Below, in pieces: positions 1-64,000 of a DNA stretch of 64,000 nt. Within the stretch, counting starts at the first letter, position 1, and each line of letters opens with the position of its first letter. Under the pieces are notes generated by a model. That model saw only the letters and a program-made list of their open reading frames with translations, was not told the origin of the DNA and did no database searches. Source of the stretch: Pseudomonadota bacterium (GTDB lineage Bacteria; Pseudomonadota; Gammaproteobacteria; Steroidobacterales; Steroidobacteraceae); assembly GCA_021805865.1 (NCBI GenBank), contig JAJZDX010000010.1:62001-126000 (forward strand), written 5' to 3'. Made by a program: the position numbers and the translations under genes.

Positions 1-1327
1 TCAAGTGCGTTGCGGGCGACACCTGGCCGATGCGCCAGGCGGGGTACAGGCCGGCGAGCAGCGTGGACAGGGCGGCGAGCGCCAGCGCCCACAGGACGCC
101 GATCGGATCGAAGTGGGCCACCGCTCCGTAGGCGTTGATGGTGTGGGCGTACATGGCGTGCACGCCCCGCAGCCCCAGTGCGCCGAGCGCAAGACCCAAC
201 ACCGAGCCGGCGAGCGACAGAATCGCGACCTCGAGCAGGTGCTGCGCGAAGATCTGGCGGCGGCTCGCGCCGAGGGCGCGCCGGATGCCGGCGATGGACG
301 CGCCGCGCAGGAATTTGGCGAGCAGAACGCCGACGGTATTGATGAGGCAGACCGCGAGGAAGGCGAAGGCGAGCTTGAGCAGCAGCCGGCTGCCGGTGGT
401 GACCAGGTGATGGATCCTGAGCCACTGGCTCACCTTCCACAGGTGATTGTTGCGGGGCCGCTGGAAGCGGCCGGCCTTGCGCTGCTCGGCCCAATAGGCG
501 TTCATGAAGTTGAGAAACCGCTCGCGCCGGGCGGCGGTGGGCAATTGCACCCACATCGTGATCCACACGCAGTTGGAGCCGAGCAGCTCCCGGTAGGTGT
601 GCACCGGCGCCGAGCCCCAGCAGCTCATCGTGCCCATCGGCCAGCGGGCCAGAGTCGGACCCCACCGGAACGGGACGAAAGCGTTCTCCGGCTTGGCGAA
701 AGCTCCGCCGCCGGACGCAGTGAGATCGTAGAACCTGGGCTGCGGATTCCAGTGGCTCAAGACCCCCACGATGCGAAACCGCAGGTTGTTCCACAGGATC
801 GTGCGCCCGACGCTGTCGGCACCGCCGAACAGCCTGTCGTTTTCCTTGCGGCCGAGCACGATCACCGGCTCGGGTCCCCGGTCGGCGGCCGCGGCCCACG
901 GTCCGCCATATTCGAACGGCACGTCGAACATGTGGAAAAAGCCTGCGGTGGTCGCCCGGGTCATGACGGGAAGGGGGCGAGTCTGGCCGGGCGCACCGCT
1001 CAAAGAGCCCAGCAGAAACGCCATCAGCGTCTTGCGCTCAGGGATGTCCGAGCCGTAGAGATACGTCGCATCGCGGTAGGTGAGCATGTCGGGGGCGCGC
1101 TGCGGATGCGAGGGGTCATAGGCGTGATTCGGGTCCCACGAGTCCATGGTGACCGCATACAGCACGTTGTTCTTCCACCAGATCGGATTGCCGGACATGG
1201 TGTGATACACGGTCAGGGTCACGATGCAGGCGGCGATGCCGAAGCCGATGGCTGCCACCATGAGCGCCGTGAGGCCGGGCGTGCGGCGGAAGCTCTTGAT
1301 GGCGAGTCGGAGGTAGTAGCCGAGCAT
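1..1327 (-). CDS. ABC transporter permease, MacB/FtsX type (3' end lies beyond window start)
   Basis: Reverse-strand reading from ATG at 1327 (MLGYYLRLAIKSFRRTPGLTALMVAAIGFGIAACIVTLTVYHTM...) stays open to base 1; N-terminal TM, MacB_PCD-like periplasmic region, then FtsX-like TM segment (FAFLAVCLINTVGVLLAKFLRGASIAGIRRALGAS). Not listed in the ORF track because it runs off the edge. Confidence 0.88.
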   Translation of the reverse strand, partial: MLGYYLRLAIKSFRRTPGLTALMVAAIGFGIAACIVTLTVYHTMSGNPIWWKNNVLYAVTMDSWDPNHAYDPSHPQRAPDMLTYRDATYLYGSDIPERKTLMAFLLGSLSGAPGQTRPLPVMTRATTAGFFHMFDVPFEYGGPWAAAADRGPEPVIVLGRKENDRLFGGADSVGRTILWNNLRFRIVGVLSHWNPQPRFYDLTASGGGAFAKPENAFVPFRWGPTLARWPMGTMSCWGSAPVHTYRELLGSNCVWITMWVQLPTAARRERFLNFMNAYWAEQRKAGRFQRPRNNHLWKVSQWLRIHHLVTTGSRLLLKLAFAFLAVCLINTVGVLLAKFLRGASIAGIRRALGASRRQIFAQHLLEVAILSLAGSVLGLALGALGLRGVHAMYAHTINAYGAVAHFDPIGVLWALALAALSTLLAGLYPAWRIGQVSPATHL

Positions 1328-1339
1328 GGGGCTGCCTTT

Positions 1340-2062
1340 TCAATCCGGGGATGTGCCGGCGCGCGCGGCGCGCTGCGATTCGCGCGCCTCGTAGGGCGGG
1401 GAGTCGATCACCAGCCCGTCGACGATGTGGATGTTGCGCTGCGCGCGTCGGGCAAGCTCCGGGTCGTGAGTGACGAGCACGATGGTCGTGCCCATGTCAT
1501 TGATCTTCTCCAGCAGGTCCATGATCTGGCGCGCCATGAGCGAATCGAGGTTGCCCGTGGGCTCATCCGCCAGTATGAGCGCGGGATCACCGGCGATGGC
1601 GCGCGCGATGGCGACGCGCTGCTGCTGGCCGCCGGAGAGCTGGGAGGGCAGGTGCTTCATGCGCGAGGCGAGACCGACGAGATCGAGGGCGCTTTCGATG
1701 CGCTTGCGCCGCTCGTCGGCTTTCATGCGCCGGTAGCGCAGCGGCACATCGACGTTGTCGAACAGGTCGAGGTCGGGGATGAGGTTGAAGCCCTGGAAGA
1801 TGAAGCCGATCTTCTCGTTGCGGATGCGCGAGCGGCCATCATCCGTGAGGCGGCTGACATCACGGCCGTCGAGCTCATAGGTGCCCGTATCGAAGTTCTC
1901 GAGCAGCCCCGCGATGGTGAGGAAGGTGGTCTTGCCCGAGCCCGAGGGGCCGCTCACGGCGACGAACTCTCCTTGCCCGACCCGCAGCGAGAAATCGCGC
2001 AGGGCATGGGTCTCGATGAGATCGGTGCGGTAGATCTTGCTGATATCTTGCATCCTGAGCAT
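1340..2062 (-). CDS. ABC transporter ATP-binding protein, MacB/LolD type
   Basis: Walker [11 protein letters not shown], signature [15 protein letters not shown], Walker [15 protein letters not shown]; directly upstream of the permease. Confidence 0.96.
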
Positions 2063-2078
2063 GGAAGACCTCGCTGGG

Positions 2079-3407
2079 TTATCTCGACAGTCTGACTCGG
2101 CGCGCGCCGTGAAAGCGCTTGGGATTGGAGATCACGACCCGCTCGCCGGCATGCAGTCCGCGCAGGACCTGGATTTCGGTGATCGAGGCGGCGCCGAGCG
2201 TCACGGGCGTCCGGACGATCTCGTTGCCTCGGAGCACGTACACGAAACGCGCGTGCGGGCCAAGGTAGGCCCCGCGGTCCATCTTGAGTACGTTGCTGCG
2301 CTCGCCGAGGATGATGCGCACCGTGGCCCGCTCGTTCTGGCGCAGGCCGGCCGGCTGCGGCCCGACGAAGCGGGTACGGCCGGTCACCCAACCGTCGCGC
2401 ACGGCGGGGGAGACATCGGTCACAACGCCCTTGGCGATCTGGCCGTTGAGGGCGATCCGGGCCGGCACCCCGGCCGTGACGCCGTCGGCGAGGGACTCGG
2501 CGACCTGGAAGCGGACGGCGAGCGCGGAGAGATCCACCACGGTGAGCAGGGGGGAGTTTTGCGCGACATACGACTGGTTGGTCTGAGCCAGCGCGGCCAC
2601 CATGCCGGTGACCGGAGAGCGCACCGTGAGGGCATCGAGGCGGCTCTTCAGTCCGGCAACGAGCAGCGCCTGGGCGTTGCGCGCCAGTGTCCGGGTGCGC
2701 AGATCGAGCAGGATCTGCTCGCTGTCCAGGTGGGCATTCACCTTGGCATGCTCGAAGCTCAGCCGCGCAATCGAATAGGTATCGTATGCGCCCTCGTACC
2801 GCCGTTCGCTGATGACGTGTAGTTTCCAGGCGGCCTGCTCGCGCTGCAGCTCGCGCAGCGCCGCACTCATCTTCACGGCATCCAGATTCGCCCGCTGCTG
2901 GTTGGTGAGCAGCTGTTGCTGCAGTTCGATCTTCTCCTGCGCGAGGCTGGCGTCCATGCTCTGCAGCGTGGCGAGCTCGCGCTGATAGTGGTTGGTCAGC
3001 TCCGGGCTCGACAGATGCGCGAGCACCTGTCCCTCGGTCACGCGGTCGCCGGCGTGGGCCTTGTACTGGATGGTGCCCGCGGCGGTGGCGAACAGGGTGG
3101 GGCTCACGGCCGCGATGACGGTGCCGCGTGCGGAGACATCCTGGACGAAACGACCGCGGGTGACGGTCGCCAGCTCCAGGCTCCGCAGCGAGACGACCCG
3201 ACCGGATTCGCTCCAGGCGCCGATCAGCCAAGCGAGGCCCAGGAGCAAAGCGAGCCCACCGGCTGCCGCGAGCTGCAGGGGACGGCGGCGGTACCAGGCG
3301 GGCCGCGGAGCGGCGGGAGTGTCCTGCGCATGGGTGCTGCGGATCGACCTCGGAACGGTCGCCTTGTCCGGCTCGGGGCTTGCTGGTTTGAGATTGAGAA
3401 TGCTCAT
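2079..3407 (-). CDS. Periplasmic adaptor (HlyD/MacA family) of ABC efflux system
   Basis: Start MSILNLKPASPEPDK; single N-terminal TM (LQLAAAGGLALLLGLAWLIGAW), biotinyl-lipoyl-like and coiled-coil segments; same operon as ABC genes. Confidence 0.9.
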   Translation of the reverse strand: MSILNLKPASPEPDKATVPRSIRSTHAQDTPAAPRPAWYRRRPLQLAAAGGLALLLGLAWLIGAWSESGRVVSLRSLELATVTRGRFVQDVSARGTVIAAVSPTLFATAAGTIQYKAHAGDRVTEGQVLAHLSSPELTNHYQRELATLQSMDASLAQEKIELQQQLLTNQQRANLDAVKMSAALRELQREQAAWKLHVISERRYEGAYDTYSIARLSFEHAKVNAHLDSEQILLDLRTRTLARNAQALLVAGLKSRLDALTVRSPVTGMVAALAQTNQSYVAQNSPLLTVVDLSALAVRFQVAESLADGVTAGVPARIALNGQIAKGVVTDVSPAVRDGWVTGRTRFVGPQPAGLRQNERATVRIILGERSNVLKMDRGAYLGPHARFVYVLRGNEIVRTPVTLGAASITEIQVLRGLHAGERVVISNPKRFHGARRVRLSR

Positions 3408-3555
3408 GATGGCCGGCTCCTCGTAGCAGGTGCCGTGCCAATGCCGGCGTTGCGGCACAACCGACTGAAATGCAATGAGAAACTTCTGCTGCTCGATCAT
3501 CAGGAAGGCCGAGGCGAGTGTCCGCTCGGCGGACGGCGGACGGACAGCGGACACT

Positions 3556-3580
3556 GTCCGGACGTATCCGGGTCTGTCCG
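3556..3580. promoter_or_regulatory. Putative response-regulator box: three TCCG half-sites at 10-bp spacing
   Basis: GTCCGGACGTATCCGGGTCTGTCCG; TCCG at 3557, 3567 and 3577; about 150 nt upstream of the adaptor start; matches 21/25 positions with 11282-11306. Confidence 0.5.
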
Positions 3581-3743
3581 GATCCGGCGACCGCTCGGAA
3601 GAGGTTTGCGGCTTTCCCGCAGTCGCGCGCGGAAACGAATGGGCATATGCTGAGGCGCGATTTACGAGGGGGGCCGTGGCGGCTCGTGGCCGGCTGTGCC
3701 GTGAACGCCGCCGTTTGTGTATCGAGCCACCCGAGGAGTATCC

Positions 3744-4136
3744 ATGGCCAGCCGTCGTTCCGATTCCAGTCGCACCCCTCCGGCTCCGGGCCGGACGCCT
3801 GCTGCGACACCGACCCAAGTGGCGAATACAACTCCGGCCCGTGCGGCCGCCTCGACGCCGGCTCAACCGGGCGGCTCGGGAGCGGCGCAAATGCCCGCCA
3901 AAAGCCCGGTCAAAAGTCGCTCGAAGACGGTCTCCCGCCGCAGCGCCCAGGGGAAGGCCGACCCTTCCCCACACAGCGTGGTGTCGGAGGATCTGCGGTG
4001 GGCAATGATCGCCGAGGCGGCCTATTTCCACGCCGAACGGCGCAACTTCGCACTGGGCGGAGAGGTGGAGGACTGGCTGGCGGCCGAAGCGGAAGTCGAC
4101 GCGCTGTTGAAGTCCGGCGGCGGCACTCGGCAGTAA
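3744..4136 (+). CDS. DUF2934 domain protein with Pro/Ala-rich N-terminus
   Basis: C-terminal LRWAMIAEAAYFHAERRNFALGGEVEDWLAAEAEVD matches the DUF2934 pattern. Confidence 0.8.
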   Translation: MASRRSDSSRTPPAPGRTPAATPTQVANTTPARAAASTPAQPGGSGAAQMPAKSPVKSRSKTVSRRSAQGKADPSPHSVVSEDLRWAMIAEAAYFHAERRNFALGGEVEDWLAAEAEVDALLKSGGGTRQ

Positions 4137-4469
4137 TCGAAGGGCGGGGACTCGGCGGAAGGGGGGGCCGACCTTCGCAAGAGATTCCTGGCGCTCCGCT
4201 TCCCCCGGAAGTCCAAGCGATCCAGTCAGACCCGCGGGCGCAGATCCAGGATCTACGTTCCGATTTCCGGGATCAAAAATCCGGACTGCGCATCGTCAAG
4301 TGGATGGTCGGGGTCGTCATCGCGCGGCTCAGGGCCGCCCGCCGGCTGCCGTAGTGGGCCGGATGAGGAGAGGCGGTGCCGACGAGCATCGCTGATTGCA
4401 GCGCTCGCCGGACCGACTCCCGACAAGGGAAGTTGACGTTTGACCGGCAAATGAGCGCGGGCGGTCTGA

Positions 4470-5336
4470 CTACAACAGCACTCCCGCCAGCCGTTTGCGG
4501 TAGTCCGAGACGAGCTCCGGACGGTCTGCCGCCAGCTCGAGCGTTGACAGGAACGCACGACGGGCGGCTTCCCCGTGCTCCTTCCGGTCTTTCCTGATCA
4601 CCTCGAGCAGCTCCTCGAGCGCTGCCTCGAGCTTCCGGTCCGCGATGTAGCGCTGGGCGAGTTCCATGCGCCCCGTGAGATCGGCGGGATTGGCCGCCAC
4701 GCGGGCACGGAGCGATTGCAGGTCGGGCAGTGCAGCGCTGCTGCGCACACTGGTGAGACGCAGATCCAGGGCGCGCCAGCGCGCCTCGGCCTGTGTGCCG
4801 GCACTGGCGGAGGAAAGGACTCGCCGGGCTTCCGTGAGCTGCTGCTCATCGGGTGGTGCGGGGAGCCTGTTCAGCAGCACATCGGCGAGATCGAGCTTGG
4901 CCGCATCGTTCTGCGCCTCGAGCGTGATGGCCGCTCGCAGCGCGGTCAGAGCGCCGGCCAGATCGCCTTCCTCGATCAGCTTCGTCGCCTTGCGCCGCTC
5001 GGTCTCGCCGGGTCCGGGCAGCAGCCGGTCGAGGAATTGGCGCACCTGACTTTCTGGCAGGGCCCCGACGAAGCCGTCCACCGGCGCTCCATCGACGAAG
5101 GCCAGTACGTAGGGGATGCTGCGCACCATGAACTGTTGCGAGAGCTCGGGATTCTGGTCGGAGTTGACCTTGACCAGCTTGAAGCGCCCGCCGTAGCTCT
5201 GCTCTACGCGCTCGAGGGTGGGCCCGAGCGCCCGGCACGGCCCGCACCACTCGGCCCAGAAATCCACCAGCACCGGCTTTCGCCGGGACGCCTCGATGAC
5301 CTCGTGCTCAAAGGTGGACAGGTTCGCCTCGATCAT
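4470..5336 (-). CDS. Thioredoxin-like co-chaperone, YbbN/CnoX family
   Basis: Trx fold with WAEWCGPCRALGP followed by TPR-like C-terminus; start MIEANLSTFEHEVIEAS. Confidence 0.92.
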   Translation of the reverse strand: MIEANLSTFEHEVIEASRRKPVLVDFWAEWCGPCRALGPTLERVEQSYGGRFKLVKVNSDQNPELSQQFMVRSIPYVLAFVDGAPVDGFVGALPESQVRQFLDRLLPGPGETERRKATKLIEEGDLAGALTALRAAITLEAQNDAAKLDLADVLLNRLPAPPDEQQLTEARRVLSSASAGTQAEARWRALDLRLTSVRSSAALPDLQSLRARVAANPADLTGRMELAQRYIADRKLEAALEELLEVIRKDRKEHGEAARRAFLSTLELAADRPELVSDYRKRLAGVLL

Positions 5337-5554
5337 TTTCCCAGTGCTCCGCAGCCCAGTACCGCCATCTTGGGGGTGCCGGACCCGGTGTTCAATGGGT
5401 GCCGGGAGCGGGGCGGCGTGCGGAGTATACTGAGGAGCCCTTGTCGCGTACCCGCGAGACCATGTGCAGGTTCGCGGCATCGTTTCCATCGCAAGAGTGT
5501 GTCGTTGCAGGCGTCGCGCTCCGCTTCCCGGATGCGCGCGCGGGGTGTTGCCGG

Positions 5555-8500
5555 ATGCTCAACAATGCTTTCGGATTGACGATTGGCGATCTGTACCGGC
5601 GCGAGGGGTTGAGACGCCTCGATGAGGCGTTTCTCGACTTTTTGGGCTCGGGTGAGGCCGACCTCAAGCGCCGTCTGCTGGAGGGGCGCAACGCGCCGCA
5701 GAGTCTCGGGCACGAGGCCGTCTCGGCGCTGATGCTCGCGCTCGCCCCTCATCTCGAGGACTTCCTCGCCGATGTCTTCTGCATCCGTGCCGAGGCGCGC
5801 GAGCTCGCCGCCGGCCACCACGCGCTTGCGCCACTTTATGCCTGCAAGCGTCTGTTCGTGCAGCGGCGGGCGATGAGAAAGTTCACCCCGGCCGAGGCGG
5901 AAAGCTTCGACGGCGAGGCGCTGGAGGCGCAGCTTGCCGCCTCACTGGGAGGGGTGTTCGATGAGCTTGCGTTCGCAACCGCGGTCACTCGCTGGGAGGA
6001 GGCACCGGAGGCGCATGGCGAGGCGCTTGATCTGGCGCTGCGCTATGCCGCCTGGGCGGCGTTGACGGCGGCGGGCAAGCGGCGCCATCACGCCGGTGTG
6101 CTCTTCAAGGCGCCGGTGAAGCTCGACGCGCAGCACCTCGTGCCGCTCGCCACGGAGGAGGCAGCCGGAGCGTGCAGTCACCGGGCGACCCCGGGGCAGC
6201 TGCGGCGGCGCGATGGATTTGCGCTGACCGATGGCGGCACCGATCTCAAGGGCGCCCTCGATGAGGCGCACTACTGCATCTGGTGCCACAACCAGGGCAA
6301 GGACTCATGCTCCCATGGCCTTGCCGACAAGGCTGCCCAGCAGGTCCGCGGCGCGCAAGCATTCCGCCGGGACGCCTTCGGTCTGGCGCTCACCGGCTGT
6401 CCGCTCGAGGAACGCATCTCCGAGTTCCAGCAGTTGAAGGCTCAGGGCCTGCCTCTGGCGGCGCTTGCGGTCATCGCGGTGGACAACCCGATGGCGGCGG
6501 CGACCGGTCACCGCATCTGCAACGACTGCATGCGCAGCTGCATCTACCAGAGGCAGCAGCCCGTCGACATCCCGCAGTGCGAGACGCGCACCCTGCGAGA
6601 TGTGCTTGCTCTGCCCTACGGGTTCGAGATCTACAGCCTGCTGACGCGTTGGAACCCGATGGATCTGCGCCGGCCCTACCCCAAGGCGCCTACGGGGCGG
6701 CGGGTGCTCGTGGTGGGCATGGGGCCGGCGGGGTTCACGCTGGCCCATCACTTGCTCAATGACGGACACACCGTGGTCGGCATCGATGGACTGAAGATCG
6801 AGCCGCTGGCGCCGGCGCTGTGCGGCCTGGACAGCGCCGGGACCCGGGGGGAATTCCAACCTGTGCGCGATGCCCGCGAGCTCGAGGAGCGGCTCGACGG
6901 CAGGGTGATGGCAGGCTTCGGTGGCGTGGCCGAATATGGCATCACGGTCCGCTGGGACAAGAACTTCCTCAAGCTGATCCGGCTGCTGCTCGAGCGGCGG
7001 CATGAGTTCGCGCTGTTCGGCGGGGTGCGCTTCGGAGGAACGATCACGCCGGAGGACGCCTTCGCCCTGGGCTTCGATCACGTGGCCCTCGCGGTCGGCG
7101 CGGGCCGTCCCACGATGCTCGATCTGCCGAACGGGCTGGCGCGCGGGGTGCGCACCGCCTCGGACTTCCTCATGGCGCTGCAGCTGACAGGGGCCGCCAA
7201 GCACGACTCGATCGCCAACCTGGAGATCCGTCTCCCGGTGGTGGTGATCGGCGGAGGGCTCACGGCGATCGATGCGGCGACCGAGGCGCTCGCCTACTAC
7301 CCGGTGCAGGTGGAGAAATTCCTGACGCGCTACGAGACCTTGGTTGCCGAGCGCGGCGCGGCCCCGGTGCGTGCAACGTGGAATGCCGAGGAAATCGAGG
7401 CCGCGGAGACGTTTCTTTCCCACGCCCGCGCCATCCGGGCCGAGCGGCAGGCGGCCTCGCGCGAGCGCCGGGAGATGCGCCTGCGTGAGCTGCTCGAGCA
7501 GTGGGGAGGCGTGACCGTCGCGTACCGCAAGCGCCTCCTCGACAGCCCGGCCTACACCGTGAACCATGAGGAGGTGGCCAAGGCACTGGAGGAGGGGGTG
7601 TGTTTCGCCGAGGCACTCGATCCGCGCGCGGTGCAAGTCGATGGCCACGGTCATGCCAGCGCATTGCGCCTCGCGGTGATGCAGCGGGACGAGGCGGGCG
7701 CATGGCGCCCCTGCGGCGAGCGGATATTGCCCGCGGCCACGATCCTCGTCGCCGCAGGCACCCAGCCGAACACCGTGTTCGCGCGCGAGGAGGAGGCCGC
7801 CCTGCCGATCGTGCACCGCTACTTCCGACCCTGCGACGAGCAGGGCGAGCCGGCGACCGCCGAGCGCGCCAACCCCAAGCCGGACCGGCCGCACGTGCTG
7901 TTGCAAAAGCGAGCCGACGGGCGTTTCATGAGCTACTTCGGTGACGTCCACCCGTCCTACTTCGGGAGCGTCGTCAAGGCGATGGCGAGTGCCAAGCAGG
8001 GCTACCCGACGCTCACCCGCGTGCTCGAGCGCGCGGGGCCTGCCTCGAGGCTCGAGGACGCGGCCTTCCTTGGGCGGTTGCACGAGGGGCTGCGTGCCCG
8101 GGTCGAGGCGGTTTACCGCCTCGCGCCGAGCATCGTCGAGGTGGTCGTGCGAGCGCCGTTCGCTGCGCGCCGCTTCCGCCCCGGGCAGTTCTATCGCCTG
8201 CAGAACTTCGAGGCCTTCGCGCCGCGCACCGGGGACACCACCCTTGCCATGGAGGGTCTGGCGCTCACCGGCGCCTCGGTCGAGCCTGAGCGGGGGCTCA
8301 TCTCGACCATTGCGCTCGAGATGGGCGGCTCCTCCGATCTGTGCGCCTCTCTCCGTCCGGGTGAGCCGGTCGTGCTCATGGGACCAACCGGGGCGCCCAC
8401 CGATATCCCCGCGGCAGTCACCGTAGCGTTGCTCGGCGGCGGGCTCGGCAACGCGGTGCTGTTCTCGATCGGCGCCGCGCTGCGCGCCGCGGGCTCGCGG

Positions 8501-9109
8501 GTGCTTTATTTCGCCGCCTACCGCACGCTCGCCGACCGCTACAAGATCAGCCAGATCGAGAAGGCTGCCGATGTGGTGGTGTGGTGCTGCGAGCAGTCCC
8601 CAGGGTTCGAGGCCCGCAGGGAGCAGGATCGCAGTTTCGTCGGCAACATCCTCGACGCTGTGGCGGCGTACGCCTGCGGCGCGCTCGGTCCGGCCGCAAT
8701 CGGTCTCGGGGAGGTCGACCGCATCATCGCGATCGGCTCGCAGCGCATGATGGCGGCCGTGGCCCGGGCACGCTCGCAGCAGCTGCGCCCCTACCTCAAG
8801 CCCCATCATGCGGCGATCGGCTCGATCAACTCCCCGATGCAGTGCATGATGAAGGAGATCTGCGGCAGCTGCCTGCAGCCGCTCACCGACCCCGCCACCG
8901 GCGAGACGGTCTACGTCTTCTCCTGCTTCAACCAGGATCTGCCGCTCGATCGGGTCGATTTCGACTCGCTCGATGCGCGTCTCAGACAAAACTCGACCCT
9001 CGAGAAGCTCACCCGGCAGTGGATCGACCGCTGCCTGCGGCAACTCGGCGCTCGCCCAGCGGCGGGCTCGGGCCAGGGCATCGCAGAGAGAATTGCGGAT
9101 GAGTCATGA
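5555..9109 (+). CDS. Large fused FAD/NAD(P)/Fe-S oxidoreductase (GltD/NfnB-like plus PyrK/NfnA-like)
   Basis: N-terminal Cys cluster CIWCHNQGKDSC...GCPLEERISEFQQLKAQG...TGHRICNDCMRSC resembles the GltD/NfnB Fe-S domain; GMGPAGFTLAHHL and VVIGGGLTAIDAA dinucleotide-binding motifs; C-terminal FNR-like domain ending in SINSPMQCMMKEICGSC...FSCFNQDLPLDRVDFDSL resembles the NfnA [2Fe-2S] tail. Confidence 0.85.
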   Translation: MLNNAFGLTIGDLYRREGLRRLDEAFLDFLGSGEADLKRRLLEGRNAPQSLGHEAVSALMLALAPHLEDFLADVFCIRAEARELAAGHHALAPLYACKRLFVQRRAMRKFTPAEAESFDGEALEAQLAASLGGVFDELAFATAVTRWEEAPEAHGEALDLALRYAAWAALTAAGKRRHHAGVLFKAPVKLDAQHLVPLATEEAAGACSHRATPGQLRRRDGFALTDGGTDLKGALDEAHYCIWCHNQGKDSCSHGLADKAAQQVRGAQAFRRDAFGLALTGCPLEERISEFQQLKAQGLPLAALAVIAVDNPMAAATGHRICNDCMRSCIYQRQQPVDIPQCETRTLRDVLALPYGFEIYSLLTRWNPMDLRRPYPKAPTGRRVLVVGMGPAGFTLAHHLLNDGHTVVGIDGLKIEPLAPALCGLDSAGTRGEFQPVRDARELEERLDGRVMAGFGGVAEYGITVRWDKNFLKLIRLLLERRHEFALFGGVRFGGTITPEDAFALGFDHVALAVGAGRPTMLDLPNGLARGVRTASDFLMALQLTGAAKHDSIANLEIRLPVVVIGGGLTAIDAATEALAYYPVQVEKFLTRYETLVAERGAAPVRATWNAEEIEAAETFLSHARAIRAERQAASRERREMRLRELLEQWGGVTVAYRKRLLDSPAYTVNHEEVAKALEEGVCFAEALDPRAVQVDGHGHASALRLAVMQRDEAGAWRPCGERILPAATILVAAGTQPNTVFAREEEAALPIVHRYFRPCDEQGEPATAERANPKPDRPHVLLQKRADGRFMSYFGDVHPSYFGSVVKAMASAKQGYPTLTRVLERAGPASRLEDAAFLGRLHEGLRARVEAVYRLAPSIVEVVVRAPFAARRFRPGQFYRLQNFEAFAPRTGDTTLAMEGLALTGASVEPERGLISTIALEMGGSSDLCASLRPGEPVVLMGPTGAPTDIPAAVTVALLGGGLGNAVLFSIGAALRAAGSRVLYFAAYRTLADRYKISQIEKAADVVVWCCEQSPGFEARREQDRSFVGNILDAVAAYACGALGPAAIGLGEVDRIIAIGSQRMMAAVARARSQQLRPYLKPHHAAIGSINSPMQCMMKEICGSCLQPLTDPATGETVYVFSCFNQDLPLDRVDFDSLDARLRQNSTLEKLTRQWIDRCLRQLGARPAAGSGQGIAERIADES

Positions 9110-9111
9110 GG

Positions 9112-10488
9112 TTAGAGAGGGTGTGTGTCGCGGGCCGGAAGCTGCACGGCGACGCGACCCTCTCCAGGCAGAAAGCGCGCGTCGCCGCCGTGGCTGCGCG
9201 CCACTTGACGCACGATGGCCAGTCCCAGCCCGGAGCCCGGGGTTTGGGGGCTCAGCCGGTGGAAGCGCTCGAAGATGGACTCCTCCTGGCCGGCCGGCAC
9301 ACCCGGGCCCCCATCGGCAACCTCGATCGTGATCGCACCGGAGCCGGATGCCGGGGGAAGGATTCGCGCGGTGACGGCGCCCTGGCCGTGCACGAGCGCG
9401 TTGTCGAGCAGATTGCGGACCATGTCGCGAAGGTCTTCCGCCCGGCCGCGCAGCGGCACAACGTCCGGCACGTCGACTTCCAGCGGCCGTCCCTGCGCTT
9501 CCATCAGGGGCAGCACCTGCGCCGCCGCCTCACGGACCAGCCGTGACAGGTTGACGGTCGGCAGCTCGGCGCCCTGGCGCTCGTGCGACAGGGACTCCTT
9601 GCGGGCGAGGTCGATGAGCTGATCGACGAGGCGCCCCATTTGGGCGAGCTCGCGCTCGACGGCCGGCCAGTCGGTCGTGCCGGTGAGGCGCGCACGCTGC
9701 AGCCGCAGGTTGAGCACCGCGAGCGGAGTGCGCAGCTCATGAGCCGCATCGGCCGTGAGGCGCCGCTCGACGGCATAGGCGCGGGAAAGCCGCTCGAGCG
9801 CGCCGTTGACGGCCTCGACCAGGGGTTGGACTTCCCGCGGCAGGCCGCCCGAGGAGATGCGCAGGTCCGGCCGGCGCGGACCCACGCGAGCCGCCTCACT
9901 CGAGGCGCGCTCGATGGGTCGCAGGCTCCAGCCGATGATGAGCCAGATCAGGGCGAGGGCGAGCACGGCGAAGATGATGAGCACCGAGATATGCTCCGAG
10001 TCCTCCTCGAACAGGCTGTCGACCAGCGTGGCGCGGCTCATGTCGCGCCGGGCTACGACCACGGTGTTCCCGCCCGGGGCGCGGGCCGCGACGATCGGCT
10101 GCTTGTCGGCTCCCACTCCGATGAACTCCACCGGGCCGACCGCAGCGCGCGCGTCCACCGGAATGTAAGGCAGGGGACGCGGGAGGTTGGCCGACCAGGC
10201 GCGCGGGCGGTGATCGGGCCCGAACACGGTGAACGTGAATTGCCGCGAAGGAGCGGCGTAGACCCGCCGCCAGTCCGCGTGCAGGCGCACCTCGAGGGCG
10301 CCGCCGGGAGCGAAGCGCAGGGCGTCGATCAGCTCACGAGCCTGGTTCTGCAGTGTTCGCGCGTGCAAGCCCTCGAGAATGTCGTGTACCTCGAAGCGGT
10401 ACTCGGCGAAGGAGGCGGCGAGCCCGAGCGTGAACAGCGCGAACATCACCCCGAGCAGGCGCAGCCGCAGGCTGTGCGGGCGGCTCAT
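9112..10488 (-). CDS. Two-component sensor histidine kinase (OmpR partner type)
   Basis: H-box AHELRTPLAVLN, N-box MVRNLLDNALVHG, G-boxes DGGPGVP and GSGLGLAIV; two TM segments; start overlaps the response regulator stop. Confidence 0.95.
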   Translation of the reverse strand: MSRPHSLRLRLLGVMFALFTLGLAASFAEYRFEVHDILEGLHARTLQNQARELIDALRFAPGGALEVRLHADWRRVYAAPSRQFTFTVFGPDHRPRAWSANLPRPLPYIPVDARAAVGPVEFIGVGADKQPIVAARAPGGNTVVVARRDMSRATLVDSLFEEDSEHISVLIIFAVLALALIWLIIGWSLRPIERASSEAARVGPRRPDLRISSGGLPREVQPLVEAVNGALERLSRAYAVERRLTADAAHELRTPLAVLNLRLQRARLTGTTDWPAVERELAQMGRLVDQLIDLARKESLSHERQGAELPTVNLSRLVREAAAQVLPLMEAQGRPLEVDVPDVVPLRGRAEDLRDMVRNLLDNALVHGQGAVTARILPPASGSGAITIEVADGGPGVPAGQEESIFERFHRLSPQTPGSGLGLAIVRQVARSHGGDARFLPGEGRVAVQLPARDTHPL

Positions 10489-11165
10489 GCGCCCCCGGTC
10501 TCCACCAGTCGATAGCCTATGCCCCACTTGGTCTCGATGGCGAGTCGAGCTTCGGCGCCGGCGAGCTTGCGCCGCAGGCGCGAGACCGCCGCCTCGAGCG
10601 CGTTGGCGCTGCCGGCATCCTCGAGCGCGTACAAGCGGTCCTCGAGCCGATCCTTGGTGATCACCCGCCCGGGAACACGCATCAGCTCCTCGAGCAATGC
10701 CGCCTCGCGGCGGGTCAGATCGAGCGGCTTGCCCGACGCCGAAGCCTGCCGCGTGACGGTGTCGAACAGGATGCCCCCGAGCGAGTAGCTGGTCTCGCGC
10801 CGGCTGCCGGCGCGACGCAGCACGGCGCGCAGGCGCGCCTCGAGCTCGAGCAGGTTGAAGGGCTTGACGATGTAGTCGTCGGCGCCGGAGTTCAGGCCCC
10901 GCAGCCGGTCCTCGATGCTGTCACGGGCCGTCACGATGATGGCGGGGAGCTCGGAGTGCAGCTCGCGCAGGGACTCGAGCAGCCGCATCCCGTCGGTATC
11001 GGGCAGTCCCAGGTCGAGCACGACCGCATCCATCCGGGCGATGCGGGCGGCCGAAAGCGCCTGCTCGGCGCGGCCGACCGCATCGACGGCAAAGCCACGC
11101 TCACGCAGGTGATCGGCGATCATCTCGCGGATCGCCTGGTGGTCTTCGACCAGCAACACTCTCAT
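10485..11165 (-). CDS. OmpR-family response regulator
   Basis: Receiver LLVEDHQAIREMI...VVLDLGLPDTDG...KPFNLLELEAR plus winged-helix C-terminus. Confidence 0.96.
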   Translation of the reverse strand: MRVLLVEDHQAIREMIADHLRERGFAVDAVGRAEQALSAARIARMDAVVLDLGLPDTDGMRLLESLRELHSELPAIIVTARDSIEDRLRGLNSGADDYIVKPFNLLELEARLRAVLRRAGSRRETSYSLGGILFDTVTRQASASGKPLDLTRREAALLEELMRVPGRVITKDRLEDRLYALEDAGSANALEAAVSRLRRKLAGAEARLAIETKWGIGYRLVETGGA

Positions 11166-11281
11166 CGATCAAGTCCGACGTCGTCACCTTTTCGCGCAGG
11201 CTTGATATTATTCCCCATCCGTGACGGGCCGTTGCCCGGGATCGTGCCAGTGGCCCGGACGCCGTCCCTGCGCCCGCGCAA

Positions 11282-11306
11282 GTCCGGGGGTATCCGGCCC
11301 TGTCCG
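11282..11306. promoter_or_regulatory. Putative response-regulator box: three TCCG half-sites at 10-bp spacing
   Basis: GTCCGGGGGTATCCGGCCCTGTCCG; TCCG at 11283, 11293 and 11303; between the response regulator (-) and TolC/RND operon (+). Confidence 0.5.
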
Positions 11307-11443
11307 ATCGCCCGCGTGACGGCACTGTGACGCTCGTCAGGACTTGGTCAGCAATGCGTGCCAGGATGACCGCCGCCGCCCCGGGGGCGCCGGCGCCCGC
11401 TGGGTATTTCCACTCGCACTTTGTAAGGAGAGACAGGCTACTG

Positions 11444-12898
11444 ATGTCTCGGATTGGAGATTGCGGCCCGACAGCGGCCCGATGGTTTGGCACTGGCCCG
11501 CACCGGGAGCGGGGGGGGCGCTTCGCCCGCAGAGCCGTGGCGAGGGTGGCCGGATGGGCCGCCGCGGCGCTGCTCGGGGGCTGCGCGACCTATCATGCGC
11601 TGCCGCTCGCCAGCGCGCCGAATCTGTCCCCACGGCTCTCCGGATTGCGCACCGAGGTGCCGGCGCTTCGCGCTGGCGCTGCGGCGCGGCGCATCGGCCT
11701 GGACGAGCCCCTGTCCATCGATGACATCGGGATGCTTGCGGTGCTCAACGATCCGGCGCTGCGCTCCGAGCGCGGCTACCTGGGCCTCGCCCAGGCCGCC
11801 CTGCTGCAGGCAACCCTCCTGCCGAATCCCCTGGCCAGTGTCACCTTCGAGCCCTTGCTCTCGCACGGCGTCTCACCCTCCTGGTCTGCCTCCCTCACGG
11901 AGGACGTGGGAGCAATCCTGACGTATCACACCCGCGTGAAATCGGCCCGCTTCGCGCTCGGGCAGGTGAACGCCGACCTGCTCTGGCGGGAGTGGCAGGT
12001 GGCGCAGCAGGCGCGGGTACTGGCGCTCGATCTGTACTGGAACGGCCGCTCGGTCGTGCTCGCCCGCCGCGAGGTCAAGCTCCTCGATCAGGAGGTGCGC
12101 GCGGTCCGCTCGGCCACCGAAGCCCGCGTTCTGGGTCTCCCCGCGCTCGCTCCGCTGCTCGCCGCCCAGGCCTCGGCGGAACAATTCCTCGCTACGGCCG
12201 CTCTCACGCAGCAGCAGGGCTGGCAGCAGCTTGATGCATTGCTCGGACTCACTCCCGGGGTGCGCTTTGCCATTGCCGCGCCCGTGCTGGCGCCGGTGCC
12301 CTCATCACTCGAGCCCCTGATCGCCCGCCTGCCCGAGCGCCGTCCCGACCTGGTGGCGCTCAGACTGGGCTATCGCTCGGCGGATGAGAATGTGCGCACG
12401 GCGATCATCGGCCAGTTCCCCGCCCTGGTGCTCGGTGGCCAGTGGGACCAGGACAACACCAACACGAGCAACGCCGGCCCCACCGCCGCATTCGGTCTGC
12501 CGATCTTCGACCGCAACCAGGGTCAGATCGCCGCCGCACGCGCAACGCGCCGGCTGCTGCACGAGCAGTATCAGTCGCGGCTCGATCAGGCGGCCGGCGC
12601 GGCACAGGCCCTGGTGGCGCGGATCCGCCGGCTCAACCTCGATGTCGGCCGTGCACGCCGTGAGGCGCGTACGGCCGACTCGTTCTCGCGAGCGGCCAGA
12701 AGGGCCTATTCCGAGGACAATCTCGATTCGCGCTCCCTCGTCGACTACGAGACCACCGCGCTGCGGCGCCGGATCGAGGCGAACACGCTCGAGCTGTCCC
12801 TCGGCGAGGCGCACATCGCACTCACGGTCGATCTGGGGCTCGGACTGCCGCGAGCCCGCATTGCCCTGCCCGCACATCCGAGGACATTTGCAGAATGA
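11444..12898 (+). CDS. TolC/OprM-family outer membrane efflux protein (lipoprotein)
   Basis: Lipobox-like AALLGGCATYH; OEP repeats (ERRPDLVALRLGYRSADENVRTA); AAGGAG upstream of ATG. Confidence 0.9.
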   Translation: MSRIGDCGPTAARWFGTGPHRERGGRFARRAVARVAGWAAAALLGGCATYHALPLASAPNLSPRLSGLRTEVPALRAGAAARRIGLDEPLSIDDIGMLAVLNDPALRSERGYLGLAQAALLQATLLPNPLASVTFEPLLSHGVSPSWSASLTEDVGAILTYHTRVKSARFALGQVNADLLWREWQVAQQARVLALDLYWNGRSVVLARREVKLLDQEVRAVRSATEARVLGLPALAPLLAAQASAEQFLATAALTQQQGWQQLDALLGLTPGVRFAIAAPVLAPVPSSLEPLIARLPERRPDLVALRLGYRSADENVRTAIIGQFPALVLGGQWDQDNTNTSNAGPTAAFGLPIFDRNQGQIAAARATRRLLHEQYQSRLDQAAGAAQALVARIRRLNLDVGRARREARTADSFSRAARRAYSEDNLDSRSLVDYETTALRRRIEANTLELSLGEAHIALTVDLGLGLPRARIALPAHPRTFAE

Positions 12899-13950
12899 GC
12901 CGAGCCGCCGCCTGTGCCGCCTGTATCGCGATCAGCCTCGCCGCGCCGTTGGCGCCGGCGTACGCCAAGAGCGCACCGACACCGAGCGTGTTGGTCACCC
13001 TGACGCCGGTCAAGGAGGGCGCCCTTCCGCACGAGGTGATCGGCTACGGCACCGTGGGTCCGAGCAGCGCGGGCCGCAAGACCGTCATGGCGCCGGTGTC
13101 GGCGGTGGTCGGTGACGTGTACGTGCGCCTCGGCGAGGCGGTGTCCCGGGGCGCGCCGCTCGTGCGCCTGGTGCCGAGCCCGCAGACGGCCGCCTCCTAC
13201 GCGCAGGCGCAGTCCGCCCTTCTCGTCGCCCGACACCTGGTGGCGAGCACCCGCACGCTCGTCGCCGAGCATCTGGCGACTGCGCAACAGCTGGCCAACG
13301 CGAGGAAGACGCTGACCGATGCGCGCTCGCAGCTTCGGGCCTTTCAGTCGCTCGGAGCCTCCGGCTCAAACATCGTGCGCGCTCCGTTCTCGGCGATCGT
13401 GACCGCCCTTACGGCGAGCCCCGGTGCGATCGTCGTGCAGGGAACGCCGCTGCTCGATCTGGCCGAGCCCCGCGCGCTGGTGCTCACCGCCGGGGTCGTG
13501 CCGGTTCAGGCGGGGGAAATCAACGCCGACGATCCGGCCCGCGTCACCGTGATCGGCGGGCATCATTCCGTCGCCGCGCGGGTGCTGCTGCGCGGGGAAG
13601 TGGCTCAGTCAGGCTCCGGTCTGGTGCCGATCGAGATCGCGCTGCCGCCGGGGAAATTCCTGCCGGGCGAGATGGCCGAGGCGGCCATCACGACGCGCGA
13701 GGTCCGGGGGTACGTGGTGCCGCACGAGGCGATTCTGGTCGACAACAGCGGCGCCACGTATGTCGTTCAAGCCGTCAATCGCGTTGCGCGCAAAGTGCTC
13801 GTGCACATCCTCGATTCGCACGGTGATCGGAACGTCATCTCCGGGGCGCTCGATGTCCGTGCGCCGCTGGTGCTCACCGGCAATCACCAGCTCAGCGACG
13901 GCATGCGCATCCGGCTCGCCGATCCGGGCCCGCACGGAGTCAAGCGGTGA
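12895..13950 (+). CDS. RND efflux periplasmic adaptor
   Basis: Signal peptide, lipoyl/barrel motifs; translationally coupled (ATGA overlaps) to both neighbours. Confidence 0.9.
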   Translation: MSRAAACAACIAISLAAPLAPAYAKSAPTPSVLVTLTPVKEGALPHEVIGYGTVGPSSAGRKTVMAPVSAVVGDVYVRLGEAVSRGAPLVRLVPSPQTAASYAQAQSALLVARHLVASTRTLVAEHLATAQQLANARKTLTDARSQLRAFQSLGASGSNIVRAPFSAIVTALTASPGAIVVQGTPLLDLAEPRALVLTAGVVPVQAGEINADDPARVTVIGGHHSVAARVLLRGEVAQSGSGLVPIEIALPPGKFLPGEMAEAAITTREVRGYVVPHEAILVDNSGATYVVQAVNRVARKVLVHILDSHGDRNVISGALDVRAPLVLTGNHQLSDGMRIRLADPGPHGVKR

Positions 13951-16900
13951 CCTTTACCGACTGGGTGGAGCGTCACCGTCGCTCGCTTCTGACGGTCGCG
14001 TTCGCCCTCGCTCTCGCGGGTGTCTTTGCGGCGATCACCCTCCCGGTGGGGCTGTTCCCGGTCACGAGTTTCCCGCGCATCCGCATCGAGGTGAGCACCG
14101 GCGCCATGCCGCCGAGGCAGATGCTGATCGATGTGACCGAGCCGCTCGAGCGCGTGGCGCGAGCGGTCCCGGGCGCGGAGGATGTCAGCTCGACCACCTC
14201 GCGGGGATCGGCGCAGATCTACGTCGATTTCCCCTGGGGCTACGACATGAAGGAGGCGCTGCTCGCGGTCGACGCGGCCTTCGCCCAGGAGTTGCCGGCG
14301 CTGCCGAAGGGCACGTCCTACATCATCATCCAGATGAGCCCGGACATCCTGATGCCGTTCGTGTCCTACTCGCTCACCTCGAGCAAGGTCTCGTATGCGG
14401 CGCTCAGGCGGCTGGCCAAGTACCAGATCGTGCCGCTGCTCACCGGCATCCCGGGCGTGCGCCGCGTGGGCGTGCTCGGCGGGAATACTCCGGAGGTGGA
14501 GGTCTCGGTCAATCCGCGCGAGCTTCAGGCCTACGGCCTGACCCTCGCGCAGGTCTCCCAGGCTCTCGCGCAGTCCAACATCATCCGCGCGGTCGGCCGG
14601 CTGCAGGACAACGATCTGCTGTACCTCGCGATCAGCGACAACGCCTTCACCTCGATCCGCTCGGTGCGCAGGGTCGCGCTGCGCGCGGGCCGGGCCGGCA
14701 TCGTCCGCCTCGGCGACATCGCCACGGTCACCATGGGGTCGGTGCCGAGGTGGCTGATAGTCGATGACAATGGCCACCCCGGCGTCAACATCAACGTCTA
14801 TCAGCAAAGCTCCGCCGACTCCCTGAAGCTCGCCGATGAGGTGAGGCAGAAGCTGGCGGCGTTCATGAAGACCGAGCCGCGATCCATTCATCTCGGCAAG
14901 TGGTATGACCAGACCCAGCTCGTGCGCTCCTCGGTCTCGGCGCTCGAGGAGGCGATCCTGATCGGTCTGGTGTTCGCGGGGATGGTGCTGCTCGCGTTCC
15001 TGCGCAACTGGCGGGTGACGCTGGTGGCGATGATCGTGGTGCCGCTGTCGGTGCTGATCACGGTGCTGCTGCTCTCGCTCCTTGGCATGACCTTCAACAT
15101 CATGACCCTCGGCGGCATCGCCGCCGCGATCGGCCTGCTGATCGATGACGTGATCGTGATGGTCGAGCACATCGCCCGCCGCGCGGGCCTGCCCCACATC
15201 GTCAACCCGCATGCGACGGTGCTCGAGGCGGCCAAGGAGTTCTTCGGTCCGCTGCTCGGCTCGAGCCTGGCGACCACCATCATCTTCATCCCGCTCGCGT
15301 TCCTCTCGGGCGTCACCGGAGCGTTCTTCAAGTTCCTCTCCCTCACGGTGGCCTCGGCGCTCATCATTTCCCTGCTGCTGACGGCCTTCACCGTGCCGCT
15401 GCTCGCCCGCAGCCTGATCGACTTCAAGACCTTCAAGGACCCCGCGCACGGCCGGGAGACCTGGCTCACGCGCACCCACGGGCGGATCCTGGGCAGGCTC
15501 TTCGAGCGCCCGCTGTGGCTGGTGCCGGGAATCGCGGTGCTGCTGCTCGTCGGCATCGTGGCCTACACCCACGTCGGCACCGGCTTCCTGCCGAGAATGG
15601 ACGAGGGCGGCTTTGTGCTCAATTACCATACGAAACCCGGCACCTCCCTCATCGAGTCGAACCGGGAGCTGCTCGAGATCGAGGCGATCCTGAAGAGGGA
15701 TCCCTATGTCGTCAGCTTCTCGCGGCGCACCGGCGCCGGGCTGGGTGGTGATCTGAATGCGACCTACGAGGGGGACTTCTTCGTGAGGCTCGTCTCCCCG
15801 TCGAAGCGTCCGGATATCTGGGCCGTGATGGACGAGATCTCGCGCAAGATCGCCGCGCAGGTGCCCGGAGTGCACTTCGACACCGCGCAGCTGATGAGCG
15901 ACATGATCGGCGATCTGGTCGGGAGGCCGCAGCCCGTGGTCGTCGCCCTCACCGCCAAGAACCCCGCGGTGCTGTCCGCGGTTGCGAGGCGGGTGGCCGC
16001 CGCGATCGCCAAGGTGCCGGACATCCAGCCCACCTCGGTCGACAGCGGGGTGAGGCCGGCCGGCGATGCTCTCGAGATCCACATGCACCGCGCGGCGGCG
16101 GCGATGGAGGGCGTGACGGCGCAGGAGGTGGCGAGCCAGCTGCATCATTACCTCTATGGCTCGGTCGTGACCCAGTATCTCGGCGCCGTCCGCCCCGTCG
16201 GCGTGCGGCTCTGGCTCGATCCGCCGCAAAAGAAGATCTACCGCGACGAGCTCGGCAATCTGCCGATCCGATCACCCACCGGGCGGATCATGCGTCTTGC
16301 CACCGTGGCTCAGGTGAGGTTCGTCGCCGGGCAGCCCGAGCTCACCCGCAACAACCTCGCGCAGATCGTGCCCGTGACGGCGCGGATCAGCGGCGGACAC
16401 AGCCTCGGCGCGGCAATCAGGGAGGTGCAAAGAGTGCTTGCGCGGCCGGGGCTGATTCCAAGAGGCGTCTATTACAGCCTCGGCGGACAGTACAAGCAGG
16501 AGCAGGCCGCGGTGCATGGCATGATCAAGGTGTTCGCCGCGGCGCTCGTCGCGGAATTCATCCTGCTCCTGTTCCTGTACGAGCGTTTCTCGCTGCCCAT
16601 CGTCGTCATCGCGAGCTCGGTGTTCTCGACGGGCGCGGTATTCGTCGGCCTGTGGCTGACCGGCGTCGAGCTCAACATCACGGCCATGATGGGCATGGTC
16701 ATGATCGTCGGCATCTCCACCGAGATGGCGATCTTCCTCATCTCCGAGTACCAGGAGCTCGAGAAGACGATGCCGGCGCGGGAAGCGATTCATCAGGCCG
16801 CCCGCAACCGGCTGCGCCCGATCACCATGAGCACGCTCGCCATGATCCTCGCTCTCCTGCCGCTCGGGGCCGCGATCAGCGGCTCCGGCGACCAGATGCT

Positions 16901-17021
16901 GCAGCCGCTCGCCATTGCGATCATCGCCGGCGCGCTGCTCGAGCTGCCGCTGGTGCTGCTCGCGATGCCGGTGATCATCGGGCTCACCGCGCGGCGCTCG
17001 ACCCCGATCGCGCACGAGTGA
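13947..17021 (+). CDS. RND efflux transporter (AcrB/CusA superfamily)
   Basis: 1024 aa; duplicated TM architecture; GGIAAAIGLLIDDVIVMVEHIARR and GMVMIVGISTEMAIFLISEYQ motifs. Confidence 0.95.
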   Translation: MTFTDWVERHRRSLLTVAFALALAGVFAAITLPVGLFPVTSFPRIRIEVSTGAMPPRQMLIDVTEPLERVARAVPGAEDVSSTTSRGSAQIYVDFPWGYDMKEALLAVDAAFAQELPALPKGTSYIIIQMSPDILMPFVSYSLTSSKVSYAALRRLAKYQIVPLLTGIPGVRRVGVLGGNTPEVEVSVNPRELQAYGLTLAQVSQALAQSNIIRAVGRLQDNDLLYLAISDNAFTSIRSVRRVALRAGRAGIVRLGDIATVTMGSVPRWLIVDDNGHPGVNINVYQQSSADSLKLADEVRQKLAAFMKTEPRSIHLGKWYDQTQLVRSSVSALEEAILIGLVFAGMVLLAFLRNWRVTLVAMIVVPLSVLITVLLLSLLGMTFNIMTLGGIAAAIGLLIDDVIVMVEHIARRAGLPHIVNPHATVLEAAKEFFGPLLGSSLATTIIFIPLAFLSGVTGAFFKFLSLTVASALIISLLLTAFTVPLLARSLIDFKTFKDPAHGRETWLTRTHGRILGRLFERPLWLVPGIAVLLLVGIVAYTHVGTGFLPRMDEGGFVLNYHTKPGTSLIESNRELLEIEAILKRDPYVVSFSRRTGAGLGGDLNATYEGDFFVRLVSPSKRPDIWAVMDEISRKIAAQVPGVHFDTAQLMSDMIGDLVGRPQPVVVALTAKNPAVLSAVARRVAAAIAKVPDIQPTSVDSGVRPAGDALEIHMHRAAAAMEGVTAQEVASQLHHYLYGSVVTQYLGAVRPVGVRLWLDPPQKKIYRDELGNLPIRSPTGRIMRLATVAQVRFVAGQPELTRNNLAQIVPVTARISGGHSLGAAIREVQRVLARPGLIPRGVYYSLGGQYKQEQAAVHGMIKVFAAALVAEFILLLFLYERFSLPIVVIASSVFSTGAVFVGLWLTGVELNITAMMGMVMIVGISTEMAIFLISEYQELEKTMPAREAIHQAARNRLRPITMSTLAMILALLPLGAAISGSGDQMLQPLAIAIIAGALLELPLVLLAMPVIIGLTARRSTPIAHE

Positions 17022-17033
17022 TCGTCCGCCGTG

Positions 17034-17945
17034 TCAGCAAGGGCCTGCGCCAGCGCTCCAGCGCCCGGCCGTCTCACCGGCGAGACCCTCGGCCTCGAGC
17101 TTCAGCAGGTGCGCGAGCAGGGATCGCTCGGCGAGCGCATGACGCTCCGCGGGCACGTCGTCGTAGACTCTCGCGACCAGGCAGGCGAGGTCAGATGGGG
17201 TCGAGTCCCTGAGCACCGCGAGCACCTTGGATTCGCGCCGCAGGCGGTGGCGGATGAGGGCGCGCACGGCCTCGCGGGGCTGGGGCATCAGGGTGCCGTG
17301 CCCAGGGGCGAGGCATCGCAGGTCTTCGCCGAGCAGGCGCTCGAGGGAGGCGAGGTAGGCGCCCATGTCGCCGTCGGGCGGATCAATGAGCACCGTGGAG
17401 CCCTGGATCACGTGATCGCCGGTGAACAGCAGCCGCTCTTCCTCGAGCAGGTAACAGAGGTGATTGGAGGCATGCCCCGGGGTGTGGATCACGCGCAGCG
17501 TCAGATCCTTCCCGAGCCTCAGGCGATCCCCGTCGTCGGGCTGGCGAGCGGGTTGGAAGGAGGCGTCCTGCCCGCGCGTCCGGGTGCTCGTGCGCCCGAT
17601 CAGCTCAGCGCCCGTGACCGATTGCAGCGCCAGCGCGCCGGGGGAATGATCCGGGTGAGTATGCGTGACGAGGATGCGCTCGATGCGACCCGGCGCGGCG
17701 GCGAGCATCGCCCGCAGGTGCCGCTCGCCACCCGGCCCGGGGTCGATGATGGTCCAGCGCTCCTCTTCGCCGAGCAGATAGGTATTGGTTCCCGGACCCG
17801 TCATCACGCCGGGGTTGGCGCAGGTGAGCCGCCAGAGCTTCTGCGACAGCCGCACCGGCTCTTCAGGCCGGATCGGGATGCTTTCCGCGCACTCGCTCAT
17901 CACTCTGGAGAGATCCGCTCCGCGCCCGCGCGCCTGGCTGGACAT
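17034..17945 (-). CDS. MBL-fold metallo-hydrolase (LACTB2-like)
   Basis: VTHTHPDHSPGAL metal-binding motif; HTPGHASNHLCYLLEEERLLFTGDHVIQG. Alternative start at 17900. Confidence 0.92.
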   Translation of the reverse strand: MSSQARGRGADLSRVMSECAESIPIRPEEPVRLSQKLWRLTCANPGVMTGPGTNTYLLGEEERWTIIDPGPGGERHLRAMLAAAPGRIERILVTHTHPDHSPGALALQSVTGAELIGRTSTRTRGQDASFQPARQPDDGDRLRLGKDLTLRVIHTPGHASNHLCYLLEEERLLFTGDHVIQGSTVLIDPPDGDMGAYLASLERLLGEDLRCLAPGHGTLMPQPREAVRALIRHRLRRESKVLAVLRDSTPSDLACLVARVYDDVPAERHALAERSLLAHLLKLEAEGLAGETAGRWSAGAGPC

Positions 17946-17956
17946 TGCCGGCCGTC

Positions 17957-19012
17957 TCAGCCCGGCAGGGCCGGATAGTCGGTGTAGCCCGCCGGTCCGC
18001 CGCCGTAGAACAGCTCCGGCCGCGGATCGTTGAGCGGCGCGCCGCTCCTGAAGCGCTCCACCAGGTCCGGATTGGCGATGAAGAGCTTGCCGAAGGCGAC
18101 TGCGTCCGCCTCGCCGCGGTCGATCAGACACTGGGCGCTCGACAGCGTCAGTTTCTCGTTGGCGATGAATACTCCGCCGAAGGCGGCCTTGATCTGCGGG
18201 CCGATCCGTCCGCCTTCCGGGTGCTCGCGCGCGAACAGGAACGCGATCCTGCGGCGGGCCAGCTCCCGCGCCACATGGCCGAAGGTCGCCTCGCGATCGG
18301 AGTCCCCCATGGAATGCGAGTCGCCCCGTGGCGCCAGATGCACCCCGACCCGGCCGGGCCCCCAGATGCCGATCGCCGCGTCGGTCACCTCGAGCAGCAG
18401 CCGGGCGCGGTTTTCCACCGACCCGCCGTAGTCGTCATCCCGGCAGTTGGCGCGGTCCTGCAGGAACTGGTCGAGCAGGTAGCCGTTGGCGCCGTGCAGC
18501 TCGACCCCGTCGAAGCCGGCGCGCTCGGCGTTCTCGGCCCCCCGTGCAAAGGCGGCGATGATCCCAGGGATCTCCTCGCGCTCGAGCGCGCGCGGAACGA
18601 CATAAGGCGTTCTCGGCCTGATGAGGTTCACATGGCCCTCGGGCGCAATGGCGCTCGGGGCGACGGGAAGCTTGCCGTCAAGGAAGAGGGGGTGAGACAC
18701 CCTGCCGACGTGCCACAGCTGCAGGAAGATGCGCCCGCCTCCCGCGTGGACCGCGCCGGTCACCTGGCGCCAGCCCGCCACCTGCTCCTGCGACCAGATG
18801 CCCGGTGTGTCGGCATGGCCCACGCCCATCGGGGTCACCACGGTGGCCTCCGAGATAATGAGGCCCGCCGAGACCCTCTGGCGGTAGTATTCCACCATCA
18901 GCTCGTTGGGCACGCGCCGGCCACCGGCCCGCGAGCGTGTCAGCGGCGCCATGACGATGCGGTTGGGGAGGGTGAGCTCGCCCACGGTGAGCGGATCGAA
19001 CAGGGACGGCAT
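17957..19012 (-). CDS. NADH:flavin oxidoreductase, Old Yellow Enzyme family
   Basis: MPSLFDPLTVGELTLPNRIVMAPLTRSRA...FDGVELHGANGYLLDQFLQDRANCRDDDYGGSVENRARLLLEV. Confidence 0.95.
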   Translation of the reverse strand: MPSLFDPLTVGELTLPNRIVMAPLTRSRAGGRRVPNELMVEYYRQRVSAGLIISEATVVTPMGVGHADTPGIWSQEQVAGWRQVTGAVHAGGGRIFLQLWHVGRVSHPLFLDGKLPVAPSAIAPEGHVNLIRPRTPYVVPRALEREEIPGIIAAFARGAENAERAGFDGVELHGANGYLLDQFLQDRANCRDDDYGGSVENRARLLLEVTDAAIGIWGPGRVGVHLAPRGDSHSMGDSDREATFGHVARELARRRIAFLFAREHPEGGRIGPQIKAAFGGVFIANEKLTLSSAQCLIDRGEADAVAFGKLFIANPDLVERFRSGAPLNDPRPELFYGGGPAGYTDYPALPG

Positions 19013-19062
19013 GGTGGTTTGCAGAAGCTCCGCGTGGAATTCCCGTATTGAACCACGGGGGG

Positions 19063-19449
19063 TCAGGCGCCGCAAAATTCCTCGTGAAGCACGCCGAGTA
19101 CACGCGTAACGAGGCCCGGAGTCAGAGAATAGTACACCGTCTGCGATTGCCGATCCGTGCGCACGACCCCGGCCTTTCGCAGCACCGCGAGGTGCTGGGA
19201 AAGCGCCGATTGGCTGAGCGGCACACGCTCGTTGAGCTGTCCCACCGAGAGAGGTCCCGGCACCAGATGACACAGGATCATCAAGCGCTGCTCGTTGGCG
19301 AGCGCCCGCAGGACGCCGGCCGCCTGGACGCAGTGCGGCTGCATCTCCTGGGCGGCTCGCTCGAGCGCGGACGCAGAGGATGCCTCGCGGCGGCGACTCA
19401 TGGACGTGGCGGACTCGCGGTGGCTGCTCACGACCGAAGTGTAATCCAT
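19063..19449 (-). CDS. ArsR-family repressor with SqrR/BigR-type dithiol signature
   Basis: LRALANEQRLMILCHLVPGPLSVGQLNERVPLSQSALSQHLAVLRKAGVV...VLHEEFCGA; from MDYTSVV the cysteines are C60 and C126, the same 66-residue separation as in BigR and SqrR. GTG start at 19467 possible. Confidence 0.88.
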   Translation of the reverse strand: MDYTSVVSSHRESATSMSRRREASSASALERAAQEMQPHCVQAAGVLRALANEQRLMILCHLVPGPLSVGQLNERVPLSQSALSQHLAVLRKAGVVRTDRQSQTVYYSLTPGLVTRVLGVLHEEFCGA

Positions 19450-19456
19450 ACGCCAC

Positions 19457-19494
19457 TTAATTACCACTTGCTAATTTAGAACACACTAATACAA
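19457..19494. promoter_or_regulatory. AT-rich divergent promoter/operator region of the ArsR regulator
   Basis: taattaccacttgctaatttagaacacactaatacaat; contains CTAA-T-TTAG and TTAG-n6-CTAA inverted half-sites in an otherwise GC-rich window. Confidence 0.5.
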
Positions 19495-19547
19495 TGTGCC
19501 GCAAGCCGGACGGCACATCCGCTCCGGCACCGCACGGGAGGCCGCAT

Positions 19548-19748
19548 ATGTCAATCGATCGCGTTGTGTTCGCTTTCGCCGGGACCGTGGTGCTTGCCGG
19601 CACCTTGCTCGGTTGGATCGCCAGTCCCTGGTGGCTGCTGCTGCCGGTCTTCGTGGGCGCAAACATGCTGCAGGCGGCCTTCACCGGCTGGTGTCCGCTG
19701 GCGATGTTGCTGAAGCGCCTGGGGGTCAAGCCAGGCGCGGCGTTCTGA
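19548..19748 (+). CDS. DUF2892 family small membrane protein (YgaP C-terminal-like)
   Basis: 66 aa, two TM helices, TGWCPLAMLLKRLGVKPG signature. Confidence 0.88.
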   Translation: MSIDRVVFAFAGTVVLAGTLLGWIASPWWLLLPVFVGANMLQAAFTGWCPLAMLLKRLGVKPGAAF

Positions 19749-19774
19749 GCCGGACCGCGCAAAGCAGGCGACAC

Positions 19775-20848
19775 ATGGCTCAGGTCAGATTCAGGCTCGC
19801 CGCCGCGCTCGCGGCCGGGGTGCTCGCAGGATGTGGTGCGAGGCATGCGCCGCCGCCCCCCCGGGCCGAGGCGCCGTTGACCTCGGTGCGCATCGAGCCG
19901 GAGCGGATTCCCGCGGAACGGCTCTTCGACGGCGTGGTTCAGGCCGCCAACCGGGCCACGATGGTCGCTCAGACCTCCGGGCGGGTCGCGGCCGTCTATC
20001 GCGACGTCGGCGATGTCGTGCCCGCCGGCGCGTTGCTCCTGCGCTTGCGCGCGACCATGCAGCGGGCGGATCTGCTCAAGGCGCATGCCGCCCTGCGCGC
20101 CGCCCGCGCCCGGGCCAAGGAGGCGCAAACCCGTTACCGGCGCATTCGCGACATGTACGACCAACGGGTCGTGCCCAAGGCGGACTTTGACCGGGTGAGG
20201 GCCGATCGGGACGCCGCGGTGGCCCGGATGAATGCGGCCCGCGCCGCGCTCGAGAGCGCCACCGAGGGCGTCGCCTATACCGAGATCCGCGCCCCTTACG
20301 CGGGCGTCGTCATCCAACGCCTGGTGCAGGTGGGCGAGGCGGTGGCGCCGGGCACGCCCCTGGTGAAGGTGGCGTCGCTGAAGGACCTGCGGGTCGTGGT
20401 GAGCGTGCCCCAGTCGCTCGCCGGGACGGTGCGCCGGGCCGGCAAGGGAATGGTGTACGTCGCAGGCTCACCCGTCGCGGCGCAGCGGGTGACGGTGTTT
20501 CCGGCCGCGTCCGCCCTGTCCAACACCTTCCGTGTCCGGCTGGCGCTGCCTGCCGGCACGCGCGGGCTGTATCCCGGCATGGTCGTGCGGGCGGGGTTCG
20601 TGACCGGCGTGCACACGCGGCTGCTGGTGCCCTGCAGCGCCGTCGTCAGGCGCAGCGCCGTCACCGCGGTCTATCTCGTTCAGCCGAACGGCAACGTGCT
20701 GATGCAGCAGGTGCGCCTCGGAGAGCGTCGCGGCAACCGCATCGAGGTGCTCTCGGGCCTGATGGCGGGCGATCGTGTGGCGCTCGATCCGCTCGTGGCG
20801 ATGCAGAGGCTCGAGCCCTTCCCGGACAGGTCGGGAACGGCGCGATGA
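19775..20848 (+). CDS. RND efflux adaptor, lipoprotein
   Basis: Lipobox GVLAGCGARH; HlyD/AcrA domains (APYAGVVIQRLVQVGEAVAPGTPLVKV). Confidence 0.92.
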   Translation: MAQVRFRLAAALAAGVLAGCGARHAPPPPRAEAPLTSVRIEPERIPAERLFDGVVQAANRATMVAQTSGRVAAVYRDVGDVVPAGALLLRLRATMQRADLLKAHAALRAARARAKEAQTRYRRIRDMYDQRVVPKADFDRVRADRDAAVARMNAARAALESATEGVAYTEIRAPYAGVVIQRLVQVGEAVAPGTPLVKVASLKDLRVVVSVPQSLAGTVRRAGKGMVYVAGSPVAAQRVTVFPAASALSNTFRVRLALPAGTRGLYPGMVVRAGFVTGVHTRLLVPCSAVVRRSAVTAVYLVQPNGNVLMQQVRLGERRGNRIEVLSGLMAGDRVALDPLVAMQRLEPFPDRSGTAR

Positions 20849-20885
20849 GCGCCCTCGTCGGGCCTGCCCGGGGCGGGAGCCGCAC

Positions 20886-23800
20886 ATGAGCGAGAAGCTC
20901 GGCTTCAGCGGGCGCCTGGCGAGCCGCTTCCTGCACAATCAGATCACCCCGCTGCTCGCGATTCTCGCGGTGGGCATGGGTCTGTTCGCGCTGGCCATCA
21001 CTCCGCGCCAGGAAGACCCCGACATCAACGTCACCTTCGCCAACGTGTTCGTTCCCTTTCCCGGGGCCTCCTCGCGCCAGGTTGAGCGCCAGGTCACCAC
21101 GCCTCTCGAGCAGGTGCTCGACTCGATCCGCGGCATCAAGCACATCTACTCCGTGTCCCGCCCCGGGCTCGCGGTCCTGACAGTGCAGTACAAGGTCGGC
21201 CAGCCGCGCACCACGGCCATCGTGCGCCTGTACAACGCCATCTATTCGCACCGCAACCTGTGGCCGCCCGGTTCCGGCATCCTGAGGCCGCTCGTGCGGC
21301 CCATGGGCATCGATGATGTGCCCTTCATGACGCTGACGCTGTGGACGACCGATCGCGGCCGCGGCTCCTACCAGCTCGGGGAGGTGGCGCGCGCCATCGA
21401 GACCCAGCTGCAGCGCGTGCCGGGCACGCGCAAGGTGTCCACGATCGGGGCGCCCGAGAGTCTCGTGCGCGTGCGCCTCGATCCGGGCAAACTCGCCGCC
21501 TACGGACTCGCGGCGAGTGACATCGAGCGCTCGCTCCAGGCGGCCAACCTGACGCTGCAGGCCGGCTCGCTCATCGGGGGCGATCGCGTGGTGCCGGTGC
21601 AGGCCGGCCAGTTCCTCGCCAGCCGCGAGGAGGTGGCCGACCTCGTGGTGGGCGTGCATGACGGGCGGCCCGTGTATCTCGCCGAAATCGCCGACGTGGC
21701 CTTTCAGCCCGATGCGCCGCATTCGTACGTGTGGTTCGGCACCGGCCCGGGCGCCGCCCGGCGCAGCCTGCCCGAGGTGAGCTACGCGCCCGCGGTCACC
21801 ATCGCCATCGCCAAGAAGACGGGCACGAACGCCAGCACCATCGCCGATGAGGTGCTCCAGCGCCTGCACCAGCTGAGCGGCACGTACATTCCCGCGGGAG
21901 TGCACATCACCGTCACGCGCAACTACGGACACAGCGCCGATGAGAAGGCGATGAAGCTCATCGAGAAGCTCATCGAAGCCACCCTCTCGGTCGTCCTGCT
22001 CGTCTTCCTCACCATGGGCCGGCGCGAGGCGGTGGTCGTGGGCGCGGCGGTCGGCGTCACCCTGATGGCGACGCTGTTCGCCTCGTGGGCGTGGGGATTC
22101 ACCATCAACCGCGTGTCGCTGTTTGCCCTGATCTTCTCCATCGGCATCCTGGTCGACGATGCGATCGTGGTGGTCGAGAATGTCCACCGGCACATGCGCC
22201 TCGGCGGCGGCACGCTGAGCGACATCATTCCGGTGGCGGTCGATGAGGTCGGCGGACCGACCATTCTTGCCACCTTCACCGTGATCGCCGCGCTCATGCC
22301 CATGGCGTTCGTCGGCGGGATGATGGGGCCGTACATGAGCCCCATTCCGATCAACGCCAGCTCCGGGATGCTGCTCTCGCTCGCGGTGGCGCTGATGTTC
22401 ACCCCGTGGCTGTGCCGCAAGCTCCTCTCCCACAGCCACATTCCGCCCACCGAGCATGCCGCGGAGCCGCCCCTGCTGAGGCTGTTTCAGCGTCTGGTCG
22501 GGCCCTTTCTCGCGGGCGTCAAGGGCCGCAAGCGGCGCCGCTGGCTCTTTGGGGCGATCGTGGCGGCGATCCTGCTGGCGATCGGCCTGGTGATCGCCAA
22601 GGCGGTGGTGCTGAAGATGCTGCCCTTCGACAACATGTCGGAATTCGAGGTGGTGGTGGAGATGCCGGTCGGTACCACCGTCGAGACCACCGCCCGCGTG
22701 CTCGATGCGCTCGCGCAGGTCATCGCGCGGGTGCCGGAGGTGAGCGACTACCAGGTCTATGCGGGCACGCATGCGCCCGTGAATTTCAACGGCCTGGTCC
22801 GCCAGTACTACCTGCGCCAGGGGCCCCGATACGGGGAGATCGCCGTGGAGCTCGTTCCGAAGGACGAGCGCAGCCGCCAGAGTCATGCGATCGCCCTCGC
22901 CGTGCGGCCGGCGCTTGCCGCCGTCGCCCGCCGCTACGGCGCGTCCCTGCAGGTGGTCGAGGTGCCCCCGGGGCCGCCGGTGCTCGCGCCCATCGTGGCC
23001 GAGATCTTCGGTCCGAGCTATGCCATGCAGCGCCGGCTCGCGCTGCAGATCCGCAAGGTGTTCGACACCACCCCCAATGTCGTCGATACCTACGACACGG
23101 TCGAGGCGCATGCCCGGCGCCTGCTCGTCGATGTCGATCGGCAGAAGGCGGCGCTTCTCGGTGTCTCGCAGGCGCAGATCGCGCGCACGCTCTCGATGGC
23201 GCTCTCCGGGTATGACGCGACCTATGTGCACATCGGCCGCGAGCGCCAGTTGATTCCGGTGCGCCTCGAGCTCTCTCCGGCCAACCAGGCGAGGATCGGC
23301 CGGGTGCTTTCGCTGCGGGTGCGCGCTTCGGATGGCGCGCTCGTGCCGCTCTCGCAGCTCGTGCGGGTGCGCAAGAGCACCTGGGACGGCGCGATCTATC
23401 AAAAGGACCTCATGCCCGTGACCTATGTCATGGGGGACATGGCAGGTCCCCTCGACAGTCCTCTTTACGGCATGTTCGACATCTCCGCGCGGCTGCGCCG
23501 GCTGAAGATCGCCGGTCGGACCCTCGAGCAACGCTTCATCAGCGTGCCGTCCAACCCGAACCGCTTCGCGCTCAAGTGGGGCGGCGAATGGCAGGTCACC
23601 TACGAGACCTTCCGCGACATGGGAATCGCCTACGCCGTGGGGCTGGCGCTCATCTACCTGCTGATCGTGGCGCAGTTCGGCTCCTACGTGGTGCCGTTCA
23701 TCATCATGGCGCCGATCCCGCTCACCATCATCGGCGTGATGCCCGGGCATGCGCTGCTTGGCGATCAGTTCACCGCCACCTCGATGATCGGCATGATTGC

Positions 23801-24128
23801 GCTCGCCGGCATCATCGTGCGCAATTCCATCCTGCTGGTCGACTTCGTCGACGGCGCCGTGCGGGCCGGCTACCCGCTCGAGGAAGCGGTGGTTCGAGCG
23901 GGGGCGATCCGTGCCAAGCCGATCGTCCTCACCGCGGTGGCCGCGATGCTCGGCGCGGTGTTCATCCTGTCCGACCCGATCTTCACCGGTCTGGCGGTCT
24001 CGCTCCTGTTCGGCATCTTCGTCTCGACGCTTCTCACGCTCGTCGTGATCCCGATCCTCTATTACGTCTATCTGAAGCGCAAAGAGGCGAGCGTGGTGCG
24101 CGCGCCCGAGGCGGCGGCTCATGAGTGA
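20886..24128 (+). CDS. RND efflux transporter (HAE/AcrB superfamily)
   Basis: 1080 aa; FSIGILVDDAIVVVENVHRHM and GMIALAGIIVRNSILLVDFVDGA motifs. Confidence 0.95.
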   Translation: MSEKLGFSGRLASRFLHNQITPLLAILAVGMGLFALAITPRQEDPDINVTFANVFVPFPGASSRQVERQVTTPLEQVLDSIRGIKHIYSVSRPGLAVLTVQYKVGQPRTTAIVRLYNAIYSHRNLWPPGSGILRPLVRPMGIDDVPFMTLTLWTTDRGRGSYQLGEVARAIETQLQRVPGTRKVSTIGAPESLVRVRLDPGKLAAYGLAASDIERSLQAANLTLQAGSLIGGDRVVPVQAGQFLASREEVADLVVGVHDGRPVYLAEIADVAFQPDAPHSYVWFGTGPGAARRSLPEVSYAPAVTIAIAKKTGTNASTIADEVLQRLHQLSGTYIPAGVHITVTRNYGHSADEKAMKLIEKLIEATLSVVLLVFLTMGRREAVVVGAAVGVTLMATLFASWAWGFTINRVSLFALIFSIGILVDDAIVVVENVHRHMRLGGGTLSDIIPVAVDEVGGPTILATFTVIAALMPMAFVGGMMGPYMSPIPINASSGMLLSLAVALMFTPWLCRKLLSHSHIPPTEHAAEPPLLRLFQRLVGPFLAGVKGRKRRRWLFGAIVAAILLAIGLVIAKAVVLKMLPFDNMSEFEVVVEMPVGTTVETTARVLDALAQVIARVPEVSDYQVYAGTHAPVNFNGLVRQYYLRQGPRYGEIAVELVPKDERSRQSHAIALAVRPALAAVARRYGASLQVVEVPPGPPVLAPIVAEIFGPSYAMQRRLALQIRKVFDTTPNVVDTYDTVEAHARRLLVDVDRQKAALLGVSQAQIARTLSMALSGYDATYVHIGRERQLIPVRLELSPANQARIGRVLSLRVRASDGALVPLSQLVRVRKSTWDGAIYQKDLMPVTYVMGDMAGPLDSPLYGMFDISARLRRLKIAGRTLEQRFISVPSNPNRFALKWGGEWQVTYETFRDMGIAYAVGLALIYLLIVAQFGSYVVPFIIMAPIPLTIIGVMPGHALLGDQFTATSMIGMIALAGIIVRNSILLVDFVDGAVRAGYPLEEAVVRAGAIRAKPIVLTAVAAMLGAVFILSDPIFTGLAVSLLFGIFVSTLLTLVVIPILYYVYLKRKEASVVRAPEAAAHE

Positions 24129-24194
24129 CGGGCGCGCCATCCCGATGTTCGACCCGGTCACTTGCCTGCGAGAGCTTCTCTCCTGGGGGTTGTC

Positions 24195-25475
24195 ATGGCA
24201 CACGTAGTCATCATCGGTGCGGGCCTGGGGGGCGTCCCCTGCGCCTACGAGATGCGCAAGCGTCTCGGCAAGGCGCATCACGTGACGCTCATCGGCTCCT
24301 CGTCCTATTTCGAGTTCACCCCGTCCAATCCCTGGGTGGCCGTCGGCTGGCGGGACCGGGCTCAGACCCGCGTGAGCCTGCACGATCCGCTCACCGCCAA
24401 GGGTGTCGACTGGATCGACACCCCTGTGGTCTCGATCGATGCCGAGGGCCGGATCCTGACGCTCGCCGATCAACGGACCCTGGCCTATGACTATCTGGTG
24501 ATCACCACGGGGCCGAAGCTCGCCTTCGAGGAGGTGCCGGGCCTGGGCCCCGACGGGCACACCCAGTCGATCTGTACCCAGGAGCACGCGGTGAGGGCCT
24601 GGGAGGAATATCAGCGATTGCTGCAGCAGCCGGGTCCGGTGGTGGTCGGGGCGGCACAGGGGGCGAGCTGTTTCGGACCGGCGTACGAGTTTGCGATGAT
24701 CCTCGATGCGGATCTTCGCAAGCGCAAGCTGCGCGACCGTGTGCCGATCACCTTCGTCACCAGCGAGCCGTACATCGGGCACATGGGCCTGGGGGGCGTG
24801 GGCGACAGCAAGGGGCTGATGGAATCGGAGCTTCGCCAGCGCCACATCAAGTGGATCACCAACGCCAGGGTGGGCGCCGTCGGGGAGGGCTCGATGACCG
24901 TGATCGAGCACGCGGAGGACGGCAAGCCGAAAAAGGAGCACGAGCTCGGCTTTCGCTTCGCCATGGTGCTGCCGGCATTCAAGGGCGTAGATGCGGTGGC
25001 CGCGGTCCCGGGGCTGTGCAACCCGCGCGGCTTCGTGCTCATCGACGAGCATCAGCGCTCGAAGAAGTACCCCAACATCTTCTCGGCCGGCGTATGCGTC
25101 GCCATCCCTCCCGTGGAGGCGACCCCGGTGCCGACCGGCGCGCCCAAGACCGGCTACATGATCGAGTCGATGGTGACGGCGATCTGCGAGAACATCGCCG
25201 CGGAGCTCACCGGGCGGCCGGGGACGGCGTGCGCGACCTGGAATGCGGTGTGCCTCGCCGACTTCGGCGACACCGGCGCGGCGTTCGTGGCGTTGCCGCA
25301 GATCCCGCCGCGCAACGTCACCTGGACCAAGGTGGGCAAATGGGTGCACCTCGGCAAAGTGGCCTTCGAGAAGTACTTCCTGCGCAAGGTGCGTACCGGA
25401 TCGATCACCCCGCTGTACGAGAAATACGTGCTCAAGATCCTCGGCATCGGCTCGCTCAAGAGCACGGGAACATGA
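24195..25475 (+). CDS. sqr: Sulfide:quinone oxidoreductase, Acidithiobacillus-like type
   Basis: MAHVVIIGAGLGGVPCAYEM...SICTQEH...GAAQGASCFGPAYEFAMI...DEHQRSKKYPNIFSAGV...PVPTGAPKTGYMIESM...WNAVCLADFGD; cysteines C127, C159, C353 align by eye with the redox cysteines of A. ferrooxidans SQR (C128/C160/C356). Confidence 0.93.
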   Translation: MAHVVIIGAGLGGVPCAYEMRKRLGKAHHVTLIGSSSYFEFTPSNPWVAVGWRDRAQTRVSLHDPLTAKGVDWIDTPVVSIDAEGRILTLADQRTLAYDYLVITTGPKLAFEEVPGLGPDGHTQSICTQEHAVRAWEEYQRLLQQPGPVVVGAAQGASCFGPAYEFAMILDADLRKRKLRDRVPITFVTSEPYIGHMGLGGVGDSKGLMESELRQRHIKWITNARVGAVGEGSMTVIEHAEDGKPKKEHELGFRFAMVLPAFKGVDAVAAVPGLCNPRGFVLIDEHQRSKKYPNIFSAGVCVAIPPVEATPVPTGAPKTGYMIESMVTAICENIAAELTGRPGTACATWNAVCLADFGDTGAAFVALPQIPPRNVTWTKVGKWVHLGKVAFEKYFLRKVRTGSITPLYEKYVLKILGIGSLKSTGT

Positions 25476-26767
25476 GAGCGCTGCGCGCACCGCGAATCGC
25501 CGCGGCGCTGCTGCTGGCGGCGGCAGGGCCCGCCGCCGCCGAGACGCTGAGGCAGGCGTGGCGGCTGGCCATCGCCCGCAACCAGGCACTGGCCGCAGCC
25601 CAGGCGGACGTGCAGGGGGCGAGAGACCGGGAGCGTGCGGCGCGCGATGCGCGCTGGCCGAGCGTGAGCGCCACCGCCGGCTACACACATCTCGGACAGT
25701 CGCCGCAGCTGGATGTGGTGACGCCGGCGTTCGCATTCCGCTCGGGGCCGATCTTCAAGAACAACCAGTACGTCAGCGGCTCGGTGCAGATGAGGATCCC
25801 CCTCTACACCGGCGGGGCGATCAGGGCGGGAATCAGCGCGGCGCGGGCAGGTCTCGCCGGGGCCTCCGCGCAGGAGCGGGCGATGCTCGCGGACCTGAAG
25901 CTGGAGGTGGCCGACGGGTACGTGGGAGTGCTGCGCTCACAGCGCCGGTTGGCCGTGGCCGACGCAGCCGTCAGGAGTCTGCGCTCCCACCTGCGCGACG
26001 TGCGGGCGATGTACGCGCGCCAGCTGGTAGCGAAGAGCGATCTGCTCGCGGCCGAGGTGGCGCTCGCCAATGCAAGGGAGACAAAGGTGAACGCCGCCAA
26101 CTCCGTGCAGATCGCGCAGGCGGAGTACAACCGGCTGCTCGGGGAGCCGCTCGGGCGCGTGCCGCAGCTCGCCGACGCGCTGCCGGCGTACCCGGTCGAC
26201 ATGCTGCCGCTCGCCACGCTCCTGAGGCGGGCGCTCGCCTCGCGCCCCGAGCTCCGGGCGCTCGCCTCGCGCGCCGGCTCCCTCGCCGCCCGCGCCCGCG
26301 CGAAGACCGCCAGCCGGCTGCCGCAGCTCGCGGCCGTGGGCGGCTTCACGCATTTTGACAACCAGATCCTCAATCGCGAGAACTTCTCGACGGTGGGCGT
26401 CGGGCTCACCTGGAAGCTGTTCGACGGTGGGCGGGCGGCGAACGAGGCCGATGCGCTGCGCGCCGAGAGCCGCGCGGCGGGACGCCGGCTGAGGGACCTG
26501 CGCTCGCGCATCGAGCTTCAGGTGCGTGCCGACTGGCTGGCGCTCGCCGCGGCGCGGGCGAAAGTGGCCGCCTCGCGCGCCGCCACCGCGCAGGCGGCGG
26601 AGAATCTGCGCATCTCGCGCGAGCTGTACGGGGCGGGCCTGGCTTCCAACACGCAGGTGCTCGAGGCGGTCACTTTGAGCACGAGGGCTGCGGAGAATCA
26701 CGACGACGCGGTGCTCGATGAGGCGCTCGCGAAGGTAACGCTCGCCTACGCGGTAGGGGCGCTGTGA
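25472..26767 (+). CDS. TolC-family outer membrane efflux protein
   Basis: Signal peptide (AAALLLAAAGPAAAETLRQAWRLAIARNQAL), OEP repeats; ATGA-coupled to sqr. Confidence 0.92.
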   Translation: MRALRAPRIAAALLLAAAGPAAAETLRQAWRLAIARNQALAAAQADVQGARDRERAARDARWPSVSATAGYTHLGQSPQLDVVTPAFAFRSGPIFKNNQYVSGSVQMRIPLYTGGAIRAGISAARAGLAGASAQERAMLADLKLEVADGYVGVLRSQRRLAVADAAVRSLRSHLRDVRAMYARQLVAKSDLLAAEVALANARETKVNAANSVQIAQAEYNRLLGEPLGRVPQLADALPAYPVDMLPLATLLRRALASRPELRALASRAGSLAARARAKTASRLPQLAAVGGFTHFDNQILNRENFSTVGVGLTWKLFDGGRAANEADALRAESRAAGRRLRDLRSRIELQVRADWLALAAARAKVAASRAATAQAAENLRISRELYGAGLASNTQVLEAVTLSTRAAENHDDAVLDEALAKVTLAYAVGAL

Positions 26768-26774
26768 GAGGCGG

Positions 26775-27998
26775 CTAGCCCAGCTTCAGCAGCTGGGTGA
26801 TGAGCGCGTCGGTGTTGATCGGCTCGCCGGAGAGCGCCATGGCGAGCAGCTCGCCGCCGAGCAGCGGCAGGGTGAGCAGCACATCGGGGCGCGTGCGGGC
26901 GATGCGGCCGGTATTGCGGGTGTCGGCGACCGCGGCGACGGTGTGCACGGTCGGGTTCATCTCCTTGGCCGCCAGCACGACGAAGGCGTTGTAGGAGTCG
27001 TCCTCGCTCAGTGCGAGCACGGCGCGCGCCTGGACGATGCCGGCGTGCTCGAGGACTTCGGCATCGCTGCCGTCGCCGACGATGAGGTCCTCCGGCTGAG
27101 GCTCGCTGTCCCCCGGCTTCTCGGATCGGATGACAGTGACGGTGAGTGCGCGGGCCGACAGCGCCCGGGCGGTGTCCTGCGCGAGCGGACCGTCGCCCAC
27201 GACGATGATGTGGGAGGCGCGCTTCATCTTCTTTCTCCTTCCCGGCTGCAGCAGATTCATCAGCCGCTTGTCGATCAACGGGCCGGCGATCGCCGGCAGC
27301 GCCGTGGCGAACACCGCCAGGCCGAGCACGATGAGCGAGATCGTGAACAGGCGGGCGGCGGGGCTCGCCGGCGTGATGTCCCCGTACCCCACGGTCGACA
27401 TGGTCTCGACGGCGTAATACAACGCGTCGAGGAGACTGCGGATCGGCGGGTTGTAGCCTGCGCCAAGGGCGAGCGATCCCAGGGTACCGTAGCCCAGGGT
27501 GAACAGCAGCCCCGTGAGGGCGAACAGCGTCGCGGTGGCGAGGCTGGCGCGCGTGAAGCTGCCGCGGGCGGCGAGCAGCAACAGCAGTTGCGCGATGCCG
27601 AAGGCTTCGAGCGGCCTCGAGGCCCTCGAGAGCGGCGAGAACTCGAGCGACACCATTGCGAGCGTCAGGAGGAATGCCAGCACCCAGGCGAGCCGCGAGC
27701 GCCACAGCATCCCGACGGCGACGAGGACCAGCAGCACGCCGATGACCACGTGCGACACGTCGCCGATCTGCACGATGCCCAGGCCGGTTGCGAGCGATGC
27801 GATCGATGCGCTGCCGGTCCAGGCCGCAATCAGCGGCCGCAGCGAGCCGGAGGCGAGCAGGATGTGCAGCAACCCCTGCGTGCCGACCAGGGCGGCGAGG
27901 GGAACGTGCGGAAACCATGCGCGTGCGTGCAGGAAGCGAGCGGTACGGCGGCGCGCCGTCTGCCACCTCACGCGCAGGGTGGTCGTGGCGACTCGCAC
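26775..27998 (-). CDS. Voltage-gated-type potassium channel with TrkA-N domain (Kch-like)
   Basis: Selectivity filter ETMSTVGYGDITP; C-terminal Rossmann domain HIIVVGDGPLAQDTARAL. Confidence 0.92.
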   Translation of the reverse strand: MRVATTTLRVRWQTARRRTARFLHARAWFPHVPLAALVGTQGLLHILLASGSLRPLIAAWTGSASIASLATGLGIVQIGDVSHVVIGVLLVLVAVGMLWRSRLAWVLAFLLTLAMVSLEFSPLSRASRPLEAFGIAQLLLLLAARGSFTRASLATATLFALTGLLFTLGYGTLGSLALGAGYNPPIRSLLDALYYAVETMSTVGYGDITPASPAARLFTISLIVLGLAVFATALPAIAGPLIDKRLMNLLQPGRRKKMKRASHIIVVGDGPLAQDTARALSARALTVTVIRSEKPGDSEPQPEDLIVGDGSDAEVLEHAGIVQARAVLALSEDDSYNAFVVLAAKEMNPTVHTVAAVADTRNTGRIARTRPDVLLTLPLLGGELLAMALSGEPINTDALITQLLKLG

Positions 27999-28020
27999 GC
28001 GATGTGCGTCCTGCAGCGGC

Positions 28021-28293
28021 TCAGAAGTTCCCGGCGTCGCAAAAACCGGAGCCGCACCCGCCGCCTGCGCACCCGCCGCCCGCGCAGCCGGGGGCCTCGC
28101 GGGGCCCGGCGGAGGAGGTGGCGAGGAAGCCGGCCGAGATCAGTTTCTCGACCGGCGAGGCCGGGTCCGTCACGCCCGGGGTGATGCCGGCGCGCTCGCA
28201 CAGCTCGCCCCAGGAGAGGAGTCTTTCGGCCATGCCGTGCCTCACCTCGACCAGGCAGCCGTTGGCGGGACAACGATATTCATACGTCGGCAA
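28021..28293 (-). CDS. FmdB-like zinc-ribbon protein with Cys/Gly-rich tail
   Basis: TTG start; MPTYEYRCPANGC...VEKLISAGFLATSS...CAGGGCAGGGCGSGFC. Confidence 0.75.
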   Translation of the reverse strand: MPTYEYRCPANGCLVEVRHGMAERLLSWGELCERAGITPGVTDPASPVEKLISAGFLATSSAGPREAPGCAGGGCAGGGCGSGFCDAGNF

Positions 28294-28552
28294 GGTTGTT
28301 CTCCAGGGCTCGGGGATTGCGCGGACCGCATGCACGGCGAGCGCCTGACTATAGCAGGAACAGGCCTCGCCGCCCCCGGCCGTCGCCGGTGTCTGCGCAC
28401 CGGCAGAACCGCTTGCGACGGAGTGGTGTGTCGCTGCGACCGGTCCGGGGGGGGATGCTGGCGGGCAGCGGCCGGTTCGGATACCGTTCCTCAATCTGTG
28501 GACAAGATTCGTGCCACCGGCTCCTGCGGGCGGCGCGCGAAAGCGAGATCGC

Positions 28553-31500
28553 ATGATGAAAGTCACCACTTTTTCCCTGGCCGCCGTCTGCTGGGTGATG
28601 GCGAGCCCCTTGGCGCTCGCGGCGCAGGCCGCACCCCAGCGGGAGAACAGGCAGGGTCGCACGCTGTTGCCGATGCCGGTGAGCAGCGCGATTCGCTTTC
28701 GCTCGATCGGTCCGGCGATCGCCGGCGGGCGGGTGACCGCCGTGGCCGGCGTGGCGGGCAACCCGGATGTCTACTACGTCGGCGGGGCGGATGGCGGGGT
28801 GTTTCGCACCGAAGATGGCGGCATGACCTGGAAGGCGCTCTTCCAGCACCAACCGGTGGCCTCGATCGGAGCGATGGCGGTCGATCCTCGCAACCCCGAG
28901 GTGGTGTGGGTCGGCACCGGCGAAGCCAATATCCGCAACGACATCTCTTACGGCGACGGCGTCTACGAGTCGACCGACGGCGGAACCCACTGGCGCCGCC
29001 TCGGCCTCGCCGGGACGATGCAGATCTCGAGCATTCTGATCGACCCGAGCCATCCGGACACCGTGTTGGTCGGCGCCATGGGCGATCCATGGAAGAACAG
29101 CACCGAGAGGGGCGTGTACCGCACGACCGACGGCGGGGCGAGCTGGCAGCGTGTGCTCTACGTGGGGCCGGACGTGGGCATCTCGGACATGGCGATGGAC
29201 CCGCGCAATCCCAACATCGTATACGCCGCGACGTACCGGTTCCGCCGCACACCCTGGCACTATTCGGATGGCGGACGCCAGGATGCGATCTACAAGTCGA
29301 CCGACGGCGGGTTGACCTGGAAGCGCCTCTCGGGGCATGGGCTGCCGACCGGGGCGGTGGGGCGCATCGGGCTCGCGGTCGCCCCGAGCGCTCCGGCCGT
29401 GGTGTACGCGGTGATCGGCAGCCCCAAGGGTGTGCTGTGGCGCTCGGAGGATTCCGGCGCGAGCTGGACGCTGGTGAGCAAGGACCAGAGGATTGATTCG
29501 CGGCCGTTTTATTTCTCGCACGTCGCGGTCGATCCGAAGAACCCCGATCACCTGTTCGCGCTCTCGGAGTTCCTGCTCACCTCCACGGACGGCGGCCGTC
29601 ACTGGCACAAGATCGCCAAGAGCATCCACGTCGACAATCACGCGATCTGGGTCGACCCGAGCGGCAGCGGGCGCATCATCGAGGGCAACGACGGCGGGGT
29701 GGCGCTGTCGCTCGATGACGGCAGGCACTGGGCGTTCGTCGACAACATCGCGCTCGAGCAGTTCTATCATGTCGCCGTCGGCGGCGGACTGTTCTATCAG
29801 GTGTGCGGCGGGCTGCAGGACAACAATTCCTGGTGCGGGCCGGGCGTGAGCAAGGACCCGGTCGGCATCTCGAGCCGGGCCTGGTATGGCTTCAACGGCG
29901 ATGACGGCATCTACGGCATGCCGGCGGCGGATGATCCGAACCTGATCTACAACGAGGGACAGAATGGAGCCTATTTCATATACGACCGCTCCGAGGAGCA
30001 GCTGCACGATATCCAGCCGTATCCGCGCGATGACAATGGGCGTGGCGCCGATGGCGCGCGCTACCGTTTCGCGTGGGAGGCGGCCTTCGCGGTGTCGCCG
30101 GGCAACCCCAAGGTGCTCTATGCCGGCGCCAACGTGGTGTTCAAGAGCAGCAACCGCGGCCGCACCTGGAAGGTGATCAGCCCCGATCTGACGCGCAACG
30201 ACAAGGCATTGCAGGGGCCCTCGGGCGGCCCCGTGGTCCAGGACAACTCCGGCGCCGAGTACTACGACACGATCCTCACCATCGCCCCGGCCCGGTCCGA
30301 TCCGCAGGTCATCTGGGTCGGGACAGACGACGGATTGGTGCAGATCACGCGCGACGGCGGCAAGCATTGGGTCAACGTCACGCGAAACATTCCGGATCTG
30401 CCGGCCGCGGGAAGGATTGAGTCGATCGACGTCTCCCCGACCGATCCGGGCAGCGCGCTGATCGCGGTCGACCGGCACTTCAGCGGGGATTTCCGGCCCT
30501 ATCTCTACCGCACCGATGACTACGGCTCGCACTGGACCTCGATCAGCGGCAATCTGCCGCGCGATGTCTATGCGCACGTCGTGCTCCGCGATCCGCGCAA
30601 TCCCGACTTGTACTTTGCGGGCCTGGAGAACGGCCTGTACGTGTCCTGGGACGCGGGCCGCAAGTGGTACGAGTTCGGCCTCGGCCTGCCGGATGCGGCC
30701 GTGTACGATCTGGCGCTGCAGTCGCGCACGGACTCCCTGGCGGTGGCGACGCACGGCAGGGGCGTGTGGATCCTCGATGACCTCGGGCCGTTCGAGCAGT
30801 GGAGCGCGCGGGTCGCGCGCACCGCGCTCACGCTGTTCAAGCCGGTGGGGACGGTGCGCTTCTGGCCGTTCCAGCAGACCGAGTCGATGGGCGATGCGGT
30901 CTTCTACGGACGGAATCCGCGGTACGGGGCGGACATCAGTTACTACCTGGCGCACCCGGCCAGGCGGCCCGGTGAGCTCATCATCACCAACGCGGGCGGC
31001 AAGGTGGTGCGCACGTACAAAGGACTGCACAAGGGCAAGGCGGCGGTGATGACCCCGCGGTCGCCCGGCGCCGCGGCGGCGGTCAAGGGGCGGGTGCCGT
31101 GGGTGCCCGGCCAGGCCGGCCTGCACCGCATTTATTGGAATCTGCGTGCGCAAGGCCCGGTCCGCTGGAGCTCGGCGCCGCAGTACAACCGCGGTCCGCA
31201 CAACGGTGCGCTGCTGCCGCCGGGGACCTACACCGCGACGCTCAAGATCGGCGGCGCCACCGCTTCTCAAACCTTCACCGTGGTCAATGACCCGGCATCG
31301 ACGGGCACTCTGGCCGCTATGACCGAGCGCTATCACGTGACGGAGGCGGTGCTGCGCGAGATCTCGCAGATCGATGTGGCGCTGAACCGTCTGCACGCGC
31401 TCGCCGTGCAGTTGACGGGCCTGAGGTCCGCGGTGAAGGGCCTGTCCGAGCAGAGCGCGGCCGACGCCGCGATCGGCAGGCTTGCCCGGGCGCGCCATGC

Positions 31501-31783
31501 CATCCTCATGCAGCTGACGAGCCATGCCGGCTCCTCGGAGGCGACGCTCAGAGTGCCGGACCGCATCCACGAGAAGCTGCTCGCGCTCGAGGGCCTGCTG
31601 TGGGGCTCGGATGAGCCGGTCGATGCGGCGACTCTGCACGAGCAGGCTGTGTACGGGCGCGAGTACCGCAGCGCGATCGCCGCGTACGATCAGTTCCTGG
31701 GCACGAGCGTCGCCGGCTTCAATCGGACGATGTCCGGCTACGGCCTGACGGGAGTGGTGGCGGGAAAGACGCTCACCCCATAG
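28553..31783 (+). CDS. Secreted BNR/sortilin-like beta-propeller protein
   Basis: Signal peptide; repeated Asp-box-like motifs (YKSTDGGLTWKRL, YRTTDGGASWQRV, FRTEDGGMTWKAL); 1076 aa. Confidence 0.9.
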   Translation: MMKVTTFSLAAVCWVMASPLALAAQAAPQRENRQGRTLLPMPVSSAIRFRSIGPAIAGGRVTAVAGVAGNPDVYYVGGADGGVFRTEDGGMTWKALFQHQPVASIGAMAVDPRNPEVVWVGTGEANIRNDISYGDGVYESTDGGTHWRRLGLAGTMQISSILIDPSHPDTVLVGAMGDPWKNSTERGVYRTTDGGASWQRVLYVGPDVGISDMAMDPRNPNIVYAATYRFRRTPWHYSDGGRQDAIYKSTDGGLTWKRLSGHGLPTGAVGRIGLAVAPSAPAVVYAVIGSPKGVLWRSEDSGASWTLVSKDQRIDSRPFYFSHVAVDPKNPDHLFALSEFLLTSTDGGRHWHKIAKSIHVDNHAIWVDPSGSGRIIEGNDGGVALSLDDGRHWAFVDNIALEQFYHVAVGGGLFYQVCGGLQDNNSWCGPGVSKDPVGISSRAWYGFNGDDGIYGMPAADDPNLIYNEGQNGAYFIYDRSEEQLHDIQPYPRDDNGRGADGARYRFAWEAAFAVSPGNPKVLYAGANVVFKSSNRGRTWKVISPDLTRNDKALQGPSGGPVVQDNSGAEYYDTILTIAPARSDPQVIWVGTDDGLVQITRDGGKHWVNVTRNIPDLPAAGRIESIDVSPTDPGSALIAVDRHFSGDFRPYLYRTDDYGSHWTSISGNLPRDVYAHVVLRDPRNPDLYFAGLENGLYVSWDAGRKWYEFGLGLPDAAVYDLALQSRTDSLAVATHGRGVWILDDLGPFEQWSARVARTALTLFKPVGTVRFWPFQQTESMGDAVFYGRNPRYGADISYYLAHPARRPGELIITNAGGKVVRTYKGLHKGKAAVMTPRSPGAAAAVKGRVPWVPGQAGLHRIYWNLRAQGPVRWSSAPQYNRGPHNGALLPPGTYTATLKIGGATASQTFTVVNDPASTGTLAAMTERYHVTEAVLREISQIDVALNRLHALAVQLTGLRSAVKGLSEQSAADAAIGRLARARHAILMQLTSHAGSSEATLRVPDRIHEKLLALEGLLWGSDEPVDAATLHEQAVYGREYRSAIAAYDQFLGTSVAGFNRTMSGYGLTGVVAGKTLTP

Positions 31784-31949
31784 GGGTTTGGGACGCGGCG
31801 GCTGTGGCGCGCTTCATCCCGCGTTTTGCACGGCTTGGCGCAGGCGCCGGCCCCATCGGGCCGTCGTCCCCGGTCCCGTGGCATACTTGGTCGATTACGG
31901 CAGCCCGATCCGAATGGCCGCCGAAGAAAAACCGATGGAGGCTCCATCC

Positions 31950-33875
31950 ATGAAGCGCTTTCTGACTCTCTCCTGCCTTGGGCTCGCCGCCTTCGGGCTC
32001 GCCGGGGCGCATGCCGGGATCATTCCCGAGCCCAACGCCAATGCCGTGCCCTACGCCACCCGCAGCAACCCCGAGACACTGGTGGTCGACGCGAGCACCG
32101 CCGGGCGGGGGTTTGCGACCTCGACCATGCAGATTCCGGTCCGGCCGGGACCGTTCACGTTCGTGTATCCGCAGTGGATCCCCGGCTATCACTCGCCGTC
32201 CGGCCCGCTGGCGGACATCTCGCAGCTGAAGGTGAGCGCCAACGGCCGGCCGCTCCCCTGGCATCGCGACAAAGTGGACATGTACGCCTTCCACGTCGAA
32301 GTGCCCCAGGGCGTCGACTCGATCAAGGTGCAGTTCACCGTGCTGTTGAATGGTGGCCAAAGCGTCGGCGGGAACGTCATGTCGACGCCCAGCGTCGCGG
32401 TGATCAGCTGGACGCGGATGTTCTTCTACCAGAACGACATCAACTATCACCATTACTACATCAAGCCGAGCATCATCCTGCCGAAGGGCTGGGGCTACGG
32501 CACGGCGCTCACCACGGTGAGCCGCGTGGGCCAGCGCGTCGACTTCGCCGAGGAGCCGCTCACCTATGTGGGCGACTCGCCGCTCGACATGGGCCGCTAC
32601 TACAAGAAGGTGCTGCTGTGGCAGCACGGCGACGCCCACATGTGGCTCGACATGTTCGCCGATGCGCCGCAGGATCTCGATGTTCCGGCCAAGCTCCTCG
32701 ATGCGTACAAGAACGTGGCGCCCGAGGCGCTGGCGCTGTACGGCTCGCGCCACTGGTATGACTACCACGCGCTGCTCACACTTTCGAACCAGATCACGGT
32801 CGAGGGCGTCGAGCACCACCAGTCGAGCGACAACCGCGCGCCGGCCAACTTCATGACCAGCGCCAATGCGCAGCTCGCCTTCGGCGACCTGATCACCCAC
32901 GAGTTCTCGCATTCCTGGAACGGCAAGTACCGCCGGCCGTGGGATCTGACCACGGACAACTACCAGATCCCCCAGCGCACCGACCTGCTCTGGGTGTACG
33001 AGGGCATGAACCAGTACCTGGGCGACCTGCTCTCGTTCCGCTGCGGCATCCGCAAGCCGAGCGAGTACCCGCAGTACCTCGCGATGCTCTACAGCCAGAT
33101 GGCGACCGAGCCGGGCCGCGATACCACTCCGCTGATCGACCTCACCACCGGCGCGCCGTATTACTACATGACGGCGAACGGGCAATATCCCTCGATCCGC
33201 CGCACCGCCGGGGACTTCTACACCGAGGGCGAGCTGCTGTGGCTCGATGTCGACACCATCATCCGCGCCAAGACGCACGACAGGAAGTCGCTCGATACCT
33301 TCCTGCACCTGTACTCGCAGCCGAAGTTCACCGGGCCGATCACCAAGACGTACACGCGCGCGGACATCGAGCATCTGCTGAGCGAGGTGGTGCCGTACGA
33401 CTGGCACGCGTTCTTCCAGCGCCACGTGTACGAGATCGCCAAGCTCCCGCCGACGGGCGAAATCAAGCGCTCCGGCTGGCGCCTGGTGTACAACTCCAAG
33501 CCCAACCCGTTCGTCGTTGCGGACGAGCAGATGTTCCACGTGAACTCCCAATGGCTGACCTACGGCTTCGACATCGGCCGGGGCGGCAAGCTGACCGACG
33601 TGCGCGAGTGGTCGCCGGCGTGGAAGGCGGCGATGGCGCCGGGGATGAAGATCGAGTCGGTCGACGGCCAGCGCTACACGCCGGCCGTGCTGAAGTACGT
33701 GATGGTGCAGGCCGAGCACACCCGCGAGCCCACCACCTTCATCGTCTCGAAGGACGGCTGGTTCCACACGATCGAGGTGAGCTACTTCGGCGGTCCGCGC
33801 TATCCGCACCTGGTGCGCATCCCCGGCACCGTGAATCTGCTCGCGAAGATCATGGCGCCGCACGCCAAGCATTGA
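31950..33875 (+). CDS. M61-family metallopeptidase, copy 1
   Basis: HEFSHSWNGKYRRPWDL zinc motif, YEGMNQYLGDLLS; C-terminal PDZ-like region; GGAGG upstream of ATG; signal peptide. Confidence 0.93.
   Translation: MKRFLTLSCLGLAAFGLAGAHAGIIPEPNANAVPYATRSNPETLVVDASTAGRGFATSTMQIPVRPGPFTFVYPQWIPGYHSPSGPLADISQLKVSANGRPLPWHRDKVDMYAFHVEVPQGVDSIKVQFTVLLNGGQSVGGNVMSTPSVAVISWTRMFFYQNDINYHHYYIKPSIILPKGWGYGTALTTVSRVGQRVDFAEEPLTYVGDSPLDMGRYYKKVLLWQHGDAHMWLDMFADAPQDLDVPAKLLDAYKNVAPEALALYGSRHWYDYHALLTLSNQITVEGVEHHQSSDNRAPANFMTSANAQLAFGDLITHEFSHSWNGKYRRPWDLTTDNYQIPQRTDLLWVYEGMNQYLGDLLSFRCGIRKPSEYPQYLAMLYSQMATEPGRDTTPLIDLTTGAPYYYMTANGQYPSIRRTAGDFYTEGELLWLDVDTIIRAKTHDRKSLDTFLHLYSQPKFTGPITKTYTRADIEHLLSEVVPYDWHAFFQRHVYEIAKLPPTGEIKRSGWRLVYNSKPNPFVVADEQMFHVNSQWLTYGFDIGRGGKLTDVREWSPAWKAAMAPGMKIESVDGQRYTPAVLKYVMVQAEHTREPTTFIVSKDGWFHTIEVSYFGGPRYPHLVRIPGTVNLLAKIMAPHAKH
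32046..33865 (+). repeat. Direct repeat, copy 1 (1,820 bp)
   Basis: Constant offset of 2,038 bp to copy 2; nested ORFs in other frames of both strands match residue for residue; every line compared by eye is identical. Confidence 0.93.
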
Positions 33876-33889
33876 GCGATCGGGCGCCC

Positions 33890-33923
33890 CGGGCGGCCCG
33901 GATCCTGTGATCCGGGCCGCCCG
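33890..33923 (+). terminator. Perfect 15-bp stem, 4-nt loop hairpin between tandem M61 genes
   Basis: CGGGCGGCCCGGATC-CTGT-GATCCGGGCCGCCCG; no U-tract follows, so it may be a terminator or an mRNA-stabilising/processing hairpin. Confidence 0.6.
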
Positions 33924-33981
33924 CGGAGACGGCGCCGGCGGATGCCGCCGGCCGGTGCGCCACAACGGAAAGAGGAATATC

Positions 33982-35919
33982 GTGAACTCCAAGTCCATCT
34001 GCTCGATGCTGGCGATCGCCTCGCTCGGGTTGTGTGCTGCCGTGAGCACCGCGGGAATCATCCCCGAGCCAAACGCCAACGCGGTGCCCTACGCCACCCG
34101 CAGCAACCCCGAGACACTGGTGGTCGACGCGAGCACCGCCGGGCGGGGGTTTGCGACCTCGACCATGCAGATTCCGGTCCGGCCGGGACCGTTCACGTTC
34201 GTGTATCCGCAGTGGATCCCCGGCTATCACTCGCCGTCCGGCCCGCTGGCGGACATCTCGCAGCTGAAGGTGAGCGCCAACGGCCGGCCGCTCCCCTGGC
34301 ATCGCGACAAAGTGGACATGTACGCCTTCCACGTCGAAGTGCCCCAGGGCGTCGACTCGATCAAGGTGCAGTTCACCGTGCTGTTGAATGGTGGCCAAAG
34401 CGTCGGCGGGAACGTCATGTCGACGCCCAGCGTCGCGGTGATCAGCTGGACGCGGATGTTCTTCTACCAGAACGACATCAACTATCACCATTACTACATC
34501 AAGCCGAGCATCATCCTGCCGAAGGGCTGGGGCTACGGCACGGCGCTCACCACGGTGAGCCGCGTGGGCCAGCGCGTCGACTTCGCCGAGGAGCCGCTCA
34601 CCTATGTGGGCGACTCGCCGCTCGACATGGGCCGCTACTACAAGAAGGTGCTGCTGTGGCAGCACGGCGACGCCCACATGTGGCTCGACATGTTCGCCGA
34701 TGCGCCGCAGGATCTCGATGTTCCGGCCAAGCTCCTCGATGCGTACAAGAACGTGGCGCCCGAGGCGCTGGCGCTGTACGGCTCGCGCCACTGGTATGAC
34801 TACCACGCGCTGCTCACACTTTCGAACCAGATCACGGTCGAGGGCGTCGAGCACCACCAGTCGAGCGACAACCGCGCGCCGGCCAACTTCATGACCAGCG
34901 CCAATGCGCAGCTCGCCTTCGGCGACCTGATCACCCACGAGTTCTCGCATTCCTGGAACGGCAAGTACCGCCGGCCGTGGGATCTGACCACGGACAACTA
35001 CCAGATCCCCCAGCGCACCGACCTGCTCTGGGTGTACGAGGGCATGAACCAGTACCTGGGCGACCTGCTCTCGTTCCGCTGCGGCATCCGCAAGCCGAGC
35101 GAGTACCCGCAGTACCTCGCGATGCTCTACAGCCAGATGGCGACCGAGCCGGGCCGCGATACCACTCCGCTGATCGACCTCACCACCGGCGCGCCGTATT
35201 ACTACATGACGGCGAACGGGCAATATCCCTCGATCCGCCGCACCGCCGGGGACTTCTACACCGAGGGCGAGCTGCTGTGGCTCGATGTCGACACCATCAT
35301 CCGCGCCAAGACGCACGACAGGAAGTCGCTCGATACCTTCCTGCACCTGTACTCGCAGCCGAAGTTCACCGGGCCGATCACCAAGACGTACACGCGCGCG
35401 GACATCGAGCATCTGCTGAGCGAGGTGGTGCCGTACGACTGGCACGCGTTCTTCCAGCGCCACGTGTACGAGATCGCCAAGCTCCCGCCGACGGGCGAAA
35501 TCAAGCGCTCCGGCTGGCGCCTGGTGTACAACTCCAAGCCCAACCCGTTCGTCGTTGCGGACGAGCAGATGTTCCACGTGAACTCCCAATGGCTGACCTA
35601 CGGCTTCGACATCGGCCGGGGCGGCAAGCTGACCGACGTGCGCGAGTGGTCGCCGGCGTGGAAGGCGGCGATGGCGCCGGGGATGAAGATCGAGTCGGTC
35701 GACGGCCAGCGCTACACGCCGGCCGTGCTGAAGTACGTGATGGTGCAGGCCGAGCACACCCGCGAGCCCACCACCTTCATCGTCTCGAAGGACGGCTGGT
35801 TCCACACGATCGAGGTGAGCTACTTCGGCGGTCCGCGCTATCCGCACCTGGTGCGCATCCCCGGCACCGTGAATCTGCTCGCGAAGATCATGGCGCCGCA
35901 CGCGGGGCGTCAGCCATAG
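33982..35919 (+). CDS. M61-family metallopeptidase, copy 2
   Basis: GTG start with AGAGG upstream; same mature protein as copy 1 but different signal peptide and C-terminal tail (HAGRQP vs HAKH). Confidence 0.93.
   Translation: MNSKSICSMLAIASLGLCAAVSTAGIIPEPNANAVPYATRSNPETLVVDASTAGRGFATSTMQIPVRPGPFTFVYPQWIPGYHSPSGPLADISQLKVSANGRPLPWHRDKVDMYAFHVEVPQGVDSIKVQFTVLLNGGQSVGGNVMSTPSVAVISWTRMFFYQNDINYHHYYIKPSIILPKGWGYGTALTTVSRVGQRVDFAEEPLTYVGDSPLDMGRYYKKVLLWQHGDAHMWLDMFADAPQDLDVPAKLLDAYKNVAPEALALYGSRHWYDYHALLTLSNQITVEGVEHHQSSDNRAPANFMTSANAQLAFGDLITHEFSHSWNGKYRRPWDLTTDNYQIPQRTDLLWVYEGMNQYLGDLLSFRCGIRKPSEYPQYLAMLYSQMATEPGRDTTPLIDLTTGAPYYYMTANGQYPSIRRTAGDFYTEGELLWLDVDTIIRAKTHDRKSLDTFLHLYSQPKFTGPITKTYTRADIEHLLSEVVPYDWHAFFQRHVYEIAKLPPTGEIKRSGWRLVYNSKPNPFVVADEQMFHVNSQWLTYGFDIGRGGKLTDVREWSPAWKAAMAPGMKIESVDGQRYTPAVLKYVMVQAEHTREPTTFIVSKDGWFHTIEVSYFGGPRYPHLVRIPGTVNLLAKIMAPHAGRQP
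34084..35903 (+). repeat. Direct repeat, copy 2 (1,820 bp)
   Basis: See copy 1; identity ends abruptly at 34083/34084 and 35903/35904. Confidence 0.93.
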
Positions 35920-35970
35920 CCTGATGGGCTGCCGACTGCGGGGCGAAGGGCCGCACCGGGGGCCTGGTGC

Positions 35971-37275
35971 TCAGCATCCGGCCCGGCGCTGCCGTTCCTC
36001 CAGGCGCTCCTTCGCAGGGCCGGGCAGGGCGCGCTGCGAGGGGAAGATGATGCGCGCCCCGCGCCGGTAGCTCCAATAGGCCTCCGCCCAGTCGATGAGC
36101 ACGACGAGCCGGTTGCGGAATCCAATCAGGAAGTACACGTGGGCCGTGAGCCAGACCCACCAGGCAAGGAGGCCCGAGAGCCGGACACGGCCGAAGTCCG
36201 CCACCGCCGCCATCCGTCCGATGGTGGCGAGGGAGCCGTCGTGCCGGTAACGGAACGGCCCGATCGGGCGGCCCGCGAGCGCCGCGCGGATCGCCCGGGC
36301 GCAGTAGCGTCCCATCTGCTTCGCGGCCGGAGCGATCGCCGGGATCGCTCCGCTTTCCTCGGGCAGGCAGGCCAGGTCCCCGGCGACGAACACCTCGGGG
36401 TGGCCGAGGACCGAAAGACTCGTATTGACGCGTACCCGGCCGGCGCGGTCGGTGCCCACGCCGAGCGCTTTCCCGACCGGTGAGGCGGCAACGCCGGCGG
36501 CCCACAGCACCGTCCGCGCCGCGATCGACTCCTGCCCGATTCGTGCGCCGCGATCATCGAGATGCGTGACGGGCAGGCCCGTGCGCACGATGACCCCGAG
36601 CCGCTCGAGCTGGTGACGCGCTTTGATCGAGAGCGAGTCCGGGAATGCCGGCAGGACCCGGGGGCCCGCCTCCACCAGCAGGACTTTCGCCGTGGCCGGA
36701 TCGATCCGGCGGAACTCGCGCTTCAGCGTGTGGTGGGCGATCTCGGCCAGCGTGCCGGCCAGCTCGACGCCCGTGGCGCCCGCCCCGACGATCAGGAAGG
36801 TGAGCCACGCTTCCCGCTCCTCGGCATCCTCGGCGGCCTCGGCGCGCTCGAAGGCGGTGAGGATGCGCGTCCGGATGGCGAGCGCATCCTCGAGCGTCTT
36901 CAGTCCCGGCGCGTCTTGAGCCCACTCATCGTGACCGAAGTAGGCATGGGTGCTGCCGGTGGCCACGATCAGGTAGTCGTAGGGATGGGAAACGCCGTCG
37001 ACCTCAACCTCGCGCGCCTGCAAGTCGACCGAGCGGGCCTCGCCGAGCAGAACCGTGACGTTCGGCTGGTCGCGCAGGATGTGCCGCAGAGGCGCCGCGA
37101 TCGAGGGCGATGCCAGTCCGGCGGTGGCGACCTGATAGAGCAGCGGCTGGAAGGTGTGGTGGTTGTAGCGGTCGATGAGCACGATGTCGACCTCGGCGCC
37201 ATTCAGGCCGCGAACCGCCGACAGGCCGGCAAAGCCGCCACCGATGACGAGAACCTTGGGTCGCGAGGAGGTCAT
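35971..37275 (-). CDS. Type II NADH dehydrogenase (NDH-2) family
   Basis: VLVIGGGFAGLSAVRGL...YNHHTFQPLLYQVATAGL...VGAGATGVELAGTLAEIA; C-terminal hydrophobic anchor. Confidence 0.93.
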   Translation of the reverse strand: MTSSRPKVLVIGGGFAGLSAVRGLNGAEVDIVLIDRYNHHTFQPLLYQVATAGLASPSIAAPLRHILRDQPNVTVLLGEARSVDLQAREVEVDGVSHPYDYLIVATGSTHAYFGHDEWAQDAPGLKTLEDALAIRTRILTAFERAEAAEDAEEREAWLTFLIVGAGATGVELAGTLAEIAHHTLKREFRRIDPATAKVLLVEAGPRVLPAFPDSLSIKARHQLERLGVIVRTGLPVTHLDDRGARIGQESIAARTVLWAAGVAASPVGKALGVGTDRAGRVRVNTSLSVLGHPEVFVAGDLACLPEESGAIPAIAPAAKQMGRYCARAIRAALAGRPIGPFRYRHDGSLATIGRMAAVADFGRVRLSGLLAWWVWLTAHVYFLIGFRNRLVVLIDWAEAYWSYRRGARIIFPSQRALPGPAKERLEERQRRAGC

Positions 37276-37290
37276 GTGTCGATGCCCGCA

Positions 37291-37316
37291 CGCCCGTAGA
37301 GCTTGATGCGGCCACA
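37291..37316 (+). repeat. 26-bp inverted repeat, left arm
   Basis: cgcccgtagagcttgatgcggccaca; exact reverse complement of 37899-37924. Confidence 0.9.
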
Positions 37317-37434
37317 ATGAGCAGTCCGTGGCCGCTTTGTCAATCAGATATGGCAGATCCTCGCCGGCGGGCTTCGAAGTGTCTCACGCCAGCAGCAATG
37401 TCGGGGTTGCGGCGCCCCCCGCGCAGAGGATCGT

Positions 37435-37800
37435 TCAGGGATTCTCCGCCACCACAGGGGGGTCTGCGGCATCCGGGTTCACCACCGCGAAGTGTGCCGG
37501 CGTGTAGGCGTAGAACAGGCGCACCTTCTCACGGTGCAGCAGCTCGAGCAGCTTCTGCGCCTCCTCCTGAGTCACGAGAAACTCCACCTCAACGGTGAGT
37601 GTGCCGGCGAGCTCGAAAAAGCGCGCCTCGTGCAGCATGTGATGGCGGCCGAAGCCGGCCATGGCCTTGAAGGCCGAGCCGCCGCGGATGCCGAGGTGAT
37701 TGCCCTGCTCGAGCAGCCACTCCCACACGAGCCTGCCGTGATGGCGATGGCTCTCGTGCACGTAGAAGCGGAAGAATGAGCCCTGCATGAGCGACTCCAT
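37435..37800 (-). CDS. DUF190 (PII-like) protein
   Basis: GIRGGSAFKAMAGFGRHHMLHEARFFELAGTLTVEVEFLVTQEEAQKLLELLHREKVRLFYAY. Alternative start at 37788. Confidence 0.88.
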   Translation of the reverse strand: MESLMQGSFFRFYVHESHRHHGRLVWEWLLEQGNHLGIRGGSAFKAMAGFGRHHMLHEARFFELAGTLTVEVEFLVTQEEAQKLLELLHREKVRLFYAYTPAHFAVVNPDAADPPVVAENP

Positions 37801-37898
37801 TGCCGGAGAGTTTTTGCCTTCCGGCAGTCTATGCGGGCCCCGGCACTCGTTCAATCGACATTCGGCGCGCATCGCCGGGGCGGGCTCGCGATGTCGAA

Positions 37899-37924
37899 TG
37901 TGGCCGCATCAAGCTCTACGGGCG
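37899..37924 (-). repeat. 26-bp inverted repeat, right arm
   Basis: tgtggccgcatcaagctctacgggcg. Confidence 0.9.
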
Positions 37925-38029
37925 GGCGGCGGTTGGCTCACCGGTGCCGGATACCCGGCTGGCGCATGCCGGCCGATCGAAGTAAGCTCGAAAATCCGCT
38001 GTTCCCGAGCCGGATACCCTCAAACCCTG

Positions 38030-39391
38030 ATGGAAAAGAAAGAGCTGCGCGCCGCCGCCTCGCTCGCCTCCGTGTTCTCGGTGCGCTTGCTGGGACTGTT
38101 CATGATCTACCCGGTGTTCGCGACCTTGGCGCGGCATTTGCCCGGGGCGAGCCCCTACACCATCGGGCTTGCACTCGGCATCTACGGCCTGACGCAGGGC
38201 CTGCTGCAGATGCCTTTCGGGCTGCTCTCGGACCGTCTCGGGCGCAAGGGAATGATCGTCCTCGGCCTGGTGCTGTTCGGCCTCGGCAGCGCCGTGGCGG
38301 CCAGCGCCCACACCATCGAGGGGGTGATCTGGGGTCGGGCGCTTCAGGGCTCGGGCGCCGTGGGCTCGGTGATACTGGCGACGGTGGCGGATCTGACCGC
38401 CGAGGACAACCGCACCAAGGCCATGGCCATGGTCGGCATGACGGTCGGCCTGTCCTTCCTGGTGGCCATCATCGCCGGGCCGGTGGTCGGAGGATGGGTC
38501 GGCATGAGCGGCATCTTCTGGCTGATGATGGGGTTGGCCGGGGTCGGCATCGTGATCACGCTGTTCATCGTGCCCCCGCCGCCGCGTCTCGGCGTGCATC
38601 GCGATGCGGAGGCGGTGCCGGCAATGATCGGCTCGACTCTGAGGGACCGGGAGCTGTTGCGGCTCGACTTCGGTATTTTCGCCCTGCACGCCATGCTCAC
38701 GGCGAGCTTTCTGGTGGTGCCGGCGCTGTTTGCCGCCACGCTTGGGATAAAGGCCCGCTCCGACTGGGTCGTGTACCTGCCGGTGCTGTTGGTGTCGGTG
38801 GCGGTCATGGTGCCGGCGATCATCGTGGGGGAGCGCTTCCGGTGCATGAAGACGGTGCTCGTGGCGGCGGTGGCGGCGCTCGCGGCGAGTCAGTTCATGC
38901 TGGCCGCGGACGGAGGGGCCCAATGGGTCCTGCTCTCGGGGTTGACGCTGTTCTTCGCGGCGTTCAACGTGATGGAGGCGAGCCTGCCCTCGCTCATCAC
39001 CAAGATCGCCCCGGCGACCTCCAAGGGCACGGCCACCGGCGTGTATTCGAGCGCGCAGTTCCTCGGCATCTTCGTCGGCGGCGTGGTGGGCGGCTGGGTA
39101 CACCAGACCCTCGGCGCCGCCGCCGTCTTCGAGGCCGCCGGCGGGCTCGCGCTGCTGTGGCTGCTGGTCGCGGCCACCATGCGCCGCCCGAGCTATCTCA
39201 CCACGCGGCTCGTGCGCATCGGCTCGGGCGCGGACGCCAGCCGGCTCTCGGCGCGGCTGCTGCAGGTGCCCGGCGTGTCCGAGGCCGTCGTCGTTCCGGA
39301 GGAGGGTGTCGCCTATCTCAAGGTGGACTCGACGCGCTTCGACAAGCAGCAGGCCGAGACGGTGGCCGGCGCCGCCGCCGTGCCGGTGTGA
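38030..39391 (+). CDS. MFS transporter, YajR-like with C-terminal ferredoxin-like domain
   Basis: 12-TM MFS (GLLSDRLGRKGMIV) plus tail RLSARLLQVPGVSEAVVVPEEGVAYLKVDSTRFD. Confidence 0.88.
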   Translation: MEKKELRAAASLASVFSVRLLGLFMIYPVFATLARHLPGASPYTIGLALGIYGLTQGLLQMPFGLLSDRLGRKGMIVLGLVLFGLGSAVAASAHTIEGVIWGRALQGSGAVGSVILATVADLTAEDNRTKAMAMVGMTVGLSFLVAIIAGPVVGGWVGMSGIFWLMMGLAGVGIVITLFIVPPPPRLGVHRDAEAVPAMIGSTLRDRELLRLDFGIFALHAMLTASFLVVPALFAATLGIKARSDWVVYLPVLLVSVAVMVPAIIVGERFRCMKTVLVAAVAALAASQFMLAADGGAQWVLLSGLTLFFAAFNVMEASLPSLITKIAPATSKGTATGVYSSAQFLGIFVGGVVGGWVHQTLGAAAVFEAAGGLALLWLLVAATMRRPSYLTTRLVRIGSGADASRLSARLLQVPGVSEAVVVPEEGVAYLKVDSTRFDKQQAETVAGAAAVPV

Positions 39392-39518
39392 GACGCATTC
39401 GGGGTGACTTGACCTCGGCTCGCGCACCGGCGCCGGCCCGATTGCGGGCCGGTATCGCGGAGCGGTAGGCTGCACGAGGATCGTCCGTCACGCGGGCGGC
39501 GAAAAAAGGGGGAAGGCG

Positions 39519-40094
39519 ATGAGATACCGTGTCTGGTGCGCCATTGCGATCCTGGTGCTGGCGGGGACCGGTGCCGCCCGGGCGGGTGAGTGCGATGGCG
39601 TGTCCTTCCCCGATCACATCAGCGTGCAGGGGCAGGGCCTCACGCTGAACGGCCTGGGGCTGCGCAGGGCCACCTGGTTCGGGATCAAGGTGTACGTCGG
39701 GGCGCTTTATCTGAAGCATCCCTCCAGGGATGCCGCAGCCATCCTGAGCGCCGATGAGCCCAGCGAGATCGTGCTGCATTTCCTCTGGAGCGTCAGCACC
39801 GCGGAGCTGCGAGGTGCCTGGCGCGACGGATTTGCCAACAGCGCCCCGGGGGAGCGCGCGCAGTTGCGGGGCCGTATCGAGCAGCTCAATGGCTGGATGA
39901 AGGGCGTGAAGTCCGGCGAGCGCATGGTCTTCGTGCGCATCCCGGGACAGGGTATCCGATACTTTCTCGACGGAACGCTCAAGGGCACGATCAAGGGGCG
40001 GGACTTCGCGCAGGCCTTCCTTGGGATCTGGCTGGGTCCGAAGCCCCCGGGCCGGCGGCTGAAAGCCGGATTGCTCGGGGGGAAATGCGAGTAG
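39519..40094 (+). CDS. Secreted chalcone isomerase-like protein
   Basis: Signal peptide; LNGLGLRRATWFGIKVYVGALYLKHPS...FLDGTLKGTIKGRDFAQAFLGIWLGPKPP. Confidence 0.85.
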   Translation: MRYRVWCAIAILVLAGTGAARAGECDGVSFPDHISVQGQGLTLNGLGLRRATWFGIKVYVGALYLKHPSRDAAAILSADEPSEIVLHFLWSVSTAELRGAWRDGFANSAPGERAQLRGRIEQLNGWMKGVKSGERMVFVRIPGQGIRYFLDGTLKGTIKGRDFAQAFLGIWLGPKPPGRRLKAGLLGGKCE

Positions 40095-40128
40095 CGCCCG
40101 CGCGAGCGCCGCCGGGCCCGACAGGCTC

Positions 40129-40482
40129 CTAGCCCCGGTACTCACAGCCGCTCGAGCAGGTCTCCCGGATGGTGATGCGGCTCAGTGCCGGGAGCCGGGG
40201 CTTGAGCCGCTCCCAGACCCATTGCGCCAGGTGCTCGCTGGTCGGGTTCTCGAGCCCCGGGACCTCGTTGAGGTAGCGGTGGTCGAGCGCCTCGTGCAGG
40301 GGGGCGAAGGCCGTCTTCAGCGCCGAGAAATCGCACACCCAGCCCAGGACCGGATCGACCGGACCCTCGACGTGAACGCCGATGCGGAAGGAGTGCCCGT
40401 GCAGGCGGGCGCACTTGTGGCCGGGCGGGACGCCCGGCAGGCGATGGGCCGCCTCGATGCGGAATTCCTTGAAGATCTCCAT
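40129..40482 (-). CDS. queD: 6-carboxy-5,6,7,8-tetrahydropterin synthase
   Basis: FRIEAAHRLPGVPPGHKCARLHGHSFRI...LDHRYLNEV...PTSEHLAQWVWERL. Confidence 0.94.
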   Translation of the reverse strand: MEIFKEFRIEAAHRLPGVPPGHKCARLHGHSFRIGVHVEGPVDPVLGWVCDFSALKTAFAPLHEALDHRYLNEVPGLENPTSEHLAQWVWERLKPRLPALSRITIRETCSSGCEYRG

Positions 40483-40718
40483 CCCCGGCACTGTACCGGA
40501 TCACAGGATGGCGCACGAGTTGGCTCCGGGGGAAAGATTTGGCCCCAGGGAATCGCCCGCTTGGCGTAGCCTATTTGGGGGCGCATGGCGGACCTCGGTC
40601 ACGCCTCGCGCCGGCGGCGTGCAAAAGGCGCGACTCTTGCACTCCGCTCGCCACCTTTGGCGGCGGGCACGTTGCCGTGCCCAGGCTTCGTGCTTCAGGG
40701 TCGCGCCAGGGCGAAGTA

Positions 40719-41948
40719 ATGACTATGACCACCCGCTTCCGGCCAATGGTGCTGATCGCCACGGTATTCTGGATCTACGTGGCGCTCTCCGACGTGCTGT
40801 ACGCGAACCGGATGCAGGCGAGCCTCACCGCCATGCATGTGGGGCATCTGTTCGCTCCGTGGCGGGCACGACTCCTGCAGCACCTGTTTCTTTACCCGGC
40901 GCTGCTCGCGTGCATGTGGGCCTCGCTCACCCTGGGCTGGCAGCCGATCCTGCGCCGCCTGCCGCTTCAGATCCTGCTCGGAGCGGGTTTTGCGGCGCTC
41001 GGGGAGCCGAGCCTGTGGCTCGGGCTATCGGCGCTGATCGGCTTCCATCAGGCGACGTACGCGTTTTTGAGCGGAGTTCGCCCCGGGACGCCGCTCTCCA
41101 TCGTCCCGGTGCTGGAGGTCTGGGTGGCGAGCTCCACCAGCTTCCTGCTGACCTACGGCTTTGGACTGGCGCTGGTGACGGGGTTCGACGTCTATCACCG
41201 GCTGCGTGATACACAGATTCGCTCCGCGGCCCTCGAGCGCGCGCTCTCGGCGGCGCACCTGGCGGCGCTGCGGATGCAGCTCTCGCCGCACTCGCTGTTC
41301 AACCTGCTCAATACCATCCATAGCCAGATCGACTGGGACCCCTCCGATGCGCGCAGCATGATCGTGCAGCTGGCGGACCTGCTTCGGCGCCTGCTGCACG
41401 CCGGCGAGCGGGAGTTCTCCCGCCTCTCCGACGAGCTGCAGTTCGCGCGGCTGTATCTGACGCTGCAGCAGCGGCGTTTCTCCGATCGGCTCACGGTGCT
41501 CGTGCCGGAGCCCGAGGGACTGCCCGCGGCCTGGGTGCCGAGCCTCATCCTGCAGCCGCTCATCGAGAACGCCGTGGTCCATGGCCTCGCCCACCACCTG
41601 GGTGAGGTCGAGATCCGCGTGGAGGCGTGCGCTTCGCAGGAATGGCTGTGGCTGCGGGTCTCCAACACCCTGATGGCCGGGGAGCCGGGGCGCGGCGATG
41701 GCATCGGCTTGAAAAACGTGCGCGAGCGGCTCTCGATCCAGTTCGGCGGGCGCGCCTCCTTCGAGGCGGCACCCAGCGCCGATGGCCGATGGCTCGCCGA
41801 GATCCGCCTGCCCCTTCTCGCCGATGTCGTTGAATCCGCGCGCCAGGAGGCAGGGCGGCCGCCGCGGGCGAACCGTGCTGTGGAGCGGCCTGAGCCGGGC
41901 GGGCGGGCGGGCAGCCTCGTGATGGTGGAGAAGCTCCGTGCGGGCTGA
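40719..41948 (+). CDS. LytS/YpdA-type sensor histidine kinase (His_kinase PF06580-like), orphan
   Basis: LRMQLSPHSLFNLLNTIHSQI H-box; SLILQPLIENAVVHGLAHH; GIGLKNVRERL; several TM helices. Confidence 0.9.
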   Translation: MTMTTRFRPMVLIATVFWIYVALSDVLYANRMQASLTAMHVGHLFAPWRARLLQHLFLYPALLACMWASLTLGWQPILRRLPLQILLGAGFAALGEPSLWLGLSALIGFHQATYAFLSGVRPGTPLSIVPVLEVWVASSTSFLLTYGFGLALVTGFDVYHRLRDTQIRSAALERALSAAHLAALRMQLSPHSLFNLLNTIHSQIDWDPSDARSMIVQLADLLRRLLHAGEREFSRLSDELQFARLYLTLQQRRFSDRLTVLVPEPEGLPAAWVPSLILQPLIENAVVHGLAHHLGEVEIRVEACASQEWLWLRVSNTLMAGEPGRGDGIGLKNVRERLSIQFGGRASFEAAPSADGRWLAEIRLPLLADVVESARQEAGRPPRANRAVERPEPGGRAGSLVMVEKLRAG

Positions 41949-43242
41949 GGAGGATGCGGCGTCCGACGCATCGCACACCCTGCGGCGCGCCTCGGTACTC
42001 TCGCTCGGGGCGCTGACCGGCGTCAACCTGCTCAATTATCTCGACCGCTACGTGGTCTCGGCGCTCTTGCCGGCGTTGAAGCGCGCGCCCATGGGGCTCG
42101 ACGATCTGCAGCTCGGCACGCTGATGAGCGGCTTTCTCATCGTGTACCTGCTCGCGGCGCCGATTTTCGGGCGCCTGGGCGATCGGGGCTCACGCACCCG
42201 CCCGATCGCCATCGGGGTGTTCCTCTGGAGCCTGGCCACGGGGCTCTCGGGCCTGGCGGGCAACTACCTGCAGCTGCTCGGGGCCCGCGCCGCGGTGGGG
42301 ATCGGCGAGGCGGCCTACGGCACGATCGCGCCCTCGCTGCTCGCCGACTACTTCGTGCCACGCACCCGCGGGCGGGCGTTCGCGGTGTTCAACATGGCGA
42401 TCCCGGTCGGCGCGGCGCTCGGTTACATCGTCGGGGGCATCATCCTGGCGCATTACGGCTGGCGCGCGGCGTTCTACGTGGCGGGAATTCCCGGGTTGCT
42501 GCTGGCAGTGTGGATCTGGCGCCTGCCCGATCCGCCGCGCGGCTCCGCAGACTCAGATGACGTCTCGATCGCCGCGGGTGCCGGCGTGGCACTGGCCGTG
42601 AAGCCGGGATCCTGGGCCGTCTATCCGCGGCTGCTGCGCCAGCGGCCCTACCTGCTCACCGTGCTCGGCTACGCCGCCTACACCTTCGCCCTTGGCGGCA
42701 TGGCGTTCTGGATGCCGACGTTCCTCGAGCAGGTCCGCGGCGTTCCGACTGTCGAGGCCACCGCGGGCTTCGGCGCCATCATCGTCGTCACCGGATTCCT
42801 CGGCACCTTCGTCGGCGGGTGGCTGGGGGACTGGGGGCTGAAGTTCTCCCGCCAGGCCTACCTCTGGATGTCGGCCTGGGCCACTCTGCTGGCGGTGCCG
42901 GCGGCCTATCTGGCGCTCGCCTCGGGCAGGCCCGAGGTGTTCTACAGCGCGCTCGTCGTGGCCGAGCTGCTGCTGTTCATGTCCACCGGTCCGATCAACA
43001 CGGCCATCGTCAACCTGGTCAGCCCCGCGCAGAGGGCCTGCGCCGTGGCGCTCAGCATCTTCGTCATCCATGCGCTGGGGGATGTCATTTCCCCCTCGAT
43101 CATCGGCGGTGTATCGGACATGACCTCGCTCGCAGCGGCGGTCATGATCGTGCCGTTCGCGGTCGCGGTGAGCGGGGTGCTGTGGCTGTTGGCCGCGAGA
43201 GCCGATGCGCAAGCCCTCGCCGGGTCCGGCGCTGCGGCGTAG
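41938..43242 (+). CDS. MFS transporter (spinster-like)
   Basis: NLLNYLDRYVVSALLPALK...APIFGRLGDRGSRTRPIAIGVFLWSLATGLSG; GTG start overlapping the kinase 3' end. Confidence 0.9.
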   Translation: MRAEEDAASDASHTLRRASVLSLGALTGVNLLNYLDRYVVSALLPALKRAPMGLDDLQLGTLMSGFLIVYLLAAPIFGRLGDRGSRTRPIAIGVFLWSLATGLSGLAGNYLQLLGARAAVGIGEAAYGTIAPSLLADYFVPRTRGRAFAVFNMAIPVGAALGYIVGGIILAHYGWRAAFYVAGIPGLLLAVWIWRLPDPPRGSADSDDVSIAAGAGVALAVKPGSWAVYPRLLRQRPYLLTVLGYAAYTFALGGMAFWMPTFLEQVRGVPTVEATAGFGAIIVVTGFLGTFVGGWLGDWGLKFSRQAYLWMSAWATLLAVPAAYLALASGRPEVFYSALVVAELLLFMSTGPINTAIVNLVSPAQRACAVALSIFVIHALGDVISPSIIGGVSDMTSLAAAVMIVPFAVAVSGVLWLLAARADAQALAGSGAAA

Positions 43243-43256
43243 GGGCGGTGGCGGGC

Positions 43257-44072
43257 TCAGCGGGCGACGAACGCCCGCTCGATGACGTAATCGCCGGCCT
43301 CGCCGATGTGCGGCGACATCTGAAAGCCGCGCGCATCGAGCAGGGTGCAGGTGTCGGTGAGCATGGCGGGGCTGCCGCAGAGCATGGCCCGGTCCTCGGC
43401 CGGATCGAGCGGCGGGAGCCCGAGGTCATAGGAGAGCCTTGCGGACTCGATGAGGGTGGTGAGGCGCCCGCGATGGACGTGCGGCTCGCGCGTCACCGCC
43501 GGGTAGTACAGCAGCTTCTTGCGCACCCACTCGCCGAGGAACTCGTGGGATTTGAGCTCCTCGATGCGGTGCTTCACCACGGCGCTCTCGCGAGCCCAGC
43601 GCACTCCGTGCACGAAGACCACCCGCTCGAAGCGCTCGTAGGTCTCGGGGTCCTTGATCACGCTCATGAAGGGCGCCGCGCCGGTGCCGGTGCAGAGCAG
43701 GTACAGACGCTTGCCGGGCTTCAGATCGTGCAGCACCAGGGTGCCGGTCGGTTTGCGGCTGACCAGCACCTCATCGCCCTCGCGGATGTGCTGCAGGCGC
43801 GAGGTCAGCGGGCCGTCGGGCACCTTGATGCTGAGGAATTCCAGGTGTTCCTCGTGGTTGGCGCTGGCGATGCTGTAGGCGCGCAGCAAGGGGCGGGAGT
43901 CCACATGCAGCCCCACCATGACGAATTGCCCGTTCTCGAACCGCAGGCCCGCATCCCGTGTCGTGGTGAACGTGAACTGCGTGTCGGTCCAGTGCCTGAC
44001 CGTGAGAACTCGCTCGCTGCCGAATGCCGCCAAGAGGATCCACCTGTGTGCGGGAATTTCCAGGGCGCGCAT
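43257..44072 (-). CDS. fpr: Ferredoxin--NADP+ reductase
   Basis: RPLLRAYSIASANHEEHLEFLSIKVPDGPLTS...LLCTGTGAAPFMSVIKDPETYERFERVVFVHGVR. Confidence 0.93.
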   Translation of the reverse strand: MRALEIPAHRWILLAAFGSERVLTVRHWTDTQFTFTTTRDAGLRFENGQFVMVGLHVDSRPLLRAYSIASANHEEHLEFLSIKVPDGPLTSRLQHIREGDEVLVSRKPTGTLVLHDLKPGKRLYLLCTGTGAAPFMSVIKDPETYERFERVVFVHGVRWARESAVVKHRIEELKSHEFLGEWVRKKLLYYPAVTREPHVHRGRLTTLIESARLSYDLGLPPLDPAEDRAMLCGSPAMLTDTCTLLDARGFQMSPHIGEAGDYVIERAFVAR

Positions 44073-44226
44073 TCTAGCGGGGCGAGGCCGCCGCCGGGGC
44101 GCTTTTGCGCTATTCCCTCATAATCCTGCGGTATATACCGAGGAACTCCGGCGCAGGCAGGAGGCGGTGGCTGATATCATCGGGCGAACGCCGCATTGCG
44201 CGCGCTTCGCTCGGCAGGGGGGACTC

Positions 44227-45078
44227 ATGGGGGAGCCGGACACTTCGGGCGGCCTGCGCGGCCGCACGCTGTTCATCACGGGGGCGAGCCGGGGCATCGG
44301 CCTGGCGATCGCGCTGCGGGCGGCGCGCGACGGGGCGAACGTGGCGGTGGCGGCCAAGACCACCGAGCCGCACCCGAATCTGCCCGGCACGATCCACACC
44401 GCCGCCGCAGAGATCGAGGCGGCGGGGGGAAAGGCGCTGCCGATCGCGGTCGACGTGCGGGACGACGAGCAGGTCAGATCCGCCATCGAGCGCACGGCGC
44501 AGACCTTCGGCGGAATCGATATTCTGGTGAACAACGCCAGCGCGATCAGCCTGACACCGACGGCCGTGACGGACATGCGCCGGTTCGACCTGATGCACGG
44601 CATCAATACGCGCGGCACGCTGCTGTGCTCGAAGCTGTGCCTGCCGTATCTCGAGCGAGCGGCCAATCCGCATGTCCTGGTGCTCGCGCCGCCTTTGAAG
44701 CTCGAGCAGCGCTGGTTCGCGCCACATCTGCCGTACTCGCTCGCCAAATTCGGCATGAGCCTGTGTGTGCTCGGCCTCTCCGGGGAGCTGCGGGCCCGGG
44801 GCATCGCGGTCAACGCGCTTTGGCCTCGGACCATCATCGGCACCGCGGCCCTGAAGGTGGCCATGCAGGGCGCGCCTGCGCAGGCGCTGCGCCGTGTCCG
44901 ATCCGCGCAGATCGTCGCGGACGCCGCTTATGCCATCTTCAATCGCGACAGCCGAAGCTTCTCGGGCAATTTCTGCATCGATGAGCAGGTGCTGAGGGAG
45001 GAGGGTGTCACCGACTTCTCCGCCTACCGGGACCCCTCGGTGCGGGAGGAGGATCTGCTGACGGACCTGTTTGTCTAG
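44227..45078 (+). CDS. SDR-family oxidoreductase, HSDL2-like
   Basis: TLFITGASRGIGLAIALRAARDGANVAVAAKTTEPHPNLPGTIHTAAAEIEAAGGKALPIAVDVRD; YSLAKFGMS. Confidence 0.9.
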   Translation: MGEPDTSGGLRGRTLFITGASRGIGLAIALRAARDGANVAVAAKTTEPHPNLPGTIHTAAAEIEAAGGKALPIAVDVRDDEQVRSAIERTAQTFGGIDILVNNASAISLTPTAVTDMRRFDLMHGINTRGTLLCSKLCLPYLERAANPHVLVLAPPLKLEQRWFAPHLPYSLAKFGMSLCVLGLSGELRARGIAVNALWPRTIIGTAALKVAMQGAPAQALRRVRSAQIVADAAYAIFNRDSRSFSGNFCIDEQVLREEGVTDFSAYRDPSVREEDLLTDLFV

Positions 45079-45803
45079 CCGATCCGGTGTCCGAGCTCGA
45101 TGCCGGCGAGCTCGTAGCCTTTCCTGAAGTCCCGGATGTGGCGCGCCATCCACATGCGTGCCGAGTCGGGGTCCTTCCGGCCGACCGCCTCCAGGATCCG
45201 GCGCTGGGCGATGGCGATGCGCGAGCGCGCCTGCTGTACTTGGTCGATCATGTCGCGCAGCGAGGGCTCGAGCAGGTTGATGAGCGGCTCCTGCACCAGG
45301 GCGAAGACCTGGTTGCGGGTAGCCTCGCCCAGGCCGCGGAAGAACTCCGCAGTGTGATGCACGGCCTTCTCGGTGCTGGCGTTCTCGTCATCGAAGTGCG
45401 CGCGCGCCGCTGCGAGCCGTTCGAGATCCGCCTCGGTCCGCTCGCGGGCCGCAATCTCGGCGATGGGCGGCTCGTAGTGCGACAGCGCCTCCCACACCTC
45501 GAGGAAGGTCACATCGTGCAGCGCCAGCGCGCGGCTGACGTCCCGGGCGACTTCCCGATGCCGGGGGCGGCTCACCGTCATGAGCTTCGAGCCCGGACGG
45601 CGCTCGAGCAGCCCGTTGCTTTCCAGCTCTCGCAGCGCCTCACGCACCGTCGAGCGGTTGACCCCGAGCTGGCGCGCGAGCTCGGTTTCCGGCGGCAGCC
45701 GCTCGCCCTCGCGCAGCGCCCTGCTGAGGATGCGCTCGGTGATGGCGGCGGCGATCTTCCGATAGGCCGGCGCGAGCGCAATCTGGTCGAACTCCACGCT
45801 CAT
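45075..45803 (-). CDS. GntR-family (FadR subfamily) transcriptional regulator
   Basis: RLPPETELARQLGVNRSTVREALRELESNGLLERRPGSK plus FCD-like C-terminus. Confidence 0.93.
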   Translation of the reverse strand: MSVEFDQIALAPAYRKIAAAITERILSRALREGERLPPETELARQLGVNRSTVREALRELESNGLLERRPGSKLMTVSRPRHREVARDVSRALALHDVTFLEVWEALSHYEPPIAEIAARERTEADLERLAAARAHFDDENASTEKAVHHTAEFFRGLGEATRNQVFALVQEPLINLLEPSLRDMIDQVQQARSRIAIAQRRILEAVGRKDPDSARMWMARHIRDFRKGYELAGIELGHRIG

Positions 45804-45820
45804 CTTTGACGGGGATCCTG

Positions 45821-46993
45821 TCACGCGGCGCTCTCGAAGAGCTCCCGCCCGATCAGCATGCGGCGGATCTCCTGCGTGCCGGCGCCGATCTCGTAGAGCT
45901 TGGCATCACGCAGCAGCCGTCCGGCCGGGTAATCGTTGATGTAGCCGTTGCCCCCGAGTGCCTGGATGGCCTCGAGCGCGACGCGCGTGGCATTGTCCGC
46001 CGCGAACAGGATGCAGGCGGCGGCATCGCGCCGCTGCACCCGCCCCGCATCGCAGGCGCGCGCGACGGCATACACGAAGGCGCGCGAGGCGCTGAGCGCG
46101 GTATACATGTCGGCGATCTTCGCCTGCATCAGCTCGAACGTTCCGATGGGCTGTCCGAACTGCCTGCGCTCGCGCACGTAGGGCAGGGCGAGGTCGAGCG
46201 CCGCGGCCATCAGGCCGAGCGGCCCTCCCGCGAGCACCACCCGCTCGTAGTCGAGGCCGCTCATCAACACGCGCACGCCGCCGTTCTCCGCTCCCAGGCG
46301 GTTGGCCTGCGCAACGCCGCAGTCCTCGAACACGAGCTCGCACGTGCTCGAGCCGCGCATGCCGAGCTTGTCGAGCTTCTGCGCGGTGGAAAAGCCGGGC
46401 AGGCCCCGCTCCACGATGAAGGCGGTGATGCCGCGTGCGCCGGCGGCAGGGTCGGTTTTGGCGTACACGATGAGGACATCCGCATCCGGACCGTTGGTGA
46501 TCCACATCTTGCGTCCGTTCAGAACGTAGCGCTCGCCGCGCTTCTCCGCCCGCAGCTGCATGGAGGTTACGTCCGAGCCGGCCTGCGGCTCGGACATGGC
46601 GAGCGCGCCGACGTGCTCGCCGCTGACGAGCCGCGGGAGGTAACGGTCGCGCTGCTCGTCGGTGCCGTTGAGGCGCAGCTGGTTGACGCAGAGGTTGGAG
46701 TGCGCGCCGTAGGAGAGCCCCACGGCGCCCGAGGCGCGCGAGATCTCCTCCATCGCGATGACGTGCGCCAGGTAGCCGAGGCCGGCGCCGCCCCAGCGCT
46801 CCGGCACCGTGACGCCGAGCAGGCCGAGCAGGCCGAGCTCGGGCCAGAGTGTGCGCGGAAATTCATTGCTGCGGTCGATGCGCTCGGCGAGCGGGGCGAT
46901 GCGCTCGGCGGCGAAACGGCGCACCTGCCGGCGGATTTCCTCGGTCGCCTCATCAAGGCCAAAGCCGCTGTCGATCGAGTCGTGGGCGCTCAT
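45821..46993 (-). CDS. liuA: Isovaleryl-CoA dehydrogenase-like acyl-CoA dehydrogenase
   Basis: [69 protein letters not shown]; divergent to MCC subunits. Confidence 0.88.
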
Positions 46994-47024
46994 GAGCTTG
47001 TCTTTCAGAGAGGTACGATTGTAT

Positions 47025-47039
47025 GATTGTCGGACAATC
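47025..47039. promoter_or_regulatory. Putative GntR operator
   Basis: GATTGTC-G-GACAATC, perfect 7-bp arms in the liuA/liuB divergent intergenic region; fits the FadR-subfamily TNGTNNNACNA-type core. Confidence 0.6.
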
Positions 47040-47058
47040 CGGCTATCGTGACAAGCCC

Positions 47059-48663
47059 ATGCCCCGCATCGCTACCCGGCTCGATACCCGCTCCCAGGAA
47101 TTCATGACCAATGAGCGTGCCATGCGCGCTCTGGCGGATGAGCTCAAGGGCACGGTCGAGCGCGCCGCGCAGGGCGGGACGGCGGCGGCGGTCGACCGGC
47201 ACCGAGCCACCGGCAAGCTCACGGCCCGGGAGCGCGTTCAGGCGCTCCTTGACACCGGCAGCCCCTTCCTCGAGCTCTCGCAGCTCGCCGCGCACGAGCT
47301 TTACGGCGGCGGCATCGCCTGCGGCGGAATCGTGACCGGCATCGGCCGGGTGAGCGGCCGGGAGTGTGTGATCGTCGCGAACGATCCCACGGTCAAGGGC
47401 GGCACGTATTACCCCGTGACCGTCAAGAAGCACCTGCGGGCCCAGGAGATCGCGCGCGAGAACCGGCTCCCTTGCCTGTACCTGGTGGAAAGCGGCGGCG
47501 CGTTCCTGCCGGCACAGGATGAGGTGTTCCCCGACCGGGAGCACTTCGGCCGCATCTTCTACAACCAGGCGACGCTCTCGGCGCTCGGCGTGGCCCAGAT
47601 CGCGGTGGTGCACGGCTCGTGCACGGCCGGCGGGGCGTACGTGCCCGCGATGGCGGACGAGAACGTCATCGTACGCAACCAGGGCCGCGTGTTTCTCGGC
47701 GGTCCGCCGCTGGTGAAGGCGGCCACCGGCGAGGACATCGACGCGGAGTCCCTGGGCGGTGCCGAGGTGCACTGCCGGCAATCGGGTGTCTGCGACCACT
47801 ATGCCGAGAACGATACGCATGCGCTCGCGATCGCGCGGCGCATCGTCGCCCGGTTGCGCCCGGGCGCAAACACCGACCCGCCGCTTTCCCCGCGGGAGCC
47901 GCACTACGATCCGCGCGAGCTGTACGGCGCCGTGCCGGCCAGCCTGCGCAAACCCTACGACGTGCGCGAGGTGATCGCTCGCCTCGTCGACGGCTCGGAG
48001 CTGGAGGAATTCAAGGAACTCTACGGCACGACGCTGGTGTGCGGCTTCGCTCACCTCTTCGGTTACCCGGTCGGCATCCTCGCCAACAACGGCATCCTGT
48101 TCTCCGAAAGCGCGCTCAAGGGCGCGCACTTCATCGAGCTGTGCGCGCGCGAGCGCATTCCACTGCTGTTCCTGCAGAACATCACCGGGTTCATGGTGGG
48201 AGCAAAGGCCGAGGCCGGCGGCATCGCCCGCGACGGAGCCAAGCTCGTGACGGCGGTTGCGTGCGCGAGGGTTCCGAAGATCACGATCATCATCGGCGGC
48301 AGCTACGGCGCCGGCAATTACGCGATGTGCGGCCGGGCGTACTCGCCGCGTTTCCTCTTTCAGTGGCCGAACGCGCGTACCTCGGTCATGGGGGGCGAGC
48401 AGGCCGCGAGCGTTCTCGCCACCGTCAAGCGCAGCCAGATCGAGGCGGGCGGGGGCAGCTGGGCGGCCGGGGAGGAGCAAGCCTTCAAGCAGCCGATCCG
48501 GGAGCAGTACGAGCGCCAGGGGCACCCGTACTACGCCTCGGCCCGGCTCTGGGACGACGGGGTGATCGACCCGCTTCAGACGCGACGGATTCTGGGATTG
48601 TCTCTCGCCGCGGTGCGCAATGCGCCGCACGAGGAGACCCGTTTCGGCCTCTTTCGGATGTAG
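47059..48663 (+). CDS. liuB: Methylcrotonyl-CoA carboxylase carboxyltransferase (beta) subunit
   Basis: [49 protein letters not shown]...[44 protein letters not shown]. Confidence 0.95.
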
Positions 48664-48668
48664 GCGTC

Positions 48669-50669
48669 ATGATCCAACGCCTCCTCGTGGCCAATCGCGG
48701 CGAGATCGCCTGCCGCATCCTGCGTACCGCCCGGCGGATGGGCATCCACACCATCGCGGTGTATTCCGATGCCGACAGGGGAGCGCGCCATGTGCGCGAG
48801 GCCGACCAGGCCGTGCGCATCGGCCCGCCGCCGGCGAGCGCCAGCTATCTTGACATCGCCGCCATCCTGAGCGCCGCCCGCGCCACGGCGGCCGAGGCGA
48901 TTCACCCGGGCTACGGGTTCCTGTCGGAAAACGCCCGCTTCGCGCGCGCCTGCCGGGATGCGGGAATGATTTTCGTGGGCCCAACGCCCGCGGCCATCGA
49001 GGCCATGGGCGTCAAGAGCCTCGCCAAGGCCCGGGTGCGCGCCCTCGGCGTGCCGGTGCTGCCCGGCTACGAGGGCGAGCGGCAGGACATCGAGCACCTT
49101 GCGGCGCAGGCGCTCTCGGCGGGCCTGCCGCTCATGGTCAAGCCGGCCGCCGGCGGCGGCGGCAAGGGCATGCGCGTGGTGCGCTCCCGGGAGGAGGTGC
49201 GGGAGGCGCTGGAGTCGGCGAGGCGGCAGGCCGAGAGCAGCTTCGGCGACGGCACACTGCTCCTGGAGCGTTACCTTCCCGAGCCGCGCCACATCGAGGT
49301 GCAGGTGTTCGCCGACCAGCAGGGCAATTGCGTTCACCTCGGCGATCGAGACTGCTCGGTGCAGCGTCGCCATCAGAAGCTGATCGAGGAGGCCCCGGCT
49401 GCGGGCCTGGCGGATGAGCTGCGCGAGCGGCTGCGCCGCTCGGCCATCGAAGTGGCGCGCGACATTCACTACACGGGCGCCGGTACGGTGGAGTTCCTCT
49501 TCGATGGCCGCGAGTTCTATTTCATGGAGATGAACACGCGGCTTCAGGTCGAGCACACCGTCACCGAGGCGGTGACGGGCCTTGACCTGGTGGAGTGGCA
49601 GTTGCGCATCGCCGCAGGAGAGCCCCTGCCGCTTGCGCAGTCGCAGATCGGGATCAGCGGGCACGCCATCGAGGCCCGGGTGTGCGCCGAGGATCCGTGG
49701 CGGGAGTTCCTGCCGAGCGCCGGGGTGTTGCGGCGGGCCGAGTGGCCGCAGGGCGAGGGGTTGCGCGTTGACGCGGGGTTCGCCGAAGGAGACACCGTGC
49801 CGGCGGTCTATGACTCGCTGCTCGGCAAGGTGATCGCCTGGGCGCCGCAGCGCGAGCGTGCCGCGCACCTGCTGGGGCAGGCCTTGGAACGGACATGCCT
49901 TGCGGGAGTCCACACCAACGAGCGCTGGCTCAGCCGGATACTGCGCTCGAGAGTGTTCCTCGAGGCCCGTCATAGTGTGGCGCTGCTCGGCCGGTGCGGC
50001 GAGGAGTTCTCCGCGCCGGTGCAGGCGGATGATGCAGTCATGGCGCTCGCGGCGCTGGCCGTGCAGGGCGCGGCGGGCCGGCATGCGAACCCCTGGACCG
50101 TGGCCGATGGATTCTCTCCCAATCTGCCGGCGGAGGTCTCCGTCACATTGTCATCAGGCGGATGCGAGCGCAAGGTCACGCTGCGGTTCGAGCAGGGCGC
50201 GCCGCGCGCGGCGATTGCCGGTGCGCAGGATTGCGAGCGCCCGGGCGGTTCCATGGAGGTGGCCGATGTCAGGTTGGAGGACGGCGCGATCCTCGCGCAG
50301 CTGCAGGGGAGTTGGCGGCAGGCGCGGTATTTCCGCGACGGATCGCGCCTGCACCTCTGGGAGGGCGGGGCGCATCACGAGCTCCAGGTCGTGGATCCGC
50401 GCGTGCGTGAGTTCAACGCCGCCACCGCGACCGGCGGCCTCACGACCCCGCTCCCCGGGGTCGTCTCGGCGGTGGCGGTCGAGGCGGGACAGAAGGTGAG
50501 CGCGGGAGAGCTGCTGATGGTCATCGAGGCGATGAAAATGGAGCACGGGATCACCGCTCCCTTCGACGGCGTCGTCGCGGCCGTTCATTTCTCGCGGGGC
50601 GATCGCGTGCCGGAGGGCAGCGAGCTGCTGTCGTTGTCGCGGAGCGCGGACGACCCGGCTCGAATTTAG
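48669..50669 (+). CDS. liuD: Methylcrotonyl-CoA carboxylase biotin (alpha) subunit
   Basis: Biotin carboxylase MIQRLLVANRGEIACRI...; C-terminal biotinyl motif VIEAMKMEHGI. Confidence 0.93.
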   Translation: MIQRLLVANRGEIACRILRTARRMGIHTIAVYSDADRGARHVREADQAVRIGPPPASASYLDIAAILSAARATAAEAIHPGYGFLSENARFARACRDAGMIFVGPTPAAIEAMGVKSLAKARVRALGVPVLPGYEGERQDIEHLAAQALSAGLPLMVKPAAGGGGKGMRVVRSREEVREALESARRQAESSFGDGTLLLERYLPEPRHIEVQVFADQQGNCVHLGDRDCSVQRRHQKLIEEAPAAGLADELRERLRRSAIEVARDIHYTGAGTVEFLFDGREFYFMEMNTRLQVEHTVTEAVTGLDLVEWQLRIAAGEPLPLAQSQIGISGHAIEARVCAEDPWREFLPSAGVLRRAEWPQGEGLRVDAGFAEGDTVPAVYDSLLGKVIAWAPQRERAAHLLGQALERTCLAGVHTNERWLSRILRSRVFLEARHSVALLGRCGEEFSAPVQADDAVMALAALAVQGAAGRHANPWTVADGFSPNLPAEVSVTLSSGGCERKVTLRFEQGAPRAAIAGAQDCERPGGSMEVADVRLEDGAILAQLQGSWRQARYFRDGSRLHLWEGGAHHELQVVDPRVREFNAATATGGLTTPLPGVVSAVAVEAGQKVSAGELLMVIEAMKMEHGITAPFDGVVAAVHFSRGDRVPEGSELLSLSRSADDPARI

Positions 50670-50730
50670 GCTCCGTTCAGCTTCCCCAAGGAACAATGCC
50701 GGCACCCAGAGGTGAGGGGAGCTCAAATCC

Positions 50731-51345
50731 ATGAACAAGTCCTTGTTGGTGGGCGTTGCCGTCGGTGCGGCGACCGCCGTCGCCGCCGGCGCCTTCGCCG
50801 GCTACAAGCTCGGTCCGCAGGCCGCGGCCGGCGCCGCAACCAACACGGGCTCCGCCGGCCCGGACAGCGGCGCTCACCGGCTCCGGTCGAGCGGGCCGCG
50901 CTATGCCCGGGTGGTGCAGGTGATCCCGCTGACGCGCCAGATCCTCACTCCCACTCGGCAATGCCATGACGTGACGGTCACGCACGTGCGCCCGGCGAGC
51001 GACAATCACCAGGTCATCGGCAGCATCGCCGGCGCGGTGATCGGCGGGCTGGTCGGCAATCAGATCGGCGACGGCACCGGCAAGGACATCGCGACAGCCG
51101 CCGGCGCGGCCGCCGGCGGCTATGCCGGCAACCGCATCGAGAAGCACATCCAGGACGGCAACACCTACACGACTACCGTGCACCAGTGCCGGACGGTCTA
51201 CGGGAAGTCTCTCGAGCCCGACGGGTACCGGGTGCGCTACCGCTTGAATGGCCGGGAAGGCACCGTTCGCATGGATCACGATCCCGGGCAGAGGATCCCG
51301 GTCCGCAACGGGCAGCTGGACTTGCGCGCCGCACGCAGCACCTGA
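50731..51345 (+). CDS. Glycine-zipper 2TM-domain protein
   Basis: IGSIAGAVIGGLVGNQIGDGTGKDIATAAGAAAGGYAGNRIE. Confidence 0.85.
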   Translation: MNKSLLVGVAVGAATAVAAGAFAGYKLGPQAAAGAATNTGSAGPDSGAHRLRSSGPRYARVVQVIPLTRQILTPTRQCHDVTVTHVRPASDNHQVIGSIAGAVIGGLVGNQIGDGTGKDIATAAGAAAGGYAGNRIEKHIQDGNTYTTTVHQCRTVYGKSLEPDGYRVRYRLNGREGTVRMDHDPGQRIPVRNGQLDLRAARST

Positions 51346-51346
51346 G

Positions 51347-51979
51347 TCAGGCCCGAGCGGCGCCGGGAGAGCGCCTCTTGCGCCGGGAGGGCGCCTTGGA
51401 CACATGCGGGGAGTCGCGGTCGAAGAACCGCCAGCACCGCCGCGCCCACTGCCCGGCGTAATCCACCCCGATGCGCGGGCTGTGTCCGATGCGCACTGCA
51501 GGCGCGCAAGGCGGCCGCTCGATCCACAGCGCGCTGCCGCAAAGATCCGCCCCGTTCACTCTCATGTCGATCTGCATCGCCCGCGACAGCAGCCCGGGTC
51601 CGCAGGTCCGCTGCCGGATGCCGGTCACGGGCTCGAGGGCCCGCAGCAGCACCGCGTGCGGCACCCCTTCGGCCGCCGTAACCACGTTGAGGCAGTGCCA
51701 GAATCCATAGATGAAGTAGACGTACGCGTGGCCGGCGGGCCCGAACATGACCTCGGTCCGCGCGGTGCGGCCGCGGGAGGAGTGCGCGGCGCGATCCTCG
51801 GGCCCTTGATAGGCCTCGGTCTCGACGATCCGCCCGATGCGCACTGTGGCGCCGCTCCCATGGACCAGATGCATCCCGAGGAGCTCGCGGGCCACGGTCA
51901 GGGTGTCCTGCATGTAGAAATCGCGGGGGAGCTTGCCGGACGCACCCATGGGTCCCGATGGTACGACAACTCCGTCCAT
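51347..51979 (-). CDS. 3-methyladenine DNA glycosylase (AAG/MPG family)
   Basis: ARELLGMHLV...GRIVETEAYQGPEDRAAHSSRGRTARTEVMFGPAGHAYVYFIYGFWHCLNVVT. Confidence 0.93.
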   Translation of the reverse strand: MDGVVVPSGPMGASGKLPRDFYMQDTLTVARELLGMHLVHGSGATVRIGRIVETEAYQGPEDRAAHSSRGRTARTEVMFGPAGHAYVYFIYGFWHCLNVVTAAEGVPHAVLLRALEPVTGIRQRTCGPGLLSRAMQIDMRVNGADLCGSALWIERPPCAPAVRIGHSPRIGVDYAGQWARRCWRFFDRDSPHVSKAPSRRKRRSPGAARA

Positions 51980-52058
51980 GGCCAGCTTCGTCCATTGCCT
52001 GGGCCGAGCCGCCCGGCCCGACGCCACCCCGAAACCAGGACTTGAGCGCGGCGTTGAT

Positions 52059-52679
52059 TCAGCCTTCGGTATCGAGAACCATCCGCACGAGCTGGGCAAA
52101 GGACGAGGCCCCCATCTTTTCCATGACCCGCGCTCGGTGGATCTCCACCGTGCGTTGGCTCACCCCGAGATCCGCGGCCACCACCTTGTTGGGTTTGCCG
52201 CGGGTGATCAGGGTCAGCACCTCGTGCTCGCGCGGGGTGAGGGCGGTCAGCCGGTCGCGGATGCGGTCCTTCTCCTTCAGCTCCTGGCGCGTCCGGTGAT
52301 CCCTCTCGAGCGCCCGCTGCACCCGATCGAGCAGATCCTGGTCGCGAAAGGGCTTTTGCAGGAAGTCGAAGGCCCCGTGCTGCATGGCCTCGACCGCCAT
52401 CGGGATATCGCCGTGGCCGGTGATGAAGATGACCGGAATCGTGGCGCCGCGTACGTTGAGGATCTGCTGCAGCTCGAGCCCGCTCATGCCCGGCATGCGC
52501 ACATCGAGCACCACGCACCCGGGGTGTTTCGGATCGTAGCTGGCGATGAATTCCTGGGCGCTGCTGTAGGCTGTCGCGGGCAGTCCGACGGATTTCAGCA
52601 GCAGCCGCAGCGATGCGCGTACCGCCTCATCGTCATCGACGACAAAAACCGTCGATTGGGGTTCTCTGGGTTTTTCCAT
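52059..52679 (-). CDS. FixJ-family response regulator, orphan
   Basis: Receiver VFVVDDDEAVRASL...LDVRMPGMSGLEL...KPF; LuxR-type HTH LTPREHEVLTLITRGKPNKVVAADLGVSQRTVEIHRARVMEKM. Confidence 0.93.
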   Translation of the reverse strand: MEKPREPQSTVFVVDDDEAVRASLRLLLKSVGLPATAYSSAQEFIASYDPKHPGCVVLDVRMPGMSGLELQQILNVRGATIPVIFITGHGDIPMAVEAMQHGAFDFLQKPFRDQDLLDRVQRALERDHRTRQELKEKDRIRDRLTALTPREHEVLTLITRGKPNKVVAADLGVSQRTVEIHRARVMEKMGASSFAQLVRMVLDTEG

Positions 52680-52879
52680 GGGCGGTTACCGGTACGCCGC
52701 GGCGGGCCGGCGGTGCTCTGGGCTGGGTTGTCGGAAAGGCATGGACACGGGTTACTCACCTGCGAGAGTATGTTGCCGCCAAGCCATGCGGCGCGCTAGG
52801 TACTTTCCGCAAACGGCCGCATGTCGGCATTCGGCCGGCGGGAGTTGCGTCTTTTGCTCGCCGTTGAGCCGGGCTGGGC

Positions 52880-53248
52880 ATGAGCCCGGATCCGGCGCCT
52901 CTTCACAGTCCGGAGGCTCCAGTGGATACAGAAGCGGTACGCGCACGTCTGTTGAAGCGCCGAGAGGAGCTGCAAACGCGGGCAAGCAGTGCCCGGGCGG
53001 ATCTGCGCCACGAATCCGACCCGTTGAGCGCGGATTTCGCCGAGCAGGTGACCCAGCGTGAGACCGACGAGGTGCTGGGGGCGATCTCCGAGTCGGCGCG
53101 CGAGGAGGCCAGGCGGATCCAGGCCGCCCTGAGAAGGCTCGAGGAGGGCACCTACACCACGTGCTCGGTGTGCGGGGAGCCGATCGAGGAGGGTCGGCTC
53201 CAGGCCGTTCCCTACACCGATCGCTGCCGCAACTGCGCCAAGGGATGA
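52880..53248 (+). CDS. DksA/TraR-family zinc-finger protein
   Basis: TYTTCSVCGEPIEEGRLQAVPYTDRCRNCAKG. Start uncertain (GTG at 52922 possible). Confidence 0.9.
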   Translation: MSPDPAPLHSPEAPVDTEAVRARLLKRREELQTRASSARADLRHESDPLSADFAEQVTQRETDEVLGAISESAREEARRIQAALRRLEEGTYTTCSVCGEPIEEGRLQAVPYTDRCRNCAKG

Positions 53249-53444
53249 GCGGCGACAGCCGCGAGTGATCGCGCGGCCCGGGTCGCATGCGCCGAGCGGG
53301 CGGACCGGCAGTCCACGCCAGGCTCTCGCGCCGCAGCGATGGCCCGGGCGAAAGGGTCCTCCCGGGCTTGCCAGGAGCAGGGCTCGCGCAGTGCAATGCC
53401 CGGTGCGTTGCGCCTGAGGTGCGCAGGAGCCGGCTTATACCCCT

Positions 53445-54260
53445 ATGACTCATCCGAAACCTTCCGGCCTCATCACCATCACCACGGACTTCGGCCATCA
53501 GGGGCCGTTCGTCGGGGTCATGAAGGGGCGCATCCTCGGCCGCTTCCCGCAGGCGCGCCTGGTGGATCTCACGCACGAGATCCTGGTGCACTGGCCGGCC
53601 GAGGCCGGTTTCTGGCTCTCCAGGGCGTTTGACTACTTCCCGCCCGGCACGGTGCACGTGGCCGTGGTGGACCCGGGCGTGGGCACTTCGCGGGATATTC
53701 TCGTGGTGAGCGCGGCGGGCCATCTGTTCACCGCCCCGGACAATGGCCTGCTGGCCCCCATCGTGGCCCGCCACCCCCCGGCCGAGATCGTGCGGTTGCG
53801 CGCCGAAGGCCTGGCCCTGCTCAAGGTTCAGCACGCCAGCGCCACCTTCCATGGCCGGGATATTTTCGCGCCCATCGCCGCTGAGCTCGCTTCGGGGCGC
53901 TGCCGCTTGCACGAGCTCGGCGAGCCGGCGCAAGCGGATTCCCTGGTACCGGCCTGGGTCGAGGAGCCGCTCATCGAGCCCGCCTGCGTCACCGGTCTGG
54001 TCATCACGATCGACCACTTCGGCAATCTGATCACCAATATCGAGGCCTCCCTCATCGAGCGCTTCCGTTTGCCGCTGGTCCATGCAGGCCATCATGCCGT
54101 GCCGTTGCTGCGCACGTACGGGGATACCCGCCCGGGTCAGTACCTGGCGCTGGTCAATTCCTTCGGGGTGGTGGAGATCGCGCGAGCCGAGCAGAGCGCC
54201 GCCGAGGGCCTGGGGTTGGGCCGGGGCGCGCCGGTCATCGTACGGGACAGGATAAAGTAA
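53445..54260 (+). CDS. SAM hydroxide adenosyltransferase / chlorinase-fluorinase superfamily (DUF62)
   Basis: ITITTDFGHQGPFVGVMKGRI...VHVAVVDPGVGTSRDILVV...HGRDIFAPIAAELA...IDHFGNLITNI. Confidence 0.93.
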   Translation: MTHPKPSGLITITTDFGHQGPFVGVMKGRILGRFPQARLVDLTHEILVHWPAEAGFWLSRAFDYFPPGTVHVAVVDPGVGTSRDILVVSAAGHLFTAPDNGLLAPIVARHPPAEIVRLRAEGLALLKVQHASATFHGRDIFAPIAAELASGRCRLHELGEPAQADSLVPAWVEEPLIEPACVTGLVITIDHFGNLITNIEASLIERFRLPLVHAGHHAVPLLRTYGDTRPGQYLALVNSFGVVEIARAEQSAAEGLGLGRGAPVIVRDRIK

Positions 54261-54367
54261 CCCCCTGTGCCTATTGCTCCGCGGCCGAATTTCATTATAG
54301 TTCGCTGTCTTGCTGCGCGCTGAGTTCGCACTACTCTATTGATTTGACTCAGGATTTGCACCGCTAG

Positions 54368-54583
54368 ATGTCGGAACGAGACACCGAGAGCTTCGATCTC
54401 GACGAGGAATTCCTGGGCGGGGTCTCCGAGGAGAGCACCGACTATGACCGGCTGCTCGATCGGGTGGACAAGCGCCGCAATACTCCGGCCAAGCGCGGCA
54501 AAGCCGCGTGGAGCCGGCTCGAGGAAGTCCTTGCGGACAAGAAGCTCGAGAAGGATCTTCGCGATTTCGACGAAGAGCCCTAG
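54368..54583 (+). CDS. PA3496-family small protein
   Basis: 71 aa; DYDRLLDRVDKRRNTPAKRGKAAWSRLEEVLADKKLEKDLRDFDEE; candidate promoter TTGCTC-16-TATAGT at 54274-54301. Confidence 0.75.
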   Translation: MSERDTESFDLDEEFLGGVSEESTDYDRLLDRVDKRRNTPAKRGKAAWSRLEEVLADKKLEKDLRDFDEEP

Positions 54584-54712
54584 CGCTTCACCCAAGCCTA
54601 GAGCCGATTCGATCGACTTAAGAGCAGGGCGACCGAAATCCGGTACCGCCAGGGGGTCTGCTCGCCCTCAAGAGTCTGATCCGGCTACCCCGCCGGCCGG
54701 CCAGGAATACCA

Positions 54713-57292
54713 GTGACCCGCAGCGCTTCCGAGTGGATCGTCCTCAAGTTCGGGGGGACCAGCGTCTCCTCGCTCGCCAACTGGCGCAATATCGCCCGGG
54801 TGGCCTCCGACCGGGCGCGCGAGGGCGCTCGGGTGCTCATCGTGCACTCGGCGGTGAGCGGCATCACCGATCGCCTGGAGAGACTGCTCGATGCGGCGGG
54901 AAGCCAGACGCACGAGGAGGAGCTGCGCTTCATCGAGGAGCGCCACCTGGGTCTCGCTGCGGAGCTCGGGATTCCCTTGGGCGAGCTCTGCGAGCGCCAG
55001 CTCGCCGAGCTCAGGCAGATCGCCGCGGGTGTCGCGCTCATCGGGGAGGTGAGCGATCGCACCCGGGCGCGCGTCATGGCCTCCGGAGAGCTGATGGCCA
55101 CCGATCTCGGTGCGCGCTTCCTGCGCTCGCAGAGCCTCGAGGCCGAGTGGGCCGATGCGCGCGCCATGTTGAGAGCGGAGGAGCAAGCCAGTGCATCGGC
55201 CAAGGCGAGCGTGCTCTCCGCGGTGTGCAATTTCGCGCCCGATCGCGCACTCGAGCAGCACCTGCACGCGATGGCCCCGATCGTGGTGACGCAGGGGTTC
55301 ATTGCGAGTGATCCCGACGGCAATACCGTGCTGCTCGGGCGAGGCGGGTCGGATACCTCCGGGGCGTACTTCGCCGCAAAGCTGCGCGCGCAGCGGCTGG
55401 AGATCTGGACCGACGTGCCGGGCCTGTTCAGCGCCAACCCGCGCGCGACGCCGACGGCGCGGCTGCTGCGCGCGCTGCATTACGACGAAGCGCAGGAGAT
55501 CGCCACCAGCGGCGCCAAGGTGCTGCACCCGCGCTGCATCCTGCCGGTGCGCCAGTACGGCATTCCGCTGCACGTGTACGCCACGCAGGCCCCGGAGCTC
55601 GAGGGCACGGTGCTCTCGGCCGAAGGCGACGACACGGCGCAGGTGAAGGCGGTGTGCACCAAGAAGGGCATCACGCTGGTCTCGCTCGAGAGCCCCGGAA
55701 TGTGGCATCAGGTGGGCTTTCTCGCCGATGCCTTCCAGGTCTTCAAGCGCCACGGCATGTCGATCGACCTGGTCTCGACCTCCGAGACCAACGTCACCGT
55801 GTCGCTCGATCCGGCCGCCAACACCCTGGATGCGGCTTTGCTCAACGCCCTGGTGAGCGATCTGTCGCGCCTGTGCCGCGTGCAGCTGATCGGCCCGTGC
55901 GCCTCGGTGAGCCTGGTCGGGCGCAACATCCGCGCAATCCTGCACCAGCTCGGCGGAGCGTTCGAGTTCTTCGAGGAGCAGAAGATCTACCTGGTGAGCC
56001 AGGCGGCCAATGATCTCAACTTCACGTTCGTGGTCGATGAAGCCCAGGGCGACCGCCTCGTGGATCAGCTGCACGAGCTGCTGATTCGCCCGGTGGCGGG
56101 CGATCGCGTGCTCGGGCCGACTTGGGAGCAGCTGTTCGCCGGAACGGCGCCCGCCGCGGCGCCGTCCCCACCGTGGTGGCGCGAGCATCACGTGCGGTTG
56201 GTCGCGGCGCTCGGAAAGCGCGACTGCGCGTATGTCTACCACCTCGACAGCGTGCGGGCTCGGGCGAGGGCGCTGCGCACGATGGGCTCGGTGGCGCGCG
56301 TGCACTACGCCATGAAGGCCAATCCGCATCCCGAGGTGCTGCGTGCCGTCCGGCAGGAGGGCATCGAGCTCGAGTGTGTCTCGCGCGGGGAGCTCGAGCG
56401 CGTGCTCGAATTGTTCCCGGACTCCGATCCGCGCCGAGTGCTGTACACGCCGAATTTCGCATCGCGGGAGGAATACCGCTGGGCGCTCGAGCGCGGCGCG
56501 CAGCTGACGGTCGACAACCTGCACGTGCTGGAATGGGAGGATCTGCTGCGGGGCCGGGAGATCCTCGTGCGGGTCGACACCGGTGTGGGTGCCGGCCACC
56601 ACCATCATGTGCGCACGGCCGGGGCGCATGCGAAATTCGGGGTGCCGGTCGCCGACCTCGAGCGCTTCGCGCGCGAAGCGCAGCGCCGTGGCGTGCGCAT
56701 CGTGGGCCTGCAGGCGCACGTGGGCAGCGGGATCTTCGATGTGAGGACCTGGGAGCACACCGCACGCCAGCTTGCCGGGCTCGCCCGGCATCTCGGGGAG
56801 GTGCGTGTCATCGACATCGGCGGGGGGCTGGGCGTGCCGGAGCGGAGCGAACAGCGTGAGCTCGACCTCGGCAAGCTCGACACGCTGCTCGCCGCCGTGC
56901 GGGCCGAGTATCCGCAGCTCGAGATCTGGATGGAGCCCGGGCGGTACCTTTCGGGGCCCGCCGGCGTGCTGCTCGCCCGTGTCACCCAGGTCAAGGCGAA
57001 GGGGCAGGTGCGCTACGTGGGGGTGGCGACCGGCATGAACTCCTTGATCCGGCCGGCGCTCTATGGGGCATACCATGAGATCGTCAATCTCACCCGTCTC
57101 GCGGAGCCGGCCAGCGAGGTGGTCAATGTCGTCGGTCCGATCTGCGAAAGCGCCGACGTGCTCGGCCACGATCGCCTCCTGCCGCCGACACTCGAGGGGG
57201 ATGTGCTCCTCATCGCCAACGCCGGGGCGTATGGTCGCGCCATGAGCTCGCACTACAATCTGCGCGATCCGGCCGAGGAGATCGTTCTCTGA
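54713..57292 (+). CDS. Bifunctional aspartate kinase / diaminopimelate decarboxylase
   Basis: N-terminal aspartokinase VLKFGGTSVSS...GRGGSDTSGAYFAAKL plus ACT region; C-terminal PLP decarboxylase VHYAMKANPHPEVL...HVGSGIFDVRTWEHTARQL...IGGGLGVPE...ICESADVLGHDR. Confidence 0.95.
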   Translation: MTRSASEWIVLKFGGTSVSSLANWRNIARVASDRAREGARVLIVHSAVSGITDRLERLLDAAGSQTHEEELRFIEERHLGLAAELGIPLGELCERQLAELRQIAAGVALIGEVSDRTRARVMASGELMATDLGARFLRSQSLEAEWADARAMLRAEEQASASAKASVLSAVCNFAPDRALEQHLHAMAPIVVTQGFIASDPDGNTVLLGRGGSDTSGAYFAAKLRAQRLEIWTDVPGLFSANPRATPTARLLRALHYDEAQEIATSGAKVLHPRCILPVRQYGIPLHVYATQAPELEGTVLSAEGDDTAQVKAVCTKKGITLVSLESPGMWHQVGFLADAFQVFKRHGMSIDLVSTSETNVTVSLDPAANTLDAALLNALVSDLSRLCRVQLIGPCASVSLVGRNIRAILHQLGGAFEFFEEQKIYLVSQAANDLNFTFVVDEAQGDRLVDQLHELLIRPVAGDRVLGPTWEQLFAGTAPAAAPSPPWWREHHVRLVAALGKRDCAYVYHLDSVRARARALRTMGSVARVHYAMKANPHPEVLRAVRQEGIELECVSRGELERVLELFPDSDPRRVLYTPNFASREEYRWALERGAQLTVDNLHVLEWEDLLRGREILVRVDTGVGAGHHHHVRTAGAHAKFGVPVADLERFAREAQRRGVRIVGLQAHVGSGIFDVRTWEHTARQLAGLARHLGEVRVIDIGGGLGVPERSEQRELDLGKLDTLLAAVRAEYPQLEIWMEPGRYLSGPAGVLLARVTQVKAKGQVRYVGVATGMNSLIRPALYGAYHEIVNLTRLAEPASEVVNVVGPICESADVLGHDRLLPPTLEGDVLLIANAGAYGRAMSSHYNLRDPAEEIVL

Positions 57293-57393
57293 AGCGGGGG
57301 AGCCAACGCAGGGCGCCGAGAAAATCCTCCAGCGGCGGCCGGCGCTCCCCGAAACGCCCCTGGCGCAGGCGGCTGCTCGGGGCGGGCCTCGCC

Positions 57394-59601
57394 GTGGCGC
57401 TGCTCGCGGCTGTCGTTTTCACCGGCTATGTGTTGTATCTCAACAGGCGGGTCACGAGCCGGTTCGAGGCGCTGCACTGGACGCTGCCGGCCCGTGTGTA
57501 CGCCGCTCCGATGCAGCTGTACGCGGGACTGCCGCTCACCGAGGGGCAATTCGAGCATGAGCTGAGGCGCCTCTCCTACCGTCCGGTGGCGCGGCTTCAG
57601 GGGCCCGGGACCTATCGCGCCGGGGCCGGGCGGGTCGCCGTGATGCTGCGTCCCGCGCAGTTCGCCGACCGCGCCCGCGGGCAGATGCTCCTCACGGTGA
57701 CCTTCGGCCCGGCCGGCATCGCGGGCCTGAGCGAGGGTGCGGGCCGGCAGGTCCCGGTGATCCGCCTCGATCCGCTGCTCATCGGCAGCATCTTCCCGAG
57801 CGACGGGGTGGATCGCATCGTCGTCAGCCCGAAGCAGGTCCCGCCGCTGCTGCCGGCTGCGCTGAAAGCGGTCGAGGACCGCACCTTCGATACCAACTGG
57901 GGCATCGATCCGGCGGCCATCCTGCGCTCGGCATGGGTCGATCTGCTCGCCCACCGCTACCAGGAGGGCGCCAGCACCCTGACACAACAGCTGGTGCGCA
58001 GCTACTTTCTCAACGACCGGCGGACCCTGTGGCGAAAGCTGCGCGAGGCCATCATGGCGGTCTCGCTGACCCTGCATTTCAGCAAGGCGTCCATCATGAA
58101 CGCCTACCTCAACGAGATCTTTCTCGGTCAGGACGGCAGCCGCTCCATCCACGGCTTCGGGCTCGCGAGCGAGTTCTACTTCGGCGAGCCGCTCGCGGAG
58201 CTCGATCTGCCGCAGATCGCCACCCTGGTGGCCATCGTGCGGGGACCTACGTATTACGACCCGCGCGTCCATCCGCATCGCGCGCTGGCACGGCGCGACA
58301 GGGTGCTCGGCATCCTGGCCCGCCAAGGCATCGTCACCCGGGCGCAGGCCGAGGCGGCGATCCGCCGGCCGCTCGGCGTGACGCCTCTCGCCTCCGGCGC
58401 CTACTACCCGGCCTATATGGACCTGGTGCGCCAGACGCTCAAGCGCGACTACCCGGAGCGGGAGCTGACGGAGGCGGGCTTGAGGATCTACACCAGCCTC
58501 GATCCGAGAGTGCAGGAGATCGCCCAGAAGGCGCTCGATGCGGAGCTGCACCGTCTGGATCCCCGTCATCACCGCCCGCATGAGCGGTTGCAGGGAGCGG
58601 TGGTGGTCACCTCGCCTCAGACGGGCGACGTGCTGGCGATCGTCGGCGGGCGCGACGGCGACTACGATGGCTTCAACCGCGCGCTGTATGCACGCCGCTC
58701 CATCGGCTCGACGGTCAAGCCGTTCATCTACCTGACGGCGCTCGAGACAGGCGACTACAATCCGGCCACCATCATCGAGGACGAGCCGGTCGCCGTCAGA
58801 CTGGGCGCGGGCCGGTACTGGCGTCCGAGGGATTACACACGCGTCGATCTCGGGCCGGTGCCCCTGGTGCGCGCGCTCGCCGACTCTCTGAATGACGCCA
58901 CGGTGAGGCTCGGCATGGGGATCGGCCTCTCCAGGGTGGCCGATACCCTCGAGCGCTTCGGTCTCACCGAGCGGATCGATGAGGTGCCGGCGATGCTCCT
59001 CGGGGCGAGCGACCTGTCGCCGTTCGAGCTCGCGCAGCTGTACAACGGGCTGGCCGACGGAGGGTTTCGCACGCCGCTGCGGGCCGTGCAGGCGGTGGTC
59101 AGCGCCGAGGGCAGGCCGCTGAAGGCGTTTCCGGTGCGGGTGACGCAAGTGGCGCCGCCCGCCGACGTTTACCAGGTCACCACCATGATGGAGCAGGTGC
59201 TGAACAAAGGCACGGGAACTGCCGCGCTCGGCATCCTGCCGCCGGGCCTCACGACCGCAGGCAAGACGGGCACCTCCCAGAACGATCGGGACAGCTGGTT
59301 CGCGGGATTCTCGGGCAGCGATCTGGTGGTCGCCTGGGTCGGATATGATCACGATCAGCCGACCGGCCTCACCGGCTCGATGGGGGCGTTGCCGGTCTGG
59401 GCGCACATCATGGCTTCGATCGGCACGCTGCCGCTCAGCATGCCACCGCCTGAGAGTCTCACCGACACGTGGATCGACTTTGCCACCGGACTTCAAACGA
59501 CCCCGGCTTGCGATGCAGACAACGCGGTCGAGGTCGCTGTGCCGCAGGGCACGCAGTTGCCCGCGATGGGCGGCTGCGGCCTGGGTGAAGGTCTTCTGTG
59601 A
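57394..59601 (+). CDS. mrcB: Penicillin-binding protein 1B (bifunctional transglycosylase/transpeptidase)
   Basis: GT51 EDRTFDTNWGIDPAAILRSAWVDLLAHRYQEGASTLTQQLVR; transpeptidase RRSIGSTVKPFIYLTALE and AGKTGTSQNDRDSWFAGF. True start uncertain: a basic N-terminus continues upstream in frame without ATG. Confidence 0.93.
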   Translation: MALLAAVVFTGYVLYLNRRVTSRFEALHWTLPARVYAAPMQLYAGLPLTEGQFEHELRRLSYRPVARLQGPGTYRAGAGRVAVMLRPAQFADRARGQMLLTVTFGPAGIAGLSEGAGRQVPVIRLDPLLIGSIFPSDGVDRIVVSPKQVPPLLPAALKAVEDRTFDTNWGIDPAAILRSAWVDLLAHRYQEGASTLTQQLVRSYFLNDRRTLWRKLREAIMAVSLTLHFSKASIMNAYLNEIFLGQDGSRSIHGFGLASEFYFGEPLAELDLPQIATLVAIVRGPTYYDPRVHPHRALARRDRVLGILARQGIVTRAQAEAAIRRPLGVTPLASGAYYPAYMDLVRQTLKRDYPERELTEAGLRIYTSLDPRVQEIAQKALDAELHRLDPRHHRPHERLQGAVVVTSPQTGDVLAIVGGRDGDYDGFNRALYARRSIGSTVKPFIYLTALETGDYNPATIIEDEPVAVRLGAGRYWRPRDYTRVDLGPVPLVRALADSLNDATVRLGMGIGLSRVADTLERFGLTERIDEVPAMLLGASDLSPFELAQLYNGLADGGFRTPLRAVQAVVSAEGRPLKAFPVRVTQVAPPADVYQVTTMMEQVLNKGTGTAALGILPPGLTTAGKTGTSQNDRDSWFAGFSGSDLVVAWVGYDHDQPTGLTGSMGALPVWAHIMASIGTLPLSMPPPESLTDTWIDFATGLQTTPACDADNAVEVAVPQGTQLPAMGGCGLGEGLL

Positions 59602-60155
59602 ATCGCAACTTTCGCACCGCCCTGGCGGCGGTCCCACTGGTGACGGCGGCCGTGCTGTCGGGATGCACCGTCTACGGTCCGCCCCTGGCCACCCGTCCCT
59701 CCGGGCCGGGGCCCTCATCGGCCCGGAGGGGCGTGATTCAACAGCCGCCCGCTGCGGGGCAGCCGGTGTCGCCTCTGCAATCGACGCCCGCTCCCGTGGC
59801 GCCGGCCGCCGCGCGGCATTTCAAGCTGAGCCCGCCCGCTGCGGCGCTGGTGAGCATCGCGCAGGCGCAGGAGCGCGGCGGCAACTACGGACTGGCGCAG
59901 CAGACGCTGGAGCGGGCGCTGTCGATCGAGCCGCGCAATCCCCTGGTGTGGGTCGTGCTCGGAAAGGAGAGCCTCGCGGCCGGCAATCCCGCCCAGGCCT
60001 ACGGCATGGCGCGCAAGGCGTTGTATCTTGCCGGCGGCGCCCCGGACGTGCAGGCCTCCGCCTGGGGGCTGATCGCCGCGGCGCTGCGCGCGCAGGGGCG
60101 CAACCAGGCCGCGGTGGCCGCCGAGCGCAAGGCGGCCGAGCTCTTTCCCCAGTGA
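59598..60155 (+). CDS. TPR-containing lipoprotein
   Basis: Lipobox AVLSGCTVYG; TPR-like GNYGLAQQTLERALSIEPRNPLVWVVLGKESLAAGNPAQA; start overlaps mrcB stop. Confidence 0.85.
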   Translation: MNRNFRTALAAVPLVTAAVLSGCTVYGPPLATRPSGPGPSSARRGVIQQPPAAGQPVSPLQSTPAPVAPAAARHFKLSPPAAALVSIAQAQERGGNYGLAQQTLERALSIEPRNPLVWVVLGKESLAAGNPAQAYGMARKALYLAGGAPDVQASAWGLIAAALRAQGRNQAAVAAERKAAELFPQ

Positions 60156-60177
60156 GCGCCTGCCGGCGCCTGGGCGC

Positions 60178-62157
60178 TCAGCGGTGCGAGCCGTGCAGCA
60201 GGGCCGCGAAAGCCGCCGCCTCCGGCGCCAGACTCGCCTCGGCCCCGGGCGGACCGCCGGCCGCCTCCGACTCGGGAAACAGCCGGTAGCTCTCGCTCAT
60301 GACGGCGCGGCCAATCTCGGGGGCGAGCGCCTCGATGAGCTGCGCAAGCCTGCCGCGAGGGGTCGCCAGGCGTACGGGGCGGCGCATGAGCGCCTCGCAG
60401 ACGATGTCGGCGGCCTGCTCCGGCTCGAGCAGCGGGAAGCGTTGATACACGCGGGTTGGGGCTACCATGCCCGTGTGCACGAGCGGCATATTGATCACGG
60501 TGAAGTGCACGCCCCGGTCGCGGAACTCGGCGGCGGCGCAGCGGGTGAAGGCCTCGAGTGCCGCCTTGGAGGCGTTGTAGGCGGCAAAGCGGGCGGCATT
60601 GCTCAGCACCCCGATGGAGGAGATGCTGATGACATGCCCCGCCCCTCGCGCGGCCATCGCCGGCAGCAGGCCGAGGGTCATGCGCACGGCGGCGAAATAG
60701 TTGATCCGCATCAGCCGCTCGTAGTCGTGAAACCGGTCATAGGTGTTCTCGACCGCCCTGCGGATCGAGCGGCCCGCATTGTTGATGAGCACATCGATGT
60801 GGGCGTGCTCGCCGAGCAGGCGCGCGATGAGCGCGGTGCCGGCTTCGGCGTCGGCGAGATCGCAGGCATAGGCGGCCACCTCTGCGCCCTCGGCGCGCAG
60901 CTGCGCGGCGGCGTCCTCGAGCTTCACCGGATCGCGCGCCACGATGATGAGCTTCGCGCCGGCGGCGGCGAGCTTCATCGCCGTCGCGCGTCCGATCCCG
61001 GAGGAGCCTCCCGTGATCAGCACCGTGGCGCCCCGAACCGCATCGGCGAGTCGGCGGCCGCCGGGGCGGTCCGGGTCGAGGTGGCGTTCCCAATAGTCCC
61101 ACAGGCGCCAGGCGTAGTCCTCGAGCGGCGGCACGCGGATCCCGGCGCGGTCGAGCAGCTCACCACCGCGGCCGGCGTCGAACGCGGTGGGATATTCGAG
61201 CAGATCGAGCGCCGATGCCGGGATGTGCTGCTCCGCGAGCGCTTCGCGCGCCATCCGCTCGAGCGGCCGCAGCGCCGCTCCGGCGGCATCCGCCGAGGCC
61301 GTGAGCGCCTCGAGTACGGCAGGCTCGATCCAGGAGGAGACCGTGGGGGCGTGCGCTGCCTCGGCAAAGAGGTTCAGCGCTTCCATGACGTGCCGGTCGC
61401 GCGGATCGGTGAGGTGAAAGCAGCGGCCATCCTCGCCGGACAGATGTGCCAGATGCTCGAGCCCCGCGGCCACGAAGTCGACCGGCACCAGGTTGATGTG
61501 CCCGCCCCGCGGCCCGATGAGCGGAATCCAGCGGGGCAGGGCATCGCGAAGGCGCTGGATGAGCTTGAAGAGGTAGTACGGACCGTCGATCTTGTCCATG
61601 ACCCCGCTCCTGGAGTCCCCGACCACCATCCCGGGACGATAGATGCGCCAGGGCACGGAGCTGGCGCGCACCAGCGCCTCCGCCTCGTGTTTGGTGCGGA
61701 AGTAGGGATGATCGAGCCCTTCGGCTTCCTCGAACATCTCCTCCGTGAACACGCCCGGGTATCGTCCCGCCACCGCGATCGAGCTCATGTGGTGGAAGCA
61801 GCCCGCGCCGAGCGCCTGCGCGAGCTCGAGCGCGTTGCGGGTGCCCAGGATGTTGGTCCGCTCGAGCGGCGCGGCCGGCGCGGCGAGGTCATAGAGCGCG
61901 CCCAGGTGAAAGAAATGCCGTATCCCGCCGCGCAGCCTCTGCTGCTCGCCCGGCGGGATGCCGAGGCGCTCGCTGCCAAGGTCTCCGGCGATCGGCACGA
62001 GAAGTTGCGCGGCCTGCCCGTAGTCGGCGCGCAGCCGCTCAAAGCGCGCCAGGGAGGCGGGCCGCACGAGCAGGTAGATCGGCTCGCCCCTCAGGGCGAG
62101 GCGCCCGATCAGCCGCCGGCCGATGAACCCGGTCCCTCCGGTGATGAAGTAGCCCAT
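60178..62157 (-). CDS. Two-domain SDR, fatty acyl-CoA/aldehyde reductase-like
   Basis: 659 aa; N-terminal MGYFITGGTGFIGRRLIGRL with YFRTK (YxxxK); C-terminal ATVLITGGSSGIGRATAMKLA with YNASK; architecture and length resemble the Marinobacter bifunctional fatty acyl-CoA reductase. Confidence 0.8.
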   Translation of the reverse strand: MGYFITGGTGFIGRRLIGRLALRGEPIYLLVRPASLARFERLRADYGQAAQLLVPIAGDLGSERLGIPPGEQQRLRGGIRHFFHLGALYDLAAPAAPLERTNILGTRNALELAQALGAGCFHHMSSIAVAGRYPGVFTEEMFEEAEGLDHPYFRTKHEAEALVRASSVPWRIYRPGMVVGDSRSGVMDKIDGPYYLFKLIQRLRDALPRWIPLIGPRGGHINLVPVDFVAAGLEHLAHLSGEDGRCFHLTDPRDRHVMEALNLFAEAAHAPTVSSWIEPAVLEALTASADAAGAALRPLERMAREALAEQHIPASALDLLEYPTAFDAGRGGELLDRAGIRVPPLEDYAWRLWDYWERHLDPDRPGGRRLADAVRGATVLITGGSSGIGRATAMKLAAAGAKLIIVARDPVKLEDAAAQLRAEGAEVAAYACDLADAEAGTALIARLLGEHAHIDVLINNAGRSIRRAVENTYDRFHDYERLMRINYFAAVRMTLGLLPAMAARGAGHVISISSIGVLSNAARFAAYNASKAALEAFTRCAAAEFRDRGVHFTVINMPLVHTGMVAPTRVYQRFPLLEPEQAADIVCEALMRRPVRLATPRGRLAQLIEALAPEIGRAVMSESYRLFPESEAAGGPPGAEASLAPEAAAFAALLHGSHR

Positions 62158-62269
62158 GAGTCGAGCGCCACGCGCCACGATGATGGTACGGTATGCCCGG
62201 GAAGGGGCCGCACCCGCATCGTGGCAAACCGAGGGGCAAAGTCCGCGCGACTCGCGCGACACTAGCCCC

Positions 62270-63679
62270 ATGTCGGGCGAGCGCATGTCCAGCGTCGATC
62301 GGGCATGGCTGTTGATGGACCGTCCCGCCAATCCGATGACGATTGTCGGTCTGATCGTGCTCGAGCGGCCGCTCGAGCTTGGGCCGCTGCGTGAACTCAT
62401 CGGGCGGCGCCTGCTCGCCTTTCCGCGCTTTCGCCAGACACCCGTGGCCGGCGTGCTCGAGGGCAGCTGGATCGAGACCCCTGCGTTCAGCCTCGATGAC
62501 CACGTGCGCCCGGCCGCGCTGCCCCCGCCCGGGAGTCAGCGGCAGCTCGAGCTGCTCGCCGGCGAGCTCGCCGGCACGCCGTTTCCACCGGGCCGGCCGC
62601 TCTGGTCATTTCACCTGGTCGGCCGGTATCGCGGCGGCAGCGCGGTCATCGTGCGGATCCATCACTGCTATGCCGACGGTGTTGCCCTGCTCAAGGTGTT
62701 ACTCGCGCTCGCCGATCCCGAAGGTGCGCGTGCCAATCCCCTGCAGGGCCCGCCCGCGACCCAGGCCGCTCCCACGGACACGGGACAGGGCCTGCGCCAA
62801 GTGGTGCTCGACGCGCTGCGCCAGGGCGCCGGTCTGCTCGAGGAGGGGCTGCATTACACCCTGCACCCGGGAGAGGCCGGCGGGCTCGCCGGCCAGGCGC
62901 TCGGGATCGGCTCGGAGTTGCTGCGACTCGCCACGCTCCCGGGCGATCCGTCCACCCGCCTCAAGCGCCCGCTCTGCGGCAGCCGCCGGCTCGCCTGGGC
63001 GCGGGCGCTGTTGCTCGAGGAGGTCCACACGATCGGCCGCTTTCTCGGCTGCACGGTCAATGACGTGTTGATCTCTACCCTGGCCGGCGCGCTCGGGCGG
63101 TACCTCGAGTGCGAAGGCGAGGCGGTCGCGGGACTGACGGTTCGGGCGGCCGTCCCCGTCAATCTCAAGCCGGCCGCCGTGGCGCAGCCGGCGGCCGATC
63201 AGCTCTCGCTCGGCAATCGCTTCGGCCTGGTATTCGTCGAGCTGCCGATCGGCGTACGCCATCCGCTCGAGCGACTGTACACGGTGCATACTGTCACCAA
63301 GGCCCTGAAGCGCTCGAGCCAGGCGCTTGCCACGTTCGATCTGCTGTGGCTGGTCGGAACGCTTCCTGCAACCGTGGAGGAATATGCGCTTTCCCTGCTG
63401 AGCGCCAAGGTGAGCCTCGTGGCCTCCAATCTTCCCGGCCCCACCGAGGCGCTCACGCTCGCCGGCCGGCGCATCCGCGAGGTGCTCTTCTGGGTGCCGC
63501 AGTCCGGCAGTGTGGGCGCGGGGGTGAGCATGCTCACGTACTGCGGGCGGGTTCAGTACGGGGTCATGGCCGATCGCGAGTTGATTCCGGATCCGGTCCG
63601 CCTGGTGGAGCTGCTCGCCGAGGAGTTCGAGCGGCTGGCGCTGCTGGTGGTGCTCGGCGGCGTCGCCCTCAGGGACTGA
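62270..63679 (+). CDS. Wax ester synthase / diacylglycerol acyltransferase (WS/DGAT)
   Basis: Acyltransferase motif RIHHCYADGVALL (HHxxxDG); MSSVDRAWLLMDRPANPMTIVGLIVLE N-terminus; ASNLPGPTEALTLAGRRI. Confidence 0.92.
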   Translation: MSGERMSSVDRAWLLMDRPANPMTIVGLIVLERPLELGPLRELIGRRLLAFPRFRQTPVAGVLEGSWIETPAFSLDDHVRPAALPPPGSQRQLELLAGELAGTPFPPGRPLWSFHLVGRYRGGSAVIVRIHHCYADGVALLKVLLALADPEGARANPLQGPPATQAAPTDTGQGLRQVVLDALRQGAGLLEEGLHYTLHPGEAGGLAGQALGIGSELLRLATLPGDPSTRLKRPLCGSRRLAWARALLLEEVHTIGRFLGCTVNDVLISTLAGALGRYLECEGEAVAGLTVRAAVPVNLKPAAVAQPAADQLSLGNRFGLVFVELPIGVRHPLERLYTVHTVTKALKRSSQALATFDLLWLVGTLPATVEEYALSLLSAKVSLVASNLPGPTEALTLAGRRIREVLFWVPQSGSVGAGVSMLTYCGRVQYGVMADRELIPDPVRLVELLAEEFERLALLVVLGGVALRD

Positions 63680-63682
63680 CGC

Positions 63683-64000
63683 TCAAGGCAGTCCCGCCCC
63701 GGCGCGCTCGACATCGAGCCGCTCCATCTCATCCGCAGGCTCGCACGCGGCGGCGTCCCGGTAAAGCGCCTGCGCCTGCGTCCGATAGCGGGCCGCATCG
63801 AGGAGCATCAGTCCGTGGGCGAACTCCATGTGCACGATGGGCGAGCCCGGGGCGAGGGCATGCGCCCGCCGGAAGTGCCCGAGCGCTTCGCGCTGAGAGG
63901 CGCCGTAGGCGAGGCTCGCGGCGAGCGAGCCGAGTTTGGCGACGATCTCGGCGTGGAACAGCCCGAAGGCGAGATGGGCCTCGGCGTGTCGAGGCTCGAG
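63683..64000 (-). CDS. TPR-like protein, C-terminal part (5' end beyond window)
   Basis: Open reverse reading frame ...LGSLAASLAYGASQREALGHFRRAHALAPGSPIVHMEFAHGLMLLDAARYRTQAQALYRDAAACEPADEMERLDVERAGAGLP*. Confidence 0.6.
   Translation of the reverse strand, partial: LEPRHAEAHLAFGLFHAEIVAKLGSLAASLAYGASQREALGHFRRAHALAPGSPIVHMEFAHGLMLLDAARYRTQAQALYRDAAACEPADEMERLDVERAGAGLP

Follow-up and report, generated by a model that had tools for sequence, protein, structure and literature searches.

We predict that a locus pairing a sulfide:quinone oxidoreductase (SQR) gene with the genes of a tripartite RND efflux pump forms a dedicated detoxification operon inducible by sulfide or persulfide, in which SQR would oxidize sulfide and the pump would remove the product or a related toxicant. 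We give this reading as a whole an even chance, and we consider it likely that SQR and the tripartite pump are co-expressed under sulfide/persulfide control. The regulation and the association of SQR with the pump are well supported; the pump substrate is what we infer. The locus lies in a 64,000-nucleotide stretch of DNA (here called the window; positions 62001 to 126000 of the contig) from a 4.68-Mb genome of 98.75% completeness, and the evidence comprises its gene content, the overlap of an operator with a promoter, conservation within the genus, and repeated linkage of the genes.

Gene content and control region

The six ORFs of the locus were located in the order and with the spacing proposed in the first-pass annotation, namely, an ArsR gene on the minus strand facing YgaP_TM (DUF2892)-MFP-RND-SQR-TolC on the plus strand (Table 1), and they match the expected Pfam families (i.e., HTH_5, YgaP-like_TM, HlyD_D23/HlyD_3, ACR_tran, Pyr_redox_2, and OEP). 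The sqr and tolC genes do share an ATGA (SQR end, 25475; TolC start, 25472), and the remaining operon junctions measure 26, 37, and 66 bp. A long antisense ORF (20661 to 25736, minus strand) was without support and was read as a high-GC artifact.

Table 1. Features of the pump/SQR locus and adjoining genes (positions in the window)
Feature	Position	Strand	Remarks
MBL-fold hydrolase-like ORF	17034..17990	-	THTHPDH motif; start uncertain; from translation
Old Yellow Enzyme (OYE)-type flavin oxidoreductase	17957..19012	-	Directly after arsR; PF00724, 226.5 bits
ArsR-family dithiol repressor, SqrR/BigR/HlyU subfamily	19063..19449	-	C60/C126; HTH_metalloreg
Second, weaker operator copy	19459..19479	-	Overlaps the first
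Sigma-70-type promoter of the pump/SQR operon	19468..19495	+	TTGCTA-16-TACAAT; kept in 15 genus loci
Predicted operator	19471..19491	+	CTAATTTAG-AACACA-CTAATA; inside promoter; footprint in 15 genus loci
YgaP-like transmembrane protein (DUF2892)	19548..19748	+	66 aa; conserved Cys-Pro; PF11127, 47.4 bits (cut-off, 25.3)
RND periplasmic adaptor (MFP)	19775..20848	+	Lipoprotein, LAGC lipobox; TIGR01730, 204.7 bits (cut-off, 94.9)
RND permease	20886..24128	+	PF00873, 501.6 bits; TM4 Asp pair D424/D425
SQR, A. ferrooxidans type	24195..25475	+	C127/C159/C353; 559 bits to 3sz0/3kpk, residues 2-424
TolC-family outer membrane channel	25472..26767	+	PF02321, 192 bits

With an adaptor, a permease, and an outer membrane channel in one operon, the family profiles describe a tripartite RND efflux system. 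The homologs of the permease are 56 to 95% identical to it and form a subfamily that is common in sulfur oxidizers. The permease has a TM4 of the HAE type and a single cysteine, and a heavy-metal RND was rejected on the score of the CusA/CzcA model TIGR00914 (233 bits, far under the cut-off of 701). By sequence, the closest solved adaptor and permease are those of 6vej, which we take to be TriABC, the Pseudomonas aeruginosa triclosan pump, an exporter of a drug. The similarity is low, the window encodes one adaptor as opposed to two in 6vej, and we know of no sulfur gene linked to the 6vej pump. A second tripartite efflux operon (OMF-MFP-RND; 11327 to 17021, plus strand) lies just upstream of the locus and adjoins it in much of the genus; the two RND proteins are 23% identical. 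The window also contains a YbbN-like thioredoxin-TPR gene (4470 to 5489, minus strand).

The SQR can be aligned from end to end with its closest relative, the enzyme of Acidithiobacillus ferrooxidans (3kpk and 3sz0), whose redox cysteines are matched by C127, C159, and C353, in agreement with the earlier claim that all three are kept. This similarity supports its assignment to the A. ferrooxidans type, with quinone reduction as the predicted activity; the window SQR differs in being encoded inside an efflux operon. No second SQR of this type was found in the genome. Genome searches for SoxB and DsrA were likewise negative, and Sox and Dsr lithotrophy were therefore rejected, while a Blh-type query for persulfide dioxygenase returned two matches that resemble glyoxalase II-type enzymes in their motifs. 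Within the three families covered (SoxB, DsrA, and persulfide dioxygenase), we thus found no apparent means of oxidizing the SQR product, which makes an exit route for that product plausible.

The repressor had been described as SqrR/BigR-like, with C60 and C126 separated by 66 residues as in the BigR and SqrR pair, and both points hold. Translation starting with the ATG at 19449 gives three cysteines, C40, C60, and C126. In an alignment of 17 RND-linked ArsR sequences, some of them from distant betaproteobacterial loci, every sequence keeps C60 and C126, while C40 is variable. By sequence, the solved proteins nearest to the repressor are HlyU, SqrR, NolR, BigR, and YgaV; in a comparison based on the predicted model (mean pLDDT, 80.7), the metal sensors CzrA and SmtB come behind HlyU, SqrR, BigR, and NolR. 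In that model, C60 falls in helix H53-62 and C126 just past H113-125, as expected of an alpha2/alpha5 cysteine pair. The NCBIfam model HTH_metalloreg scored above its cut-off, and the BigR equivalog NF040642 scored 80.3 bits (cut-off, 155); the protein is thus a relative in the BigR subfamily and not BigR itself. A metal-sensing ArsR was rejected, since neither the ELCVCD nor the DxH...HxxH site was visible on inspection of the alignment and the nearest relatives are of the wrong kind. Sequence and model together support a repressor of the SqrR/BigR/HlyU dithiol type, i.e., a putative persulfide sensor.

The overlap of promoter and operator, its conservation, and its uniqueness in the genome support a dedicated control region between the divergent genes. 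The promoter is the sole promoter-like site within 19000 to 26900, and a near-invariant TTGCTAAWTTAG-N6-CTAATATA is common to 15 genus loci (consensus, CTAAWTTAG-N6-CTAATA). The window site matches this motif with 0 mismatches (chance expectation at ≤3 mismatches, 0.04 per window), and at ≤2 mismatches the motif occurs at this locus only in the whole genome. The downstream YgaP_TM start is at a position conserved among relatives. The operator core CTAAATTAG is present in the Vibrio cholerae HlyU operator oligonucleotide (PMC10509353), and the repressor and HlyU have the same recognition helix, SQSALSQHLA. Together, these features point to a local repressor with a single target region, in which the operon promoter lies.

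The OYE-type reductase encoded behind arsR scored 366 bits against the NemA subfamily model, just under the cut-off of 403, and the MBL-fold ORF overlaps the end of its gene. In most genomes of the genus, though not in every one, the reductase gene adjoins arsR; it was not found beside arsR in the basal members L162 and L163. The reductase and MBL-fold genes, which the first-pass annotation had left unmentioned, are a possible second arm of the regulon, and with their position beside the repressor, a part in electrophile defense, the main rival explanation, is possible.

Linkage of the pump and SQR genes within and beyond the genus

Across 37 genomes of the genus (the present one included), the RND gene was found in 21 and the SQR gene in 19. 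SQR is present in 19 of the 21 RND-bearing genomes and in 0 of the 16 RND-less congeners (Fisher, 1.2e-8), and every SQR genome has the RND. SQR remains linked to the RND; the two are adjacent in the 17 genus genomes where this could be measured, with an RND-SQR gap of 50 to 94 bp, and one genome (G001) is arranged differently. The two RND genomes without an intact SQR are G012, where the locus meets a contig edge, and G003, where sqr (L169:9537-9866) carries a large in-frame internal deletion that keeps approximately 54 N-terminal and 30 C-terminal residues. The repressor is kept in G003, and the RND and TolC genes are open despite the deletion.

In an evenly drawn sample of 369 genomes of the class, the RND clade was detected in 101, SQR in 105, and both in 55 (odds ratio, 5.2; p = 6e-11, uncorrected for phylogeny). 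Of the 54 genomes left when the window was set aside, 4 had the two genes within 5 kb of each other, where chance would predict 0.26 (p = 1.4e-4). Since two of these four genomes belong to one family, it is safer to count three separate events (p of about 0.002, Poisson by hand).

On a FastTree phylogeny of 94 RND proteins, which has some long branches, SQR linkage requires six changes; well-supported branches force at least four of them, and gains and losses are indistinguishable. The gene orders also differ. They are RND-SQR-TolC in this genus, MFP-SQR-RND in L091 and L106, SQR-MFP-RND in L154 and L155, MFP-RND-YgaP_TM-SQR in L156, and MFP-RND-YgaP_TM-TolC-SQR-rhodanese in L152, while in L153 RND-MFP-YgaP_TM-ArsR is divergent from SQR-TrxC. 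In L091, a Blh-like sulfur dioxygenase gene comes first in the operon (SDO-MFP-SQR-RND-YgaP_TM), with a dithiol ArsR gene divergent from it. On the basis of the six changes and the differing orders, the RND-SQR pairing probably arose repeatedly. This repeated linkage in different orders, L091 included, is the strongest evidence for a place of the pump in sulfide handling.

The majority of the RND relatives in sulfur oxidizers have no adjoining SQR. Two SQR-linked loci (L152 in G001 and L156 in G368) have a divergent ArsR without the dithiol pair and with LCDLVCGQ near its C terminus, and a second SQR copy stands beside a more distant RND-MFP pair in L157 and L158 (G210 and G416); in L157, a gene that is PAS-like by eye lies between the two. 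Five betaproteobacterial loci (L064, L066, L067, L079, and L114) show ArsR-MFP-RND-YgaP_TM followed by Wzy_C (O-antigen-ligase-like) and then a rhodanese. The rhodanese-grxC-secB-gpsA group beside betaproteobacterial RND genes was rejected as independent evidence, since neighbor clustering, with gene names assigned by eye, identified it as a fixed housekeeping neighborhood.

Relation to known systems

The first-pass annotation knew of no characterized SQR placed between RND and TolC genes, a remark that needs correction as regards SQR in an RND operon. In Azospira suillum PS, Dsui_3440-3443 (annotated as unknown-RND-SQR-MFP) is strongly expressed under H2S and was flagged by transposon fitness (PMC5358917), and a survey placed RND pumps among the likely targets of dithiol ArsR regulators (PMC12423496); the SQR-pump pairing is thus not unprecedented. 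Like the window operon, that of Azospira unites SQR, RND, MFP, and a small extra protein, with homology as given by the annotation in the paper. In Azospira, SQR is flanked by MFP and RND, an order shared with L091 and L106, and no TolC is named, whereas the window has YgaP_TM-MFP-RND-SQR-TolC, with SQR between RND and TolC and a divergent dithiol repressor. Deletion of sqr or of the whole Azospira operon left the rate of perchlorate-coupled H2S oxidation unchanged; the readout was this oxidation rate, and the organism has another sulfide-oxidizing route (PMC5358917).

The repressor resembles SqrR, BigR, HlyU, and YgaV in its fold, the 66-residue cysteine spacing, the HlyU-like operator core, and a divergent sulfur target. 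The target itself differs: the known repressors act on bigR-blh, sqr alone, or hlyA, and the one in the window would act on a tripartite pump operon that includes SQR. The bigR-blh operons of Xylella and Agrobacterium likewise place sulfide detoxification under BigR-type control, with no RND pump mentioned (PMC5823870); the window locus in contrast is without a Blh-like enzyme, and in L091 the RND-SQR genes come together with a Blh-like dioxygenase. Our analysis adds to this a defined RND subfamily and the arrangement of operator and promoter, along with a conserved RND-SQR-TolC form and linkage that recurs.

Proposed function and alternatives

According to the detoxification reading, the repressor would sit on the operator that overlaps the sole operon promoter. 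As reactive sulfur rises, C60 and C126 would be joined by a polysulfide bridge and the repressor would leave; YgaP_TM, the adaptor, the RND pump, SQR, and TolC would then be made together. SQR would convert sulfide to polysulfide or S0 and pass the electrons to quinone, and the pump may pick up polysulfide, S0, or a closely related sulfane-sulfur species in the periplasm or at the outer leaflet and discharge it through the outer membrane. The sensing chemistry and the SQR reaction are taken from knowledge of the respective families. That the pump exports what SQR produces, or a sulfane-sulfur species close to it, a substrate that we infer, has in our estimation equal chances of being right or wrong. 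The repressor class with its cysteine pair, the unique operator-promoter overlap, the linkage in the genus and the class, L091, and the induced Azospira operon argue for the detoxification reading, while the Azospira deletion result, the RND relatives without SQR, G003, the ArsR proteins of L152 and L156, and drug export by 6vej argue against it.

A different role for the pump is one that we consider possible although on the doubtful side. Reactive sulfur would be the signal, the pump would export toxicants that rise with it (e.g., electrophiles, quinone-thiol adducts, or hydrophobic drugs), and SQR would be a separate arm of one stress regulon. The OYE-type and MBL-fold genes that adjoin the repressor look like parts of an electrophile defense, the closest solved adaptor and pump belong to the triclosan pump TriABC, and G003 retains the pump without an intact sqr. 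Sulfane-sulfur sensing by regulators of drug efflux has also been published. However, toxicant export would leave unexplained both the repeated placement of SQR in pump operons and the tracking of SQR-bearing genomes by the RND subfamily, and the OYE gene was not found beside the basal members L162 and L163.

Export of metal ions or of metal-sulfide complexes formed under sulfide stress is improbable. The nearest MAGs presumably come from a metal-rich habitat, which would favor it, but the CusA/CzcA score, the HAE-type TM4, and the single cysteine of the permease speak against a metal pump, as does a repressor in which inspection revealed neither metal site. Export of metal sulfides by RND pumps was the suggestion of the Azospira authors (PMC5358917). 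It is similarly hard to credit that SQR is a passenger, brought next to the pump by genomic accident and not coupled to it in function. In favor of this view, the majority of RND relatives are without an adjoining SQR, and a more distant RND clade shows one case of linkage as well (L157 and L158), yet several separate linkages in differing gene orders, the tight RND-SQR spacing kept over the genus, and the excess over chance in the class sample all weigh against an accident.

Our search of the open-access literature found no sulfane-sulfur substrate of an RND pump. We tentatively raise the idea, at some distance from conviction, that the RND subfamily, repeatedly joined to SQR, may be dedicated to carrying polysulfide or zero-valent sulfur out through the outer membrane in sulfide-oxidizing Gram-negative bacteria. 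If true, this would explain how sulfide-oxidizing cells place elemental sulfur outside. A pump subfamily that is widespread in sulfur oxidizers, has been joined to SQR several times, and stands here beside a persulfide-type repressor offers a direct genetic test. The locus suggests a cell that, besides oxidizing sulfide, expels a product or by-product of that oxidation.
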